This document shows, one piece after another, positions 1-64,000 of a stretch of DNA of 64,000 bases (within the stretch, counting starts at the first letter, position 1; every line of letters starts with the position of its first letter). The DNA is from Pseudomonadota bacterium (GTDB taxonomy: Bacteria; Pseudomonadota; Gammaproteobacteria; Burkholderiales; Burkholderiaceae_C): positions 310,001 to 374,000 of the forward strand of contig JAKARB010000001.1 of NCBI GenBank assembly GCA_021819435.1, given 5' to 3'. The notes under the pieces were generated by a model. That model searched no databases and was not told the origin of the DNA. It saw nothing but the letters and a program-made list of their open reading frames with translations. The position numbers and the translations under genes are program-made.

Positions 1-230
1 ACAAGTCCGAGGCCTTCGAGGCCGATGTGGCCATTTCTACCGGAGAACTGATCCAGTTGATCCCCGATCTGTTCGAGGCCTTGGGTGGCGAGGCGCTGAC
101 CATGGCGTCGGTGGGCACGCTCAAGCCGGAGGCCTCGGCTGGTGTCGCTGCGCCAGCCAATGCAGCACCCGCTGCCGCACCCACGGCTCCGCATCCAAGG
201 GCAGATCATGCCCCGCCGTGGGATGTCTGA
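1..230 (+). CDS. rdgC: RdgC, C-terminal end (5' truncated by window)
   Basis: The open frame enters from the left edge (codons in frame from base 3) and stops at 228-230. The visible residues include an ISTGELIQLIPDLFEALGGE segment, which resembles the tail of recombination-associated protein RdgC, where an acidic stretch, a 'xTGEL' helix and a terminal ALGGE are typical. RdgC is a nucleoid-associated, ring-forming DNA-binding protein that restrains RecA. After ALGGE the protein continues for about 45 residues of Ala/Pro-rich, low-complexity sequence, longer than the usual family end. That extension is encoded antisense to the end of the hydrolase gene on the other strand (110-bp convergent overlap). 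Identification rests on a short fragment, so it is moderately sure only. Confidence 0.6.
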   Translation, partial: KSEAFEADVAISTGELIQLIPDLFEALGGEALTMASVGTLKPEASAGVAAPANAAPAAAPTAPHPRADHAPPWDV

Positions 231-918
231 AAAGCGGCGCGCCCCAGTGTTCGGCCAGCACGGCCGAGCAATTGGGGTGCACGAGCCGGTCACCTTGGCC
301 ATTGAGCAGCAGCAGCGGCACAGGCGGTGCTGAACGCGGCGCCTGGTAACGGGCGGCAGCCCACAACTGGCGCAGGCCGTTGATCGGCTGCACGGGGTGG
401 GCTTCGCGCAGACGCAGCCAATGCGCCAGCGTGGCCTCGGGGTCGGGTGGGTGCCGCGTTGTCATCGACAGGATGGTGCGCTCCCATTGCTGGGCAGAGG
501 CGCGCCCGATCAGCAGCCGCGCGATCACTGGCCACCAGCGTGGTTGCAGCCGGTGCCACATCGGGCTGTGCGGCTTCAAGCTGGTGTTGATCAGCACTGC
601 ATCGACCAACTCATGAGGATGCTGGTGCGCCCATTCGATCGTGACCATGGCGCCGAGCGACATCGCGATCACGTGATAGGGCGGGGCGACACCTTGTGCG
701 AGCAGGTCGTCGCGCAGCGAGGCCAGCAGGCCGGGCACCGAGGCGGGGCTGCGGTCTTGCCAGCGTGTGCCATTGCCGGCCAAGTCTGGCGTCAGCACGC
801 GTGAGCCCGGGGGTAGTTCGGCGGCCCATCGCTCGGCGAAATCGCCCCAATGGCCGCGCTCGCGGGTGAGGCCACGAAGGAGCAGCCAGGTGCCGCTCGC
901 GGAGGTTTCAGCGTTCAT
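121..918 (-). CDS. alpha/beta-fold hydrolase
   Basis: A 265-residue alpha/beta hydrolase of unknown substrate. The chosen start is the ATG at 918 (MNAETSASG), because residues of the longer frame upstream are Arg/Pro-rich readthrough antisense or out of frame to the M14 gene. Visible landmarks are the early LLLRGLTRE strand-loop, the nucleophile elbow AMSLGAM (Ser), the acid-site region LLNGQGDRLV (Asp) and a late GHDLPL (His), so the triad looks complete. The start overlaps the end of the upstream M14 peptidase gene by 11 bp, implying co-translation, and the 3' end overlaps rdgC convergently. It could be an esterase, lipase-like or amide hydrolase; sequence alone does not decide. Confidence 0.8.
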   Translation of the reverse strand: MNAETSASGTWLLLRGLTRERGHWGDFAERWAAELPPGSRVLTPDLAGNGTRWQDRSPASVPGLLASLRDDLLAQGVAPPYHVIAMSLGAMVTIEWAHQHPHELVDAVLINTSLKPHSPMWHRLQPRWWPVIARLLIGRASAQQWERTILSMTTRHPPDPEATLAHWLRLREAHPVQPINGLRQLWAAARYQAPRSAPPVPLLLLNGQGDRLVHPNCSAVLAEHWGAPLFRHPTAGHDLPLDAEPWVRQRVLHWLAQRHQPRPPA

Positions 919-2080
919 CACGGGGCTTCGTCGAGGGCGCTGCGGCGGGCTTCGTGCCAGTCGGCTGGGGGCGCCGAGGCCTGTCCAGGTACCAGCGTGC
1001 GCGCGCCTGCCGGTCGTGCAGGTCGCGGTCTTCGGGCGCGGGCAGCCAGCGCGCATGGCTGGCTGCCGCACGCCCCAGGAAATCGAGCAAGGCCATGTGC
1101 CGGCGCAGCACGCGCTGCTGCCGGTGCGCGATCAGCGGGTTGAAGATGCCGTGGCGGCTGAAGAGCTGGCGCGGGTTCTTCTTGACCCACATCCACGAGC
1201 CCATTTCCAGCGTCAGCGGCAGGAAAACAGCGTCAGGGTGCTCGCTGCCATGGCGCAGGTAGAGGTGATCCCACAGGTCACCATGGGTCAGGTACTGCAG
1301 ATTTTGCGGCTCGAAGACGTAGTTGTGGTGGGCATGCGTTTGCTGGAAGACGCGGTGAAGCGCGTGCAGCTCGGCCAGGTGAGGCAGGGGCTGGCAGGTG
1401 TGGGCGTAGGGAAACCAGATGCGGTCTTGCAGGCCGAAGCCTGAATGGCAATCCAGTGCCAGGCTGAAGGGGCGGCCGAAAAGCTCTTCGTCAACCAGCC
1501 AGCACAGGGCGTGGCTTTCGTCCTCCATGGGCGAGTCGTGCGGGCCGCGGTACCAGGGCAGGGCGGCGCTCAGCCGGTGGCCGCCCAGCAGCCAGGGCAC
1601 AGGCTCGGTGGCCTCGACCGGGGCGTTGCGCATCAGGTCAACGCCGCGCGGGTTGGCGCGTGTGCCCAGCCACAGGCCGCCAGGGTTGACCAGGGGCATG
1701 AAGACCATGCGCAATTGCGAGAGTTGGTGATGCAGCACCTCGTCCCAGCGCAGGCGCTGAATCAGGCTGGCGAGGTAAGCGATGACCACCTCGGCGCCAA
1801 TGCGCTCCAGGCCGTGCACCCCGCCGAAGTAGCCGATGGCTGGGACCTCGCGCGCCGCATTGCCCAGCGAGATGGACGGCACCTCGAAGACCTTGCCGCC
1901 GACTTCGACGCTGCACAGCGTGCGCGCCTGCACATGCTCGCCGCCCAGCTCGATGAGGCGGAGGATGTCGTCGAGCTCGGGCAGCGGGTGGGTGGGGCTC
2001 ACGGCGAAGGGCGCGCGGTGGGGACCGGGCCACCTTAACGAGCAGGGGGTGGCATTTGTGTGACGGCGGCTCATGCCCAT
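908..2080 (-). CDS. M14-family zinc carboxypeptidase
   Basis: A metallopeptidase of about 390 residues in the M14 (carboxypeptidase A-like, succinylglutamate desuccinylase-like) fold. The zinc signature is visible as GGVHGLERIG (HxxE) early in the domain and LDCHSGFG (third ligand His) in the middle, with the catalytic Glu probably in LPLTLEMGSW. The region LVNPGGLWLGTRANPRGVDLMRN resembles the substrate-binding Asn-Pro/Arg loop of the family. The start is uncertain: ATGs at 2080, 2074 and 2128 are in frame and none has a good Shine-Dalgarno sequence. No signal peptide is obvious, so a cytoplasmic peptidase is expected. It is followed by an overlapping hydrolase and divergent from the L,D-carboxypeptidase/yej unit, which suggests peptide or muropeptide trimming. 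Confidence 0.8.
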   Translation of the reverse strand: MGMSRRHTNATPCSLRWPGPHRAPFAVSPTHPLPELDDILRLIELGGEHVQARTLCSVEVGGKVFEVPSISLGNAAREVPAIGYFGGVHGLERIGAEVVIAYLASLIQRLRWDEVLHHQLSQLRMVFMPLVNPGGLWLGTRANPRGVDLMRNAPVEATEPVPWLLGGHRLSAALPWYRGPHDSPMEDESHALCWLVDEELFGRPFSLALDCHSGFGLQDRIWFPYAHTCQPLPHLAELHALHRVFQQTHAHHNYVFEPQNLQYLTHGDLWDHLYLRHGSEHPDAVFLPLTLEMGSWMWVKKNPRQLFSRHGIFNPLIAHRQQRVLRRHMALLDFLGRAAASHARWLPAPEDRDLHDRQARARWYLDRPRRPQPTGTKPAAAPSTKPRDER

Positions 2081-2142
2081 GTCACGGAGCTGACACGCAG
2101 TGCGCCTAGTGTGGTGTTTTCGCAGCAAGGCAGTCCCGAACG

Positions 2143-2295
2143 ATGCACGCCCCAGTTCCTCGCACCATGTCCACCATCACGGCCCTGCGCTGGGCCGCGA
2201 TCACCCTGGCCCTGTTGGCTGGCCTGGGTGAATGGCTGGCTTTGCTGAGGGCGCGGCGGCGTCAGCAGGTGGCGCAACACATGGCGCAACATTGA
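2143..2295 (+). CDS. small single-pass membrane protein (50 aa)
   Basis: A 50-codon frame beginning ATG CAC GCC and ending TGA at 2293-2295. The peptide has a short polar start, one clear hydrophobic segment (roughly residues 15-35, AAITLALLAGLGEWLALL) and a basic Arg-rich tail (RARRRQQ), as expected for a small inner-membrane protein with the basic tail on the cytoplasmic side. A second ATG at codon 9 is an alternative start. It lies in the gap between the divergent M14 gene and the L,D-carboxypeptidase gene. The strand, hydrophobic pattern and absence of any competing gene support it; no family is recognised. Confidence 0.45.
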   Translation: MHAPVPRTMSTITALRWAAITLALLAGLGEWLALLRARRRQQVAQHMAQH

Positions 2296-2343
2296 CGGGA
2301 TCGCACCAGGGTTGGGTCCCTTGCGCTCGGTCACAATGGGGGC

Positions 2344-3342
2344 ATGAGCGAGAGCCACAGCCACCACGGTCACACCCACGACAGCCACGGCCACAGCCAT
2401 GGTCACGAGCACCAAAGTCTGCTCATCTTCAGCCCGGCAGGCGTCGTTGCGCAGGCCACTTCGGTTCGCCGGGCCGCCAAGCGCCTGAAGGCGCTGGGTT
2501 TTGAGGTTGCCGTCGACGAGTCGGCCCTGAAAAAGCACCAGCGCTTCGCCGGCGATGACGAGGTCCGCCTGGCAGCCATCCACCGCGTGGCCGATGCCGC
2601 CCCGCAGGTTGCCCTGGCCACGCGGGGAGGCTATGGCCTCAGCCGCCTGCTCGATCGCATCGATTGGCCGAAGCTGGCGGGCAGCATCGAGCGTGGCACC
2701 GCCTGGGTGGGTTACAGCGACCTCACGGCCTTGCAACTCGGGGCCATGGCCCACGGTGCGGCCGGCCCCCTCAAGCCGGGCGAGAACGTGTCGGCCGGTT
2801 TCTGGGCCGGGCCGATGGCCTGTGGCGACTTTGGCCTGCCCGACGTGCCCGAGGGAGGCGACGATGTCACCCAGGATTGCTTCGTCGAGGCCGTGACTGG
2901 CGACCTCGAAGCTGTGGGCTTCCGCACCGAGGCGGGCTTCGATGGCGTCGAGGTGTCGGGGCGCCTGTGGGGCGGCAACCTGTCGGTGGTGCAGGCTCTG
3001 CTGGGCACGCCGCATTTCCCCAAGGTGCGTGGAGGCATCCTCTTCCTGGAGGATGTCAACGAGCACCCCTATCGCATTGAGCGCGCTTTGCTGCAACTGC
3101 ATCAGGCGGGCGTGCTGGGCGCGCAGAAAGCCATCGTGCTGGGTGCGTTCACCGAGTACCGAAAATCTCCGCTCGACCGCGGCTACACGCTCAAATCGGC
3201 CATCGCGCACCTGCGCGGCGTCTGCCCGGTGCCCATCCTGACCGGCTTGCCGTTCGGGCATGTGCCGACCAAGGTGTGCCTGCCCGTGGGCCGTCAGGCC
3301 ACGCTGTCGGTGCAAGGGCGTGACGCCTTCTTGCTCTGGTAG
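2344..3342 (+). CDS. ldcA: L,D-carboxypeptidase (peptidase S66 family)
   Basis: A 332-residue member of the S66 family, which contains cytoplasmic L,D-carboxypeptidase A (removes terminal D-Ala from recycled murein tetrapeptides) and MccF (cleaves microcin C). Visible are the ATRGGYG loop, the nucleophile-elbow motif WVGYSD (Ser), the LFLEDVNE strand carrying the catalytic Glu, and PFGHVPTK with the catalytic His. The first 24 residues are unusual: about ten His in HxH and GHSHGH repeats, a likely metal-binding tail absent from typical LdcA. The gene sits directly upstream of yejA (stop TAG abuts the ATG at 3343), so it probably shares a transcript with the peptide importer. A role in muropeptide recycling is the most likely; peptide-antibiotic detoxification is the alternative. 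Confidence 0.88.
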   Translation: MSESHSHHGHTHDSHGHSHGHEHQSLLIFSPAGVVAQATSVRRAAKRLKALGFEVAVDESALKKHQRFAGDDEVRLAAIHRVADAAPQVALATRGGYGLSRLLDRIDWPKLAGSIERGTAWVGYSDLTALQLGAMAHGAAGPLKPGENVSAGFWAGPMACGDFGLPDVPEGGDDVTQDCFVEAVTGDLEAVGFRTEAGFDGVEVSGRLWGGNLSVVQALLGTPHFPKVRGGILFLEDVNEHPYRIERALLQLHQAGVLGAQKAIVLGAFTEYRKSPLDRGYTLKSAIAHLRGVCPVPILTGLPFGHVPTKVCLPVGRQATLSVQGRDAFLLW

Positions 3343-5256
3343 ATGAGGGGGATGCCTGTGCGCGCAAGCATGACAGCCTTGGGCCTGATGTGGCGGGCGT
3401 GGCGTGAGTGGCGGGCGATGCGCTCAGCGGCGCGCCGGGCCACGATGCTGGTCATGGCGCCGGCCATCGCGCTGACCCTGCTTTGCGGCATGCAAATGGG
3501 CGCGGCCTGGGGCGCGCACGCTTACTCGCAGTTCGGCGACATCAAGTACCCATCTGGCTTCAGTCACTTCGACCACGTCAACCCGAATGCGCCCAAGGGC
3601 GGCGATTTCTCGCTGGTCGCGCCGATCATCGCCAACAGCTTCGACAAGTTCAACCCATTCACGCTGAAGGGCACCTCGCCGCCGGGCTTGAGCACCTTGG
3701 TGTTCGAGACACTGCTGACCGGTAATTTCGAAGAACCGACCACGGCCTATGGCCTGCTGGCCGAAGACGTGAGCGTGGCGCCCGATGGCCGCTCCGTCAC
3801 GTTCCGGCTCAACCCGAAAGCGCGCTTCCACAACGGCGACCTGGTGCTGGCCCGCGATGTGAAGCACAGCTTCGACATGCTCACAAGCAAGCAGGCCTCG
3901 CCGCAGTACGCCTCCTATTTCGGCGGCGTGGCGGGCGTGCAGGTGCTGGGCGAGCGGCTGATCCGCTTCGACTTCAAGCGCTCCGATCCGGACCTGCCCT
4001 TGCTGGTCGGCAGCCTGCCAGTGTTCAGCCACAAGTGGGGCGAGGTCAACGGCAAACCCAAGCCTTTTGACCAGATCGTGAACGAGTACCCGATTGCATC
4101 GGGGCCTTACCGAATCGGCAAGGTCGTGCCCGGCCGAGACATCACCTATGTGCGCGACAAGGCCTATTGGGGCGCGGACCTCAACGTGCGGCGCGGCCTG
4201 TTCAATTTCGACCGCATCACCTACCGGATGTACCTCGACAACGTCACCGCATTCGAGGGCTTCAAGGCCGGTGAGTTCGATTTCATCGAGTCCTACATCT
4301 CGAAGGACTGGGTTCGAGCCTACAAGGGCAAGCGTTTCGATTCGGGCGAGCTGGTCAAGAAGACGCTGCCGCACCGCAACGCGGCCAATTTCCAGGGCTT
4401 CATCTTCAACACGCGGCTCGACAAGTTCAAGGACATGCGCGTGCGCCAGGCCATCGACCTGGCGATGGACTTCGAGTGGATGAATCGCCAGCTCTTCTAC
4501 GGCATCTACTCCCGCATCACCAGCTTTTTCACCAACAGCGATTACGAGGCCAAGGGCCTGCCTTCGCCTGAGGAACTGGCTCTGCTGGCGCCATGGCGCC
4601 GCAGCCTAGACCCGGCCGTGCTGAACGAGCCTGTGCCCATGCCGCCCACCACCACACCGCCAGGCTCGCTGCGCGCCAACCTGCGCCAAGCGCGCGACCT
4701 GCTCGCAGCCGCTGGCTGGAAGCTGCAAGACGGTGTGTTGCGCAATGCCCGTGGTGAGGCCTTCACCATCGAGTTTCTCGACAACTCGCCCAGCATGGGG
4801 CGGGTGATCACGCCCTTCATCCGCAACCTCGAAAAGCTCGGCATCCAGGCGCAGTACCGTGTGGTGGACTACGCCGTCTATGAGAAGCGCATGAAGCGTT
4901 TCGAGTTCGAGATGATCAGCCTGGCCTTGCCGGGGCAAGAGGTGCCCGGGGCCGAGTTGCGCCAGTACTATCACTCGTCGATGGCGGGTGTCGAAGGCTC
5001 TGACAACCTGATGGGCGTGAAGGACCCGGTGATCGACGCGCTCATCGAAAAGGTCGCTCAAGCGAAGACGGGTCCCGAGCTGGTCGTGGTGCTGCGCGCG
5101 CTCGACCGGGTCATGCGCCACCAGCATTATTTCGTTCCGCACTGGTATTCGCGCAACTTCCGCGTGGCCTGGCGTGGCCATCGCTTCTTGATGCCCGAGC
5201 CGCCGCCGCATTACCGGCCCGAAACCTGGGCCATGAGCACGTGGTGGCACGAATGA
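3343..5256 (+). CDS. yejA: YejA-type peptide ABC transporter substrate-binding protein
   Basis: A periplasmic extracellular solute-binding protein of family 5, up to 637 residues. After a basic stretch there is a hydrophobic signal-like segment (LVMAPAIALTLLCG) and a plausible cleavage site near GAHA, just before YSQFGDIKYPSGFSHFDH, the characteristic start of mature YejA. The NPNAPKGG and RFHNGD motifs are typical of the family. The open frame starts immediately after the ldcA stop; several in-frame ATGs (3343, 3370, 3391, 3418) precede the signal and the true start may be one of the later ones. It delivers oligopeptides to YejB/YejE; homologues carry microcin C in enterobacteria and muropeptides in alphaproteobacteria. 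Confidence 0.9.
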   Translation: MRGMPVRASMTALGLMWRAWREWRAMRSAARRATMLVMAPAIALTLLCGMQMGAAWGAHAYSQFGDIKYPSGFSHFDHVNPNAPKGGDFSLVAPIIANSFDKFNPFTLKGTSPPGLSTLVFETLLTGNFEEPTTAYGLLAEDVSVAPDGRSVTFRLNPKARFHNGDLVLARDVKHSFDMLTSKQASPQYASYFGGVAGVQVLGERLIRFDFKRSDPDLPLLVGSLPVFSHKWGEVNGKPKPFDQIVNEYPIASGPYRIGKVVPGRDITYVRDKAYWGADLNVRRGLFNFDRITYRMYLDNVTAFEGFKAGEFDFIESYISKDWVRAYKGKRFDSGELVKKTLPHRNAANFQGFIFNTRLDKFKDMRVRQAIDLAMDFEWMNRQLFYGIYSRITSFFTNSDYEAKGLPSPEELALLAPWRRSLDPAVLNEPVPMPPTTTPPGSLRANLRQARDLLAAAGWKLQDGVLRNARGEAFTIEFLDNSPSMGRVITPFIRNLEKLGIQAQYRVVDYAVYEKRMKRFEFEMISLALPGQEVPGAELRQYYHSSMAGVEGSDNLMGVKDPVIDALIEKVAQAKTGPELVVVLRALDRVMRHQHYFVPHWYSRNFRVAWRGHRFLMPEPPPHYRPETWAMSTWWHE

Positions 5257-5284
5257 ACACGCGCCTGTGGAGCCATTGACGACC

Positions 5285-6325
5285 ATGTGGGCCTACATCC
5301 TCAAACGCATCCTGCTGATGGTGCCGACGCTGCTGGGCGTGCTGCTGGTGACCTTCGCCATCATCCAGTTCGTGCCCGGCGGGCCGGTCGAGCAGGTGAT
5401 GTCTCAGCTGACCAGCCGAACCTCGGGCGGCGAACGCGCCGGCGCCGACAGCGCCTACCGTGGCCGCCAGGGCGTGGACCCTGCGCAGATCGAAGAGCTC
5501 AAGAAACTCTATGGCTTCGACAAGCCGGCCCCTGAACGCTTCGTCAAGATGCTGGCCGACTACGCCCGCTTCGACCTGGGTCAGAGCTTCGTTCACCACA
5601 AGGATGTGTGGGAGCTGATCCAGGAGAAACTGCCAGTCTCGATCAGCCTGGGGCTGTGGACCTTCTTCCTGAGCTACCTTGTGTCGGTGCCCTTGGGCAT
5701 CGCCAAGGCGGTGAGGGCGGGCAGCCGCTTCGACCTGGTCACCAGCGTCATCGTGCTGGTGGGCTATGCCATACCGGGCTTCGTGCTGGGCGTGGCGCTG
5801 CTGGTGCTGTTCGGCGGGGGCAGCTTCCTGCAATGGTTCCCGCTGCGCGGCCTGACTTCGGCCAACTGGGACGAGCTCAGCCTGGGTGCCAAAGTGGTCG
5901 ACTACCTCTGGCACATCGCCTTGCCGGTGACGGCCAGCGTGGTGGGCAGCTTTGCCGTCATCACCATGTTGACCAAGAACGCTTTCCTCGACGAGATCCG
6001 CAAGCAGTACGTGCTCACGGCGAGGGCCAAGGGCCTGGATGAGCGCAAGGTGCTTTGGAAGCACGTGTTCCGCAACGCCCTGATCCCGCTGGTGACGGGC
6101 TTCCCCGCCGCGTTCATCGGTGCCTTCTTCACGGGCTCGCTGCTGATCGAGACGCTGTTCTCGCTGGATGGCCTCGGCCTGCTTGGTTACGAGTCCGTCA
6201 TGCGACGTGATTACCCCGTGGTCCTGGGCACGCTCTACCTGTTCACCCTGATCGGCCTGGTCACCAAGCTGATCTCCGACCTCTGCTATGTGTGGGTCGA
6301 CCCGCGCGTGAAGCTGGACGCATGA
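5285..6325 (+). CDS. yejB: YejB-type ABC transporter permease
   Basis: A 346-residue inner-membrane permease of the DppB/OppB type. The ATG at 5285 (MWAYILKRIL) was preferred over the GTG at 5267 because MxxYIxKRxLLMxPTLLG is the canonical start. About six transmembrane segments are visible, and the EAA-type cytoplasmic loop for contacting the ATPase is in the region YVLTARAKGLDERKVLWKH followed by FRNALIPLVTG. The protein carries the YejB-specific long first periplasmic loop with a PGGPVEQ motif. It pairs with YejE; its stop overlaps ATGA at 6322 and yejE follows 11 bp later. Confidence 0.92.
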   Translation: MWAYILKRILLMVPTLLGVLLVTFAIIQFVPGGPVEQVMSQLTSRTSGGERAGADSAYRGRQGVDPAQIEELKKLYGFDKPAPERFVKMLADYARFDLGQSFVHHKDVWELIQEKLPVSISLGLWTFFLSYLVSVPLGIAKAVRAGSRFDLVTSVIVLVGYAIPGFVLGVALLVLFGGGSFLQWFPLRGLTSANWDELSLGAKVVDYLWHIALPVTASVVGSFAVITMLTKNAFLDEIRKQYVLTARAKGLDERKVLWKHVFRNALIPLVTGFPAAFIGAFFTGSLLIETLFSLDGLGLLGYESVMRRDYPVVLGTLYLFTLIGLVTKLISDLCYVWVDPRVKLDA

Positions 6326-6336
6326 GGGAGTCAGCC

Positions 6337-7419
6337 ATGTCGTCAGAACTCACCTCCTCCTCGCCCCCCCCGGCTTCACCCGCATCGCCTGCTTCGATTT
6401 CACCCAGCCGGCGCGCCTGGCTGCGCTTCAAGCAGCACCGCCTGGGTTTCTGGAGTCTGATCTTGTTTTCAGCGCTGGTTGTGATCAGCCTGGGTGCGGA
6501 GCTGGTCTCCAACGACCGGCCGCTGCTGGCCCGCTACGAGGGCCGCTGGTACGTGCCCATCGTGCAAGACGTGCCCGAGACCACCTTCGGCGGTGACTTC
6601 GAAACGCCCACGGATTACCTCGATCCCTTCATCCGCGCTCAGTTCGAGAAGCCGGGCAACTTTGCGCTTTACCCGCTCAACCATTCGCATCACCGCACCA
6701 TCAACTACTTCGCCAAATCGCCCAACCCGTCGGCGCCCTCGGCCGACAACTGGCTGGGCACCGACGACCGGGGGCGCGACGTGCTGGCCCGCCTCATCTA
6801 CGGTTTTCGCGTGTCGGTGCTGTTCGGCCTGGCGTTGACGGTCATCGGCGTGGTGGTCGGGGTGCTCACCGGGGCCATCCAAGGTTTCTACGGCGGCCGC
6901 ACCGACCTGCTGTTCCAGCGCTTCATCGAGATCTGGGGCTCCATGCCCGAGCTCTACCTGCTCATCATCTTTTCGGCCGTGTTGTCGCCCAGTGTGGGCT
7001 TGCTGATTCTGTTGTTGAGCCTGTTCGGCTGGATTGGCTTGTCCGACTACGTGCGCGCCGAGTTCCTGCGCAACCGCCAGCTCGACCATGTGCGTGCGGC
7101 CCGGGCGCTGGGTCTCACCAACTGGCAGATCATCCGCCGCCACATCCTGCCCAACAGCCTGACGCCGGTGGTCACCTTCCTGCCCTTCCGCATGAGCGCG
7201 GCCATCCTGGCTTTGACCTCGCTGGACTTCCTGGGCCTGGGTGTACCGTTGGACACGCCCAGCCTGGGCGAGATGCTTCAGCAGGGCAAGAACAACCTCG
7301 ACGCCTGGTGGATCTCGCTGTCGACCTTCGGTGTGCTGGTGCTGACCCTGTTGCTGCTGACCTTCATGGGCGACGCCCTGCGCGACGCCCTCGACCCCCG
7401 CAAGGAGCACGCCGAATGA
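6337..7419 (+). CDS. yejE: YejE-type ABC transporter permease
   Basis: A 360-residue permease of the DppC/OppC type, partner of YejB. The ATG at 6337 was chosen because GAGGGA lies about 8 bases upstream; an ATG at 6322 overlapping the yejB stop is possible. The N-terminal tail is Ser/Pro-rich, followed by SRRAWLRFKQHRLGFWSL, the usual OppC-type entry into the first membrane helix. The long periplasmic insertion containing ARYEGRWYVP and NWLGTDDRGRDV is characteristic of YejE. The EAA loop is seen around VRAARALGLTNWQIIRRHILP. It overlaps yejF by 4 bp (ATGA). Confidence 0.92.
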   Translation: MSSELTSSSPPPASPASPASISPSRRAWLRFKQHRLGFWSLILFSALVVISLGAELVSNDRPLLARYEGRWYVPIVQDVPETTFGGDFETPTDYLDPFIRAQFEKPGNFALYPLNHSHHRTINYFAKSPNPSAPSADNWLGTDDRGRDVLARLIYGFRVSVLFGLALTVIGVVVGVLTGAIQGFYGGRTDLLFQRFIEIWGSMPELYLLIIFSAVLSPSVGLLILLLSLFGWIGLSDYVRAEFLRNRQLDHVRAARALGLTNWQIIRRHILPNSLTPVVTFLPFRMSAAILALTSLDFLGLGVPLDTPSLGEMLQQGKNNLDAWWISLSTFGVLVLTLLLLTFMGDALRDALDPRKEHAE

Positions 7420-9044
7420 GCGCGCAACCGCTGAACCCACCCTTGCTCGACCTGCGTGACCTGCGCGTCGCTTTTGGCGAGAAGGAAGTCGTGCGTGGCG
7501 TGAGCCTGCAGATCGCGCCAGGCGAGAAGCTGGCCGTGGTCGGCGAGTCCGGATCGGGCAAGTCCATCACCGCGATGAGCCTGCTCAAGCTCGTGCCGCA
7601 GGCGCGGGTGCAAGGCCAGGCCTGGTTCAATGGCGTGGGTGAGCGAGGCGAGCGCCGCGACCTGCTGCAACTCGGCGAGCGCGAACTGCGCGGCGTGCGC
7701 GGGCGCGACGTGGCCGTCATCTTCCAGGAGCCGATGACGGCGCTCAACCCGCTGTTCACCATAGGTGACCAGATCGCCGAAGTCATCGAGCTGCACCAGG
7801 CCGTGAGCAAGGCTCAGGCTTGGCAGCATGCTGTCGACTTGTTGGTGCAGACTGGCATCCCCGAGCCCGAGCGGCGCGCCCTGAGCTTTCCGCACCAGCT
7901 CTCTGGTGGGCAACGCCAGCGCGCCATGATCGCCATGGCCCTGGCCTGCCAGCCCAAGCTGCTGCTCGCCGACGAGCCCACCACCGCGCTGGACGTGACC
8001 CTGCGTGGCCAGATCCTCGACCTGTTGGGCGAACTGCAACGCACCCACGGCATGGCCGTGCTGATGATCACGCACGACCTGCACCTGGTGCGCCGTTTCG
8101 CCGACCGCGTGGCCGTGATGGAGCAGGGTGTGCTGGTGGAGACCGGGCCGGTGGACGATGTGTTCGCCAACCCGCAACACGCCTACACCCGCAAGCTGCT
8201 CGACAGCCGGCCGGTGCGAGACCCCCAAGCCCTGCCGCCCACCGAAGGCACGCCGCTCATGCAAGGGCAAGGCGTGTGGGTGCGCTACCCCGTGCCTAGG
8301 CCTGGCGTCAAAGGCTGGTTCAGCCATGGGCACTTCGATGCAGTCCGTGGGGTGGATTTCGAGCTGCCGCCTGGCCGCACGCTGGGCGTCATCGGCGAGT
8401 CGGGCTCCGGCAAGTCGACCCTGGCGCTGGCCGCGCTCGGCTTGCAGCCCAGCGAAGGGCGCTTGTCCGTGCAAGGCTCAGCCTGGCAGCACCAGGCGCT
8501 CAAGGATCGATCCTTGCGCCGCGCCGTGCAGGTCGTCTTTCAAGACCCGTTTTCGTCGCTCTCGCCACGCATGACGGTGGAGGAGCTGGTGGGCGAGGGG
8601 CTCGGCATCCACCGCCCGGACATGGCGCCCGCGCTACGCCGCCAGCAGGTCGAGCAGACCTTGGCCGAAGTCGGGCTGACAGAGGCTCAGTTCCCGCGCC
8701 TGCTGTCACGCTACCCGCACGAGTTCTCGGGAGGGCAGCGGCAACGCCTGGCCCTGGCCCGGGCCTTGGTGGTCGAGCCCCGGGTGCTGGTGCTCGACGA
8801 GCCCACCAGCGCGCTCGACGTCACCATCCAGAAGCAGGTGCTGGGCCTGTTGCAGCGCCTGCAGCGCGAGCGCGGCCTGAGCTACCTGCTCATCACCCAC
8901 GATGTGGATGTGGTCGCCGCGATGGCGCACGAACTCATCGTCATGAAGTCGGGCGAAGTGGTCGAGCGTGGCCCGGTCGACGAGGTGCTCCAGCGCCCCC
9001 GCCACCCATACACGCAAAAGCTGGTGTCAGCGAGCCTGCGCTGA
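7416..9044 (+). CDS. yejF: YejF-type ABC transporter ATP-binding protein (duplicated NBD)
   Basis: A 542-residue cytoplasmic ATPase that powers YejBE. It contains two complete nucleotide-binding domains in tandem: Walker A GESGSGKS occurs twice, each followed by a signature motif (SGGQRQR) and a Walker B ([22 protein letters not shown]). The start at 7416 overlaps the yejE stop (ATGA), and the C-terminal HPYTQKLV element of oligopeptide transporters ends the second half. With yejA, yejB, yejE and the upstream L,D-carboxypeptidase it forms a self-contained import operon; no regulator is adjacent. Confidence 0.93.
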
Positions 9045-9060
9045 CGATGAGCAGGGGGGC

Positions 9061-9351
9061 TCAGATCCCCATCTTGCCCAGCCGATCCATCAGGTCGCGC
9101 AGCGTGCTGACCAGCACGGGGTGATCGGTTTCCAGCTTGGCTTCGAGCGTTTGCGCCAGGACGTTGATGTCGTCTTGGTCGTCGCGGGTTTGCGGGTCGT
9201 TGGCAGCCTGCTCGTCGGATTGGGCCAACACCCGTTGGATGTCTGCGTCCAGGGTTTGCAAGGCCTCGCGCGTGGACGCATCGACCTGGGGGCGCGCGGC
9301 CAGTTCGGTGTGCAGGCGCTGCAAGAGCGCGGTCAGTTCCTCGCGGTTCAT
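9061..9351 (-). CDS. DUF4404 family protein
   Basis: A 96-residue acidic, predominantly helical cytoplasmic protein of unknown function, recognised as the small DUF4404 family by its MNREELxxLLxxLHxEL start and a C-terminal DHPVLVSTLRDLMDRLGKMGI segment. The start at 9351 is fixed by a strong Shine-Dalgarno (AAAGGAGA) seven bases upstream on the minus strand; the longer open frame upstream is noise. The Leu/Ala heptad-like spacing suggests a helical bundle or coiled coil. It is downstream of fabI on the same strand but separated from it by an intrinsic terminator, so it probably has its own promoter. Confidence 0.75.
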   Translation of the reverse strand: MNREELTALLQRLHTELAARPQVDASTREALQTLDADIQRVLAQSDEQAANDPQTRDDQDDINVLAQTLEAKLETDHPVLVSTLRDLMDRLGKMGI

Positions 9352-9415
9352 GATTGTGTCTCCTTTGAGGCCCATTCTGCCGATTCGCGTGGGGGATGCA
9401 AGCCGCGCGGGCGTG

Positions 9416-9436
9416 AAAAAGGGGCCTCGCGGCCCC
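9416..9436 (-). terminator. intrinsic terminator of fabI
   Basis: On the minus strand GGGGCC-GCGA-GGCCCC forms a six-base-pair GC hairpin directly followed by five Ts, 55 bases after the fabI stop. Confidence 0.75.
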
Positions 9437-9490
9437 CTCTCTTCGCTGGCTGGCGGCGTCAGTGGCAGTCGCCCACCGCCTGCCCCGGCG

Positions 9491-10282
9491 TCACTCGGCC
9501 AAGTCGCCCAGCCCACCCATGACGTGGCTGAAGCCGCCGTCCACGTAGGTGATCTCGGCCGTCACGCCACCGGCCAGGTCGGACAGCATGAAGGCGGCCA
9601 CGTTGCCCACGTCCTCGATGGTGACGTTGCGGCGCAACGGGGCGTTCTGCTCGACCACGCTCAGGATCTTGCTGAAGCCCTTGATGCCCGAGGCTGCCAG
9701 GGTCTTGATCGGGCCGGCCGAAATGCCGTTGGCACGGATGCCTTTGGGGCCCAGGCTGGCGGCGGTGTAACGCACAGAGGCTTCTAGCGAGGCCTTGGCC
9801 AGGCCCATGGTGTTGTAAGCCGGCACGATGCGTTCCGCGCCCAGGTAGGACAGCGTCAGCAGGGCCGATTTCGGGTTCAGGTAGGGCAGGGCTGCCTTGG
9901 CCATGGCCGGAAAGCTGTAGGCCGAGATGTCGTGGGCGATGCGGAAACCTTCGCGCGAGAGGCCTTCCAGGAAGTCGCCTGCGATGGCTTCGCGCGGGGC
10001 AAAACCAATGGAATGCACGAAACCGTCGAAGGTGGGCCACACCTTGGCCAGGTCGGCGAACATCTGGGCGATCTGCTCGTCGCTGCCCACGTCGCAATCG
10101 AAGATCAGCTCGGAGTTGAATTCCTTGGCGAAATCGGTGATGCGGTCCTTGAAGCGCTCGCCGACGTAGCTGAAAGCCAGCTCGGCGCCTTCGCGGTGGC
10201 AGGCCTGGGCGATGCCGTAGGCGATGGAACGGTTGGACAGCAGGCCCGTGATCAACAGGCGCTTGCCAGCGAGGAATCCCAT
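9491..10282 (-). CDS. fabI: enoyl-[acyl-carrier-protein] reductase (NADH)
   Basis: A 263-residue short-chain-dehydrogenase-fold enzyme that performs the last reduction of each fatty-acid elongation cycle. The start at 10282 ([13 protein letters not shown]) has GGAGA upstream and matches the family; the longer frame to 10318 is not needed. Visible are the FabI-type cofactor loop [13 protein letters not shown], Tyr156 and Lys163 (YNTMGLAK, the FabI Y-x6-K pair) and the C-terminal [11 protein letters not shown]. It is divergent from the rimP operon and not linked to the other fab genes at the right end of the window. This is the FabI isoform inhibited by triclosan in other bacteria. Confidence 0.96.
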
Positions 10283-10380
10283 GGAGTCTCCATTCGAGGG
10301 GTCAAACCAGCCGCGCATTCTGACACGGGCGGCGTGGGGGGATGCCTGGGTGCCTCATCCATGAATTTCATCCTGTGCCC

Positions 10381-10409
10381 TTGATGTGGTCGTTTCATCG
10401 GGGTAAAAT
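10381..10409 (+). promoter_or_regulatory. sigma70-like promoter upstream of rimP operon
   Basis: TTGATG (10381-10386), a 17-bp spacer and TAAAAT (10404-10409) make a good housekeeping promoter pointing to rimP. Transcription would start near 10416, leaving a leader of about 320 nt before rimP. Confidence 0.6.
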
Positions 10410-10415
10410 GCGGGA

Positions 10416-10675
10416 TTGGCTGCTTTGGCTGATCCGGTTTTCCCACTGGCTTTTTCATTCGGGTGCCATCAGGTGCCCGCTTTGCTTGGTTGTTTGCTTG
10501 GTGTTTGCCAAGTTCGCCAGGTGCGTCAAGTGAAACGAGCTTCGGGGTGCTGGGTTTCCAAGCGGTTCGCTTCGTGAATGTCACGGGCGTCGCTGGCTGC
10601 ATGTGAACCGACATGCGAAGTGGCCTGCGGTGGTCTGTGCAGTGTGAGGGCGGATCATTCCAGCCCTTTTTTTTT
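10416..10675 (+). ncRNA. structured leader RNA or small RNA ahead of rimP
   Basis: A gene-free 260-base stretch between a strong promoter-like element and a terminator-like hairpin. It contains a hairpin at 10460-10479 (CGGGTGCC-ATCA-GGTGCCCG, eight pairs with two G-T wobbles). No tRNA T-loop, tmRNA or 6S signature was seen. It may be an attenuated 5' leader of the rimP-nusA-infB operon or a separate small RNA. The function is inferred from position only. Confidence 0.4.
10647..10675 (+). terminator. terminator-like hairpin inside the rimP leader
   Basis: AGGGC-GGA-TCAT-TCC-(A)-GCCCT forms an eight-pair stem with one bulged A, immediately followed by nine Ts (10667-10675). It lies 61 bases before the rimP start and downstream of the promoter, so it should stop or attenuate transcription into the operon. 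Confidence 0.65.
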
Positions 10676-10735
10676 GCTTGACCGTTTTTCAGGCGCTCGC
10701 GCCCTTGCTTTTTTCGTTGATCGCACCCCATCAGG

Positions 10736-11395
10736 ATGAGTTGGCTCAATGTCGTTGAAACCACCGTGACCGGCCTCGGTTACGAGCTTGTGGACTGTGA
10801 ACGCAGTTCGCATGGCTTGCTGCGCGTGTACATCGACCGCCTGCCTGACCAGCCTTACGACCTGCCGGGCGACCTCGTCACCGTGGACGACTGCGAAAAA
10901 GTGACCCGCCAACTGCAATACGCCCTGGAAACGGTCGATGCCGACTACGCGCGCCTGGAAGTTTCGTCTCCTGGCGTTGATCGCCCTCTGAAGACGCCGG
11001 CGCACTTCGCCCGCTTCCAGGGGGAGCGCATCACCATCGCGCTCAAGGCCCCGTTCCAGGGGCGCAAACACTACAGCGGCGTGCTGTGTGCTTCTCCAGA
11101 TGGAGACGAAGCCGCCATCGCTGCGGGCCAGGCCTGGGGCCTGTTGCTCAATTCGGCCGATGCCGAAAAGCCGCTGTCCAAGACGGCGGCCAAGAAGCTG
11201 GCCAAGGAACTGGCGGCCCGGGGCGAAACCGAGCCGCAGCAGGTGGATGAAATTTTGGGTTTCACACTCGATGAAATTCGCGAGGCCAGACTGGTGCCTG
11301 AAGTGAGTTTCAAGGGTCGTGTGCGTCGGGAGGCAACCCCGGCGAGTGAAGTTGCCGTCGAAGAGGCGCAAGAACTCGGAGGTCAGAAGAAATGA
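10736..11395 (+). CDS. rimP: ribosome maturation factor RimP
   Basis: A 219-residue protein needed for 30S subunit maturation. The N-terminal [15 protein letters not shown] and the central [22 protein letters not shown] are the standard RimP signatures; an SH3-like C-terminal domain follows (residues about 90-200). It is longer than the usual 150-170 residues owing to insertions rich in Ala/Lys/Glu in the C-terminal part and a short acidic tail. The ATG at 10736 has only a weak Shine-Dalgarno. The gene overlaps nusA by 4 bp (ATGA), the conserved arrangement of this operon. Confidence 0.94.
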
Positions 11396-12867
11396 ATCGT
11401 GAATTGCTGATGCTGGTGGACGCCATCTCCCGTGAGAAGAGCGTGGACCGTGACGTGGTGTTCGGTGCGGTCGAATCCGCCCTGGCCTCCGCCACCAAGA
11501 AGCTCTACCAGGGCGAAGTGGACATCCGTGTCGCCATCGACCGTGAAAGTGGCGAGTACGAGACCTTCCGCCGCTGGCTGGTCGTGCCCGACGAGGCCGG
11601 CCTGCAGAACCCGGAAGCCGAGGAAATCCTCTCGGACGCCGTCGACCGCATCGCCGACATCGAGGTCGGTGATTACATCGAGGAATCCATCGAATCCGTG
11701 CCCATCGGCCGCATCGGTGCGCAAGCCGCCAAGCAGGTCATCCTGCAGAAGATCCGCGACGCCGAGCGCGAACAGCTGCTCAACGACTTCCTCTCGCGCG
11801 GCGAGAAGATCTTCGTGGGCACCGTCAAGCGCCTGGACAAGGGCGACATCATCGTCGAGTCGGGCCGCGTCGAAGGGCGCCTCAAGCGCACCGAGATGAT
11901 CCCGAAGGAAAACCTGCGCTCGGGCGACCGCGTTCGCGCCTACATGCTGGGCGTCGATTCGCTGGCCCGTGGCCCGCAGATCATGCTCTCGCGCTCTGCC
12001 CCCGATTTCATGATCGAACTCTTCCGCCAGGAAGTGCCCGAGATCGAACAAGGCCTGCTCGAGATCAAGAGCTGCGCCCGTGATTCCGGCTCGCGCGCCA
12101 AGATAGCTGTGCTCTCGCACGACAAGCGCGTCGACCCGATCGGCACTTGCGTGGGCGTGCGCGGTTCGCGCGTCACCGCCGTCACCAACGAGTTGGCCGG
12201 CGAGCGCGTCGACATCGTGCTGTGGTCCGAAGACCCGGCGCAGTTCGTCATCGGTGCGCTGGCCCCGGCCAACGTGCAGTCCATTTTTGTTGATGAAGAA
12301 AAGCACGCCATGGACGTGGTCGTGGACGAGGAAAACCTCGCCATCGCCATCGGCCGTGGTGGCCAGAACGTGCGCCTGGCGTCCGAGCTGACCGGCTGGA
12401 AGATCAACATCATGTCGGCCGAGGAATCGGCCCAGAAGCAGGCCGTCGAGTCCGACTCCATCCGCAAGATCTTCGTCGAGAAGCTCGATGTGGACGTGGA
12501 AGTCGCCGACATCCTGATCGCCGAAGGCTTCTCCAGCCTGGAAGAAGTGGCCTACGTGCCGCTGCAGGAAATGCTGGAAATCGATGCCTTCGACGAAGAC
12601 ACGGTCAACGAACTGCGCACCCGTGCCAAGGATGCGCTGCTGACCATGGAAATCGCCAAGGAAGAAGAAGTCGAAGCCCTGTCGGAAAGCCTCAAGGGGC
12701 TGGAAGGCCTGACGCCCGAGCTGATCACCAAGCTCACGGAGTCTGGCATCCACACCCGTGACGACCTGGCCGACCTCGCTGTGGACGAGCTGACCGAGAT
12801 CACCGGTGTGTCCGATGATCAGGCTCGCGCGCTCATCATCAAGGCCCGCGAACACTGGTTCGCCTGA
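11392..12867 (+). CDS. nusA: transcription termination/antitermination protein NusA
   Basis: A 491-residue RNA-polymerase-binding factor controlling pausing, termination and antitermination. Order: N-terminal polymerase-binding domain (about 1-130), S1 domain (about 135-200, [17 protein letters not shown]), two KH domains ([11 protein letters not shown] and [12 protein letters not shown]), then two C-terminal acidic AR repeats to residue 491. The AR repeats are the proteobacterial form that binds lambda N or the alpha-CTD. A strong GGAGGT precedes the start, which overlaps the rimP stop. In other bacteria NusA represses its own operon, relevant here because of the terminator-like hairpin upstream of rimP. 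Confidence 0.96.
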
Positions 12868-12925
12868 TCGAAGCCCGACCACCGCCCGTACTCACTCAAG
12901 CAAGCTCATCGCAAGGATCTAAACA

Positions 12926-15976
<3,051 letters not shown>

Positions 15977-16002
15977 AAAACACAGCGACCGCTCCCCAAC
16001 CC

Positions 16003-16030
16003 AACCCCGCCTGAAACCCAGGCGGGGTTT
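16003..16030 (+). terminator. hairpin between infB and rbfA
   Basis: An 11-bp perfect stem, AACCCCGCCTG paired with CAGGCGGGGTT around a five-base loop, ends in TTT. The U-tract is short, so partial termination or mRNA processing/protection is more likely than a full stop. Confidence 0.6.
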
Positions 16031-16068
16031 GTGCTTGGAGGGCGGGCACTGAGCAGGAGTCAAGCACC

Positions 16069-16464
16069 ATGCGTCACAAACGTTCCACACCCAATCGCGG
16101 CCTCCGCGTGGCCGACCAGATCCAGCGCGACCTGGCCGAGCTCATCCGCGAGCTGAAAGATCCGCGCATCGGCATGGTCACGATCAGCAACGTCGAGGTG
16201 ACGCCGGATTACGCACATGCCAAGGTGCGTTTTTCGCTGCTCATCGGTGACCCGACTGAGAGCGAAGAGGGCCTCAACGAGGCCGCTGGCTACCTGCGCA
16301 ATGGCTTGTTCAAGCGCCTGCAGATCCACACCGTGCCGACGCTGCATTTCCACTTCGACCGCACCACCGAGCGCGCGGCCGAGCTCAATGCGCTGATCAA
16401 CCGCGCCGTGGCGGACAAGGCCAAGGATGCGGATGAGCCGGGCGCGGAGGGCAAGGACGCGTGA
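16069..16464 (+). CDS. rbfA: 30S ribosome-binding factor RbfA
   Basis: A 131-residue KH-fold protein that binds immature 30S subunits during 16S rRNA 5'-end maturation. Signatures are [42 protein letters not shown] and the later [26 protein letters not shown] sits about ten bases before the ATG. It overlaps truB (GTG at 16461), so the two are translationally coupled. Confidence 0.95.
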
Positions 16465-17495
16465 ACATGGTCGCGGCAACTCAACAGCTGGCCCGCCCGC
16501 CGCGTCAACCGCGTCGGGCTCTGCATGGCGTCATCCTGCTCGACAAGCCGCTGGGCTTGTCGAGCAACGATGCCTTGCAGAAGGTCAAGCGGCTGTTCCG
16601 TGCCGAGAAGGCGGGCCACACCGGCACGCTCGACCCACTGGCCACCGGCCTGCTGCCGCTGTGCTTCGGCGCGGCCACGAAGTTCTCGCAGGTCTCGCTC
16701 GACGCCGACAAGCGCTACACCGCCACGCTGCAGCTGGGCGTGCGCACCACCACGGCCGATGCCGAGGGCGAGGTGCTGTCCACCCGCGAGGTGACGCCCG
16801 CCATGCTCGAACCCCAGCGCTTGCGCGCGGCCTGCGATGACTTCCTGGGCACGATCGACCAGGTGCCGCCCATGCACTCGGCGCTCAAGCACCAGGGCAA
16901 GGCGCTGTACGAGTACGCACGCGAAGGTGTCGAGATCGAACGCGCGCCGCGCCGCGTCACCCTTCACGCCATTGACATCGTTTCGGTGCAAGGTGAGGTC
17001 GTGACCATCGACGTGCGTTGCAGCAAGGGCACCTACATCCGCACCCTGGCCGAGGACATCGGCGAACACCTGGGCTGTGGCGCCCACCTCATCGGCTTGC
17101 GCCGCACCGGCAGCGGGGGTGTTTCGTTGCAAGGTGCGGTCACGCTCGAAGCCCTGCAAACCATGACCGAGGCCGAGCGCGACCAGCACCTGATGGCGCC
17201 CGACGTGCTGCTGGCCGATTGCCCCGAAGCCATGTTGTCCCAAGACGATGCTGCCCGTTTCCTGACCGGCATGCGCCGCAAGGTGGGGCTGGCCAACGCA
17301 TCCCTGGTGCGCGTCTATGGTCCTTTGCCAGGTGCTTCGGACATGGCCGCCTCATCCGCCCTCCGACGTGTGCTGCTTGGCAGCGCCCACGTGCAGGCCG
17401 GCGAACTCATCCCCACCCGCTTGCTCAGCCCCATGGAAGTGCAAGGCCTGGTGAGCCAGCAAGCGAGCGAGCCGGCCGTGCCGGCCGCCCATTGA
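16461..17495 (+). CDS. truB: tRNA pseudouridine(55) synthase
   Basis: A 344-residue enzyme converting U55 to pseudouridine in the T-loop of tRNAs. The catalytic motif [12 protein letters not shown] (Asp58 if the GTG at 16461 is used) and [22 protein letters not shown] are diagnostic; the C-terminal part is the TruB-type PUA-like region. The start may be GTG 16461, overlapping rbfA, or ATG 16467; both precede the conserved [15 protein letters not shown]. It completes the conserved rimP-truB order. Confidence 0.95.
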
Positions 17496-17528
17496 TTTCA
17501 GACCTCAGAGATTCCCCGAAAGACGCCC

Positions 17529-19361
17529 ATGAGCACTCAAATCCGCAACATCGCGATCATCGCCCACGTGGACCATGGCAAGACGACCATGGTGGACCAA
17601 CTGCTGCGCCAGTCCGGCACCTTCGCCGAGCACGAAAAAGTGGTCGACACGGTGATGGACAACAACGCCATCGAACGCGAGCGTGGCATCACCATCCTGG
17701 CCAAGAACTGCGCTGTGAGCTGGAAGGGCACGCACATCAACATCGTCGACACCCCGGGCCACGCGGACTTTGGCGGTGAAGTCGAGCGCGCGCTGTCGAT
17801 GGTGGACGGCGTGGTGCTGCTGATCGACGCGCAGGAAGGCCCGATGCCCCAGACGCGCTTCGTGACCAAGAAGGCGCTGGCGCTGGGCTTGAAGCCCATC
17901 GTCGTGGTCAACAAGGTCGACAAGCCGGGTGCCAAGCCGGACGCCGTCATCAACGCCGCTTTCGACCTGTTCGACAAGCTGGGCGCGACCGACGAGCAGC
18001 TCGACTTCCCCGTGGTGTACGCCTCGGGCATCAATGGCTGGTCTTCGCTGGAAGAAGGCGAGCCGGGTGCGCAATGGGGCACCGACATGTCGGCCCTGTT
18101 CGACACGGTGCTCAAGCACGTGCAGCCGCACAACGGCAACCCCGAGGCTCCGCTGCAGCTGCAGATCTCGGCGCTGGACTACAACAGCTTCGTCGGTCGC
18201 ATTGGCGTGGGCCGCGTCAACGCCGGCAAGATCAAGCCCGGCATGGATGTGGTCGTGATGGAAGGGGCTGACGGCAAGACCATCAAGGGCCGCATCAACC
18301 AGGTGCTGACCTTCCAGGGGCTGGACCGCGTGCAGGTGACCGAGGCTGGCCCGGGCGAGATCGTGCTGATCAACGGCATTGAAGAAATCGGCATCGGCGT
18401 GACGGTGACCGACCCGGCCAACCCCTCGCCGCTGCCCATGCTGAAGGTGGACGAGCCCACGCTGACCATGAACTTCTGCGTGAACACCTCGCCGCTGGCC
18501 GGCCGCGAAGGCAAGTTCGTGACCTCGCGCCAGATCTGGGACCGCCTGCAAAAGGAACTGCAGCACAACGTGGCGCTGCGCGTGAAGGAAACCGACGAAG
18601 ACGGCATCTTCGAGGTCTGCGGCCGGGGTGAATTGCACCTGACCATCCTGCTGGAAAACATGCGCCGCGAAGGCTACGAGCTGGCCGTGTCCAAGCCGCG
18701 CGTGATGTTCAAGGACATCGATGGCGTCAAGAGCGAGCCGATGGAACTCGTCACCGCCGACGTGGAAGAAATCCACCAGGGCGGCGTGATGCAGGCCCTC
18801 GGCCTGCGCAAGGGCGAGATGATCAACATGGAGCCGGACGGCCAAGGCCGCGTGCGCCTGGAGTACCGCATCCCGGCTCGTGGCCTGATCGGCTTCTCCA
18901 ACGAGTTCATGAACCTGACGCGTGGCTCGGGCCTGATCTCGTCGATCTTCGACGGCTACGAAGCGCACAAGGGCGAAATCGGCGGCCGCAAGAACGGCGT
19001 GCTGATCTCGATGGACGACGGTGAAATCTTCACCTACGCCCTGGGCAAGCTCGATGATCGCGGCCGCATGTTCGTCAAGCCGAACGACCCGGTGTACGAA
19101 GGCATGATCGTCGGCATCCACAGCCGCGACAACGACCTGGTGGTCAACGCCACGCGCACCAAGCAGCTCACCAACTTCCGCGTCTCTGGCAAGGAAGACG
19201 CCATCAAGATCACGCCGCCGATCGAACTCACGCTGGAGTACGGCGTGGACTTCATCGACGACGACGAGCTGGTCGAGATCACCCCGAAGAGCATCCGCCT
19301 GCGCAAGCGTCACCTGAAGGAACACGACCGCAAGCGTGCTTCGCGTGAAGCGAACGCCTGA
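17529..19361 (+). CDS. typA: ribosome-associated GTPase TypA/BipA
   Basis: A 610-residue translational GTPase of the EF-G superfamily acting on the ribosome in assembly and stress adaptation. Motifs seen: HVDHGKTT (G1) near residue 14, ERERGITI (G2), [16 protein letters not shown] (G3) and VNKVDKPGA (G4); then EF-G-like domains II, III and V and the BipA-specific C-terminus, with [19 protein letters not shown]. It is 33 bp after truB, an arrangement common in Burkholderiales, and is followed by a clear terminator that probably ends the operon. Confidence 0.96.
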
Positions 19362-19401
19362 TCTCTTGATGACGCATCTACCCCGAACGGGTAGCTGATG
19401 G

Positions 19402-19442
19402 AAGCCCTGATGCTGGCCAGCAAGCCGGCATCAGGGCTTTCC
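19402..19442 (+). terminator. intrinsic terminator after typA
   Basis: A 12-bp stem AAGCCCTGATGC / GCATCAGGGCTT (19402-19413 with 19428-19439), ending TTT, 40 bases after the typA stop. Confidence 0.75.
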
Positions 19443-19548
19443 CACATTTGGCCGGCAGGTGAACATGAGTGGCCGCATTGGTGAATGCCGTGGTGCGCGC
19501 CTGTTCCTACGATGACTGCACTTCCAACACGTTGTACAGCAGCTCATC

Positions 19549-21207
19549 ATGCAAAAACTGAATCGCCGCCAGTGGGGACAAAGCGTTTTGGCCATCGGGG
19601 GCCAGTTGGGCCTGGGGAGCGTGGGCCTGCCCATGCGCGCCCTCACCGGCGGGGTGGCTTCGGCGGGGGCCCTGGCTGGCCTCATGACCGACGAGGCCTA
19701 CGCCGCGCAGGCCGAAGAACACGTGCCCAACCTCGTCGTCGGCACGGGCTATGGCGGCGCCGTCACGGCGCTGCGCCTGGCTCAGCAGGGGCAGCGCGTG
19801 ACCATGATCGAAATGGGCCGGCTGTGGAACACGCCGGGCCCCGACGGCAAGGTCTTTTGCAAACCCTTCTCGCCCGACGACCGGGCCATGTGGTTCAAGG
19901 ACCGCATCACCGCGGTGTTCTCCACCATCGGCGGTGTCATCCCGCTGAGCAGCCTGCTGAAGGTGCCGGTGGCCGCAGGCATCCTCGACGTGGTGTCTTC
20001 GCCTAACATGGACGTCTACCTCGGCCGTGGCGTGGGCGGTGGCTCGCTGGTCAACCTGGCGATGCTGATCACGCCCTACCGCGAGACGCTGCAGCGCATC
20101 ATGCCGCCTGGCATCGACATCAACGAGCTCTACAACGTCTACTACCCCCGTGCGTTGGTCACGCTGGGCGGCAACCGCATCCGCCCGGCCTACTACCAGG
20201 CCAGCGCTTACCACCGCTATGCCCGCGTGGCCTGCGCGCAGGCGGCCAAGGCCGGCTACCAGTGGCGCACGCTCGACTCGGGCTATGACATGGCCTACAT
20301 GGAGCAGGAAGAAGCGGGCACGGTGCCCAAGTCCGCGCTGGGCAGCGAAGGCGGCTTCGGCAACAACTACGGTAAGAAGAGCCTGGACAAGACCTACCTG
20401 GCCGAGGCGCTCGGCACGGGCCTGGTGCGCATTCAGCCGCTGACGGAGGTGACCTCGATCAGCCGCGCCGCCGATGGGCGCTACGTGGTGACCACCAAGC
20501 AGATCGATGTGAAGGGCACCGTGCTGGCCACGCGCGCCATCAGCTGCGACCGCCTCTTCCTGGGTGGTGGCAGCATCGGCACCACCCAGTTGCTGGTGAA
20601 GGCACGTGCCACTGGCACGCTGCCCAACCTCAACGAGCATGTTGGCACGCGCTGGAGTTCCAATGGCGAGATTTTCATGGTGCGCAACGTCTTCACGCCG
20701 ACCGGGGCCAAGACCTCGGTGCTGCCGACCACTGGCGTCGACGCCTACGACCACAAGGGGCAGCAGGTGTACTCGATGAACATCGCCATCCCGCTGGGCA
20801 TCGACACTTTCAGCACCGCGCACATCACGATGACGCAGACGCCGGAGCTCGGCCGCTTCAGCTATGACGCGGCCAAGCAGCAGGCGGTGCTGAACTGGTC
20901 AGACACGGCCAAGAACGAGCCGGTGACCAGCGCACGCACGGTCTACGACAAGATCAACAAGGTCAATGGCGCGACCTACAACAAGAGCTGGTTCGGCGGC
21001 AAGACGGTGGGCGACAACGCGACCTACCACCCGCTGGGCGGTTGCCCGATCGGCCTGGCCACGGACGACATCGGCCAGGTCAAGGGTTACCCGGGCCTGT
21101 ACGTGATGGACGCGGCGCTGTTCCCCGATTCGCTGGTGGCCAACCCGGCGCTGTCGGTCACGGCGCTGGCGGAGCGCAACATCGAGCGCATCATTGCCTC
21201 GAGGTGA
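19549..21207 (+). CDS. cholesterol-oxidase-like GMC flavoprotein, exported
   Basis: A 552-residue FAD enzyme of the GMC family, closest in motif to class I (non-covalent FAD) cholesterol/3-beta-hydroxysteroid oxidases. The dinucleotide-binding loop VVGTGYGGAVTALRLA is near residue 62. The second FAD stretch LGRGVGGGSLVN, the active-site TYHPLGGCPIG (His) and the C-terminal NPALSVTALAERN (Asn) follow in the order expected for the family. The N-terminus has a twin-Arg segment (NRRQWGQ), a long hydrophobic stretch and an AYA-A cleavage-like site, so Tat export of the folded flavoprotein is likely. The gene stands alone between terminators. The substrate could be a sterol or another secondary alcohol; no other steroid genes are nearby. 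Confidence 0.85.
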   Translation: MQKLNRRQWGQSVLAIGGQLGLGSVGLPMRALTGGVASAGALAGLMTDEAYAAQAEEHVPNLVVGTGYGGAVTALRLAQQGQRVTMIEMGRLWNTPGPDGKVFCKPFSPDDRAMWFKDRITAVFSTIGGVIPLSSLLKVPVAAGILDVVSSPNMDVYLGRGVGGGSLVNLAMLITPYRETLQRIMPPGIDINELYNVYYPRALVTLGGNRIRPAYYQASAYHRYARVACAQAAKAGYQWRTLDSGYDMAYMEQEEAGTVPKSALGSEGGFGNNYGKKSLDKTYLAEALGTGLVRIQPLTEVTSISRAADGRYVVTTKQIDVKGTVLATRAISCDRLFLGGGSIGTTQLLVKARATGTLPNLNEHVGTRWSSNGEIFMVRNVFTPTGAKTSVLPTTGVDAYDHKGQQVYSMNIAIPLGIDTFSTAHITMTQTPELGRFSYDAAKQQAVLNWSDTAKNEPVTSARTVYDKINKVNGATYNKSWFGGKTVGDNATYHPLGGCPIGLATDDIGQVKGYPGLYVMDAALFPDSLVANPALSVTALAERNIERIIASR

Positions 21208-21216
21208 AACACGGCC

Positions 21217-21246
21217 CGGCAACCCCCATGTGACAGAGGGTTGCCG
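21217..21246. terminator. hairpin between convergent oxidase and cyclase genes
   Basis: A nine-pair stem CGGCAACCC / GGGTTGCCG with a 12-base loop lies in the 44-bp gap between two converging genes and could serve both; no long U-tract is present. Confidence 0.5.
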
Positions 21247-21251
21247 TGGCT

Positions 21252-22244
21252 TCAACGGCCGTGGACCGATTGCAGTTGTTCGTAGGTGTCCATCTGCATT
21301 TCGAAACTGAAGTAGCAGTTGCGACCTTTGGCCTTGGCGTTGTAGAGCGCCTGGTCCGCCCGCATGACGAGTTGCTGAGCGTTGGTTGTGGCATCGGGCA
21401 CGATCGTGGTGATGCCCCCTGACAAGGTGACACAGCCAAAAGGCGAGTCAGGGTGACTCAGGCTGAGGCGCGCCAGCATGTTTTGCAAGGCACGCGCGAA
21501 GGTCATGGCACCCGACCTGGGCGTGTTCGGCAGGATCAAGGCGAACTCTTCTCCTCCATAGCGGGCGGCGTGGTCCTGCGGCCGTTGGCATACGCTGCGG
21601 AACACCTGCCCAATTTCCTTCAGGCATGCATCGCCCTGGATGTGACCGTGGCGGTCGTTGTAGGCCTTGAAGAGGTCGACATCGCACAGGAACAGGCTCA
21701 GGGGCTGCTGGTCACGCGCGCAGTTTTTCACACTCAGGTGGAGCTTCTCGTCGAAGCTGCGGCGGTTGCCAAGCTGGGTTAGCTCATCGAGCATGCTCAG
21801 GTGAGAGAGGCGTTCGTTGGCTTCACGCAGCGCTTCCGATGTCTCGATCAATTGCATGCGCATGCGTTGCAGCCTGGTCAGCGCATGCAGCTTGGCGGAG
21901 AGCACCACGGGTGAGGTGGGCTTGAACAGGTAGTCATCGCCGCCGGCTTCAATGCCTTTTTGCAGGTCCAGCTCGGTGTCGCGGCTCGACAAGAAGATGA
22001 TGGGGGTCCAGTCGCTGCCTTCCAGCAACCTGATCTGTTGCGCTGTCCAGTAGCCGTCTTCTTTGGGCAAGACCACGTCCATGAGGATCAAATCCGGGTG
22101 CTCGGACCAAAAGAGCGAAAGCGCCTGCTGCCCATCCTCCGCTTCGATCACGCGATGCCCCTGTTTCCGCAACTGAATTGCCAGGGCTTGGCGCATGGAG
22201 GCTTGGTCTTCAACCAGCAAGATGTTGAGGGCAGGGGTGCTCAT
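21252..22244 (-). CDS. response regulator with GGDEF domain (diguanylate cyclase)
   Basis: A 330-residue cytoplasmic REC-GGDEF protein that should make cyclic di-GMP when phosphorylated. The receiver domain (1-125) has the acidic pair VEDQ and phospho-acceptor Asp56 in LILMDVVLP, with a conserved KPTSP lysine. A short coiled linker follows, then the GGDEF domain with the active-site GGEEF at residues 230-234. Product inhibition is expected because an RxxD I-site (RPQD, 221-224) sits five residues before GGEEF. No partner histidine kinase is adjacent. It is divergent from the enoyl-CoA hydratase-family gene, and no good Shine-Dalgarno is visible. Confidence 0.93.
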   Translation of the reverse strand: MSTPALNILLVEDQASMRQALAIQLRKQGHRVIEAEDGQQALSLFWSEHPDLILMDVVLPKEDGYWTAQQIRLLEGSDWTPIIFLSSRDTELDLQKGIEAGGDDYLFKPTSPVVLSAKLHALTRLQRMRMQLIETSEALREANERLSHLSMLDELTQLGNRRSFDEKLHLSVKNCARDQQPLSLFLCDVDLFKAYNDRHGHIQGDACLKEIGQVFRSVCQRPQDHAARYGGEEFALILPNTPRSGAMTFARALQNMLARLSLSHPDSPFGCVTLSGGITTIVPDATTNAQQLVMRADQALYNAKAKGRNCYFSFEMQMDTYEQLQSVHGR

Positions 22245-22358
22245 GGTTGTTTGTGCGTGACGCTCGTGGTGTCAAGGAACCCAGTGTTTGGGTTATCGGC
22301 CAGTTGCCTTGCGGGCTGTAATACATTGCGTGCTCTCGGTTTTCTCGCGTTGTTGCCC

Positions 22359-23495
22359 ATGTCATCTCCCGTCACCACCGAAGTCGTTGGCGGCCTGGGT
22401 GTCATCACCCTGAACCGCCCCCGTGCGCTCAACGCGCTGAACCTGGAGATGGTGCGTGAGCTCACCACCGTCTTGTGGGGCTGGCGGTCCGACCCGGCGG
22501 TGCACGCCGTGCTGTTGCGAGGGGCCGCCCGCGAAGCCAGCGATGGCAAGCAGCCGGTGACGCACTTCTGCGCCGGTGGCGACATCCGCTTCATGCACGA
22601 TGCGGCCCTGGCGGGTGACGCTGCGCTGGAGGATTTCTTCACCGAGGAATACGCGCTTGACCACCTCATCCACGTTCACCCCAAGCCCACCATCGCGTGG
22701 CTGGAGGGCGTGACGATGGGCGGTGGCATGGGCCTGGCCCAGGGCTGCAAATTGCGGGTGGCCACAGAGACCCTGCGCATGGCCATGCCCGAGACGCGCA
22801 TCGGCTTGTTCCCGGACGTGGGCGGTGGCTACTTTTTGTCTCGCTGCGCGGGCGCCATCGGTGAGTACCTCGGCGTGGTGGGGCCTCACCTGCACGTGAC
22901 CGACGCGCTGACGCTTGGCCTGGCGGATGTGGCCGCTTCGGGTGATTGCCTGACGGCCTTCCTTGAAGGCTTGCGCAGCGTGCCTGGCGACACAGGTGAG
23001 GGCATCTTGGCGCGTTTGCGCGCCTACCTCGGCCAGCACCCCTTGAAGCAATTGCCCGAGGCCACGGTGACGGCGCATTTCGAGGCCATCCAACGCCATT
23101 TCAGCCTGCCGACCTTGGTGGACATCGTGGCATCCCTCCAGGCCGATGGGAGCGAGTGGGCGCAAGCCACGCTGCAGCAGATGGCCGGCCATTCGCCGCT
23201 GATGATGGCCGTGACGTTGGAGCAGATCCGCCGGGCGCGCAGCATGCCCCTGGCCGAGGTGTTCCGCATGGAGCGCACGATGGTGCGGCACTGCTTTCAG
23301 TTGCGCAAGGGCGCCGAGAGCGAGACCGTCGAGGGCGTGCGCGCCTTGGTTGTCGACAAGGACCATGCGCCGAAATGGCGGCCCGCCACGGTGGAGGAGG
23401 TGAGCGCCCGGGAGGTCGAGGCCTTCTTCGAGGCGGTCTGGCCCATGTGCGCCCACCCCTTGCGCGACCTTCGTGATCTCCACGATCTTGCGTAG
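22359..23495 (+). CDS. 3-hydroxyisobutyryl-CoA hydrolase / enoyl-CoA hydratase family
   Basis: A 378-residue crotonase-fold protein of the long (HIBCH-like) subclass, which in valine breakdown hydrolyses 3-hydroxyisobutyryl-CoA. Motifs: ITLNRPRALNALN at the start, CAGGDIRFMH (oxyanion loop), EGVTMGGGMGLAQG and PETRIGLFPDVGGGYFLSR with the Glu and Asp typical of hydrolases in this subclass, then the extra C-terminal helical domain. The start at 22359 (MSSPVTTEV) was chosen from the domain boundary; upstream in-frame sequence is antisense to the cyclase gene. No other valine genes are adjacent. A 2-enoyl-CoA hydratase role is less likely given the length. Confidence 0.88.
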   Translation: MSSPVTTEVVGGLGVITLNRPRALNALNLEMVRELTTVLWGWRSDPAVHAVLLRGAAREASDGKQPVTHFCAGGDIRFMHDAALAGDAALEDFFTEEYALDHLIHVHPKPTIAWLEGVTMGGGMGLAQGCKLRVATETLRMAMPETRIGLFPDVGGGYFLSRCAGAIGEYLGVVGPHLHVTDALTLGLADVAASGDCLTAFLEGLRSVPGDTGEGILARLRAYLGQHPLKQLPEATVTAHFEAIQRHFSLPTLVDIVASLQADGSEWAQATLQQMAGHSPLMMAVTLEQIRRARSMPLAEVFRMERTMVRHCFQLRKGAESETVEGVRALVVDKDHAPKWRPATVEEVSAREVEAFFEAVWPMCAHPLRDLRDLHDLA

Positions 23496-23663
23496 CGGCT
23501 GCGGGATCTTGGGCTCTGCTCGGATCGGGTTTGTCCTGCCGCCATGCCGCCTTGGGGCGCCTGCGTGGGCCTTCCAGGGCCTTCATATGTGGGGCGGCCC
23601 TCTCATGCGGGCTTTTGTGAGCAAGTGTTAGGCATTACCATGCGGCGGAAATGGAGACGCCCC

Positions 23664-24542
23664 ATGCTGAGATGTTTCGACCCTTCCGTTGATGGCCGCG
23701 AGCTCGACCGCGAACCGTTCAAATTCCGTCACCAGTTGATGGGGCACCCCGCGCTCGAACTGGACAACCTGGCGAAAGCCATTCCCTCCCTGCCTGCCGA
23801 GTACGTCAAGTATTCCAAGGGCCTGATGCGCAACGGCGAGGACTTCGAGAACTGCAACATCCTGCACCCCAGCCAGATGTCGCTGGCCGAGACCATCGAG
23901 TGCATGCGCACCTCCGACTCTTACGTGATGGTGCGTTCGCCGCAGATCCACGAGTCCTTCCAGCCGGTGTTCCGCGACCTCAGCGGCGACGTGGAGCACC
24001 TGTTGCGCCAGATGTTCGGGCAGCGTGAGCGTTTGCTGATCAAGCCTCAGCTTTACCTTTTCATCGCCTCGCCCGGCAGCCACACGCCTTTCCACATCGA
24101 CCGCAACTCGACGATGTTGCTGCAGTTCCGCGGCAGCAAGCAGGTGGTGCTCTTCCCGCGTTGGGAGCCGCAGGTGGTGACCGACGAGGCCCGCGAGGCC
24201 TACGCCGCCTACGACAACACGAAGCTGCCTTGGTCGGACGCGCGTGACGCTTTTGGCCAGCGTTTCGATTTTGCGCCGGGCGAGGGGTTGCACATCCCCT
24301 TCATCGCCGGGCACTACGTCCAGAATGGGCATGACGATGTGTCGATCTCGATGTCGATCATCTTCAACACGCCAGAGAGCCAGGCGCAACTCGAAGCCTT
24401 GCAGTTCAACCACAAGGTTCGGGGCCTGGGCTGGAGGCCTGCACCGGTGGGACACAGTGCGGGGCGCGACCAGTTCAAGTCCTTCCTGTGGCGCGCGAGG
24501 CGCAAGGTTCGCCACACCTTGAACCTGCCGCCTGACAACTGA
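23664..24542 (+). CDS. cupin-like (JmjC-type) domain protein
   Basis: A 292-residue protein with a double-stranded beta-helix that looks like a cupin_8/JmjC Fe(II)/2-oxoglutarate dioxygenase. The iron ligands are plausible: HTPFHIDRNS (H144, D146) and a distal His in IAGHYVQNG, with ISMSIIFNT as the last core strand. The start at 23664 is preferred because GGAGA lies seven bases upstream; an ATG at 23640 is possible. A role in hydroxylating an amino acid or peptide is plausible, and it lies just outside the synthase island on the opposite strand to the synthase, but linkage to that pathway is unproven. Family members with this architecture mostly lack known substrates. Confidence 0.75.
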   Translation: MLRCFDPSVDGRELDREPFKFRHQLMGHPALELDNLAKAIPSLPAEYVKYSKGLMRNGEDFENCNILHPSQMSLAETIECMRTSDSYVMVRSPQIHESFQPVFRDLSGDVEHLLRQMFGQRERLLIKPQLYLFIASPGSHTPFHIDRNSTMLLQFRGSKQVVLFPRWEPQVVTDEAREAYAAYDNTKLPWSDARDAFGQRFDFAPGEGLHIPFIAGHYVQNGHDDVSISMSIIFNTPESQAQLEALQFNHKVRGLGWRPAPVGHSAGRDQFKSFLWRARRKVRHTLNLPPDN

Positions 24543-24571
24543 GTTGAGTGGGCGGATGCAGGGGCCTTGAA

Positions 24572-24598
24572 CTGAGCGCCTCGACTTGAGGCGCTCAG
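24572..24598. terminator. perfect inverted repeat between convergent genes
   Basis: An 11-bp perfect stem (CTGAGCGCCTC / GAGGCGCTCAG) around a five-base loop lies between the cupin-like gene and the phosphopantetheinyl transferase gene. It is a likely bidirectional terminator, though neither side has a U-tract. Confidence 0.5.
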
Positions 24599-24657
24599 AT
24601 CTGAGAAGTGCACGCTCAATCCTCGTGCTGTTTACCTGCCCCGATCACCAGGCCCTT

Positions 24658-25506
24658 TCATGCGGTCCGTTCATGCGGCCCGGGCATGAGCCAGGCGCAG
24701 GCGGCCCATGCGGCGCAGTCTTCGGGCAAGGGGAGATCGGCCCAGCCCAGTTTGGGCAAGCTGCCGTGTGTGGCCAGGTGGGCGTTCGCCGTGCGCGCGT
24801 GGGTGGCTTCCAGCGTGAGGGTGTCCATCTCGCGATGCAGGCCGGTGCCCAGCGCCTTCAGGCAGGCTTCCTTGCGTGTCCAGGTGCGAAGCAGATGCAA
24901 CTCATCCCCGAGGGGGCCAAGAGTCTCAAGCGGGGCCAAGGGAGTGAGGGGGGCAAGGTGCGTGACGGGCGCCAACGGCGATGCAGAAGTGCCCAGGTGC
25001 CGATGTTCTTCCACGCTGAGGATGCGATGGGCCATCTCAGGCAGGCGTTCGCGGCTGGAGCGCTCTTCGATGTCCACGCCCAGCTCCAGCTTGAAAGACG
25101 TGGCCAGCAGCCCCCATGGGCCGCTGTGGCTCAGGTTGAAGCACACCGGGTGCGCATCGCCGGCCGAGGAATCGTTGAACCGCAGAGCGGGCTTGCCATG
25201 CGGGCCCGCCGTCCACTGAAGCGAGGCGGCGGGGCGCTGGCACAGGTGGCCCAACAGGTGCCGCAGCATGGCCCGAGCGACGCGATGCCTGCGGCCATGC
25301 AGCGGCTGGCGGAAGCGTTGGGCGCGAGCCTGTTCTTCATCGTTCAGGCAGGCTGTGAGCGCTTGGGTGTCCGCCTCTTCGGCGTCCATGTTGAAGAGCC
25401 ACAGGCTTGCATCCTGGCCCTCAGCCAGGGCTTGTCGTCGCCACCTGACTGAGGGGGCGACGCTGGGCCAACCCTCGGGGGTGCTCCATGCTTGCCATGA
25501 CATCAT
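24658..25506 (-). CDS. 4'-phosphopantetheinyl transferase (Sfp type)
   Basis: A protein of about 282 residues that should move phosphopantetheine from CoA onto carrier-protein serines. The family signatures are intact: NLSHSGPWGLLA, then GVDIEERSSRE (Mg-binding Asp/Glu), and WTRKEACLKALGTGL with the conserved Trp-x-x-Lys-Glu-x-x-x-Lys. The length and two-lobed pattern are Sfp-like rather than AcpS-like, so non-ribosomal and polyketide carriers are the expected substrates; the synthase 3 kb away has four. Starts at 25506 or 25503 (two adjacent ATGs) precede SWQAWSTPEGW; longer in-frame extension upstream is unlikely. It is divergent from the acyltransferase gene, sharing an intergenic regulatory region. 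Confidence 0.9.
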   Translation of the reverse strand: MMSWQAWSTPEGWPSVAPSVRWRRQALAEGQDASLWLFNMDAEEADTQALTACLNDEEQARAQRFRQPLHGRRHRVARAMLRHLLGHLCQRPAASLQWTAGPHGKPALRFNDSSAGDAHPVCFNLSHSGPWGLLATSFKLELGVDIEERSSRERLPEMAHRILSVEEHRHLGTSASPLAPVTHLAPLTPLAPLETLGPLGDELHLLRTWTRKEACLKALGTGLHREMDTLTLEATHARTANAHLATHGSLPKLGWADLPLPEDCAAWAACAWLMPGPHERTA

Positions 25507-25520
25507 CGCCTGGGGCCTTT

Positions 25521-25549
25521 TTGACGCTGTATCTTTGATTCTTTGTATT
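25521..25549 (+). promoter_or_regulatory. sigma70-like promoter of the acyltransferase gene
   Basis: TTGACG (25521-25526), a 17-bp spacer and TGTATT (25544-25549) point toward the acyltransferase; transcription would start near 25556. Confidence 0.5.
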
Positions 25550-25600
25550 GGACCGGAATGCCAACGCTGTCGACGTCGCATCATACGATCCGACCCATGG

Positions 25601-25630
25601 GTGATGCATCACGCACCCCATCCGTGATGC
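25601..25630. promoter_or_regulatory. palindromic operator candidate
   Basis: GTGATGCATCAC (25601-25612) is a perfect 12-bp palindrome, and CGTGATGC at 25623-25630 repeats half of it, giving a second inverted repeat with GCATCACG. It lies between the predicted start of transcription and the acyltransferase ATG, where a repressor could act. No regulator gene is adjacent. Confidence 0.35.
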
Positions 25631-25652
25631 CCAGCAGTTCTGGAGACTTGGC

Positions 25653-26750
25653 ATGAGCCCGGTGCTGTCGATTTGGCTTGATGCCTGCCGCATCCTGGCG
25701 GCCTTCGCCGTCTTCCTGGGGCATGCGGTGGGCCTGGGCGTGGCGCCGCCCGCGATGGGCAGCCAGTGGCATCGAAGCGCTGATGACGCGGTGACGGCGT
25801 TCTTCATCATCTCCGGCTTCGTCATCGCGCACACGACCCAGCGACGGGCCGATCAGGGCTTGCGCTCATACATCGTGGCGCGCGCCTCGCGTTTGTACTC
25901 GGTGGCGCTGCCGGCCATCTTCTTCGCGTTCGTGGTGGACCACATCGGCATGTGGATAGACCCTTCGCCTTATGTGCCGGAGTGGCAGTACCCGAGGCCG
26001 TGGCTGTACATCCCGCTGCACCTGGCCTTCCTCGGCGAGACCTGGCTGGGGGCCTTCCAGCCTTTCACGATGGCCCCGTACTGGTCGCTGAGCTACGAGG
26101 CCTGGTACTACGCCTTCTTCGGGTTGATTTTCTTCTTGCGCGGCTGGCAGCGCTGGGTGTTCGCGGGCGCGGTGTTCTTGATCATGGGGCCGCGCATCTG
26201 GCTGCTGATGCCGGTGTGGTTCCTCGGCGTGTGGCTGCATGGGCGCATCGACACCTGGCGCATGCCGGCTGGCGTGGCGCGTGCGTTGATGGCCTTGCCC
26301 GTGCTGGCTTACGCGGCCTTCCTGGCCTTCGGGTGGCAGAAGGCGCTGGACCTGGCTTCGAAGGACCTGTACGGCGTGTTCTCGCGGACCTTGCCCTTCC
26401 CGTTTTCGAGCGGCTCGACGGTGCACGTGCTGTCTGACTACGCGATGGCGGTGATGTTCGCGGTGTTCGTGGTCGGGTGCGCGCACAGCCGGCTGGAGAT
26501 CAGCGGCCAGTTGGCGGAGTGGATCCGCCGTGCCGCCGCCTACACCTTCACCTTCTACCTGCTGCACTTCACGCTGTTCGTGTTCTGCAATGCGCTCGGG
26601 TGGCGTCAGGTGGGGGTGTGGCACTTCGTGGCGATCACCTTGGGTGTGTTCGCTATCACCTGGGCGCATGCGCAGATCGGCGAGTTGCGACGCGGAACTT
26701 ATGCCCGCGTGATCGATCGCATCTTGCCCGCGTTCAAGCCTGGCGCTTGA
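25653..26750 (+). CDS. acyltransferase 3 family membrane protein (OafA-like)
   Basis: A 365-residue integral membrane O-acyltransferase. About ten hydrophobic segments are visible, starting with WLDACRILAAFAVFLGHAVG, which carries the early catalytic-type His, and including SDDAVTAFFIISGFVIAH and WSLSYEAWYYAFFGLIFF, both standard for the family. Such proteins acetylate or acylate sugars, lipids or peptides at the membrane. A GGAGA precedes the start. It converges with the hydrolase gene (17-bp overlap) and diverges from the phosphopantetheinyl transferase, so it may tailor the synthase product or act on an unrelated cell-surface sugar. Confidence 0.88.
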   Translation: MSPVLSIWLDACRILAAFAVFLGHAVGLGVAPPAMGSQWHRSADDAVTAFFIISGFVIAHTTQRRADQGLRSYIVARASRLYSVALPAIFFAFVVDHIGMWIDPSPYVPEWQYPRPWLYIPLHLAFLGETWLGAFQPFTMAPYWSLSYEAWYYAFFGLIFFLRGWQRWVFAGAVFLIMGPRIWLLMPVWFLGVWLHGRIDTWRMPAGVARALMALPVLAYAAFLAFGWQKALDLASKDLYGVFSRTLPFPFSSGSTVHVLSDYAMAVMFAVFVVGCAHSRLEISGQLAEWIRRAAAYTFTFYLLHFTLFVFCNALGWRQVGVWHFVAITLGVFAITWAHAQIGELRRGTYARVIDRILPAFKPGA

Positions 26751-27690
26751 GCCCTGGCAGCACGCGCTGCTTGAGCCAGTCGTCGGTCATGGCGATGAAG
26801 GCGGCCTGGGCGCGGTCTTCGGTCAGCAGGTGATCGGCTTCGCGCAGGAAGCGGAAGCTGACGTGCTTGAGGAAGGGCGCGCCCTTGAACATTGCCCAGA
26901 ACTGGCCTTCGTGGTTGAACCAGTGCGGGTTGCCTTCGGCGAACGAGAAGTGCAGGCTCACGCCGCGATCGACCAGGGTTTGCAGGCGCTTGACCAAGGC
27001 TGCCTTGTCCGGCGGTTGCGAGGGGATGGCCTGCGGGGTGGCTTCCTTGCGAGAGACGGTCGCAGGCGAAAGGCTCAGGGCCCTGGCGATGCGTTGTCGC
27101 ACCTTGCCCACCACGCCTGCAAAGCCGAGTTTGCTCAGGCGCATCGACATGAAGCGCAGCTTCGAGCCGGTGGTAGGGTAGGCGTACATGTCCCACAGCA
27201 GGGCGGCACGCAGGCGCTCGTCTTGCAGACCCAGCAGGTGGGCGACCTCGGCGCCAGAGCAGAAGCCGATCATCAGGAAGCGGGCGCAACCATGTTGGCG
27301 CTCGGCGTGGTCCATCACGGCGCGGCAGTCGGCGATCCACTGCTCCATCATGGGCTTGGGCGTCGCGGCGCGGCTGCTGTCGCCCAGGCCGCTGAGGTCG
27401 AAGCGCACCGAGGCGATGCCCAGGGTGGCGAAGTGCCGCGCCAGGTGCACGTTCATGCGGTTCGGGCCTGAGCGGGGGATCACGCCCGAGTTGGTCAGCA
27501 GGGCGATCACGGGCGGCGGGCCGCCGGCCGATGCGCCGGGCGTGGTCGCTGGGGTGCTGGCTGGTGTGGTGGTGGATGCGGAGGTGGCTGTGGCGGTGGG
27601 CGACGAGCCGACAGGCCAGGTGATGGTGGCGACGAGGTGCTTCGAGTCGCCGAGCACCAGGGTCTCTTCGTGGTGGGCGGGGCGGCTCAT
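26734..27690 (-). CDS. alpha/beta hydrolase, exosortase-associated hydrolase-like
   Basis: A 318-residue alpha/beta-hydrolase-fold protein, last gene of the synthase operon. The start at 27690 overlaps the stop of the preceding hydrolase by 4 bp (ATGA), making longer frames unlikely. The N-terminal strand pair is split by a Thr/Ser/Ala-rich linker (about residues 30-55). Next come ALLTNSGVIPRSGPNRMN and RFDLSGLGDSS, an elbow GFCSGAEVAH with a Ser nucleophile, and a C-terminal READHLLT with the probable His. The layout recalls the 'exosortase A system-associated hydrolase' families, though no exosortase or PEP-CTERM gene is present. A release or editing hydrolase for the thioesterase-less synthase is the working inference. 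Confidence 0.7.
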   Translation of the reverse strand: MSRPAHHEETLVLGDSKHLVATITWPVGSSPTATATSASTTTPASTPATTPGASAGGPPPVIALLTNSGVIPRSGPNRMNVHLARHFATLGIASVRFDLSGLGDSSRAATPKPMMEQWIADCRAVMDHAERQHGCARFLMIGFCSGAEVAHLLGLQDERLRAALLWDMYAYPTTGSKLRFMSMRLSKLGFAGVVGKVRQRIARALSLSPATVSRKEATPQAIPSQPPDKAALVKRLQTLVDRGVSLHFSFAEGNPHWFNHEGQFWAMFKGAPFLKHVSFRFLREADHLLTEDRAQAAFIAMTDDWLKQRVLPGLKRQA

Positions 27691-28523
27691 CGGGTCAGGG
27701 CCTCGAGGATGCGGTTGAGTTCGGGCGGCACGACGGCGGCGCCCATGGCCTCGCTGGACAACCAGTTGGTGGTGCTTTGCAGCGGCACCCAGTGCAGCCG
27801 GTCGCGAACCTGTGCTGGCAGGCCTTGCGACCAAGTTTGCAAAGCAGCTTCGGGCGCGCAAAGGGTGATGTCGATACAGCGCTCGACGGCCAGGGGCAGC
27901 CAGGGCGCCAAGGCGGGCAAGGTCTGCAGGTCGTTGTTTAGCTGCGCACCGATGTGAAAGCCCAGGACCGAACCGGGCAGGCGTGGCTCCTGGACCATGC
28001 CTTGTGCCAGCAGCTCAGGCCAGGGTTGGTCGAGTTGCAGGGCCATCTCCTGGCGGTGGGCTTCGAGCAGTGTGCGCAGGTGCTCGGCGCCATCGGCAAT
28101 GGGCTCCCACAGCACGAGCCGGCGCGGGGCACGGGGCACGCGCAGGGCCGCCTGCAGCATCAGGTTGGCGCCCAGGCCCATGCCGAACCAGTCGATGTGG
28201 GTGGGCGAAGCGGGCAGGCAGGCGTCGAGCAGGCAGGACTGCGCTTCTTCGATGTCGCGGGACCAGTCAGACATCGACTGGTCGGCTTCTTCACCGGGTG
28301 AGTCGCCGGTGCCGTGGTAGTCAAAGCGCATCACCGAGGCGCCGGTGCGAGCCAGGCGGTCAGCCAGCACGCGGTACATGCTGGCGCTGCGCGTGGCGGC
28401 CAGCCCCATCGGTCGGGCCAGGAGGAAGGCCCCACGGGGTGTGCCGTTTTCGTCTGGATGCTGGATGAGGCCGACGGCGCTGCGCCATGCCGGCCCGAAT
28501 CGTCGGGGAACGAGTGTCGTCAT
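27687..28523 (-). CDS. alpha/beta-hydrolase-fold protein lacking the nucleophile serine
   Basis: A 278-residue protein 9 bp downstream of the synthase stop. It has the hydrolase-fold layout: GAFLLARPMG, RFDYHGTGDSPGEEADQS, then an elbow reading FGMGLGANLML, where Gly occupies the position normally held by the catalytic Ser. LVLWEPIADGAEHLRTLL follows. To my recollection the exosortase-associated hydrolase 2 family has a similar altered elbow and a comparable LLWQP-type strand, so relationship to that family is likely. It may be a non-catalytic partner or chaperone of the second hydrolase rather than an enzyme. It overlaps the next gene by 4 bp. Confidence 0.65.
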   Translation of the reverse strand: MTTLVPRRFGPAWRSAVGLIQHPDENGTPRGAFLLARPMGLAATRSASMYRVLADRLARTGASVMRFDYHGTGDSPGEEADQSMSDWSRDIEEAQSCLLDACLPASPTHIDWFGMGLGANLMLQAALRVPRAPRRLVLWEPIADGAEHLRTLLEAHRQEMALQLDQPWPELLAQGMVQEPRLPGSVLGFHIGAQLNNDLQTLPALAPWLPLAVERCIDITLCAPEAALQTWSQGLPAQVRDRLHWVPLQSTTNWLSSEAMGAAVVPPELNRILEALTR

Positions 28524-28532
28524 GCCTGGGGG

Positions 28533-31500
28533 TCACCTCGATCCGTCGGTGCCGGTGCGCTGTGTCAGCGCGTCGCGCGCGCGGTCCAGCCAGCCTCGGC
28601 GCTTGGGCGGTGTGGTGTCGGCCTGGGGGACTGGTCGATCAGATCGGGCAGGAGGGCAGTGGAGCGTGTCGTTGGCGGAGTTCGCGCCGGGGCTTGCGCT
28701 GGTGCTTGAGCCCAATGAGGTGTCAGCCTGCGCGGGGGCGGCGGAGGCCGCGATCTGGGCCAGCGTTTCGTACACGAATCGGCGTGCATCGACGTCGACG
28801 CCGAGGGCCTTGCGGGTTTCCTCAACGGCGACCATGGCGAGCAGCGAGTTGCCACCGAGCTCGAAGAAGTTGTCTTGCGCCGTGATGCCGTTGACACCCA
28901 GCAGGTTCTGCCAGATGCCGATGAGCACGGCGTCGGCGGGCTGGGCTTTGGGGGGCATGGACGGCGGCGTTTGTGCGGTCGGCTGTGAGGGAGATTGCGC
29001 TGATGCGCCCATGCTGCCTTGTGTCGCGGGGTGTGCAGAGGACGTGGGCGTTGCAGCGCGCGCAGCAGCATCTGGGGTCTGCGCCGCCTCGGCGAGCTGG
29101 GGTTGCGGCCTTGACTGCGAGGTGGTTTGCGTCGCGCTCTTTCCGGATGATTGCGCGGCAGATGGCGGGGGCGCGATGTTCAGGCACTGCAACTGCCCAT
29201 CTGCGCGCCAGCGCAGCGAGACGGCGTGTTGATCGTCTCCGGCCAGGTGGCCAGGGGCGTTTACGCCCACGGCTTGGCCACGCTGGTCGAGCAGGCTCAG
29301 GCCATGCAACAGCGGCTGGCCGCAAGCGCCCATGTCGCGCTCGTCGGACAGCCAGCCGGCCGCCACAGGCAACCCGGATGCGGGATGCGGCAACAGCGAA
29401 GCGACGTGAACCGGTGCGGCGGACAGGGGGGCCAGCACCGACGCATGGGCTTCGCGGGCGGACAGGATGATGGCGTGTGGTCGGCCGGCCGGATTGCGCA
29501 CGGCCGCCAAGGCTTGGCTGGCGCTCAAGCACGCCGATGACGATGTGCTGGCGGGGATCGCATCGGTGGGGCCGGCCAGCAGGGTGGCGACGTTTTTCAC
29601 GCGGGCCGCGAGCAGCAAGGCCACTCGGGTCATGGCTGGCAGGTCGGAGCCGATGGTGAGCTGCTGGCTGAAGCCCGCGCCCAGCTGGCTCGCCAGTCGG
29701 CAGGCCACTTCGTTGACCTCTGCCGCGGTGACTGCTCGTGCTGTGCCGGCAGCGCCATCGCTTGGCGCGCTGGTTGTGAGCGCCGAGGGCATCGCACCTG
29801 AAACGAAACCTGGCACGAAGCCCGGCACGAGGTGCGCGCCCAGGTGCAAGGCACCCGTCACGGCTTGTTCAGAGATCACGGCATGCAAGCCAGGCGTGCC
29901 CTTCAGACCTGCGCCCTGGGTGGCTGGCGCCACGCAGTTCAGGCCCAGTTGCCAGACGCCCAGGCAGGCCACCACCTGGGCCACCGGGTCGGCGATGTCC
30001 ACGCCCACGGTGGCTTGGGTGGGCACGTGCTGGCCGAGGTGGGCGCGCAGCGTGTCCGCACAGTGCTGCACGCGCTTGGCAAGCTCGGCGGCCGACACGA
30101 TGCGGGTGCCCGAGCTCAGGGCGATGGCATCGGGCTGCGCGGGCTTGCGCACCGCGTCGAGCGCGGCCAGCCCGTCGCCCTGGGTACCCAGCGCGGCGGG
30201 CTGCCAGCTCTGCAGCAGGCGAGCCTCGGCCTCGGTGGGGGCCAGCAGTTCACTCATCAGCGTGTTGGGCTGAGCGATCAGGCGTTGAACGACGGTGACG
30301 TAGCGGTCGCGCAGGGCGTCGGCCGTGGCGGGCAGCAGCACGTCGGTGTCGTACTGGAAGCCGCCTGCGATCTTGTCCTTCTCTTCGACCAGCCAGAAGT
30401 TCAGGTCTTCGGTGGCGCCGTACTTCAGCAGGTTGACGCGCTCGTGGTCGAGGTCGCCCCAGCGGGTGAGGCGATCACGCACGTCCTGGAAATTGAACAG
30501 CACCTGGTAGAGCCGAGCCGACTTCAGCTTGAGCTGTTGCGCGATGAGTTCGAAAGGCACGTCCTGGTTCGAGAGCGCACCGGTGACTTGGCGGCGCACC
30601 TCGCGCACCCAGTCCAGGCCGCTGAGATCGTTCATGGCCGGCTGCACGGCCACGCGCATGGGCAGCATGTTGTTGAAGAAGCCCATGACGTGTTCCAGCT
30701 CGGGCGCGGGGCGGCCGCGCACGGGCAGGCCGATGCCGGGGGCGCTCTCGTCCATCCACTCCGACATCAGCGCGGCGTAGACGGCCAGGAAGACGATGGA
30801 CACGGGGCTGCCGGTCTGGCGCGCGATGGCCCGCACGGCATCCGACTGCGTCTGGTCGAAGCCGAGGAAGGCGGTGGCGCCGTTGCCCGAAGGTGTTTCG
30901 GGGCGGGCGCGGTCGATCGGTGGCTCGGACAACTGCGGGTGGCGGTTGGCGAGGTCTTCCCAGAAGCGCAGCTGTTGCTTGATCTCGTCGCCCTTCATCC
31001 ACTCGTTGTGCCAGGCGGCGAAGTCGCCCTGGTCGACCACGAGCTCGGGCAGCGGCGACGTGGCTGCGCCTGATGCGAAGGCCGCGTAGTGCGCCGACAG
31101 CTCGCGGTAGAGCACGTCGAACGAAGCGCCGTCCCACACGATGTGGTGTGCCATCAGGAAGAAGCCGTGGTGGTCGTCGGCGAGCTTGTAGAGCTGGCTG
31201 CGGATCAGGGGCGCATGGTCGAGCTCGAAGGTCTGCGCGACCAGCTCGTTCATGTGGCGCTGCATGGCGGCTTCGCGTTCGGCCTCGGGCAGGTTGGTGA
31301 GGTCGAGAAGGGGGATGTCGGGCGGTTGCAGCGCGTTGTCGATGAGTTGGATGAGCTCGCCGTTGCGGCGCACGATGCTGGCGCGGAAGGCCTCCTGGCG
31401 GCGCGCCATCTCGCGGTAGGCGCGGTTGAAGGCGGCCAGGTTCATCGGGCCACGGAAGCGGTGGCCAGACGGTGCGTGGTAGACGACGCGGCCTGGCTGG

Positions 31501-34500
31501 AAGGCCTCCATGAAGGCCACGCGTTGTTGCATCACCGTCAACGGGGCGGTGTCGCGGTCGGCGCGGCGCACCAGCGGCGGACGAGCGGGTGCGGCACCGG
31601 CACCTTGCTGGGCCACGATGGCGGCGGCCAGCTTGCCCACGGTGGGCGATTCGAACAGCGCGCGCAATTGCAACTGCACGCCGAATTCGCGGTTGAGCTG
31701 GGCGATCAGGCGGGCCGCCAGCAGGGAGTGGCCACCCATCGAGAAGAAGTCATCCTCCAGGCCAAGCGGGCCGCTTTTGAGCACGGCCTGCATGGCGCGG
31801 GCCACGCCCTGCTCGGTCTCGGACGAAGGCGCGGTGCCGGTGCTGGCCGGCGGCAGGTCTTCAACCGAAGGCGCAGGCAGGGCCTTGCGGTCGACCTTGC
31901 CGTTGGGCAGCAGGGGCAGGGCGGGCAGCGCGATCACGAACTGCGGGACCATGTAATCGGGCAGGTCTGCCTTGAGCGCCTGGCGCACGGCTTGCGCATC
32001 GACCGTGTGGCCGGGCTGAGTCTGCACGTAGGCCACCAGGCGGATGTCGCCAGGTTGGTCCTCGCGGGCCATGACCACGGTGCGCGAGACGCCGGGCTGC
32101 GCGGCCAGGCGGGTTTCGATCTCGCCGAGTTCGATGCGGTAGCCGCGGATCTTGATCTGGAAGTCGAGGCGGCCCAGGTGTTCGATCTGGCCGTCTGCGG
32201 CCCAGCGGGCGAGGTCACCAGTGCGGTACAGCAGCGCGCCGGGCCGCTCGCTGAACGGGTCGGGGATGAACTTCTCGGCGGTGAGCTCGGGGCGGTGCAG
32301 GTAACCCTGGGCCACGCTCAGGCCACCCACGCACAGCTCGCCCTCCTGGCCCACGCCACAGGGCATGCCTTGTTCGTCCAGCACCCAGCATTGGGTGTTG
32401 TCGACCGGGCCGCCCACGGTGATGCGCTGGTGGTCGGTGACGCGGCAGCCGGTGGCGTAGACAGTGGTTTCGGTCGGGCCGTAGAGGTTCCACAGCGCCA
32501 CGCCGGCATGCAGCAGGTGCTTGGCCAATGCGGGTGTGAGCGGCTCGCCGCCGGTCATGCCCTTGAAGCCCACGGGCGGCTTCCAGCCTGCGTCGGCCAG
32601 CATGTGCCAGGTGGTGGGCGTGGCCTGCATCACGTTGATGCCTTCGGATTCGATGAGAGCGGCCAGGGCTTGCGCGTCCATGGTCTCTTCGCGGCGGGCC
32701 AGCACCACGCGGGCGCCGGTGACCAGCGGCAAGAAGAGCTCGGGCACGGCCATGTCGAAGGACAGGGTGATGACGGCGAGCAGGCGGTCGCTGGCCACCA
32801 TGCCGGGGTCGCGGCGCATGCTGGCCATCAGGTTGCACACAGCATCTTGCTGCAACACCACGCCCTTGGGCTTGCCGGTGGAGCCGGAGGTGTAGATGAC
32901 GTAGGACTGGGCATCCGCCGGGGCGGGGCTGGACCAGGTGACGGCGTGGGTGGGCGCGGCGTTGAGTGCGGGCAGGTCGTCGTCCGTGCGCAATTGGGCA
33001 GCGCGGGGCATGCCGCTCAAGCTGGCGTGCGCGGACTCGGTGATGACGGCTTGCAGCTGCGCATCGGCCGTCATGTGGTGCAGGCGATCCTTCGGGAAGC
33101 TCGGGTCGAGCGGCACGTAGGCACCGCCGGCCTTGAAGATGCCCAGCAGCGCGGGCACGAGCTCGATGTTGCGGCTCATGCAAACGCCGACCAGCGAGCG
33201 GTGCGTCACGCCCAGGCCTTGCAGCAGGTGGGCGAACTGGTTGGCGCGGGCTTCGAGCTGCGCATAGGTCAGGCGCTGGCCTTGGGCCACCACGGCGATG
33301 GCGTCCGGCGTTTGCTGCACCTGGCGGAAGAACCATTGCTCGACGCGCGCGCCCGGCTCGATGGGCACGCGCGTGGCTTCGTTCCAGGCGCGGATGCGCG
33401 GGTCCACCAGCGCCAGGCGGGCGGCTTGCGGCGACGGGGCCTGGGCGTCGATGGGGGCGTCCAGGCCCTGGGCCAGCAGCCGGCACTGGTCGATCAGGGC
33501 CTGCACCAGCTCCTGCGCGCGCTGCATGCTGCAGAACTCGCTGCTGTGGTGCAGGTCGAGCGTGATGACATCACCCTGGTCGTAGAAGTTGAACAGGATC
33601 TCGCTGAGCAGGGCCTGGCGGCGGCCTTCTTCCATCTCGGCCCGCACGGCGTCGTCATACGACAGCTCGACCTTGGGGTTGAGGTTGAAGAACACGCCGG
33701 TGAGCGGTGGCCGGTCGCCGCTGCCACGGATGCCGAGCGCGCGGGCCACGGTGCCTTGCGTCACCAGCGGGTACTCCAGCGCGTCCATGAGGTGGCTGCG
33801 CACGCGGGCCAGCACCTGGCGAGGCGTCTCCCCGACCTTGGCGCTCAGGCGCAGGGGCAGGTCGAGCACGCCATCGGCGAGCAGCGGGCCGTGCTGGGCC
33901 AGGGCCTGCGAGGCATAGGGCACGCTGACCACGAATTCGTCTTGACCCGAGCGCTGGCGCAGCACCACGCTGACGGCCGCGAGCATGAGCTGGAAGAGCG
34001 TGGCGCCGGCCTGGCGGGCCTGCTGGCGCAGGGCCTGGGTGGTGGTGGCGTCAATGCGGCCACGTGCGGTGTCGGCGGCGAAGGTGCGCGGGCCGCTCGG
34101 GGTGCGGTCACCCAGCGTGAGCGGCGCGGGTGGGTTGGCCAGCACACGCTTCCAGTGGGCCAGGCTTTCCTGACCTTCGGGGCCTTCGAAGCGGGCTTGT
34201 TCGGCCACGCTGAAAGCCAGTGGCGATTCGGCGGGTTCGAAGTCGGGTTGCAGGCCCAGGCAGCGGGCGCGGTAGGCCTGCGCCAGCTCAGCGTTGAACA
34301 CGCTGGCGGCCCAGCCGTCGAAAATGACGTGGCTGGCTACGACGTGCACGGCCACGCGGCCATCGGCGAGCTCGATCAAGCTGGCGGCGGCCAGCGGTGC
34401 GCGGTCGAAAGGCAGGTCCTGGTGGTTGGCCTGGTCGCACCACGCGTCGAGCGCGGCGTTGGCGTCGGTGTGCTGGCGCAGGTCCACCTCGGTGATGGGC

Positions 34501-37500
34501 ACCTGGGCGCCATCAACGATCACCTGGCGAGGCTCTTCCAGGTCGAAGCGGGTGCGGAAGGCGTCGTGGCGGTCGAGCACGTCGCGCAGGGCCTGCTTGA
34601 GGGCGCCCCGGTTGACATCGCCAGACAGGCGCAGGCAGAAGGCTTCGTTGAGGGCTTGGCGGGCGCCTTTGTCGAAGGCGCCGGCCAGCCAGCGTTCGGT
34701 TTGGCCGGGGCTCAGCGGGGCCTCTTTCAAGGCATTCGCCGCGTTCAAGGCACTCACGCCGCCCGAAGCCTTGGCAACGCCTGGTGCGCTCAACGCTGTC
34801 GACTTCGTGGCCTCACTCGGCTTGTCGCTCTTGCTGCCCGAGCCGCCTTGCGGGCCATTGCCAGCGGGGCCGCCCGATCCACCATCGCGAGGCGAGATCA
34901 GGCCCAGGCCGATCAGCTCGTCCATCACGCCAATGAAGGTGTCTGCGATGCGGTCGCAATCGGCATCCGTCATCGCCTCGGTCACGAAGTGGCCGAACTG
35001 CTCGTACAGGTGCAGGCCCTTGAAGCGGGCGAGGTAGTAGAACAGGCTGATGTTGCGGACGTTGTCGTCCCATTGCAGGCGCCACAGCGAAGCGCAGTGC
35101 ACGGCCTTGACCGGCGCGCCACGGCTGGCGAAGGCGCTGTTGATGCGGTCAACCATGCGCTGGGTGCGCGAGTTGATCGACTGATAGAGCGCGCGGCCGC
35201 CGCGCTTGATGTGCAGCAGCGAGGCGTGGGCTGCAGCCAGGGCCAGCGGGTGGCGCACGAAGGTGCCGGCGAAGTAGGTCACGCCTGCTTCGGGGTAGGA
35301 GTCGTCGCCGTATTGCCAGTGGCCGCCGTCCAGCGCGTCGAGCCACTGGCTGTTGCCGGCGATGGCCGCGAAAGGCAGGCCGCCGCCGATGATCTTGCCG
35401 TAGGTGGCGATGTCGGCGCGCACGCCGTAGAACTCTTGCGCACCACCCGGGGCCACGCGGAAGCCGGTGACCACCTCGTCGAAGATCAGCGCGGCGCCGC
35501 CCTTCGTGGCGATTTCGCGCAGTTGCTGCACGAAGGCCGTGGGCTGCAGCGTCGGGTACTTGTTCTGGATCGGCTCGATCATGATGGCCGCCAGCTCGTG
35601 CGCGCACTTGCGCAGCACCTCCAGCGACTCGGGGCTGTCGTAGTCGAGCACCAGGATGTTCTCGACCGCGTTGGCCAGGATGCCCGGCGCGGCCGACAGC
35701 GAACGCAACTGCTTGGTGCCACGCACGATCACCTCGTCGAAGATGCCGTGGTAGCTGTTGTTGAAGATGGCGATCTTCTTGCGGCCGGTGACGGTGCGCG
35801 CGATGCGCATGGCGCCCATCACGGCTTCGGAGCCGGTGTTGCAGAAGGCCACGCGCTCCATGCCCGTGAACTCGGAGATGAGCTGCGCCACATCGGCGGC
35901 CAGCGGGTGCTGAGGGCCGACCTCGATGCCCTTGTGCAACTGGTCGATCATGGCCTGGGTCACGTCTTCGCGCTTGTAGCCCAGGAAGTTGGCGCCGAAG
36001 CACGACAGCAGGTCGATGTACTCGTTGCCGTCGATGTCCCACACGCGTGCGCCCTCGGAGCGGTCGGCCACGATGGGGTAGACCAGGTCCTTCCACTGCG
36101 GGTTGAAGCCGGTGACCACGCGCGGGTCGGCCATCACCTTGCGGTGCTGCTGGCTGAACGATTTGGAGCGGCCGGTGCGAGCGTTGTAGCGGCGGATGAA
36201 ATCGTCGATCCACTGCTGCTGTGCCGGGGTGTACTCGTTCTGGGCCGACAGCACGATGCGCGCCGAGGCACCGAAGGGCTTTTCCACCAGCGCATTCTTG
36301 GACGGCTGGGCGTCGGCCGTGGGCGTGGCGTTCGAGGCGGGCATGCCGCTCACCGGTCCAGCCACTTGAGCCTGGCCTGTCGCGGGTGTCTCTGCGGGTT
36401 GCGCCACCATGGTCGGCGCCATGGCAACGGCCTGCACGGCTTGCAGCGGCTGACCTGCCAACAGCGCCAGTTGCTGCTGCATCAACACCATCTGCTGCTG
36501 TATGACAGCTTGCAGGCCATTGCCCCCTACCACGGGTGCCACGCCGGCCACGGGCATCAGCGCCTGTTGCATCACCGGCGCTTGGGCAAACACCTGTTGC
36601 TGAGCGGTGGCCATGGCGGTGGCAGGCGCAACGGCCTGGGCCTCGGGCGCCTGCACCGGCGGGGCTTCGGCAAACCGATCAGCAGGCAGTTCACCATCGA
36701 AGAACGCGGCCAGCTTGGGCAGGGTGTCGAGGTCTTCCAGCAGCCGGCGGAAGCGCAGGCGGATGCCGAAGGTCTGTTCGAAGGCCAGCGTCGCTTGCGT
36801 CAGCGACAGGGAATCGAGGCCCTGGTCCACGAAGGTGGCGTTGCGGTCGGTCGCTTCAGGCGGCAGGCCAGCCACATCCGCCAGGATGCGGACGATTTCT
36901 TGCTCGATGCGGGGCAGTCGATTCATGGCGGTCTTCGGAATGGGACTGGAAACGGTGGGCAACTGAGGCGACGATTCGGTGATCAGCTCGGGCGCGGCGA
37001 CGCGTCGCTTGAACCAATGCACCTCGCGGCGGAAAGGGTAGGTGGGCAGGGCCACGCGAGGTGTGCGCGAGGGCAGCGGCCAGGCGGGCGAGAGCCCCAG
37101 GCACCAAAGCTGGCCAAGGGCTTGCAGCGCGTGCCGTGCAGGGGGCAGGGCGGCTTGCGCGCTGCTCAGCACGGGCACCACCTTCGGCAAGGCGCCCTGG
37201 ATGCGGTGTTGGCGGATCAGCGCCGTCAGCGCCTGGCCTGGGCCCACTTCGATGAAGGTGACATCGCCCAGCGCCTGCTCGGCCTGAACGGCTTGGCTGA
37301 AAGCGACGGGTGCGCGAACCTGCGAGGCCCAATACGCGGGGTCGGTGGCCTGCTCAGCGCTCAGGCGGGTGCCACTCACGCAGGAGTAGACGGGCAACGC
37401 TGGTGCTGACAGCTTGGCGCGGGCCAGCGCAGCCTGCACGCGTGGCAAGGCACCCGCCATCGAGGCGCTGTGGAAGGCGTGTGACACCTTCAGCCGGGTG

Positions 37501-40500
37501 ATGGCGATGCCGCGTTGTTCGAGCGATGTGGCCAATGCATCGATGTCGGCGTGCGGCCCTGCCAGCACGGTGAGCTCGGGCGCGTTCAGGGCGGCCACGT
37601 CGATGCCGGCTGGCAAAGGCTGCAAGGCCGCCAGCCCGGTGCGAACGGCCAGCATGCCGCCAGCCGGTTGCGCGAACATGGCTTCACCGCGCTCGATCAC
37701 CGCGCGCATCGCGTCCTGCGGGCTGATCACGCCAGCATGGCATGCGGCGGCGTACTCGCCGATGCTGTGGCCGATCAGCGCATGTGGGCGCAGCCCCAGG
37801 CTGTCGAGCCAGGCCGCCAGCGCATGAGAGACCGCGAACAGCGCAGGCTGAGCCAGGCGGGTCTCGGCCAGGCGCGAAGCGGCTTCTTCATCGGTGGGCA
37901 AAGCCTCTACCAGCAGGTGGCGCAGCGTGGCGGCCAGCTCGGGCGGGGCCGCAGCCAGCACCTCGTCGAAGGCGAGCTGGAAAGCTGGGAACTGCTCGAC
38001 CAGCTCGCGTGCCATGCCCGGGTGCTGCGAACCTTGGCCGGGGAACGCGAAGACGATGCGGCCACCACGCTGGGCCGCCTGTGCTGATGCCTGACCCGAT
38101 GCCTGACTTTGTGCGATGGCCCGCAACCCCGCGATGGCCTCGCTGCGATCACCGGCCACGACGCACTGGCGCAGAGGCATCGCCTGGCGTCCGCGCATCA
38201 GGGTGGCTGAAACGGCCGCCAGCGGCAGTTCAGGATGGCGCTCAAGGTGGTCTGCCAAGTCGCCTGCTCGTTGCAGCAAGGCCTCGGGGTGGCGAGCTGA
38301 GATCGGCAGCAGTTGCAGCCCGGAGGCGTCGGGCAAAGGCTGGAGCGCCGCAGCGGGTGCTTCGGCCAAGACCACGTGCGCGTTCGTGCCGCCCACGCCG
38401 AATGAGCTCACGGCGGCGCGGCGAGGCGTCTCGCCGCGAGGCCATTCAAGCACCTGGGCCGACACCTGGAACGGCGAGTGCGCGAAGTCGATCTGCGGGT
38501 TGGGCTGATCGAAATGCAGCGTGCCAGGGATGTGGCCATGGTGCAGCGCCAGCGTGGCTTTGATCAGGCCTAGCACGCCAGCGGCCGCAGCCAGGTGGCC
38601 AATGTGGCCCTTAACCGAACCCAGCGTGCAAAAGCCGGTGTCCGGCGTGTCTTGCGTCCAGACGCGGGTGAGCGCCGCCACCTCGATGGGGTCGCCCAGC
38701 GCCGTGCCGGTGCCATGGGCCTCGACATAGCCGATGCCGCGCGCGTTGACCTGGGCGTGGTCCAGCGCCATGCGGATGGCCTGGGCCTGGCCGCTCACAC
38801 TCGGCGCGGTGAAGCTCGCCTTGTCGCCGCCATCGTTGTTCAGGCCCACGCCTTCGATGACGCCATAGACCGTGTCGCCATCGGCGAGCGCTTGCGAGAG
38901 GCGCTTGAGCACCACCACGCCGCCGCCACTGCCGAACACCGTGCCCGAGGCCTGCGCATCAAAAGGGCGGCAGCGCCCATCTGCCGATTCCATGCCGCCT
39001 TCGACGTGCAGGTAGCCGCCGGTTTGCGGCACCATCACCGAAGAGCCGCCCGCCAGGGCGATGTCGCACTGGCCCTGCGCCAGCGCATGCCAGGCTTGCG
39101 CCACGGCCACCAGCGAGGTCGAGCAAGCAGTGTGGATGGACACCGCAGGGCCGTTGAAGTTGAGCCGGTGGGCCACGCGGGTGGCGACGTAGTCTTTCTC
39201 GTTGGCCAGCATGGCCGCGAACTCGCCCGCTTGCGCGATCAGCTCGGGGTTCTCGGCCCGCATCGCCGGCAGGTAGGCGTTGTTCGAGGTGCCGGCGTAG
39301 ACGCCGACGCGATCGCCCGTGTCGCCACCCAGGCGGCTCGGATCAATGCCTGCGTGTTCGAGGGCGCTCCAGCACAGCTCCAGGAAAAGCCGCTGTTGCG
39401 GGTCGGTCAGCGTGGCTTCGCGGGCGGAGACGCCAAAGAAGCCCGCGTCGAAGCAGTCAGCCTGGTGCAGCACGCCACGCGCGGCCACGAAGTTGGGCTG
39501 CTCGCGCCATGCCGCAGGCACGGACGGGTCGATTTCTTCGGGGCGGAAGCGGCGCAGCGTTTCGACGTTGTCGAGCAGTTGCTGCCAGAAGGTTTCGACA
39601 TCGGCGGCGGTGCCCACGCGCACGGCCATGCCGACGATGGCCATGCCCTCGCCGGTGCTTGATGTGGCTTGACGCCGGGCGCGCGAGGCGCTGGCGCCAC
39701 CTTGGGCCGCACTGGCTTGTGATGCCAGCAGGGAGCTCAGGCCCGCCACGGTCGGGCGGTCGTACACATCGGCCACGTTGAGCTGGATGCCTTGTTCGCG
39801 GGCGCGGCTGACGAAGCGCATCACCAGCAGCGAGCGGGCGCCATGGTCGAAGACGTTGGCGTCGTCGGGCAACTGATCTGCGCCCAGCAGTTCGATCCAG
39901 AGTGCGCGCAGGCGATCGATCAGCTCGCCCGACGAGGGCCCGGTGGCGCCCGAGCCCGATGCGCGAGAAGCCGGCACGGCTGATGGCAGCCCGCGCCGGT
40001 CGATCTTGCCGCTGGGGGTGGTGGGCAGGCGATCCAGCACGGCAAACCGCACGGGCACCATGTATTCAGGCAGTCGGTCGCGCAGCCAGGCACGCCACGC
40101 GGTGATGGTCTGGTCGGCGGTCGCAGAGCCCGGGCGCAAGACCACGTGGGCCGTCAACACGCGGCCGCCATCCGGGTCGGCCGGCGCGGTGACGACGGCG
40201 TCCTGCAAGCCGGGGTGGCTCATCAGCGCCAGTTCGATGTCGCCCGGTTCGATGCGGAAACCGTCGACCTTGAGCTGCTGGTCGGCGCGGCCCAGGTAGG
40301 TGAGCGTGCCATCGGGGGACTGGCGCACGAGATCACCGGTGGCATACCAGCGGGCTGGCACGCCATCGGGGCCGGCCAGCGGGGCGAGGAAGCGCTCAGC
40401 CGTGAGGTCGGGGCGGCCCAGGTAGCCTTCTGCGAGCGTGTCGCCGCCCAGCATCAGCTCGCCGGTCTGTTCGCCTGCGGGTTCGGCTGTCTGCGCGCTT

Positions 40501-41558
40501 TCGGCCTCGTCATCCTGCACGGGGCGCAGCCACACACGTACATGGGGCAAGGCCGTGCCGATGGGCGGGATCTGCGGCCAGGCGCTGGCGTCACCCTCCA
40601 ACTCAAAAGCGGTGACGACGTGGGTTTCTGTCGGGCCGTAGTGGTTGTGCAGCGAAGCTCCTTGAAGCCTGCCGAACAGAGCGCGGATGTCTGGTGTGAC
40701 TTGCAGTTGCTCGCCCGCGCTGACCACATCCTGCAGGCAAAGCGGGTGCGAGCCAGGGCGGCTGTTCGCCTCGGCATCGGCTTGGGCCAGCATCTGCAAG
40801 GCCACGTAGGGCAGGTACAAGCGCTGCACCCGCTCGCGCGCCAGCAATTCACGCAGGCGGGCCGGGTCGCGGCGGTCGGCATCGTCGGGCAGGATCAGGG
40901 TGCCGCCAGTGGCGAGTGTGGAGAAAATCTCCTGGAAGTGCACGTCGAACGACAGCGGCGCGAATTGCAAGGTGCGTGCGGGCTGGCCCAGTCGGGCATG
41001 GGCCACGTGCCAGCCGATCAGGTGAGCGAGTGGCGCCAGACCCATGGCCACACCCTTGGGGCGGCCGGTCGAGCCGGAGGTGAACAGCACGTAGACCAGG
41101 TCACCTTCGCCGGCGTGAGGCGGGGCCTCGGTGGTGCGCGGCGAGGCCAGGCCGGGCACCTCGTCCAGTCGCGATTGCAGGGTGGCCAGGGCCTCGGGCT
41201 CGCCGACCACGGCGCGCACGCGGGCGTCTTCCAGCATGGCTTGCAGCCGGTCCGTCGGGTAGCCCAGGTCGAGCGGAACATAGGCGAGGCCCGATTCGAC
41301 GGCCGCCACGATGGAGACGATGGTCTCCACGCTGCGGCTGGCGGCGATGCCGATGCGATCTCCAGCCACCATGCCTGCGGCACGCCAGCCATCGGCGCGG
41401 CGGGCAACCTGGTCGGCCAGCACCTGGTAGCTCAGCACCTGTTGGCCGCTCGACAACGCGGGTGCGTCGGGCCAGCGTTGCGCGGCCCTCTGCAAGGTCT
41501 GGCGGAGCGGGTGCAGGTCGGGTGCTGGCATGTCGTTGTTGGGGCGGGGGCTTGTCAT
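28533..41558 (-). CDS. hybrid NRPS-PKS megasynthase with aminotransferase domain
   Basis: A single 4341-residue synthase. Domains in order: A1 (about 20-525; FTSGSTGRPKG, NHYGPTET, YATGDL, a final GKIDRR); PCP1 (DHGARSL, Ser576); KS (639-1064; Cys812 in TACSTSL, EAHGTGT, KGHIGHL); AT (about 1165-1480; GHSIGE Ser1265, HAFH 1360-1363, the malonyl-type motif); ACP (DQGLDSL, Ser1583); a Gln/Met-rich helical linker; a class III PLP aminotransferase (about 1785-2210; Lys2055 in YGKIIGGGLP); C1 (about 2265-2700; SHVIFDG, His2410, first motif His replaced by Ser); A2 (about 2725-3230, all core motifs); PCP2 (Ser3278); C2 (about 3325-3760; intact HHIVWDG); a decayed A region (about 3790-4126) without ATP-binding motifs; PCP3 (GGNSL, Ser4238); an Arg-rich tail. 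There is no KR, MT or thioesterase. Inferred chemistry: starter acid, one malonyl extension, beta-ketone converted to beta-amine, then amide bond to the A2 amino acid. The architecture recalls McyG/McyE and mycosubtilin-type aminotransferase modules. A1 lacks a preceding C domain, so it is the loading module. The product is not predictable from this. Confidence 0.95.
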   Translation of the reverse strand: MTSPRPNNDMPAPDLHPLRQTLQRAAQRWPDAPALSSGQQVLSYQVLADQVARRADGWRAAGMVAGDRIGIAASRSVETIVSIVAAVESGLAYVPLDLGYPTDRLQAMLEDARVRAVVGEPEALATLQSRLDEVPGLASPRTTEAPPHAGEGDLVYVLFTSGSTGRPKGVAMGLAPLAHLIGWHVAHARLGQPARTLQFAPLSFDVHFQEIFSTLATGGTLILPDDADRRDPARLRELLARERVQRLYLPYVALQMLAQADAEANSRPGSHPLCLQDVVSAGEQLQVTPDIRALFGRLQGASLHNHYGPTETHVVTAFELEGDASAWPQIPPIGTALPHVRVWLRPVQDDEAESAQTAEPAGEQTGELMLGGDTLAEGYLGRPDLTAERFLAPLAGPDGVPARWYATGDLVRQSPDGTLTYLGRADQQLKVDGFRIEPGDIELALMSHPGLQDAVVTAPADPDGGRVLTAHVVLRPGSATADQTITAWRAWLRDRLPEYMVPVRFAVLDRLPTTPSGKIDRRGLPSAVPASRASGSGATGPSSGELIDRLRALWIELLGADQLPDDANVFDHGARSLLVMRFVSRAREQGIQLNVADVYDRPTVAGLSSLLASQASAAQGGASASRARRQATSSTGEGMAIVGMAVRVGTAADVETFWQQLLDNVETLRRFRPEEIDPSVPAAWREQPNFVAARGVLHQADCFDAGFFGVSAREATLTDPQQRLFLELCWSALEHAGIDPSRLGGDTGDRVGVYAGTSNNAYLPAMRAENPELIAQAGEFAAMLANEKDYVATRVAHRLNFNGPAVSIHTACSTSLVAVAQAWHALAQGQCDIALAGGSSVMVPQTGGYLHVEGGMESADGRCRPFDAQASGTVFGSGGGVVVLKRLSQALADGDTVYGVIEGVGLNNDGGDKASFTAPSVSGQAQAIRMALDHAQVNARGIGYVEAHGTGTALGDPIEVAALTRVWTQDTPDTGFCTLGSVKGHIGHLAAAAGVLGLIKATLALHHGHIPGTLHFDQPNPQIDFAHSPFQVSAQVLEWPRGETPRRAAVSSFGVGGTNAHVVLAEAPAAALQPLPDASGLQLLPISARHPEALLQRAGDLADHLERHPELPLAAVSATLMRGRQAMPLRQCVVAGDRSEAIAGLRAIAQSQASGQASAQAAQRGGRIVFAFPGQGSQHPGMARELVEQFPAFQLAFDEVLAAAPPELAATLRHLLVEALPTDEEAASRLAETRLAQPALFAVSHALAAWLDSLGLRPHALIGHSIGEYAAACHAGVISPQDAMRAVIERGEAMFAQPAGGMLAVRTGLAALQPLPAGIDVAALNAPELTVLAGPHADIDALATSLEQRGIAITRLKVSHAFHSASMAGALPRVQAALARAKLSAPALPVYSCVSGTRLSAEQATDPAYWASQVRAPVAFSQAVQAEQALGDVTFIEVGPGQALTALIRQHRIQGALPKVVPVLSSAQAALPPARHALQALGQLWCLGLSPAWPLPSRTPRVALPTYPFRREVHWFKRRVAAPELITESSPQLPTVSSPIPKTAMNRLPRIEQEIVRILADVAGLPPEATDRNATFVDQGLDSLSLTQATLAFEQTFGIRLRFRRLLEDLDTLPKLAAFFDGELPADRFAEAPPVQAPEAQAVAPATAMATAQQQVFAQAPVMQQALMPVAGVAPVVGGNGLQAVIQQQMVLMQQQLALLAGQPLQAVQAVAMAPTMVAQPAETPATGQAQVAGPVSGMPASNATPTADAQPSKNALVEKPFGASARIVLSAQNEYTPAQQQWIDDFIRRYNARTGRSKSFSQQHRKVMADPRVVTGFNPQWKDLVYPIVADRSEGARVWDIDGNEYIDLLSCFGANFLGYKREDVTQAMIDQLHKGIEVGPQHPLAADVAQLISEFTGMERVAFCNTGSEAVMGAMRIARTVTGRKKIAIFNNSYHGIFDEVIVRGTKQLRSLSAAPGILANAVENILVLDYDSPESLEVLRKCAHELAAIMIEPIQNKYPTLQPTAFVQQLREIATKGGAALIFDEVVTGFRVAPGGAQEFYGVRADIATYGKIIGGGLPFAAIAGNSQWLDALDGGHWQYGDDSYPEAGVTYFAGTFVRHPLALAAAHASLLHIKRGGRALYQSINSRTQRMVDRINSAFASRGAPVKAVHCASLWRLQWDDNVRNISLFYYLARFKGLHLYEQFGHFVTEAMTDADCDRIADTFIGVMDELIGLGLISPRDGGSGGPAGNGPQGGSGSKSDKPSEATKSTALSAPGVAKASGGVSALNAANALKEAPLSPGQTERWLAGAFDKGARQALNEAFCLRLSGDVNRGALKQALRDVLDRHDAFRTRFDLEEPRQVIVDGAQVPITEVDLRQHTDANAALDAWCDQANHQDLPFDRAPLAAASLIELADGRVAVHVVASHVIFDGWAASVFNAELAQAYRARCLGLQPDFEPAESPLAFSVAEQARFEGPEGQESLAHWKRVLANPPAPLTLGDRTPSGPRTFAADTARGRIDATTTQALRQQARQAGATLFQLMLAAVSVVLRQRSGQDEFVVSVPYASQALAQHGPLLADGVLDLPLRLSAKVGETPRQVLARVRSHLMDALEYPLVTQGTVARALGIRGSGDRPPLTGVFFNLNPKVELSYDDAVRAEMEEGRRQALLSEILFNFYDQGDVITLDLHHSSEFCSMQRAQELVQALIDQCRLLAQGLDAPIDAQAPSPQAARLALVDPRIRAWNEATRVPIEPGARVEQWFFRQVQQTPDAIAVVAQGQRLTYAQLEARANQFAHLLQGLGVTHRSLVGVCMSRNIELVPALLGIFKAGGAYVPLDPSFPKDRLHHMTADAQLQAVITESAHASLSGMPRAAQLRTDDDLPALNAAPTHAVTWSSPAPADAQSYVIYTSGSTGKPKGVVLQQDAVCNLMASMRRDPGMVASDRLLAVITLSFDMAVPELFLPLVTGARVVLARREETMDAQALAALIESEGINVMQATPTTWHMLADAGWKPPVGFKGMTGGEPLTPALAKHLLHAGVALWNLYGPTETTVYATGCRVTDHQRITVGGPVDNTQCWVLDEQGMPCGVGQEGELCVGGLSVAQGYLHRPELTAEKFIPDPFSERPGALLYRTGDLARWAADGQIEHLGRLDFQIKIRGYRIELGEIETRLAAQPGVSRTVVMAREDQPGDIRLVAYVQTQPGHTVDAQAVRQALKADLPDYMVPQFVIALPALPLLPNGKVDRKALPAPSVEDLPPASTGTAPSSETEQGVARAMQAVLKSGPLGLEDDFFSMGGHSLLAARLIAQLNREFGVQLQLRALFESPTVGKLAAAIVAQQGAGAAPARPPLVRRADRDTAPLTVMQQRVAFMEAFQPGRVVYHAPSGHRFRGPMNLAAFNRAYREMARRQEAFRASIVRRNGELIQLIDNALQPPDIPLLDLTNLPEAEREAAMQRHMNELVAQTFELDHAPLIRSQLYKLADDHHGFFLMAHHIVWDGASFDVLYRELSAHYAAFASGAATSPLPELVVDQGDFAAWHNEWMKGDEIKQQLRFWEDLANRHPQLSEPPIDRARPETPSGNGATAFLGFDQTQSDAVRAIARQTGSPVSIVFLAVYAALMSEWMDESAPGIGLPVRGRPAPELEHVMGFFNNMLPMRVAVQPAMNDLSGLDWVREVRRQVTGALSNQDVPFELIAQQLKLKSARLYQVLFNFQDVRDRLTRWGDLDHERVNLLKYGATEDLNFWLVEEKDKIAGGFQYDTDVLLPATADALRDRYVTVVQRLIAQPNTLMSELLAPTEAEARLLQSWQPAALGTQGDGLAALDAVRKPAQPDAIALSSGTRIVSAAELAKRVQHCADTLRAHLGQHVPTQATVGVDIADPVAQVVACLGVWQLGLNCVAPATQGAGLKGTPGLHAVISEQAVTGALHLGAHLVPGFVPGFVSGAMPSALTTSAPSDGAAGTARAVTAAEVNEVACRLASQLGAGFSQQLTIGSDLPAMTRVALLLAARVKNVATLLAGPTDAIPASTSSSACLSASQALAAVRNPAGRPHAIILSAREAHASVLAPLSAAPVHVASLLPHPASGLPVAAGWLSDERDMGACGQPLLHGLSLLDQRGQAVGVNAPGHLAGDDQHAVSLRWRADGQLQCLNIAPPPSAAQSSGKSATQTTSQSRPQPQLAEAAQTPDAAARAATPTSSAHPATQGSMGASAQSPSQPTAQTPPSMPPKAQPADAVLIGIWQNLLGVNGITAQDNFFELGGNSLLAMVAVEETRKALGVDVDARRFVYETLAQIAASAAPAQADTSLGSSTSASPGANSANDTLHCPPARSDRPVPQADTTPPKRRGWLDRARDALTQRTGTDGSR

Positions 41559-41559
41559 C

Positions 41560-41649
41560 TCAGCGCAGCGGCGTGACGGCTGGCAAGGACACAGCGCTTG
41601 GGCTAAAGTCCGGGGCCATCACGTCGAGTCGGGATGGAGACTGAGTCAT
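41560..41649 (-). CDS. possible 29-aa leader peptide upstream of the synthase
   Basis: A short frame starts at an ATG at 41649, preceded by AAAGAGGA at good spacing, and ends with TGA one base before the synthase ATG (TGAGATG). The peptide, starting MTQSPSRLDV, is Ser/Pro-rich with no membrane segment or known motif. The synthase start itself has a poor Shine-Dalgarno, so translational coupling through this peptide is plausible. Alternatively it is chance, or the synthase begins at its internal ATG at 41531. Confidence 0.35.
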   Translation of the reverse strand: MTQSPSRLDVMAPDFSPSAVSLPAVTPLR

Positions 41650-41877
41650 GACGTCCTGTCCTCTTTCCTGATAGTGAGTGCGCTGGTTTGCCAAGACCGT
41701 GCAGGACACGCGTCGGCCTCGTGGCGGTCGTCCGAAATCCCCGGGGAAAATCCGGTTCATGTCGTCGGCGCATCCGTTCATCTTATTTGCATTTCACCTT
41801 GCGTAACTGCCTGTATCGGTCCCACGATTGGAGGGGCAAAGGGCAGATTTCGTCGATTTCCGTAGCAAATTTCTCTT
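41650..41877. other. divergent intergenic region, synthase operon / dusA
   Basis: These 228 bases hold the control region for the synthase operon (minus strand) and dusA (plus strand). The sequence is more AT-rich near dusA. No promoter fits well: TTGGCA followed by TATCAG at 15-bp spacing on the minus strand is weak. No convincing operator or RNA structure was seen. Confidence 0.4.
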
Positions 41878-42981
41878 GTGTCCGATTCAAATACCGTTTC
41901 CCCCACGCCGGTGGCCTCGCCATGGCGCGCCTGCGTTGCGCCCATGCTCGACTGGACCGATCGCCATTGCCGATATTTCCACCGCCTGCTGAGCCGGGAA
42001 GCCCGCCTCTACACCGAGATGCTGACCACCGGGGCCATCATCCACGGCGGCATGCACCGCTTCCTTGATTTCGATGAATTCGAGCACCCCGTCGCTTTGC
42101 AACTAGGGGGGAGCGAACCGGCTGATTTGGCCGAATGCGCCAAATTGGCCCGCCAATGGGGTTACGACGAGGTCAATCTGAATTGCGGCTGCCCGAGCGA
42201 GCGCGTTCAGCGCGGCGCTTTCGGCGCCTGCCTGATGAACGAAGCCACGTTGGTTGCGGATTGCATCAAGGCCATGATCGACGCAGTTGACGGCGACCCG
42301 AAACTGCCCATCACCGTCAAGCACCGCATCGGCATCGACCAGAACGAGTCCTACGACTTCGTGCGTGACTTCGTGGGCACCGTGGCCGAAACCGGCTGCC
42401 AAGTGTTCATCGTGCATGCCCGCAACGCGTGGCTCAAGGGCCTCAGCCCGAAAGAGAACCGCGAGATCCCCCCGCTGCGCTATGCCACCGTGCACCAGCT
42501 CAAGCGCGACTTCCCGCACCTGACCATCGTGCTCAACGGCGGCCTGGCCGACAACACCGCCTGCCTGGCGCAGCTTCAGCCCGGGGCCGAGCTGCCGGGC
42601 GTGACGCTCGATGGCGTCATGGTGGGGCGCGCGGCTTACCACACGCCCTGGATCCTGTCGGAGTGGGACGAGCTGTTCTTCGGCCACCCGGCGCATGCCG
42701 AGCCCTTGACCCGCGAAGCCGTGGAGGCGGCGATGGTGGCTTACGTCGAGCGCGAGATGGCGCGCACCCAGGGCTGGGCGCATGGCGAGGTGCGCTGGCC
42801 ACAAGTCATCCGCCACATCCTGGGGCTCTACAACGGCCTGCCGGGTGCGCGCCGCTGGCGGCAGGTGTGGTCCGATCACAACTTGAAGACCCAGGCCCCT
42901 TCCGAGGTGATGAAGCTCGCTCACCAGCGCCCGCCACGCCGCGAAGAACCCGGCACGGGCCTTGCTGCCCAGCTTGGCTGA
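41878..42981 (+). CDS. dusA: tRNA-dihydrouridine(20/20a) synthase DusA
   Basis: A 367-residue FMN enzyme that reduces uridines 20/20a of tRNA D-loops with NADPH. The DusA signatures APMLDWTDRHCRYFHR, YTEMLTTGAIIHG, VNLNCGCPSERVQRG (the Cys is the proton donor) and TVKHRIGID are all present, with HARNAWLKGLSPKENR typical of DusA rather than DusB/C. The best start is a GTG at 41878, giving SDSNTVSP before the domain; no upstream ATG fits. It is divergent from the synthase operon and functionally unrelated to it. Confidence 0.95.
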   Translation: MSDSNTVSPTPVASPWRACVAPMLDWTDRHCRYFHRLLSREARLYTEMLTTGAIIHGGMHRFLDFDEFEHPVALQLGGSEPADLAECAKLARQWGYDEVNLNCGCPSERVQRGAFGACLMNEATLVADCIKAMIDAVDGDPKLPITVKHRIGIDQNESYDFVRDFVGTVAETGCQVFIVHARNAWLKGLSPKENREIPPLRYATVHQLKRDFPHLTIVLNGGLADNTACLAQLQPGAELPGVTLDGVMVGRAAYHTPWILSEWDELFFGHPAHAEPLTREAVEAAMVAYVEREMARTQGWAHGEVRWPQVIRHILGLYNGLPGARRWRQVWSDHNLKTQAPSEVMKLAHQRPPRREEPGTGLAAQLG

Positions 42982-43019
42982 CTTCCCGTTCATCTCCTGC
43001 TGTCCGTGAAACGTCGCCC

Positions 43020-44354
43020 ATGACCGACACCTCCTTCCTTGCCTCCGAGCGCCGCATCCTCCAGGGCGACCTGCTCGATTTCACCGACGACCCGGGCTTC
43101 GCCACACCGCAGGAATCCCCAGGCGTGCGCTGGCGCCCTGGCCACCGCGTGCTGGTGGATGCGGGGTGCATTGCCGCCGTGCTGTCGCCTGAAGACGCGT
43201 TGCCCGCAGGCTGGGAGGGCGTGCCCATCGAAGCGCAGCCGGGCCGGGTGATCCTCCCCGGGTTCATCGACACCCACGTGCACTGTCCTCAGCTCGACGT
43301 GATCGCCAGCTATGGCACCGAGCTGCTGGACTGGCTCAACACCTACACCTTCCCTGCCGAGCGGCGCTACGCCGACCCGGCCGTCTCGCGCGAAGGCGCG
43401 CACCGCTTCCTGAACGCCTTGTGGGCCCACGGCACGACCAGCGCCGTGGTCTTCCCGACGGTGCACAAGGTCAGCGCCGAGGCCCTGTTCGAGGCGGCTC
43501 AGGCGGCGAGCATGCGACTGCTCACCGGCAAGGTGCTGATGAACCGCTTCGCGCCCGAGGGCCTGCTCGATGACGTGGAGCAGGCCGAGCGCGATTGCGT
43601 CGACCTGATCGACCGCTGGCATGGCCAAGGCCGCAACGCCTTCGCCGTGACGGTGCGCTTCGCGCCCACGAGCACGCCCGAGCAGCTCGCCATGGCCGGC
43701 CGCCTGTGCCAAACCTACGCCGGCACCTACATGCAGACCCACGTGGCGGAAAACCGCGACGAGGTGAAGTGGGTGATGGAGCTCTACCCCGACGCGCGCA
43801 GCTACCTCGACGTGTACGACCGCGACGGCTTGATCGGCCCCCGTGCCGTGCTGGCCCACGGCATCTGGCTGGACGAACGCGACCGCGCCGTGCTGCGCGA
43901 AAGCGGCGCCCAGATCGCCCACAGCCCCAGTTCCAACCTGTTCCTTGGCAGCGGCCTGTTTGATTGGGCCCAGGCCCAGCGCGATGGCCTGCATGTCAGC
44001 CTGGCCAGCGACGTGGGCGGTGGCACCAGCCTGAGCATGCTGCGCAACATGCAGGACGCCTACAAGATCCAGGCCCTGCAAGGCACCCGCCTGACGGCCT
44101 GGAAGGCGCTCTACACCGCCACCCTGGGCGCGGCCCGGGCGTTGGGGCTCGCTGAGGAGATGGGTGCCATCGAGCCCGGCCGCCACGCCGACCTGACCGT
44201 GTGGGACTGGGCTAGCGACGACGTGTCTCGTCACCGCGATGGCTTGTGCCGTGAGCTGCACGAACGCGTCTTCGTGTGGATGACCCTGGGCGACGAGCGC
44301 AACCTGCGCGAAACGCTCGTGGCTGGCCGCACCGTGTTTGCCGCCGCTGGCTGA
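43020..44354 (+). CDS. guaD: guanine deaminase
   Basis: A 444-residue amidohydrolase that converts guanine to xanthine and ammonia. Zinc ligands are visible: IDTHVHCPQLD, TYMQTHVAEN, AVLAHGIWL and SDVGGGTSLSMLRNM. The guanine deaminase type is indicated by VIASYGTELLDWLNTYTFPAE and the VRFAPTSTPEQL segment. It follows dusA by 38 bp and precedes an adenine-deaminase-type gene by 90 bp, forming a small purine-salvage cluster. The start at 43020 follows the dusA stop. Confidence 0.94.
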   Translation: MTDTSFLASERRILQGDLLDFTDDPGFATPQESPGVRWRPGHRVLVDAGCIAAVLSPEDALPAGWEGVPIEAQPGRVILPGFIDTHVHCPQLDVIASYGTELLDWLNTYTFPAERRYADPAVSREGAHRFLNALWAHGTTSAVVFPTVHKVSAEALFEAAQAASMRLLTGKVLMNRFAPEGLLDDVEQAERDCVDLIDRWHGQGRNAFAVTVRFAPTSTPEQLAMAGRLCQTYAGTYMQTHVAENRDEVKWVMELYPDARSYLDVYDRDGLIGPRAVLAHGIWLDERDRAVLRESGAQIAHSPSSNLFLGSGLFDWAQAQRDGLHVSLASDVGGGTSLSMLRNMQDAYKIQALQGTRLTAWKALYTATLGAARALGLAEEMGAIEPGRHADLTVWDWASDDVSRHRDGLCRELHERVFVWMTLGDERNLRETLVAGRTVFAAAG

Positions 44355-46372
<2,018 letters not shown>

Positions 46373-46505
46373 GCGGCCAGTCTAGCGCCCACCCTCTCGC
46401 CACGCAGGGGTGAGGGAATGCTGCGATGATGCCCACTTGTCTTGATTTGCAACCGTGTGCGGCCCTGGGTGGCCCCATCGCGTTCCAGTCGATCACATTC
46501 ATCGC

Positions 46506-49211
46506 ATGACTGAACCCTTGTCGAACACTTCCGCCGGGCCCTCTCAACGCGTGTCCGCCTGGCGCTGGGCGCTGTTGCAGACCCGCCGTGACCTGCGCTC
46601 TGGCAGCATGCGCTTTCTGATGGTGGCGGTGGTGCTGGCGGTGGCCGCGCTCACGGCCGTGGCCTTCTTTGCCGATCGCATCGAGCGTGGCCTGAGCCGA
46701 GACGCTGCACAACTGCTGGGCGGCGACGCCGTGGTGGTGGGTGACCAGCCGCTGCCCGCCGAGTTCGAGACCCGGGCCGTTCAACTTGGTTTGCGCGTGG
46801 CACGCACCTCGGTCATGGCCAGCATGGCGCGCGCACCCGATGACAAGGGCGGCGAATCACGCCTGGCGGCTGTCAAGGCGGTGAGCGCTGGCCACCCACT
46901 GCGCGGGCGGCTCACGCTGGGTGAGCTGCAAGCCGATGGCCAGGTCAGCCCGACCGGGCCGGCGCCCGTGGGTGGGCCCCTGCCAGGCGAGGCCTGGGTG
47001 GACGCGGGCATCCTGCTGTCGCTGAACCTGAGGGTGGGTGACTCACTGTGGCTGGGCGAGCGCAGCTTCCGCATCGCCTCGGTCGTCCAGAGCGAGCCCG
47101 ATCGTGGTGCGGGCTTCATCAACTTCTCGCCGCGCGTGATGATTCGCGAGTCCGACCTGGCCTCGACTGAACTGGTGCAGCCGGCCAGTCGCGTCACTTA
47201 CCGCTTGCTGGTGGCGGGGCCGGCCCGCGAGGGAGACGCTCAACCTGTGGTTGTTCCAGCACTTCCGGCTGGCGACAAAGACGCCCGCACGAATGCCGTG
47301 AACGTGGAGCACGCCGTGGTTCCTCCAACAGGGGGCGCTGGCGCTCAGGGCAGCGCGGCGGAGGCGGTGCGGCGCTTCGTGGCCGACAGCCGTGAACAAA
47401 TCAAGGCGCTGCGGGGGCTGAAGGTCGAAACGCTTGACCAAGGCAGGCCTGAGATGCGCGCCACGCTCGACCGTGCCGGATTGTTCCTGCGCCTGGTCGC
47501 CTTGCTGGCGGCCTTGTTGTCCGCGGTCGCCGTGGCCCTGGTCTCGCGCGACTTTGCCCAGCGCCGGCTCGACGACTGCGCCCTGCTGCGCGTCATGGGC
47601 GTGCCCCAGCGCACCATGGCCTGGATCTATGGTTTGCAGTTCCTCTTGGTCGGCTTGCTTGCCAGCGGGCTGGGCCTGCTGCTGGGCTGGGCCTTCCACC
47701 TGGTCTTCGTGGAGCTGCTCGGAGGGTTGGTCAAGGTCAGCCTGCCGCAGGCCGGGTGGCAGCCTTGGGCATTGGGTGTTGGCGTGGGCGTGTTGCTCAC
47801 GCTGGGCTTCGGTTTGCCACCGGTGTTGCAGCTCGCTCGCGTGCCGCCGCTGCGTGTGTTGCGCCGCGACTTGGGCGGGCTGAGGCCTTGGTCCGCTGCA
47901 ATGGGCCTGTTCGGTGCGGTGGCGCTGTTCGGTCTGCTGCTGGCCGTGGCGCGAGACCTGCGCATGGGCGCCATCGCCCTGGGCGGCTTCGTCGCGGCGA
48001 TGGCCCTGTTCGCCGTGTTGGGTGGGTGCGCCATCTGGGTGTTGCGCCGCGTGGTGGGACGCCTCGCCGAGCGCCTGCCCAACTGGTTGAGCCTGGCCAC
48101 GCGTCAGGTCACGGCGCAGCCGGGCCACAGCGTCGTGCAGGTGTGCGCCCTGGGCATCGGCCTGCTGGCCCTGATGCTGCTGGTGCTCATCCGCACCGAC
48201 CTGATCACCAGTTGGAAGGCCGCCAGCCCGCCCGATGCCCCCAACCGCTTCGTCATCAACATCCAACCCGATCAGGTCGAAACCTTTCAGCAGGCCTTGC
48301 GGGCCGGTGGCGTGAATCAATACGACTGGTTCCCGATGGCGCGTGGCCGCCTGGTGGCCATCAATGGCAAGCCGGTGCGTCCGCAGGACTACGAAGAAGA
48401 CAGGGCCCAGCGCCTGGTCGACCGCGAGTTCAACCTCAGCCACGCGGTGCAGCCGCCGCAGGGTAACGAGCTGGTCGGCGGGCGCTTCCAGCCCGAAGAG
48501 CCCGATGCCTTCAGCGTGGAAGAGGGCATCGCCCACACGCTGGGTCTGAAGCTGGGCGACAAGCTGCGCTTTGACCTCGCTGGTCAGGCTGACGAGCGCC
48601 GCATCACCAGCCTTCGGAAGGTGGACTGGTCGTCCATGAGGGCCAATTTCTTCGTGATGACGCCCCGCTCCACCGAAGAGAACTGGCCCGAGACTTGGAT
48701 CACCGCATTCCGCATGCCGGCGGGTTCGCAACTGGACCGCACCCTGGTGCAGACCTTCCCGAACGTGACCGTGGTGGATGTGACGGCCACGCTTGCCCAA
48801 GTGCAGTCGGTGCTCGACCAGGTCATCACGGCGGTGGAGTTTCTCTTCGCCTTCACGCTGGCGGCAGGCCTCATCGTGTTGATGGCAGGGTTGATGACCT
48901 CACGCGAACGGCGTGCCCGCGAGTGGGCGGTGTTGCGCTCGCTGGGGGCCACGCAGGTGCTGTTGGCACGCGTGCAGCGCGTCGAGTTGATCGGTCTGGG
49001 CGCCTTGGCGGGCGCGCTTGCAGCGTCGGCCTCTCTGGCCATTGGTTGGGCGCTGGCGGAGCGGGTGTTCGAGTTCCCCTGGACGGCGCCTTGGTGGTGG
49101 CCGCTGGTGGGGGCTGCCATTGGCGCCCTGCTGGCCTGGGCTGCGGGCTGGTGGAGCTTGCGTGGGGTGCTGGCTCGGCCGGTCGCGATGACGCTGCGCC
49201 GCGCCGAGTGA
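46506..49211 (+). CDS. FtsX-like permease (YbbP-type ABC transporter permease)
   Basis: A 901-residue inner-membrane protein with two FtsX-type four-helix permease blocks. One hydrophobic helix (FLMVAVVLAVAALTAVAFF) lies near the N-terminus. A large periplasmic domain follows, then membrane helices around LVALLAALLSAVAVALVS and FLLVGLLASGLGLLLGWAF, a second periplasmic domain, and a final set (FAFTLAAGLIVLMAGL). The start at 46506 was chosen over 46455, which reads through upstream sequence. The usual ATPase partner (YbbA/LolD-like) is not next to it, so it probably lies elsewhere. The family is linked to lipoprotein or lysophospholipid handling. Confidence 0.9.
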   Translation: MTEPLSNTSAGPSQRVSAWRWALLQTRRDLRSGSMRFLMVAVVLAVAALTAVAFFADRIERGLSRDAAQLLGGDAVVVGDQPLPAEFETRAVQLGLRVARTSVMASMARAPDDKGGESRLAAVKAVSAGHPLRGRLTLGELQADGQVSPTGPAPVGGPLPGEAWVDAGILLSLNLRVGDSLWLGERSFRIASVVQSEPDRGAGFINFSPRVMIRESDLASTELVQPASRVTYRLLVAGPAREGDAQPVVVPALPAGDKDARTNAVNVEHAVVPPTGGAGAQGSAAEAVRRFVADSREQIKALRGLKVETLDQGRPEMRATLDRAGLFLRLVALLAALLSAVAVALVSRDFAQRRLDDCALLRVMGVPQRTMAWIYGLQFLLVGLLASGLGLLLGWAFHLVFVELLGGLVKVSLPQAGWQPWALGVGVGVLLTLGFGLPPVLQLARVPPLRVLRRDLGGLRPWSAAMGLFGAVALFGLLLAVARDLRMGAIALGGFVAAMALFAVLGGCAIWVLRRVVGRLAERLPNWLSLATRQVTAQPGHSVVQVCALGIGLLALMLLVLIRTDLITSWKAASPPDAPNRFVINIQPDQVETFQQALRAGGVNQYDWFPMARGRLVAINGKPVRPQDYEEDRAQRLVDREFNLSHAVQPPQGNELVGGRFQPEEPDAFSVEEGIAHTLGLKLGDKLRFDLAGQADERRITSLRKVDWSSMRANFFVMTPRSTEENWPETWITAFRMPAGSQLDRTLVQTFPNVTVVDVTATLAQVQSVLDQVITAVEFLFAFTLAAGLIVLMAGLMTSRERRAREWAVLRSLGATQVLLARVQRVELIGLGALAGALAASASLAIGWALAERVFEFPWTAPWWWPLVGAAIGALLAWAAGWWSLRGVLARPVAMTLRRAE

Positions 49212-49262
49212 ACTGAACGGCGAGCAGCATGAGCCGTTCAAGCTGAATGAACCGGCCGAATG

Positions 49263-49290
49263 AAAAAGCCGAGCTCAGCGGCTCGGCCTT
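49263..49290 (-). terminator. intrinsic terminator after cheW
   Basis: GCCGAGC / GCTCGGC (49268-49274 with 49281-49287) is a seven-pair hairpin preceded by five As on the plus strand, i.e. followed by five Ts on the minus strand. It serves cheW and may also stop the convergent permease transcript. Confidence 0.65.
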
Positions 49291-49350
49291 CGTTGTGTTT
49301 TCGTGGGCTTGTGCGAGCCGATCAGCTCAGCTTGGCCCCCGGGGCACACC

Positions 49351-49941
49351 TCAGTGCGTGGCCAGGCTGTTGATCAGTCCCATCTCGGCGCTGCCCATCA
49401 GTGATTCGATGTCCATCAAGATCAGCAGGCGTTCGCTCACGTTGGCGATGCCGGTGATGTAAGTCGTGTCGACCACGGATGAACTCATCTCCGGCGCGGG
49501 CTGGATCATTTGCTCGCCCAATTGCATCACGTCGCTCACCGAGTCGACCACCGCGCCGACCACGCGTCCCTTGACGTTGAGCACGATCACCACGGTGAAG
49601 TCGTCGATGTCGGACTGACCGTCATCGCGCACGCAGTTGAATTTCACGCGCAGGTCAACGATGGGCACGATCACGCCGCGCAGGTTGACGACGCCCTTGA
49701 GGTAGGCGGGGGCGTTGGCGATCTTGGTCGGCTGCTCGTAGGAGCGGATCTCCTGAACCTTCAGGATGTCGATGCCGTACTCCTCCGAACCCAGCCGGAA
49801 CGTGAGGTATTCACGGCCGGTGGCCGCATGGCGCACCTGACGGGTGTTGTTCTGGCGCGCACCCAAGCCCGCCATGGACGAGCCCGCATCGCTGCGAGCA
49901 GGGGCGCTGGTCTGGGGTGTGGCGGCTTGCATGGTTTCCAT
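49351..49941 (-). CDS. cheW: chemotaxis coupling protein CheW
   Basis: A 196-residue adaptor joining chemoreceptors to CheA. After a Ser/Ala/Thr-rich N-terminal extension of about 40 residues the SH3-like CheW domain begins at EYLTFRLGSEEYGIDILKVQEI and includes VVNLRGVIVPIVDLRVKF and VVGAVVDSVSDVMQL. An AAGAGGA precedes the ATG at 49941. It stands alone, flanked by terminators, with no other chemotaxis gene nearby. It could be an accessory CheW for a separate array. Confidence 0.94.
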   Translation of the reverse strand: METMQAATPQTSAPARSDAGSSMAGLGARQNNTRQVRHAATGREYLTFRLGSEEYGIDILKVQEIRSYEQPTKIANAPAYLKGVVNLRGVIVPIVDLRVKFNCVRDDGQSDIDDFTVVIVLNVKGRVVGAVVDSVSDVMQLGEQMIQPAPEMSSSVVDTTYITGIANVSERLLILMDIESLMGSAEMGLINSLATH

Positions 49942-50059
49942 GTCGGTCCTCTTGGGGTCCTCGTGCGCCGATCGGGGCGCACACCGGTGGTCTCATGCGG
50001 GGATATCGGCGGGGTTGGCGGAAACTGTAGCGGCTTGATCCTGCGGCATGTGCCCAAGC

Positions 50060-50098
50060 AAAAACGCCAGCCCTGCGCGTGAGGAACTGGCGTTTTTT
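50060..50098. terminator. bidirectional intrinsic terminator after ychF
   Basis: AAAAACGCCAG / CTGGCGTTTTT forms an 11-pair stem (50060-50070 with 50087-50097), flanked by A- and T-runs so that it can work on both strands. It ends ychF transcription on the minus strand. Confidence 0.75.
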
Positions 50099-50161
50099 CG
50101 GCTGCGGCTGGGGGCCGCTTGAGGATGAGGAGCCCGCGAACCTGGCGGGTTCACGCGGGCA

Positions 50162-51253
50162 TCACACGTTGAACAGGAAATTCAGCACATCGCCATCCTT
50201 GACGATGTAGTCCTTGCCTTCGGCGCGCATCTTGCCGGCTTCCTTGGCGCCGGCCTCGCCCTTGTACTGGATGAAATCCTCGAAGGCGATGGTCTGGGCG
50301 CGGATGAAGCCCCGCTCGAAATCGGTGTGGATGACGCCGGCGGCCTGCGGCGCGGTCGCGCCAATCGGCACGGTCCAGGCGCGCACTTCCTTCACGCCGG
50401 CCGTGAAATAAGTCTGCAGGCCCAGCAGCTTGAAGCCAGCGCGGATCAGGCGGTTCAGGCCCGGCTCGCTCTGTCCCATCTCGGCCAGGAACATGGCGCG
50501 GTCTTCGTCGTCCATCTCGGCGAGTTCGGCTTCCGTCTTGGCGCAAATCGCAACGACTTCACCCTTCTGAGCTGCAGCGTACTCGCGCAGGCGGTCCAGG
50601 AAGGGGTTGTTCTCGAAACCGGTTTCCGACACGTTGCCCACGAACATGGCCGGCTTGGCGGTGATCAGGCAAAGCGGCTTGAGCAGGGCCAGTTCTTCCT
50701 TGCTGAAATCGATGGAGCGCACCGGCTTGGCCTCGTTCAGCGCAGCCTGGCACTTGTCCAGGATCTTCACCAGCGCTTGCGCTTCCTTGTCGCCGGCGCG
50801 GGCCGTCTTGTTATAGCGCACCAGGCTCTTTTCGACCGTGCCCAGGTCGGCCAGGCACAGCTCGGTCTGGATGACCTCGATGTCGGCGATCGGGTCGACC
50901 TTGCCGGCCACGTGGATCACGTTCTCGTCCTCGAAGCAGCGCACCACGTTGACGATGGCGTCGGTTTCGCGGATGTGGCTGAGGAACTGGTTGCCCAGGC
51001 CTTCACCCTTGGACGCGCCCGCCACCAGGCCAGCGATGTCGACGAACTCCACGATGGCCGGTACGACGCGCTCGGGCTGGACGATTTCCGAGAGTTGGTC
51101 GAGGCGAGGGTCAGGCACCTCGACCACGCCCACGTTGGGCTCGATGGTGCAGAAGGGGTAGTTCTCGGCGGCGATGCCGGCCTTGGTCAGCGCGTTGAAG
51201 AGGGTGGACTTGCCGACGTTGGGCAGACCCACGATGCCGCATTGGAGGCTCAT
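50162..51253 (-). CDS. ychF: redox-regulated ATPase YchF
   Basis: A 363-residue Obg-related P-loop ATPase, the same length as E. coli Ych[19 protein letters not shown] is the Walker A/G1 region, DIAGLV is the G3, and VGNVSET stands at the unusual G4 that gives ATP preference in this family. A coiled helical insertion follows and a C-terminal TGS domain ends with [18 protein letters not shown]. An AGGA precedes the ATG at 51253; the longer frame upstream is not real. YchF associates with ribosomes and stress responses. It is divergent from the UbiH-family gene. Confidence 0.95.
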
Positions 51254-51437
51254 GGTGTTCCTAGGCAGGATGGGAGGTGTGTGAGGGCTGGCCGCGCCCG
51301 ACGCAGGGTTGACGCACGGCAGCAATCCCGCCATTTTAAGCGCCCTGGCGTTCCTACCCGCCTGGCGGCCTCGGGCCATCGGGTAGATTACCGGGCGCGG
51401 TCTGCCACGGTGGCCACCGCCTGAGGAAACGAATTTC

Positions 51438-52607
51438 ATGACTCCCCCCGCTGGCAAGCGATTCGATGTGTGCGTGAGCGGCTCTGGCGCCGTCGCCATG
51501 AGCCTGGCCTTGGCCTTGTCGGCCGAGGGCTTCAGCGTGGCCTGGGCGCGGGCGGCCGCCTTCCAGGCCCCGACCTCGCAGGATGTGCGCACCTATGCCC
51601 TCAACGCACGCGCCATCGAGCTGCTCTCGCGCCTGCGTGTCTGGCCCGCGTTGCAGGCGTTTTCTGCCCCGGTTCTCGACATGAACATCCGTGGCGACGA
51701 TGGCGGCGAACTGCATTTCTCCGCCTGGCAGCAGCGGGTCGGCGAACTGGCCTGGATCGTCGATGCCGGTGCGCTGGAGCGCCTGCTGAGCGATGCTTTG
51801 CGCTTCGCGCCGCGCGTGGAGGTGGTTGCGCCCATGAAGGACGGGCATTCGCCGGTGGACGCCTCGCTGCTGGCCATCTGCGAGGGCAAGTTCTCCGATT
51901 CGCGGCGCGCGCTGGGCATCGACTTCGATCGCCAGCCTTACGGGCACAGCGGTGTGGCGGCTCGGTTGGTGGCCTCGCGGCCGCACCAGGGCGTCGCTCG
52001 CCAATGGTTCCGCTCGCCTGACGTGCTGGCCTTGCTGCCCTTCAACCAGCCCGATCCGCAGGCGTCTTACGGCCTGGTCTGGTCGGTGCCGCAGGCCCGC
52101 GCGCAAGAGCTGACCAACCTGTCCGCAGCCGATTTCGAACGCGAGTTGAACCAAGCCATCGAAGCCAGCGATCCGCAAGCGCTGGCGCTGGTCGGCGAGC
52201 TGAAACTGGGCTCGGAGGTCGCCGCGTGGCCGCTGTCGCTGGCGCGGGCCTCGCGTTGGGCCGGGCCTGGCTGGGTCTTGTTGGGCGACGCAGCCCACCA
52301 GGTCCACCCGCTTGCAGGGCAAGGCCTCAACCTGGGACTTGCCGATGCCGATACCCTGGTGAAGGTGCTGACCGAAGCCCGCCGCAACGAGCCCTGGCGC
52401 AAGCCTGGTGAGGAGCGCCTGCTGCAGCGTTACGTCCGCCAGCGGGAATGGCCCACGCGCGCCATGGCTTCCCTGACCGATGGCATGCTGCACCTCTTCG
52501 CCGATTCGCGCGGCCCCTTGAAGGCGCTGCGCAACGTCGGCATGTCGGCGGTCGAGCGCCTGGGTCCTCTCAAGCACTGGCTGGTCGGCCGCGCGCTCGA
52601 TGCCTGA
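51438..52607 (+). CDS. UbiH/UbiF/COQ6-family FAD-dependent hydroxylase
   Basis: A 389-residue flavin monooxygenase, probably one of the ring hydroxylases of ubiquinone synthesis. The N-terminal FAD loop reads [18 protein letters not shown] (GSGAVA instead of the common GxGxxG), [12 protein letters not shown] is the DG-like region, and [21 protein letters not shown] is the family's second FAD motif. GAGGA lies about ten bases before the ATG. Which ring position it hydroxylates is unclear. It precedes dsbC by 48 bp on the same strand. Confidence 0.88.
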
Positions 52608-52655
52608 GCGCTTTTCTCGCTTCCTTCCCCGTTCCGTTACCTGAGGATGGCCACG

Positions 52656-53405
52656 ATGCCCCGATTCAAAAGACTCCTGAGCACCGCCTTCGTCGCCATG
52701 GCGATGGGCTCGGGGCTGGCCCACGCGCAGGCCGAACTGCCAGCCGCCCAGCTCACGGTGCTCAAGCAAAAGCTCTCGCAGCGCATGCCGCAGTTGCCCC
52801 CGATCGAAGGTGCGCGCACCACCGCCATGGCCGGCCTGATCGAGCTGCGCGCTGGTGGCCACATCTTCTATGCCGACGCCAATGGCGACTTCCTCATCGA
52901 TGGTCAGCTCATCGATGCACGCAGCCAGCGCAACCTCACCGAAGAGCGCATGGACGAGATCAATCAGGTCGACTTCGCCAGCCTGCCCCTGCGTGATGCG
53001 CTGGTCTGGAAAAGCGGCAATGGCAAGCGCCGCATGGTGGTCTTCGCCGACCCGAACTGCGGCTATTGCAAGCGCCTGGAGCGTGACCTCCAGAAGCTCA
53101 AGGACGTGACCGTCTACACCTTCATGATCGGCATCCTGGGTGACGACTCGAAGGCCAAGGTCGACCAGATCTGGTGCGCCAAAGACCGCACCCAGACCTG
53201 GCTGAGCTGGATGATCGATGGGGAGGCTCCGCCTCGCGCCCTGGGCCAGTGTGGCTCGCCCTTGCAGCGCAACATGGCCTTGTCGCAGAAGCTGCGCGTC
53301 AATGGCACGCCGGCCATCATCTTCGAAGATGGCAGCCGCTTGCCTGGCGCGGCCTCGCTGCAGACGCTGGAGCAGCGTCTGGCCAAGGCGTCGAAGAGCA
53401 GCTGA
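52656..53405 (+). CDS. dsbC: thiol:disulfide interchange protein DsbC
   Basis: A 249-residue periplasmic disulfide isomerase. A signal peptide is clear (RLLSTAFVAMAMGSGLAHA-QA), followed by a small dimerisation domain and a thioredoxin fold with CGYC (Cys135, Cys138) in FADPNCGYCKRLERDL, and a cis-Pro segment (NGTPAIIFEDG). The ATG at 52656 is chosen because GAGG lies nine bases upstream; ATG 52647 is in frame. A second Cys pair (WCAKDR and GQCGSP) is consistent with the structural disulfide of DsbC. Confidence 0.93.
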   Translation: MPRFKRLLSTAFVAMAMGSGLAHAQAELPAAQLTVLKQKLSQRMPQLPPIEGARTTAMAGLIELRAGGHIFYADANGDFLIDGQLIDARSQRNLTEERMDEINQVDFASLPLRDALVWKSGNGKRRMVVFADPNCGYCKRLERDLQKLKDVTVYTFMIGILGDDSKAKVDQIWCAKDRTQTWLSWMIDGEAPPRALGQCGSPLQRNMALSQKLRVNGTPAIIFEDGSRLPGAASLQTLEQRLAKASKSS

Positions 53406-53486
53406 GGCTGGCCGGGGGGAGGGGGCGTCTGCGCCCTGGCCAAGAGACGGTCAGGTTGGTGAGGGCGCCTGGCGCATCGAATCCAT

Positions 53487-54788
53487 TCACTTGGCCTTCG
53501 GGCCAGTGGGGTTCGCTGAGGTGGGGCTGGCGGCCGATGCGGCCGAGGCGGGTTGCCCGGGCGTCTGTTGTGGCGCGCGAGAGAGGTTCATCTCCAGCCA
53601 GACGTCGTCCTTCATCTTCATGGCGATGCGCACGGGCAGGTATTGCAGACCCGGCGCGAACCACACATCGGCGGGCAGGGCGCCGTCGTCCTGCACGGCC
53701 TTGCGTGGGCGCACGTGCAGCGTCGCGATGCGGCCCAGCGGGGTGTCCAGCGGCACCTCCTCGATCACGTCGAACACGAGGGGTTCGGGCTTGCGCAGCG
53801 TCAGCACGGTCATCTCGAAGCTGCGGCCGGGCCGCGCCTTGCCCGGGTCGAGGATGAACTGGTAGGCCACCTGGATCATGAAGCTCGCCGGGTCTTGCAA
53901 ACCGGTCGTGCGAGCCTGCTGTTTGCCATCGGGCAGCGTGACCTGCTCATCGCCCAGCTCGATCACCTTCGAGCGCGCAGCGCGGATCAGCAGGCGGTTG
54001 ACGTTCTCATAGCGACGAGGGTGGAGCCCTTCAGGGCGGATCTCGCCTTCGCTGCTCAGGCGCCATGAACCCAGGGGCGCGAAGCTCGGCCCCACGCTGG
54101 CGTCGATGTGCACCTGATAGCGCTGATCCTGGCGGATCCACTCGACGGTGGACTGGCCGTGCACAGGGCCACGGTAGAAGCCTTCCATGATGTAGCTCAC
54201 GCGGGTGGCCAGTGGCCAGACGAAGCGTTCGGCATCTGGCGCCGATGCGGGGTTTGCTGCTGCAGTCGTGGACGCAACCTTGGTTGAAGCCGTGACATTT
54301 GCTGCGCTTGAAGACGCGGAACTGGCTGCGGATGCCGCCGCCAGGGTGGTTTCGGCCTGGGCCGCGCTCGCCGCATCGCTCGCCGCCGTGACCTGTGGTG
54401 CCGACGCCGCCTCGGCCACCTGCGACGCCTCCCGCTCGGCTTCTGGCTCGGACGCCGCCGAGGCCGCTTCAGGGGGTGGCTTCGGTTTCTTGCGTTTGAC
54501 CGGTTTTTGGGGCGGGGCAGCAGCGCCGGTGGCAGTTGGCTCGGCCACGGGGGCCGCAGGTGCGGCGGGCGGACTCGTCAGCCGAACCTCCGACACATAC
54601 TCCGCCTGCATGCGCTCGATGTGCGGCGCGTCAGGTCGCGAGTCGGCCATCTCATCGAGCACACTGCCCGTGACCCACAGGTGCAGCACGGCCACGAGCG
54701 CAGCCAGCAGCGACAGGCTGACGAGCGTGCGGGTTCGTGTGGCGCCGGCCTGCGGGAACATCAGGCGCTCGATCAGGCTTTCAGCCAA
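53487..54788 (-). CDS. DUF3108 domain protein with long Ala-rich linker
   Basis: A protein of up to 433 residues with one N-terminal membrane helix (about residues 24-43, LVSLSLLAALVAVLHLWV), a long low-complexity Ala/Ser/Pro/Lys linker (about 75-190) and a C-terminal DUF3108 beta-rich domain beginning near FVWPLATRVSYIMEGFYRG. The helix-linker-domain layout suggests a periplasmic domain tethered to the inner membrane, possibly spanning the envelope. The first ATG (54788) overlaps the M61 gene stop by 16 bp; ATG 54761 is an alternative. Function is unknown. Confidence 0.85.
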   Translation of the reverse strand: MAESLIERLMFPQAGATRTRTLVSLSLLAALVAVLHLWVTGSVLDEMADSRPDAPHIERMQAEYVSEVRLTSPPAAPAAPVAEPTATGAAAPPQKPVKRKKPKPPPEAASAASEPEAEREASQVAEAASAPQVTAASDAASAAQAETTLAAASAASSASSSAANVTASTKVASTTAAANPASAPDAERFVWPLATRVSYIMEGFYRGPVHGQSTVEWIRQDQRYQVHIDASVGPSFAPLGSWRLSSEGEIRPEGLHPRRYENVNRLLIRAARSKVIELGDEQVTLPDGKQQARTTGLQDPASFMIQVAYQFILDPGKARPGRSFEMTVLTLRKPEPLVFDVIEEVPLDTPLGRIATLHVRPRKAVQDDGALPADVWFAPGLQYLPVRIAMKMKDDVWLEMNLSRAPQQTPGQPASAASAASPTSANPTGPKAK

Positions 54789-56581
54789 GCCTTGCGGCGC
54801 GCCAGCGCGGCCGACTCGGGGGCGGTTTTCGGCAGGGCCAGGGTCACGATGTCGTCGGCGAAGGGCGTTTGTCCGTGTTCGCCGAGGCGGGGCAGGGTGA
54901 TCGACGTGAGGCGCTGGTCGCGGCTGATCAGCAGCTCCTGCTGCTGGCTGGCGTCATGCCATTGCAGCAGGTCGTCGGTGCGTTTGAGACGCCAGCCGCC
55001 GAGCGCCAGGAGCTCATCGCCAGCGCTCAGGCCGATGGTCTCGGCCACGCCATGGCGCATGACCGCCTGCACCTTCAGCGCGCCGCCGGCTTCCGACAGC
55101 CGCACCCCGAGCTTCTGAGGCAAGGGTGCGGCCTTGCTCTGCCACTGCACGCCATGGCTGGCCAGCAGTTCGCTCAGGGGCAGTTCTTCGCAGGTCTCCG
55201 TCCAGCGGTGCAGCAGCTCGGCCCAACTGGGCGCGGCCGAACGGGCCTGAAGGTGCTCGGGCGTGTCGGGCGCGTGCCGGGCCTCTTCATGCAGTGCCTG
55301 GGCCACGTCGGCCTCGGTGATCGATCGGCCGAGTCGCCACAGGCGTTCCATCACGCCATCAAGCTTGGGCTGGTGGCCATCGCGCACCGGCAGCAGGCGC
55401 AGGGCCAGGTCCAGGCAAAGTGCCACCAGCGAGCCCTTGGTGTAGTAGCTCACCGTGGCGTTGGCGGTGTTCTCGTCGGGGCGGTAGTAGCGCGTCCAGG
55501 CATCGAAGCTGGCTTGTGCCACGCTGTACGTCAGCCGGCCTGGCGTGCCACGCACCTGGTTGACCGTCTTGCCGATCAGCTTGAGGTAGGCCGGCGCGTC
55601 GATCAGCTTGGTGCGCAGCAGGAACTGATCGTCGTAGTACGAAGTGAATCCCTCGAAGAACCACAGCATCCGGGTCATGTTCTCCCGGGTCAAGTCGATG
55701 GGGTCGAAGGCAGCGGGCTTCAGCCGCTTGACGTTCCAGGTGTGGAAGTACTCGTGGCTGATGAGGCCCAGCAGCGTGGTGTAGGCATCACCCTGCGTGG
55801 TCCGGCCCTTGCGGGGCAGGTCCTTGCGGGCGCAGATCAGCGCGGTGCTGCGGCGGTGCTCAAGGCCGCCATAACCATCTTCGACCGCGTTGAGCATGAA
55901 CACATAGTGGTCAAAAGCGGCCTTGCGGCGCCCGTGCCAGAACAGGATCTGGGCTTCGCAGATCTGGCGCGTGTCCGTCAGCAAGCGGTCGCCGTCGAAG
56001 TCGGGGCTGGCGCCTGCCACCACGAACTCGTGGCGCACGCCGCGCACGGTGAACTCGCCGCGCCAGAAGCTGCCCAGCTCGACGGGGTGGTCGATCAGCT
56101 CGTCGTGGTCCGGCGCTTCGTAGGTGCCCCAGCCGGCGGCATTGACCTTCACGGGCCGCAGCGCCGTGGCCACCTGCCAGCCACGCGGCAAGCCGCCGAT
56201 GCGCACACGGTGCGGTTCGCTCTCGAAGCCTTCCGCGCGCAGGAACACGCTGGTGCCATTGAAGAAGCCGCGCCGCGCATCGAGGAAAGCCGCGCGCACC
56301 GAGGTGTCGAAGGCGTGCACCTCGTAGCTCACCGTCAAGGCCCGGCGCCCATCGGTCGAAACCTCCCAGGTGGCTTTGTCGAGCTGCCGGATGTCGCAGG
56401 CCATGCCGCCTTGCTGTGCCTGCAGCGGCGTGAGGTGCCTGGCGAACTCGCGCACCAGGTAGCTGCCAGGGATCCACACCGGCAGGCTCAGGCGCTGACG
56501 CGGGTGAGGGCGGGGCACCGTCATCGTCACCTGGAAACGGTGGCGCTGCGGCTCGGCGGCTTCGATGCGGTATTCGATCAT
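54773..56581 (-). CDS. M61-family metallopeptidase (glycyl aminopeptidase type)
   Basis: A 602-residue zinc peptidase. The N-terminal beta domain (PVWIPGSYLVREFARH) is followed by a thermolysin-like domain with HEYFH at residues 276-280 in LLGLISHEYFHTWNVKRLKP and a downstream Glu ligand in WFFEGFTSYYDD. A C-terminal PDZ domain (GLSAGDELLALGGWRL) ends the protein. The start at 56581 (MIEYRIEA) is the family start. No signal peptide is seen, so it is probably cytoplasmic. It is packed between DUF3429 (11 bp) and DUF3108 (overlap). Confidence 0.92.
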   Translation of the reverse strand: MIEYRIEAAEPQRHRFQVTMTVPRPHPRQRLSLPVWIPGSYLVREFARHLTPLQAQQGGMACDIRQLDKATWEVSTDGRRALTVSYEVHAFDTSVRAAFLDARRGFFNGTSVFLRAEGFESEPHRVRIGGLPRGWQVATALRPVKVNAAGWGTYEAPDHDELIDHPVELGSFWRGEFTVRGVRHEFVVAGASPDFDGDRLLTDTRQICEAQILFWHGRRKAAFDHYVFMLNAVEDGYGGLEHRRSTALICARKDLPRKGRTTQGDAYTTLLGLISHEYFHTWNVKRLKPAAFDPIDLTRENMTRMLWFFEGFTSYYDDQFLLRTKLIDAPAYLKLIGKTVNQVRGTPGRLTYSVAQASFDAWTRYYRPDENTANATVSYYTKGSLVALCLDLALRLLPVRDGHQPKLDGVMERLWRLGRSITEADVAQALHEEARHAPDTPEHLQARSAAPSWAELLHRWTETCEELPLSELLASHGVQWQSKAAPLPQKLGVRLSEAGGALKVQAVMRHGVAETIGLSAGDELLALGGWRLKRTDDLLQWHDASQQQELLISRDQRLTSITLPRLGEHGQTPFADDIVTLALPKTAPESAALARRKAWLKA

Positions 56582-56592
56582 GTCGGGGCTTC

Positions 56593-57102
56593 TCAGATCT
56601 GCGCGGCGGCGACGAAACAGCTCAGGCTGGCGACCAGGGTGAGGCGGAAGCGCAAGGTCAGCCAACCGGCGGCGCCCAGCTCCAGGTAATGCTTGCGATC
56701 AGCCAGGTAGCAGGTGATCAGCCAGCCGCCCAGCCAGGCCAGGCCGGCGTGCGGAGGCATCAGCACGCCGATCCACGCCATCAGCGAGAAGGTCACCCCC
56801 GTCCACAAGGCGCGGCGCTGGTAACCCGGCACCGCGCCGTGCCACTGCGAAGATGGCATGACCAGTCCCCAGCGCATGCCGCCCAGGAATGACAGGATGA
56901 GACCCGCATAAGTGGCTAGCGCGCGCACGACGAATGCGAAAGGCTCATCGTCGATGCGGCCCACCAGCAACCACACGAAGGCCGCACCCGCGACGAGCGG
57001 GATCAGGCCGGCGTAGCCCAGGCGCCTGGCCAACAAGTTCGGGTCGGCATGGGGCAGGGGAGTGGGGGCAGGGGTTTCGTCGGCAAGCGTCATGAGGGGC
57101 AT
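56593..57102 (-). CDS. DUF3429 family membrane protein
   Basis: A protein of about 169 residues with four to five membrane segments, beginning at LARRLGYAGLIPLVAGAAFVWLL and including YAGLILSFLGGMRWGLVM, the DUF3429 signature. Its function is unknown. Two close ATGs (57102 and 57093) are equal candidates and neither has a clear Shine-Dalgarno. It is co-directional with the M61 gene 11 bp downstream. Confidence 0.82.
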   Translation of the reverse strand: MPLMTLADETPAPTPLPHADPNLLARRLGYAGLIPLVAGAAFVWLLVGRIDDEPFAFVVRALATYAGLILSFLGGMRWGLVMPSSQWHGAVPGYQRRALWTGVTFSLMAWIGVLMPPHAGLAWLGGWLITCYLADRKHYLELGAAGWLTLRFRLTLVASLSCFVAAAQI

Positions 57103-57206
57103 CTGAAATGAGACTGGTCGGGCGATGACCCATGCGGGCTGCCCATGTCTCGGCATTGTGTCAAGAATGGCGGTGTGGGGCGGGCTTCAAGCGCATCGCC
57201 ATGCGC

Positions 57207-58058
57207 TCAGGCGGCCAGCCAAGCGAACACCGCAGGCACATCGGTCGGCAGGTTCAGCTCCCGTTGACGCCAGCGCGCCACGGTGTCGGTCAATGTGAAT
57301 CCTTGAGAAAGCGTCAGCCCGCAGCTCACGTTGAGCAGCGTCTGCGGCTGGAGGTGCTGCAACAGGGCCTGCCACAGCGCCGGATTGCGATAGGGCGTCT
57401 CGATCACGAGCTGCGTTTGGTGAGCCCTGCGCGAGAGTTGCTCCAGTTCGCGAATGCGCTGGGCGCGCTGCGAGCCATCTGTCGGCAGGTAACCGACGAA
57501 GGCGAAGCTCTGCCCATGCAGCCCGCTGCCAGCGAGCGCCAGCACCAACGAACTGGGGCCCGCCATCGGCACCACGGGGATGCCGGCCTTGTGCGCCGCC
57601 TGAACCACCGCCGCCCCGGGATCGGCCACGCCAGGCAGCCCGGCCTCGGAAATCAGGCCGATGTCGTGGCCGGCGCGGGCGGGGTCAAGCAGCTTGGCGA
57701 ACACGGACGCCTGCGTGGCGGCTTCACCCTTCGCATCCTTCTCGCCTTTGGCTGCCTTGCCGCCCTTGATGGGGCGGGGCAGCTCTTCGATCATCAAGGC
57801 CTGCAAGGGTTGGCTCAACGGTGCGACCTTGTCCACGCGCTTGAGAAAGGCCCGCGTCGTCTTGGCGTTCTCGGCGATCCAGTGCCCGATGCGCGCGGCC
57901 TCGCGCATCACCCCCAGCGGCAGCACCTGTTGCAGGTCGGGCGCTTCGCCCGTTGCCGGGTCGGGGCAGCCCAGGTCCAGTGTGTTCGGCACCAGCAGCA
58001 GGCGCCCCATGCGTTTGTCGTGTGAAGTCGTCATCTCCGTGTTTGCTTGCTCAGCCAT
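57207..58058 (-). CDS. SAM-dependent methyltransferase, RsmI-like (tetrapyrrole methylase fold)
   Basis: A 283-residue protein of the tetrapyrrole-methylase fold related to the 16S rRNA methyltransferase RsmI. The N-terminal RLLLVPNTLDLGC, the central ISEAGLPGVADPG (SAM/substrate loop), the VPMAGPSSLVLALAGSG stretch and the late QLVIETPYRN support the call. A Lys/Ala/Gly/Glu-rich insertion at residues about 95-115 (KGGKAAKGEKDAKGE) is unusual. The start overlaps the maf stop by 8 bp. It is probably a paralogue of the main RsmI, with an undefined target. Confidence 0.82.
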   Translation of the reverse strand: MAEQANTEMTTSHDKRMGRLLLVPNTLDLGCPDPATGEAPDLQQVLPLGVMREAARIGHWIAENAKTTRAFLKRVDKVAPLSQPLQALMIEELPRPIKGGKAAKGEKDAKGEAATQASVFAKLLDPARAGHDIGLISEAGLPGVADPGAAVVQAAHKAGIPVVPMAGPSSLVLALAGSGLHGQSFAFVGYLPTDGSQRAQRIRELEQLSRRAHQTQLVIETPYRNPALWQALLQHLQPQTLLNVSCGLTLSQGFTLTDTVARWRQRELNLPTDVPAVFAWLAA

Positions 58059-58692
58059 GGGTGTTCCCGCTCTCCCGCGTGTTGATCGCCATCGGATCCC
58101 AGCCAGCTTCGCGCAGCAGCCGGCTGGTCACGATCAGGGGCAGGCCCACCAAGGCGGTCGGATCGGTGGAGTCGATGCGTTCCAGCAGCACGATGCCCAG
58201 TCCTTCGCATTTGGCGCTGCCAGCGCAGTCATAGGGCTGTTCGCGTTGCAGGTAGGTCTCGATCAGTTCGTCGCTCAACACCCGGAACTCGACGGTGACG
58301 CTGCTGACGGCTTGCAGCACCTGGCCCGTGCGCGGTCGCGCCACGCACACGGCGGTGTGAAAACGCACGACTTGCCCGCTCAAGGCTCTCAATTGCGCCA
58401 CCGCCGCTGCATGGTTGCCAGGCTTGCCCAGAGGTCGCCCGGCAAGGTCGGCCACCTGGTCCGAGCCGATCACGACGACATCGTCTTCGAACCCTTGCGC
58501 CACCACCCTGGCCTTGAGCTCGGCCAGGCGGCAGGCCAGCGCGAGGGGTGTCTCACCTGGCTGAGGCGTTTCATCCACATCGGGCGAGCGGGTGTCGAAG
58601 GGTTGGCCCAGGCGGGCCAGCAGTTCGCGCCGATAAGGCGAGCTGGAGCCCAGCACCAGCCGGGGCGGGGCGGAGGGAGCGGAAACAGGCAT
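58051..58692 (-). CDS. Maf-family nucleotide pyrophosphatase (YceF type)
   Basis: A 213-residue Maf protein that hydrolyses non-canonical nucleotides. The LGSSSPYRRELLARLG start, VIGSDQVADLAGRPLGKPG and CAGSAKCEGLGI fit the YceF subfamily, whose E. coli member acts on m7GTP. The start at 58692 was chosen because upstream in-frame sequence is antisense to yceD. It is divergent from yceD and overlaps the methyltransferase gene by 8 bp. Confidence 0.92.
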   Translation of the reverse strand: MPVSAPSAPPRLVLGSSSPYRRELLARLGQPFDTRSPDVDETPQPGETPLALACRLAELKARVVAQGFEDDVVVIGSDQVADLAGRPLGKPGNHAAAVAQLRALSGQVVRFHTAVCVARPRTGQVLQAVSSVTVEFRVLSDELIETYLQREQPYDCAGSAKCEGLGIVLLERIDSTDPTALVGLPLIVTSRLLREAGWDPMAINTRESGNTHG

Positions 58693-58759
58693 GGCGCCAT
58701 TGTCCACGAGTGTTTTGGCACGGAGCGGCCGGCGCCGGCCTGGGCATACACTCGCGGGC

Positions 58760-59362
58760 ATGAAAGCACGCGTGTTCCTGCCCGAAAAACTCGACGTCAA
58801 GGCCTTCATCGAAGCCGAGGCGCAATTGGCTGGTGAAACGCCCGTCACCAGCTTGCCTCGCCTGGCGGAAGCAGCCTCCTCCGAGGCCGATCTGGCGAGC
58901 CTGCCGCCTGTGCGTTGGCGGGCCTCGGGCCGGCTGGTGTCTCAACGTGTGGGCGAACCCCAGCTCTGGCTGGACCTCGACACCGAGGCCGAGCTCGACA
59001 TGGAATGCCAGCGATGCCTGCACCCGGTGCGCGAGCGCATGATGGTCTCCCGCTCGATCCGCTTCGCGCGCGACGAAGCCGAAGCCGCGCGGCTGGACGC
59101 CGACTCGGACGACGACGTGCTCGCGGTCTCGCGGCAATTCCACCTGCTGGAACTGGTGGAAGACGAGTTGATCATGGCCCAGCCCATCGTGCCCCGCCAC
59201 GACGAATGCCCCACAGACATCGTCACCCTGATGCACGACGACACCGAAACGCCGGTGCCCGGCGGGGTGCCCATCGAGGCGGATCTGTCCCAACCCGCAG
59301 CCGAGGCCAAACCCCACCCTTTTGCCGCGCTGGCGGTCTTGAAAAAGCGCTCGGACGGCTGA
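58760..59362 (+). CDS. yceD: YceD family (DUF177) protein
   Basis: A 200-residue acidic cytoplasmic protein of the DUF177/YceD family, involved in 23S rRNA accumulation in other bacteria. The family core is ELDMECQRCLHPV, with two Cys, and the later QFHLLELVEDELIMAQPIVPRH. The usual yceD-rpmF-plsX order follows, a strong positional argument. The start at 58760 (MKARVFLPEKLDVKAF) is 67 bp from the divergent maf start. A 14-bp perfect palindrome of GC (58727-58740) lies in the gap but has no clear meaning. Confidence 0.9.
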   Translation: MKARVFLPEKLDVKAFIEAEAQLAGETPVTSLPRLAEAASSEADLASLPPVRWRASGRLVSQRVGEPQLWLDLDTEAELDMECQRCLHPVRERMMVSRSIRFARDEAEAARLDADSDDDVLAVSRQFHLLELVEDELIMAQPIVPRHDECPTDIVTLMHDDTETPVPGGVPIEADLSQPAAEAKPHPFAALAVLKKRSDG

Positions 59363-59364
59363 AT

Positions 59365-59394
59365 TTGATCGACCTGCGGTGTTCGTGCTAGAAT
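59365..59394 (+). promoter_or_regulatory. sigma70-like promoter of rpmF
   Basis: TTGATC (59365-59370), an 18-bp spacer and TAGAAT (59389-59394) lie directly after the yceD stop, 120 bases before rpmF. Confidence 0.55.
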
Positions 59395-59514
59395 TGATGG
59401 TTTCCAGGATTTCCGGCCAGAATTTTGCCGAGATTCTTGCCGCATGCGAGCTGTGGGTCCCAGGGCTCGCACGGCATTGACACACATCGCCCACACATCG
59501 CCCACGGAGTCATC

Positions 59515-59697
59515 ATGGCCGTTCAGCAAAACAAAAAGTCGCCTTCCAAGCGTGGCATGCACCGCTCGCACAACGCCCTGGTCACGCCGGGTACCGCTGT
59601 CGAACCCACCACCGGTGAAGTGCACCTGCGTCACCACATCAGCCCGACCGGTTTCTACCGTGGTCGCAAGGTTCTGAAGACCAAGGCTGACGCCTGA
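59515..59697 (+). CDS. rpmF: 50S ribosomal protein L32
   Basis: A 60-residue basic ribosomal protein. [20 protein letters not shown] is the invariant L32 start, and [17 protein letters not shown] the usual end. CGGAG lies a few bases before the ATG. The zinc-binding Cys pairs of some L32 forms are absent, so it is the Cys-minus type. It has its own promoter and a terminator behind it. Confidence 0.97.
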
Positions 59698-59763
59698 TCA
59701 TCGGCCGGTTCCGCCCGCTGCTTGTCATCAAGCGGCGCAGGTTCCTGAATCGCTGAAATGTAA

Positions 59764-59811
59764 AAGGGCTGGACAACCCGATCCAAAGGGTTACCGGCCC
59801 TTGTCCTTTTT
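59764..59811 (+). terminator. intrinsic terminator between rpmF and plsX
   Basis: A nested hairpin: outer AAGGGC / GCCCTT and inner AACCC / GGGTT, with further pairs between, followed by five Ts (59807-59811). It should stop much rpmF transcription before plsX. Confidence 0.75.
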
Positions 59812-59897
59812 GTCGGCGCGCTGCGTGAGCCGTTCGGCTCTGCCTTCGGTTCCCTTGAGGCTGCGCTCCCGTCATCGACTTGCTCCGCCCCATCCAC

Positions 59898-61004
59898 ATG
59901 AGCCCTGTCACGTCCGCCTCTTCGTCGCTTTCGCCCGTGCGCATCGCCGTTGATTGCATGGGGGGCGATCACGGACCGTCGATCACCTTGCCTGCCTGCC
60001 AAGCCTTCCTGGCCAAGCACCCGGATGCAGAATTGCTGCTGGTTGGCCTGCCCGAAGCCCTGGCGCCAGCCCGTGGATGGGAACGCTGCCGCATCGTCGA
60101 AGCCAGCGAAGTCGTCACGATGGATGACCCGGTCGAGGTCGCTTTGCGGCGCAAGAAGGATTCGTCCATGCGCGTGGCCATCAGCCAGGTCAAGGCGAGC
60201 CCAGATGCCCCTGCGGTCGCGCATGCCTGCGTGTCGGCCGGCAACACGGGTGCATTGATGGCGTTGGCCCGCTACCTGCTCAAAACCCTCGAAGGCATCG
60301 ACCGCCCGGCGCTTGCCACCGTCATGCCGAACCAGAAGGACGGCTTCACCACCGTGCTCGACCTGGGTGCCAATGTCGATTGTTCCGCTGAGCACCTGCT
60401 CCAGTTCGCCGTGATGGGCTCGGCCCTCGTGTCGGCCGTAGATGGCAAAGCCAGCCCGAGCGTCGGCTTGCTCAACATCGGCGAAGAGGTCATCAAGGGC
60501 AGTGAAGTCATCAAGCGCGCCGGTGAATTGCTGCGCCGCGCCCATGACCAGGGACTGATTCGCTTCCATGGCAATGTCGAGGGCAACGACATTTTCAAGG
60601 GAACTTCGGACATCGTTGTTTGCGACGGCTTCGTTGGCAACGTGGCGCTCAAGACCGCCGAAGGCCTGGCCAGCATGTTCGCCTCCTTCATCAAGCAGGA
60701 GTTCACGCGCAACATCGTCACCAAAGTGGTGGCTTTGTTCGCGATGCCGGTGCTAAATCGCTTCAAAAGCCGCGTAGATCACCGCCGCTACAGCGGCGCG
60801 GCTTTGTTGGGCCTGCGCGGCTTGGTCTTCAAGAGTCACGGATCTTCGGACAAGCTGGCCTTCGAAGTGGCGCTCAATCGCGCTTATGATGCGGCCCGTC
60901 ATCGACTGCTGGACCGGGTTCACGACCAGATCGCAGCCACCGTGGCCAGCCTGCCCACCCTTGTGGATGTCGGCGACGCGGAGGGTGTGGGTCGCGCCGC
61001 CTGA
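59898..61004 (+). CDS. plsX: phosphate acyltransferase PlsX
   Basis: A 368-residue enzyme making acyl-phosphate from acyl-ACP, the first step of phospholipid synthesis by the PlsX/Y route. [42 protein letters not shown] and [13 protein letters not shown] are diagnostic. The ATG at 59898 precedes the conserved start; a short Ser-rich N-terminal extension is present. It follows rpmF beyond a terminator, so either readthrough or a local promoter must drive it. Confidence 0.95.
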
Positions 61005-61015
61005 TCCCATTTTGA

Positions 61016-62080
61016 ATGTCAGACAGACTGACGGCACACCAGCCAAACCCCCGGCGAGCCTCTACCCAGGCTGCCAACTCGGCACCCCACAAGGGTGCTC
61101 CCTCCAACAGGTTCTCTCGCATCGCCGGCACCGGCAGCTTCCTGCCGCCCCACCGGGTGAGCAACCAGGAGCTGGTCGAACGCCTTGCGCGCGACGGCAT
61201 CGAGACCTCCGACGATTGGATCTTCGAGCGCACGGGCATCCGCGCACGGCACTTCGCCGAGCCAGATGTCACCTCCAGCCAGCTCGGTCTCGAGGCCGGC
61301 AGGCGGGCGCTCGAAGCGGCAGGCTGCCTGCCCGCTGACATCGACCTCATCGTCTGCGCCACGTCCACGCCGGACATGGTTTTTCCATCCACGGCTTGCC
61401 TCATCCAGCGTGAACTGGGCATCTCGGGCTGCCCGGCGTTCGACGTGCAGGCGGTGTGCTCGGGCTTCATCTACGCGCTAACCGTGGCCGATTCGATGAT
61501 CCGCACCGGGGTGGCCCGTCGTGCGCTGGTCATCGGCGCCGAGGTGTTCTCGCGCCTGCTCGACTTCCGTGACCGCACCACCTGCGTGCTGTTCGGCGAC
61601 GGGGCGGGGGCCGTGGTGCTCGAAGCCTCCGATCAGCCCGGCATCGTGGCCTCCTGCCTGCATGCCGATGGCCAGCACGTGGGGCTGCTCAATGTGCCGG
61701 GCAACGTCAGCGGCGGTCGCATCCTGGGCGACGCCACGCTCAAGATGGATGGTCAGGCGGTGTTCAAGCTCGCCGTCAGCGTGCTCGACAAGGCCGCTCA
61801 CGAGGTGCTCGACGCATCCGGGCGCGAGGCCTCGTGCATTGACTGGCTGATCCCGCACCAAGCCAACCTGCGCATCATGCAGGGCACTGCCAAGAAACTG
61901 AAACTTCCGTATGACAGGATCGTGGTCACGGTGGACCAGCACGGCAACACTTCCGCTGCATCCATTCCACTGGCGCTCGACCACGGTGTCCGCAACGGCC
62001 ACATCCAGCGAGGCCAGACCCTGATGCTCGAAGGCGTCGGCGGGGGCTTCACCTGGGGTGCCGTGCTCGTCGATTACTGA
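61016..62080 (+). CDS. fabH: 3-oxoacyl-ACP synthase III
   Basis: A 354-residue condensing enzyme that starts fatty-acid chains from acetyl-CoA and malonyl-ACP. The Cys-His-Asn triad is in [20 protein letters not shown] and [21 protein letters not shown] and [11 protein letters not shown] are also present. A Ser/Ala/Pro-rich N-terminal extension of about 30 residues precedes [13 protein letters not shown]. The ATG at 61016 is 11 bp after the plsX stop. Confidence 0.96.
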
Positions 62081-62112
62081 ACCACAACGAACAACGATCT
62101 GGACGACAACAC

Positions 62113-63051
62113 ATGACCGCTTTCGCATTCGTCTTTCCTGGGCAGGGCTCGCAGTCCGTCGGCATGCTCGGCGCCTGGGGCGACCACCCCGCCGTGCGCG
62201 ACACCTTGGTCGAAGCCTCCGACGCGCTGGGTGAAGACATTGGCAAGCTGATCGCCGAAGGCCCGAAGGAAGCCCTGGACCTGACCACCAACACCCAGCC
62301 CGTGATGCTGACCGCCGGCGTCGCCTGCTGGCGCGCCTGGCAGGCCGAAACGGGCCTGATGCCGGCTGCCGTGGCCGGACACTCCCTGGGGGAGTACGCC
62401 GCGCTGGTCGCTGGGGGTGCCCTCACACTGAAGGACGCCCTGCCCCTGGTGCGCTTCCGTGCTCAGGCCATGCAGGACGCCGTGCCCGTGGGCACCGGCG
62501 GCATGGCCGCCATCCTCGGCATGGATGCCGAAGGGGTGAGGGCGGGTTGCGCCGAAGCAGCCGCCGCCACGGGCGAAGCCGTCGAGGCCGTCAACTTCAA
62601 CGACCCCAAGCAGACCGTCATCGCCGGCACCAAGGCCGCTGTCGAGAAAGCCTGTGAGGTGCTCAAGGCCGCTGGCGCGAAGCGTGCGCTTTCGCTGCCC
62701 GTGTCGGCCCCGTTCCATTCGAGCCTGATGAAGCCTGCCGCCGAGCGCCTGAAGGAAAAGCTCGCCGCGACCGCCTTCACCGCGCCTGCCATCGCCGTGG
62801 TCAACAACATCGACGTGGCCGTGGTCAACGAGCCCGATGCCATCCGCGACGCCCTCTACCGCCAGGCCTTCGGCCCCGTGCGCTGGGTCGAGTCCGTGCT
62901 TGCAATCAAGGCCCGTGGCCTCTCGCACGTGATCGAATGCGGCCCGGGCAAGGTGCTCTCGGGCATGGTCAAGCGCATCGACGCCGAACTCGTCACCGGC
63001 TGCGTGCTGGATCCGGCCTCGCTGGCCGAAGTCAAGGCCATGCTGGCCTGA
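62113..63051 (+). CDS. fabD: malonyl-CoA:ACP transacylase
   Basis: A 312-residue acyltransferase charging ACP with malonate. FAFVFPGQGSQSVGML, AGHSLGEYAAL (Ser nucleophile) and the later VSAPFHSSLM (His) are complete. It has the same fold as the AT domain of the synthase at 28.5-41.6 kb but is the housekeeping enzyme, placed between fabH and fabG. Confidence 0.96.
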   Translation: MTAFAFVFPGQGSQSVGMLGAWGDHPAVRDTLVEASDALGEDIGKLIAEGPKEALDLTTNTQPVMLTAGVACWRAWQAETGLMPAAVAGHSLGEYAALVAGGALTLKDALPLVRFRAQAMQDAVPVGTGGMAAILGMDAEGVRAGCAEAAAATGEAVEAVNFNDPKQTVIAGTKAAVEKACEVLKAAGAKRALSLPVSAPFHSSLMKPAAERLKEKLAATAFTAPAIAVVNNIDVAVVNEPDAIRDALYRQAFGPVRWVESVLAIKARGLSHVIECGPGKVLSGMVKRIDAELVTGCVLDPASLAEVKAMLA

Positions 63052-63062
63052 GGAGCAATCAC

Positions 63063-63809
63063 ATGAGCAACGAATTCAAGGGCCAGATCGCCCTGGTCAC
63101 CGGCGCCAGCCGCGGCATCGGCCGTGCCATCGCCGTCGCCCTGGCCCAGCGTGGCCTGAAGGTCATCGGCACTGCCACCTCCGAGTCGGGCGCCCAGGCC
63201 ATCTCCGAGGGCCTGTCGGCTCACGAGGGTTGCAAAGGCATCGTCCTGAACGTGACCGACGCCGCCGGTGTCGACGCCGCAGTGGACGCCATCATCAAGG
63301 AGCATGGCGCCTTGCATGTGCTGGTCAACAACGCCGGCATCACCCGCGACATGCTGGCCATGCGCCTGAAGGACGAGGACTGGGACGCCGTGCTGGACAC
63401 CAACCTCAAGGCCGTCTTCCGCATGAGCCGCGCCGTCATGCGCCCCATGATGAAACAGCGCCATGGCCGCATCATCAGCATCACCTCCGTGGTGGGCGCC
63501 GCTGGCAACCCTGGCCAGGCCAATTACGCCGCCGCCAAGGCCGGCGTGGCAGGCATGACGCGTGCCCTGGCTCGCGAGCTGGGCAGCCGTGGCGTGACCG
63601 TCAACTGCGTGGCGCCGGGTTTCATCGACACCGACATGACCCGCGCGCTCACCGAAGAACAGCAGTCGACGCTGAAGTCGCAGATTCCGCTTGGTCGCCT
63701 TGGTCAACCCGAAGACATCGCCGAAGCAGTGGCCTTTCTGGCCTCGCCGCAGGCCGGCTACATCACCGGTGTGGAATTGCACGTCAACGGCGGCATGTAC
63801 ATGAATTGA
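63063..63809 (+). CDS. fabG: 3-oxoacyl-ACP reductase
   Basis: A 248-residue NADPH-dependent SDR reductase. VTGASRGIGRAIA is the cofactor loop; SITSVVGAAGNPGQ, NYAAAKAG and NNAGITRDMLAMR hold the Ser-Tyr-Lys and Asn positions. A GAGGAG precedes the ATG at 63063. It follows fabD by 11 bp and ends at a hairpin before acpP. Confidence 0.96.
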   Translation: MSNEFKGQIALVTGASRGIGRAIAVALAQRGLKVIGTATSESGAQAISEGLSAHEGCKGIVLNVTDAAGVDAAVDAIIKEHGALHVLVNNAGITRDMLAMRLKDEDWDAVLDTNLKAVFRMSRAVMRPMMKQRHGRIISITSVVGAAGNPGQANYAAAKAGVAGMTRALARELGSRGVTVNCVAPGFIDTDMTRALTEEQQSTLKSQIPLGRLGQPEDIAEAVAFLASPQAGYITGVELHVNGGMYMN

Positions 63810-63846
63810 TTTGAGATCTTCCCGGGATATCTCAAATTCGATTTTT
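63810..63846 (+). terminator. hairpin and T-rich tract after fabG
   Basis: TTTGAGAT / ATCTCAAA (63810-63817 with 63829-63836) forms an eight-pair stem beginning at the fabG stop, followed by a T-rich stretch containing five Ts. It may separate fabG from acpP transcription. Confidence 0.55.
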
Positions 63847-63919
63847 CGAAGCGGTCAGCGTAATGACATGCTGAGCCGGTAAAATCCCTGGTTTGTTTGC
63901 AACCCCTCCTGGAGGAGTC

Positions 63920-64000
63920 ATGAGCGATATCGAAGCACGCGTCAAGAAGATCATTGCAGAGCAACTCGGTGTGGCCGAGTCTGAAGTCACCCCTGAGAAG
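63920..64000 (+). CDS. acpP: acyl carrier protein AcpP, N-terminal part (truncated by window)
   Basis: The first 27 codons of [21 protein letters not shown] and a following EVTPEK are the standard start. The phosphopantetheine-serine site lies beyond the window. GGAGGAG lies just upstream of the ATG. A TAAAAT at 63880-63885 could be a -10 box of an acpP-specific promoter, consistent with the high ACP level needed; no clear -35 is seen. Confidence 0.96.

Follow-up and report, generated by a model that had tools for sequence, protein, structure and literature searches.

The gene at 28533..41558 raises the question of what a single, very large synthase makes in a freshwater-type bacterium, how its product leaves the enzyme, and how the locus was assembled. 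It lies in a 64,000-nucleotide stretch of DNA, here called the window, from a genome of an Aquabacterium-like genus. Our analysis suggests that the synthase probably assembles, on one protein, a small peptide with a beta-amino acid derived from proline.

Architecture of the synthase and its predicted product

The first-pass annotation described a single-protein hybrid NRPS/PKS without giving its strand. ORF calling and translation place it on the minus strand as one ORF of 4341 aa with zero internal stops, and the frame is thus intact on re-reading. Pfam domain prediction on the translation recovers all the named domains, as two AMP-binding, two Condensation, four PP-binding, one ketoacyl-synt, one Acyl_transf_1 and one Aminotran_3 stretch. 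A chance match is excluded because the whole-protein E-values of the main domains range from 3e-25 to 6e-148, every one above its curated cut-off. The catalytic residues were also read correctly, as KS Cys812, AT Ser1265, ACP Ser1583 and aminotransferase Lys2055 all lie in canonical contexts. The earlier domain order holds for every domain that it listed, but it overlooked a relic adenylation domain (A*) between the last C and PCP. The full order is therefore A1-PCP-KS-AT-ACP-AMT-C1-A2-PCP-C2-A*-PCP, laid out as follows:

28533..41558, minus strand: hybrid NRPS/PKS, 4341 aa (ORF, translation, Pfam)
39984..41516, minus strand: A1, residues 15-525, code DVQYVAHVVK (proline) (Pfam, code alignment)
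39714..39971, minus strand: PCP1, HGARS motif (Pfam, motif)
38334..39650, minus strand: KS, Cys812 (Pfam, motif)
37179..38066, minus strand: AT, Ser1265, HAFH (Pfam, motif)
36699..36926, minus strand: ACP, Ser1583 (Pfam, motif)
34929..36266, minus strand: class III aminotransferase (AMT), Lys2055 (Pfam, motif)
33429..34736, minus strand: C1, SHVIFDG (Pfam, motif)
31854..33341, minus strand: A2, code DMPQMGLVYK (glycine-like, uncertain) (Pfam, code alignment)
31599..31841, minus strand: PCP2 (Pfam, motif)
30204..31571, minus strand: C2, HHIVWDG intact (Pfam, motif)
29064..30191, minus strand: A*, degenerate adenylation domain, residues about 3790-4165 (core motifs, hhalign)
28794..28997, minus strand: PCP3, GGNSL with Ser retained (motif)

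Two motifs are non-standard, i.e., HGARS in PCP1 and SH in place of HH in C1, and the Pfam scan of the 4341-aa protein finds no thioesterase domain.

Our comparison set comprises 21 distinct near-complete synthases, the window synthase included. Repeats are counted once (L109, L113, L115, L116, L117, L123 and L124 equal L029, L030, L031, L032, L039, L041 and L036, respectively), and L033, L040, L042, L043, L016 and the partial L125 stand outside the set. The hydrolase counts given below also take in L033, L125 and L048, while L114 is cut by contig ends.

Adenylation specificity codes were read via alignment. The first code takes the form DVQ[YF][VI]AHVVK in all 21 synthases, and the DVQYVAHVVK of the window is given as Pro for several lipopeptide synthetases in the excerpted part of PMC9113097. 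As the A1 code is identical to these entries, the starter can be named as proline. A starter other than proline itself, either a different cyclic imino acid (pipecolate or dehydroproline) or a proline bearing a substituent, is improbable: variants of this code class do accept the proline analogue AZC, according to an excerpt of PMC12283262, but the exact match is to the Pro code of the lipopeptide synthetases. Given proline on A1, the front half should therefore yield 3-amino-3-(pyrrolidin-2-yl)propanoyl-ACP.

The A2 residue is named with less certainty. Among the 21 synthases, DILQLGMVWK occurs in 16, DVWHLSLVDK in L118-L120, and the DMPQMGLVYK of the window elsewhere in L114 alone. In the excerpted part of PMC12283262, DILQLGMIWK belongs to Gly-activating domains and DVWHLSLVDK to Ser; we found neither DMPQMGLVYK nor DILQLGMVWK itself in the open-access literature searched. 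Resemblance to the DILQ-type codes suggests a glycine-like, albeit uncertain, substrate. The specificity calling that had been proposed as a check thus gives a proline code for A1 and, less certainly, a glycine-like one for A2.

The AT motif HAFH is presumably of the malonyl type, and the best solved match shown for the intact class III aminotransferase region is the mycosubtilin synthase aminotransferase. Both features support the earlier proposal that a beta-amino acid would be built from a starter and malonate. In our scheme, A1 would load L-proline onto PCP1, KS and AT would extend prolyl-PCP by one malonyl unit, and the aminotransferase would turn the beta-keto group into an amine. C1 would then couple the resulting 3-amino-3-(pyrrolidin-2-yl)propanoyl unit to the glycine-like residue loaded by A2. 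The proposal that the beta-amino acid is linked to one amino acid is compatible with this A2 step, but it is incomplete, as a second C-PCP with a relic A domain follows.

A* has none of the five adenylation core motifs, and it aligns with intact A domains by hhalign at E 4e-39 over 416 columns with 17% identity. The last A domain is intact (5/5 motifs) in nine of the 21 synthases and has 0/5 motifs in 12, 11 of them with a relic and one (L038) with a plain C-PCP; this state changes at least twice on the back-half tree. When the window and eight orthologues with a relic are aligned, the relics are 21-30% identical to the window A*, compared with 45-68% for C2. In two close pairs (L118/L119 and L118/L120), w is 0.22-0.23 for A* and 0.04-0.08 for C2; between the window and L112 it is 0.96 for A*, from a poor alignment. 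These values indicate that constraint on A* is relaxed yet present in the L118 close pairs, and A* may therefore have a role that our scheme does not cover.

Despite the dead A*, C2 and PCP3 would add a second unit, and A2 most likely charges PCP3 too. C2 and PCP3 look intact in a module without a working A domain, and charging in trans is the reading that we prefer. Condensation with a free soluble amine is known from VibH-type systems. By analogy, PCP3 might contribute no amino acid, with C2 joining the chain to such an amine and A*-PCP3 serving as scaffold only. The dead A* and the absence of an intact last A domain from 12 of the 21 synthases would fit this as well, but in 11 of these 12 the Ser motif of the carrier that follows the final C domain is retained (the twelfth, L114, is contig-cut there), which suggests that PCP3 is still loaded. 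We consider the scaffold role unlikely, though not to be dismissed, and keep A2 charging PCP3 as the preferred reading.

Loss of function in the second C domain of some relatives was also considered and rejected: these domains have no HHxxxDG, but their HHxxxDA keeps H, H and D.

The hydrolase pair and neighboring genes

Downstream of the synthase, five genes follow:

27687..28523, minus strand: HYD2, alpha/beta hydrolase, GMGLG, no Ser at the nucleophile position, hydr2_PEP-like below cut-off
26734..27690, minus strand: HYD1, alpha/beta hydrolase, Cys nucleophile (GFCSG), hydr1_PEP-like below cut-off
25653..26750, plus strand: membrane acyltransferase (Acyl_transf_3) (Pfam)
24658..25584, minus strand: phosphopantetheinyl transferase, ACPS superfamily; HetI model match below its cut-off
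23544..24542, plus strand: Cupin_8 (JmjC-like), HxD...H in the translation, possible hydroxylase

The start of HYD1 overlaps the stop of HYD2 by ATGA, and the HYD1 frame is open up to 27861. The motif GxCS[GA] with its Cys nucleophile is found in all 22 aligned HYD1 homologues. HYD2 carries GMGLG in eight and GxRLG in 14 of its 22 aligned homologues, none of which has Ser at the nucleophile position. The pair lies downstream of 19 of the 21 distinct synthases, the exceptions being L114, where the contig ends, and L038, whose locus holds no HYD-type hydrolase.

For the wider family we took the best 80 of 568 confirmed relatives, 65 of which are distant loci (L044-L108, AMT 51-57% identical). 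By tblastn, HYD homologues occur in five of these 65 (L048, L080, L088, L099 and L101), titled Proteobacteria, Gammaproteobacteria or, for L080, Lysobacter. None was found within the flanks of the other 60, nor specifically in the Bacteroidota loci L047, L072 and L104, which carry a TE domain. In L080, L088, L099 and L101 the pair again sits beside aminotransferase-bearing synthases. The first A code in L099 and L101, DILIIGGIM, differs from the proline code, so a proline starter is no precondition for the pair. In a Hydrogenophaga MAG (L037:19295-20934, minus strand), the cluster is adjoined by a further HYD1/HYD2 pair, which is divergent.

As the synthase lacks a thioesterase domain, HYD2/HYD1 would release the product in trans via the HYD1 cysteine. 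Stand-alone hydrolases frequently edit, and these two could do so instead of releasing. The pair would then be a type II proof-reading thioesterase and the chain would leave spontaneously when the pyrrolidine or the beta-amine attacks it intramolecularly; the predicted product does have two free amines that could cyclise. We regard this as a serious but less likely account, as it leaves the synthase with no other release domain recognized by Pfam, and the pair is so regularly placed behind the synthases and not found in the three TE-bearing Bacteroidota loci. In the favored scheme, with HYD2/HYD1 as the releasing enzymes, the adjacent phosphopantetheinyl transferase would prime the carrier domains, and the cupin and the acyltransferase may tailor the product. 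We assign a probability of roughly 0.6 to this scheme as a whole, i.e., a proline-beta-amino acid line with A2 charging PCP3, release by HYD2/HYD1 and tailoring by nearby genes, as read from sequence.

The same genome contains two more multi-gene NRPS loci outside the window (C16 194-224 kb and C7 208-221 kb), with ORFs of up to 4788 aa.

Distribution and exchange of one cassette downstream of the aminotransferase

The aminotransferase is 98% identical to that of a Burkholderiales MAG (L029) and 89% identical to that of Aquabacterium commune DSM 11901 (L032), the best named species listed. A search for syntenic clusters, proposed earlier, was carried out: of 42 genus genomes, 19, the host's own included, have an ACP-aminotransferase region orthologous to that of the window, at 75-100% identity. 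The KS-AT piece is matched in 21 of the 42 with an E-value no higher than 1e-100; in 18 of these the identity is at least 62%, while the matches of G021, G022 and G026 are just 48-52% identical. The first-pass annotation did not recognize this exact compact architecture from a characterized betaproteobacterial pathway. The same build is common among close relatives in the genus, and it remains the case that we found no characterized product of this architecture, Bacteroidota clusters included, in the open-access literature searched.

In nine of the 42 genomes, dus and a gene resembling 3-hydroxyisobutyryl-CoA hydrolase (ech) flank the cluster at a distance of 18-21 kb from each other. In 13 other genomes 20-152 bp separate the ends of the dus and ech matches, and nine of these 13 are without the orthologous ACP-aminotransferase region; G004, G014, G016 and G034 have this close spacing with the cluster located elsewhere. 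The remaining 20 genomes comprise 12 without a dus and/or ech match, three with the two on different contigs and five with a spacing of 0.8-12 kb.

Among the 65 distant loci from the best 80 of 568 relatives, 53 have A-PCP-KS-AT-(ACP)-AMT on one frame. The first code of 41 of these 53 fronts is of the proline-type DVQ, and in 25 of these 41 the next adenylation code starts with DILQ; other next codes are DAFWLGGTFK (L057), DFWNIGMVHK (L063) and DPMNLGLVCK (L087). In all three Bacteroidota loci, Pfam identifies the next protein as C-A-PCP-TE, which therefore points to release in cis, and adds a phosphopantetheinyl transferase. The gammaproteobacterial L048 carries C-A-PCP-C-A-PCP and two hydrolases (Pfam). 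The partial L125 (G030:C154) has two successive adenylation domains after C, Ser-type then Gly-type, with the look of a rearranged module. A viral origin was rejected, as the nine loci matched in a viral collection share 30-34% identity with just a portion of the query, and so was a plasmid origin, as the 94 plasmid records at E 1e-40 are all below 60% identity.

Comparison with the sister species, whose single genome supplies both L029 and L126, shows that one block of the locus is not common to both:

23450..34880, no strand: block not common to the sister (exchanged cassette), approximate borders (DNA identity, trees, dS)

DNA identity to the sister is 85% from 46375 to 34880, beyond which the sequences are 66-68% identical or unalignable, and it is 85-90% again from 23443 to 15000, except in the GGDEF gene at 21252-22244. 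Inside the block, protein identity is 29-53% (HYD2 33, HYD1 30, cupin 53, PPTase 29), and the acyltransferase gene has no match in the sister locus; flanking proteins are 88-94% identical, with LigB at 83%. The sister thus carries another cassette in place of everything between the aminotransferase/C linker and the last of the five downstream genes. This natural half-cluster exchange is our strongest new result.

The sister cassette includes one GDSL-lipase-like gene and one gene without a Pfam match (L126:4647-6645). Adjoining the exchanged block is a response-regulator/GGDEF gene that the sister locus lacks and L127 has. Outside the block, a GMC oxidoreductase-like gene (19549-21207) is 92.5% identical to the sister.

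The front tree places the window with L029, L110 and L111, and the back-half tree places it with L114 and L112. In both cases AU tests reject a tree that holds the alternative group together (p 4e-7 for the front, 2e-11 for the back), with the qualification that the LG+G4 trees were built quickly and contain some long branches, and that the groups to be tested were chosen once the pattern was known. HYD1 gives the same picture as the back tree by pairing the window with L112 (L114 is a short contig without HYD1), and the back type changes at least three times on the front tree among 10 front-clade rows. Relative to the sister, dS is 0.54-0.71 for A1, KS and AT, 0.21 for AMT and 1.07-1.10 for C1, A2 and C2, while six flanking genes give 0.29-0.55.

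A back half that merely evolves fast, with no exchange, would be in line with its higher dN/dS than the front half in both window pairs, and the front-half dS outside AMT is already at or above that of the flanking genes. We consider this very improbable, as dS as well as dN climbs at the AMT/C1 border, to about twice the highest value of the six flanking genes, and as the front and back trees conflict, with the reservations on trees and post hoc groups given above, and HYD1 sides with the back. An exchange is thus by far the favored explanation. Compared with L112, dS is 0.25 for AMT and 0.55-1.22 for A1, KS and AT. AMT has the lowest dS of the eight regions measured in both window pairs, and in the L118 pairs it is just slightly below the other regions. 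The low values fit a role of AMT as a homology arm for crossover; alternatively, they may reflect strong codon constraint.

Comparison with known systems

The KS-AT-ACP-AMT-C order and the catalytic residues identify the synthase as a hybrid NRPS/type I PKS with an embedded aminotransferase. Its individual parts are of known kinds, and it represents an uncharacterized natural product pathway and no new kind of machine. Our open-access literature searches did not turn up the combination of a proline front, a relic A domain, a Cys-hydrolase pair acting in trans and an exchange at the AMT/C linker, and those aimed at the product, the architecture or the hydrolase pair likewise gave nothing pertinent. 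If our reading is correct, a widespread uncharacterized pathway can be given a scaffold, a proline-derived vicinal diamine acid. The locus would also show a junction where PKS-NRPS lines in nature withstand the exchange of half a cluster, useful in engineering, and give a testable function to the orphan hydrolase pair of exosortase-associated family models.

This last pair, the exosortase-A associated hydr2_PEP/hydr1_PEP (TIGR03101/TIGR03100), shows 24-40% local identity to HYD2/HYD1. HYD1 scores 43.4 bits against a curated cut-off of 168.45 for hydr1_PEP and HYD2 scores 75.6 against 202.75 for hydr2_PEP, which places both outside these families, although the HYD2-HYD1 order, the GxC in HYD1 and the Ser-less nucleophile position in HYD2 all match. 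Matches to hydr2_PEP over cut-off occur in 19 of 120 genomes of the order, and none in the window's own genome. Among 12 such loci inspected, the hydr1 nucleophile motif is GLCDA in 12 and GLRxG replaces GxSxG in hydr2 in 11 (the pattern was not matched in L168); where the two genes form separate frames, as in 10 loci, hydr2 is upstream of hydr1, and L171 and L173 were each read as a single long frame. Both systems therefore have an asymmetric hydrolase pair in common. A joint reading, in which HYD2/HYD1 is a two-subunit cysteine off-loader acting in trans that would also explain the unassigned hydr1/hydr2_PEP pair, and AMT is the recombination hinge for swaps of a whole cassette (back end, release and tailoring) under a fixed proline front, is tentative, and we hold it to be somewhat more doubtful than not.

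MycA of mycosubtilin/iturin and McyE of microcystin contain KS-AT-ACP-AMT-C units, and the class III aminotransferase is likewise embedded between ACP and C in our synthase. The starter differs: here the same protein adenylates an amino acid, proline by its code, whereas MycA and McyE use a fatty acid or phenylpropanoid chain. The iturin/mycosubtilin lines combine a fatty acyl starter with lipopeptide modules, and the microcystin/nodularin lines combine a phenylpropanoid starter with several PKS modules and glutamate/arginine modules. Membership of the former was rejected on the proline code of the starter A domain, and of the latter on the Pro and Gly-like codes and the presence of one KS and one AT only. 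Closer in build are the Bacteroidota clusters (L047 Mucilaginibacter oryzae, L072 Pedobacter antarcticus, L104 Bacteroidia MAG), which have the six-domain front order, the proline-type first code and a DILQ-type second code. They differ in having two proteins, a cis thioesterase and no detected HYD homologue, and their AMT is 54-55% identical to that of the window. Finally, natural recombination of cyanopeptolin NRPS (PMC2533009) and natural A-domain substitution in NRPS (PMC7486941) have been described, so that recombination is known to shape assembly lines in nature; in the present locus the exchanged unit starts at the aminotransferase/C linker and takes in the accessory genes, and the front half is unmoved.
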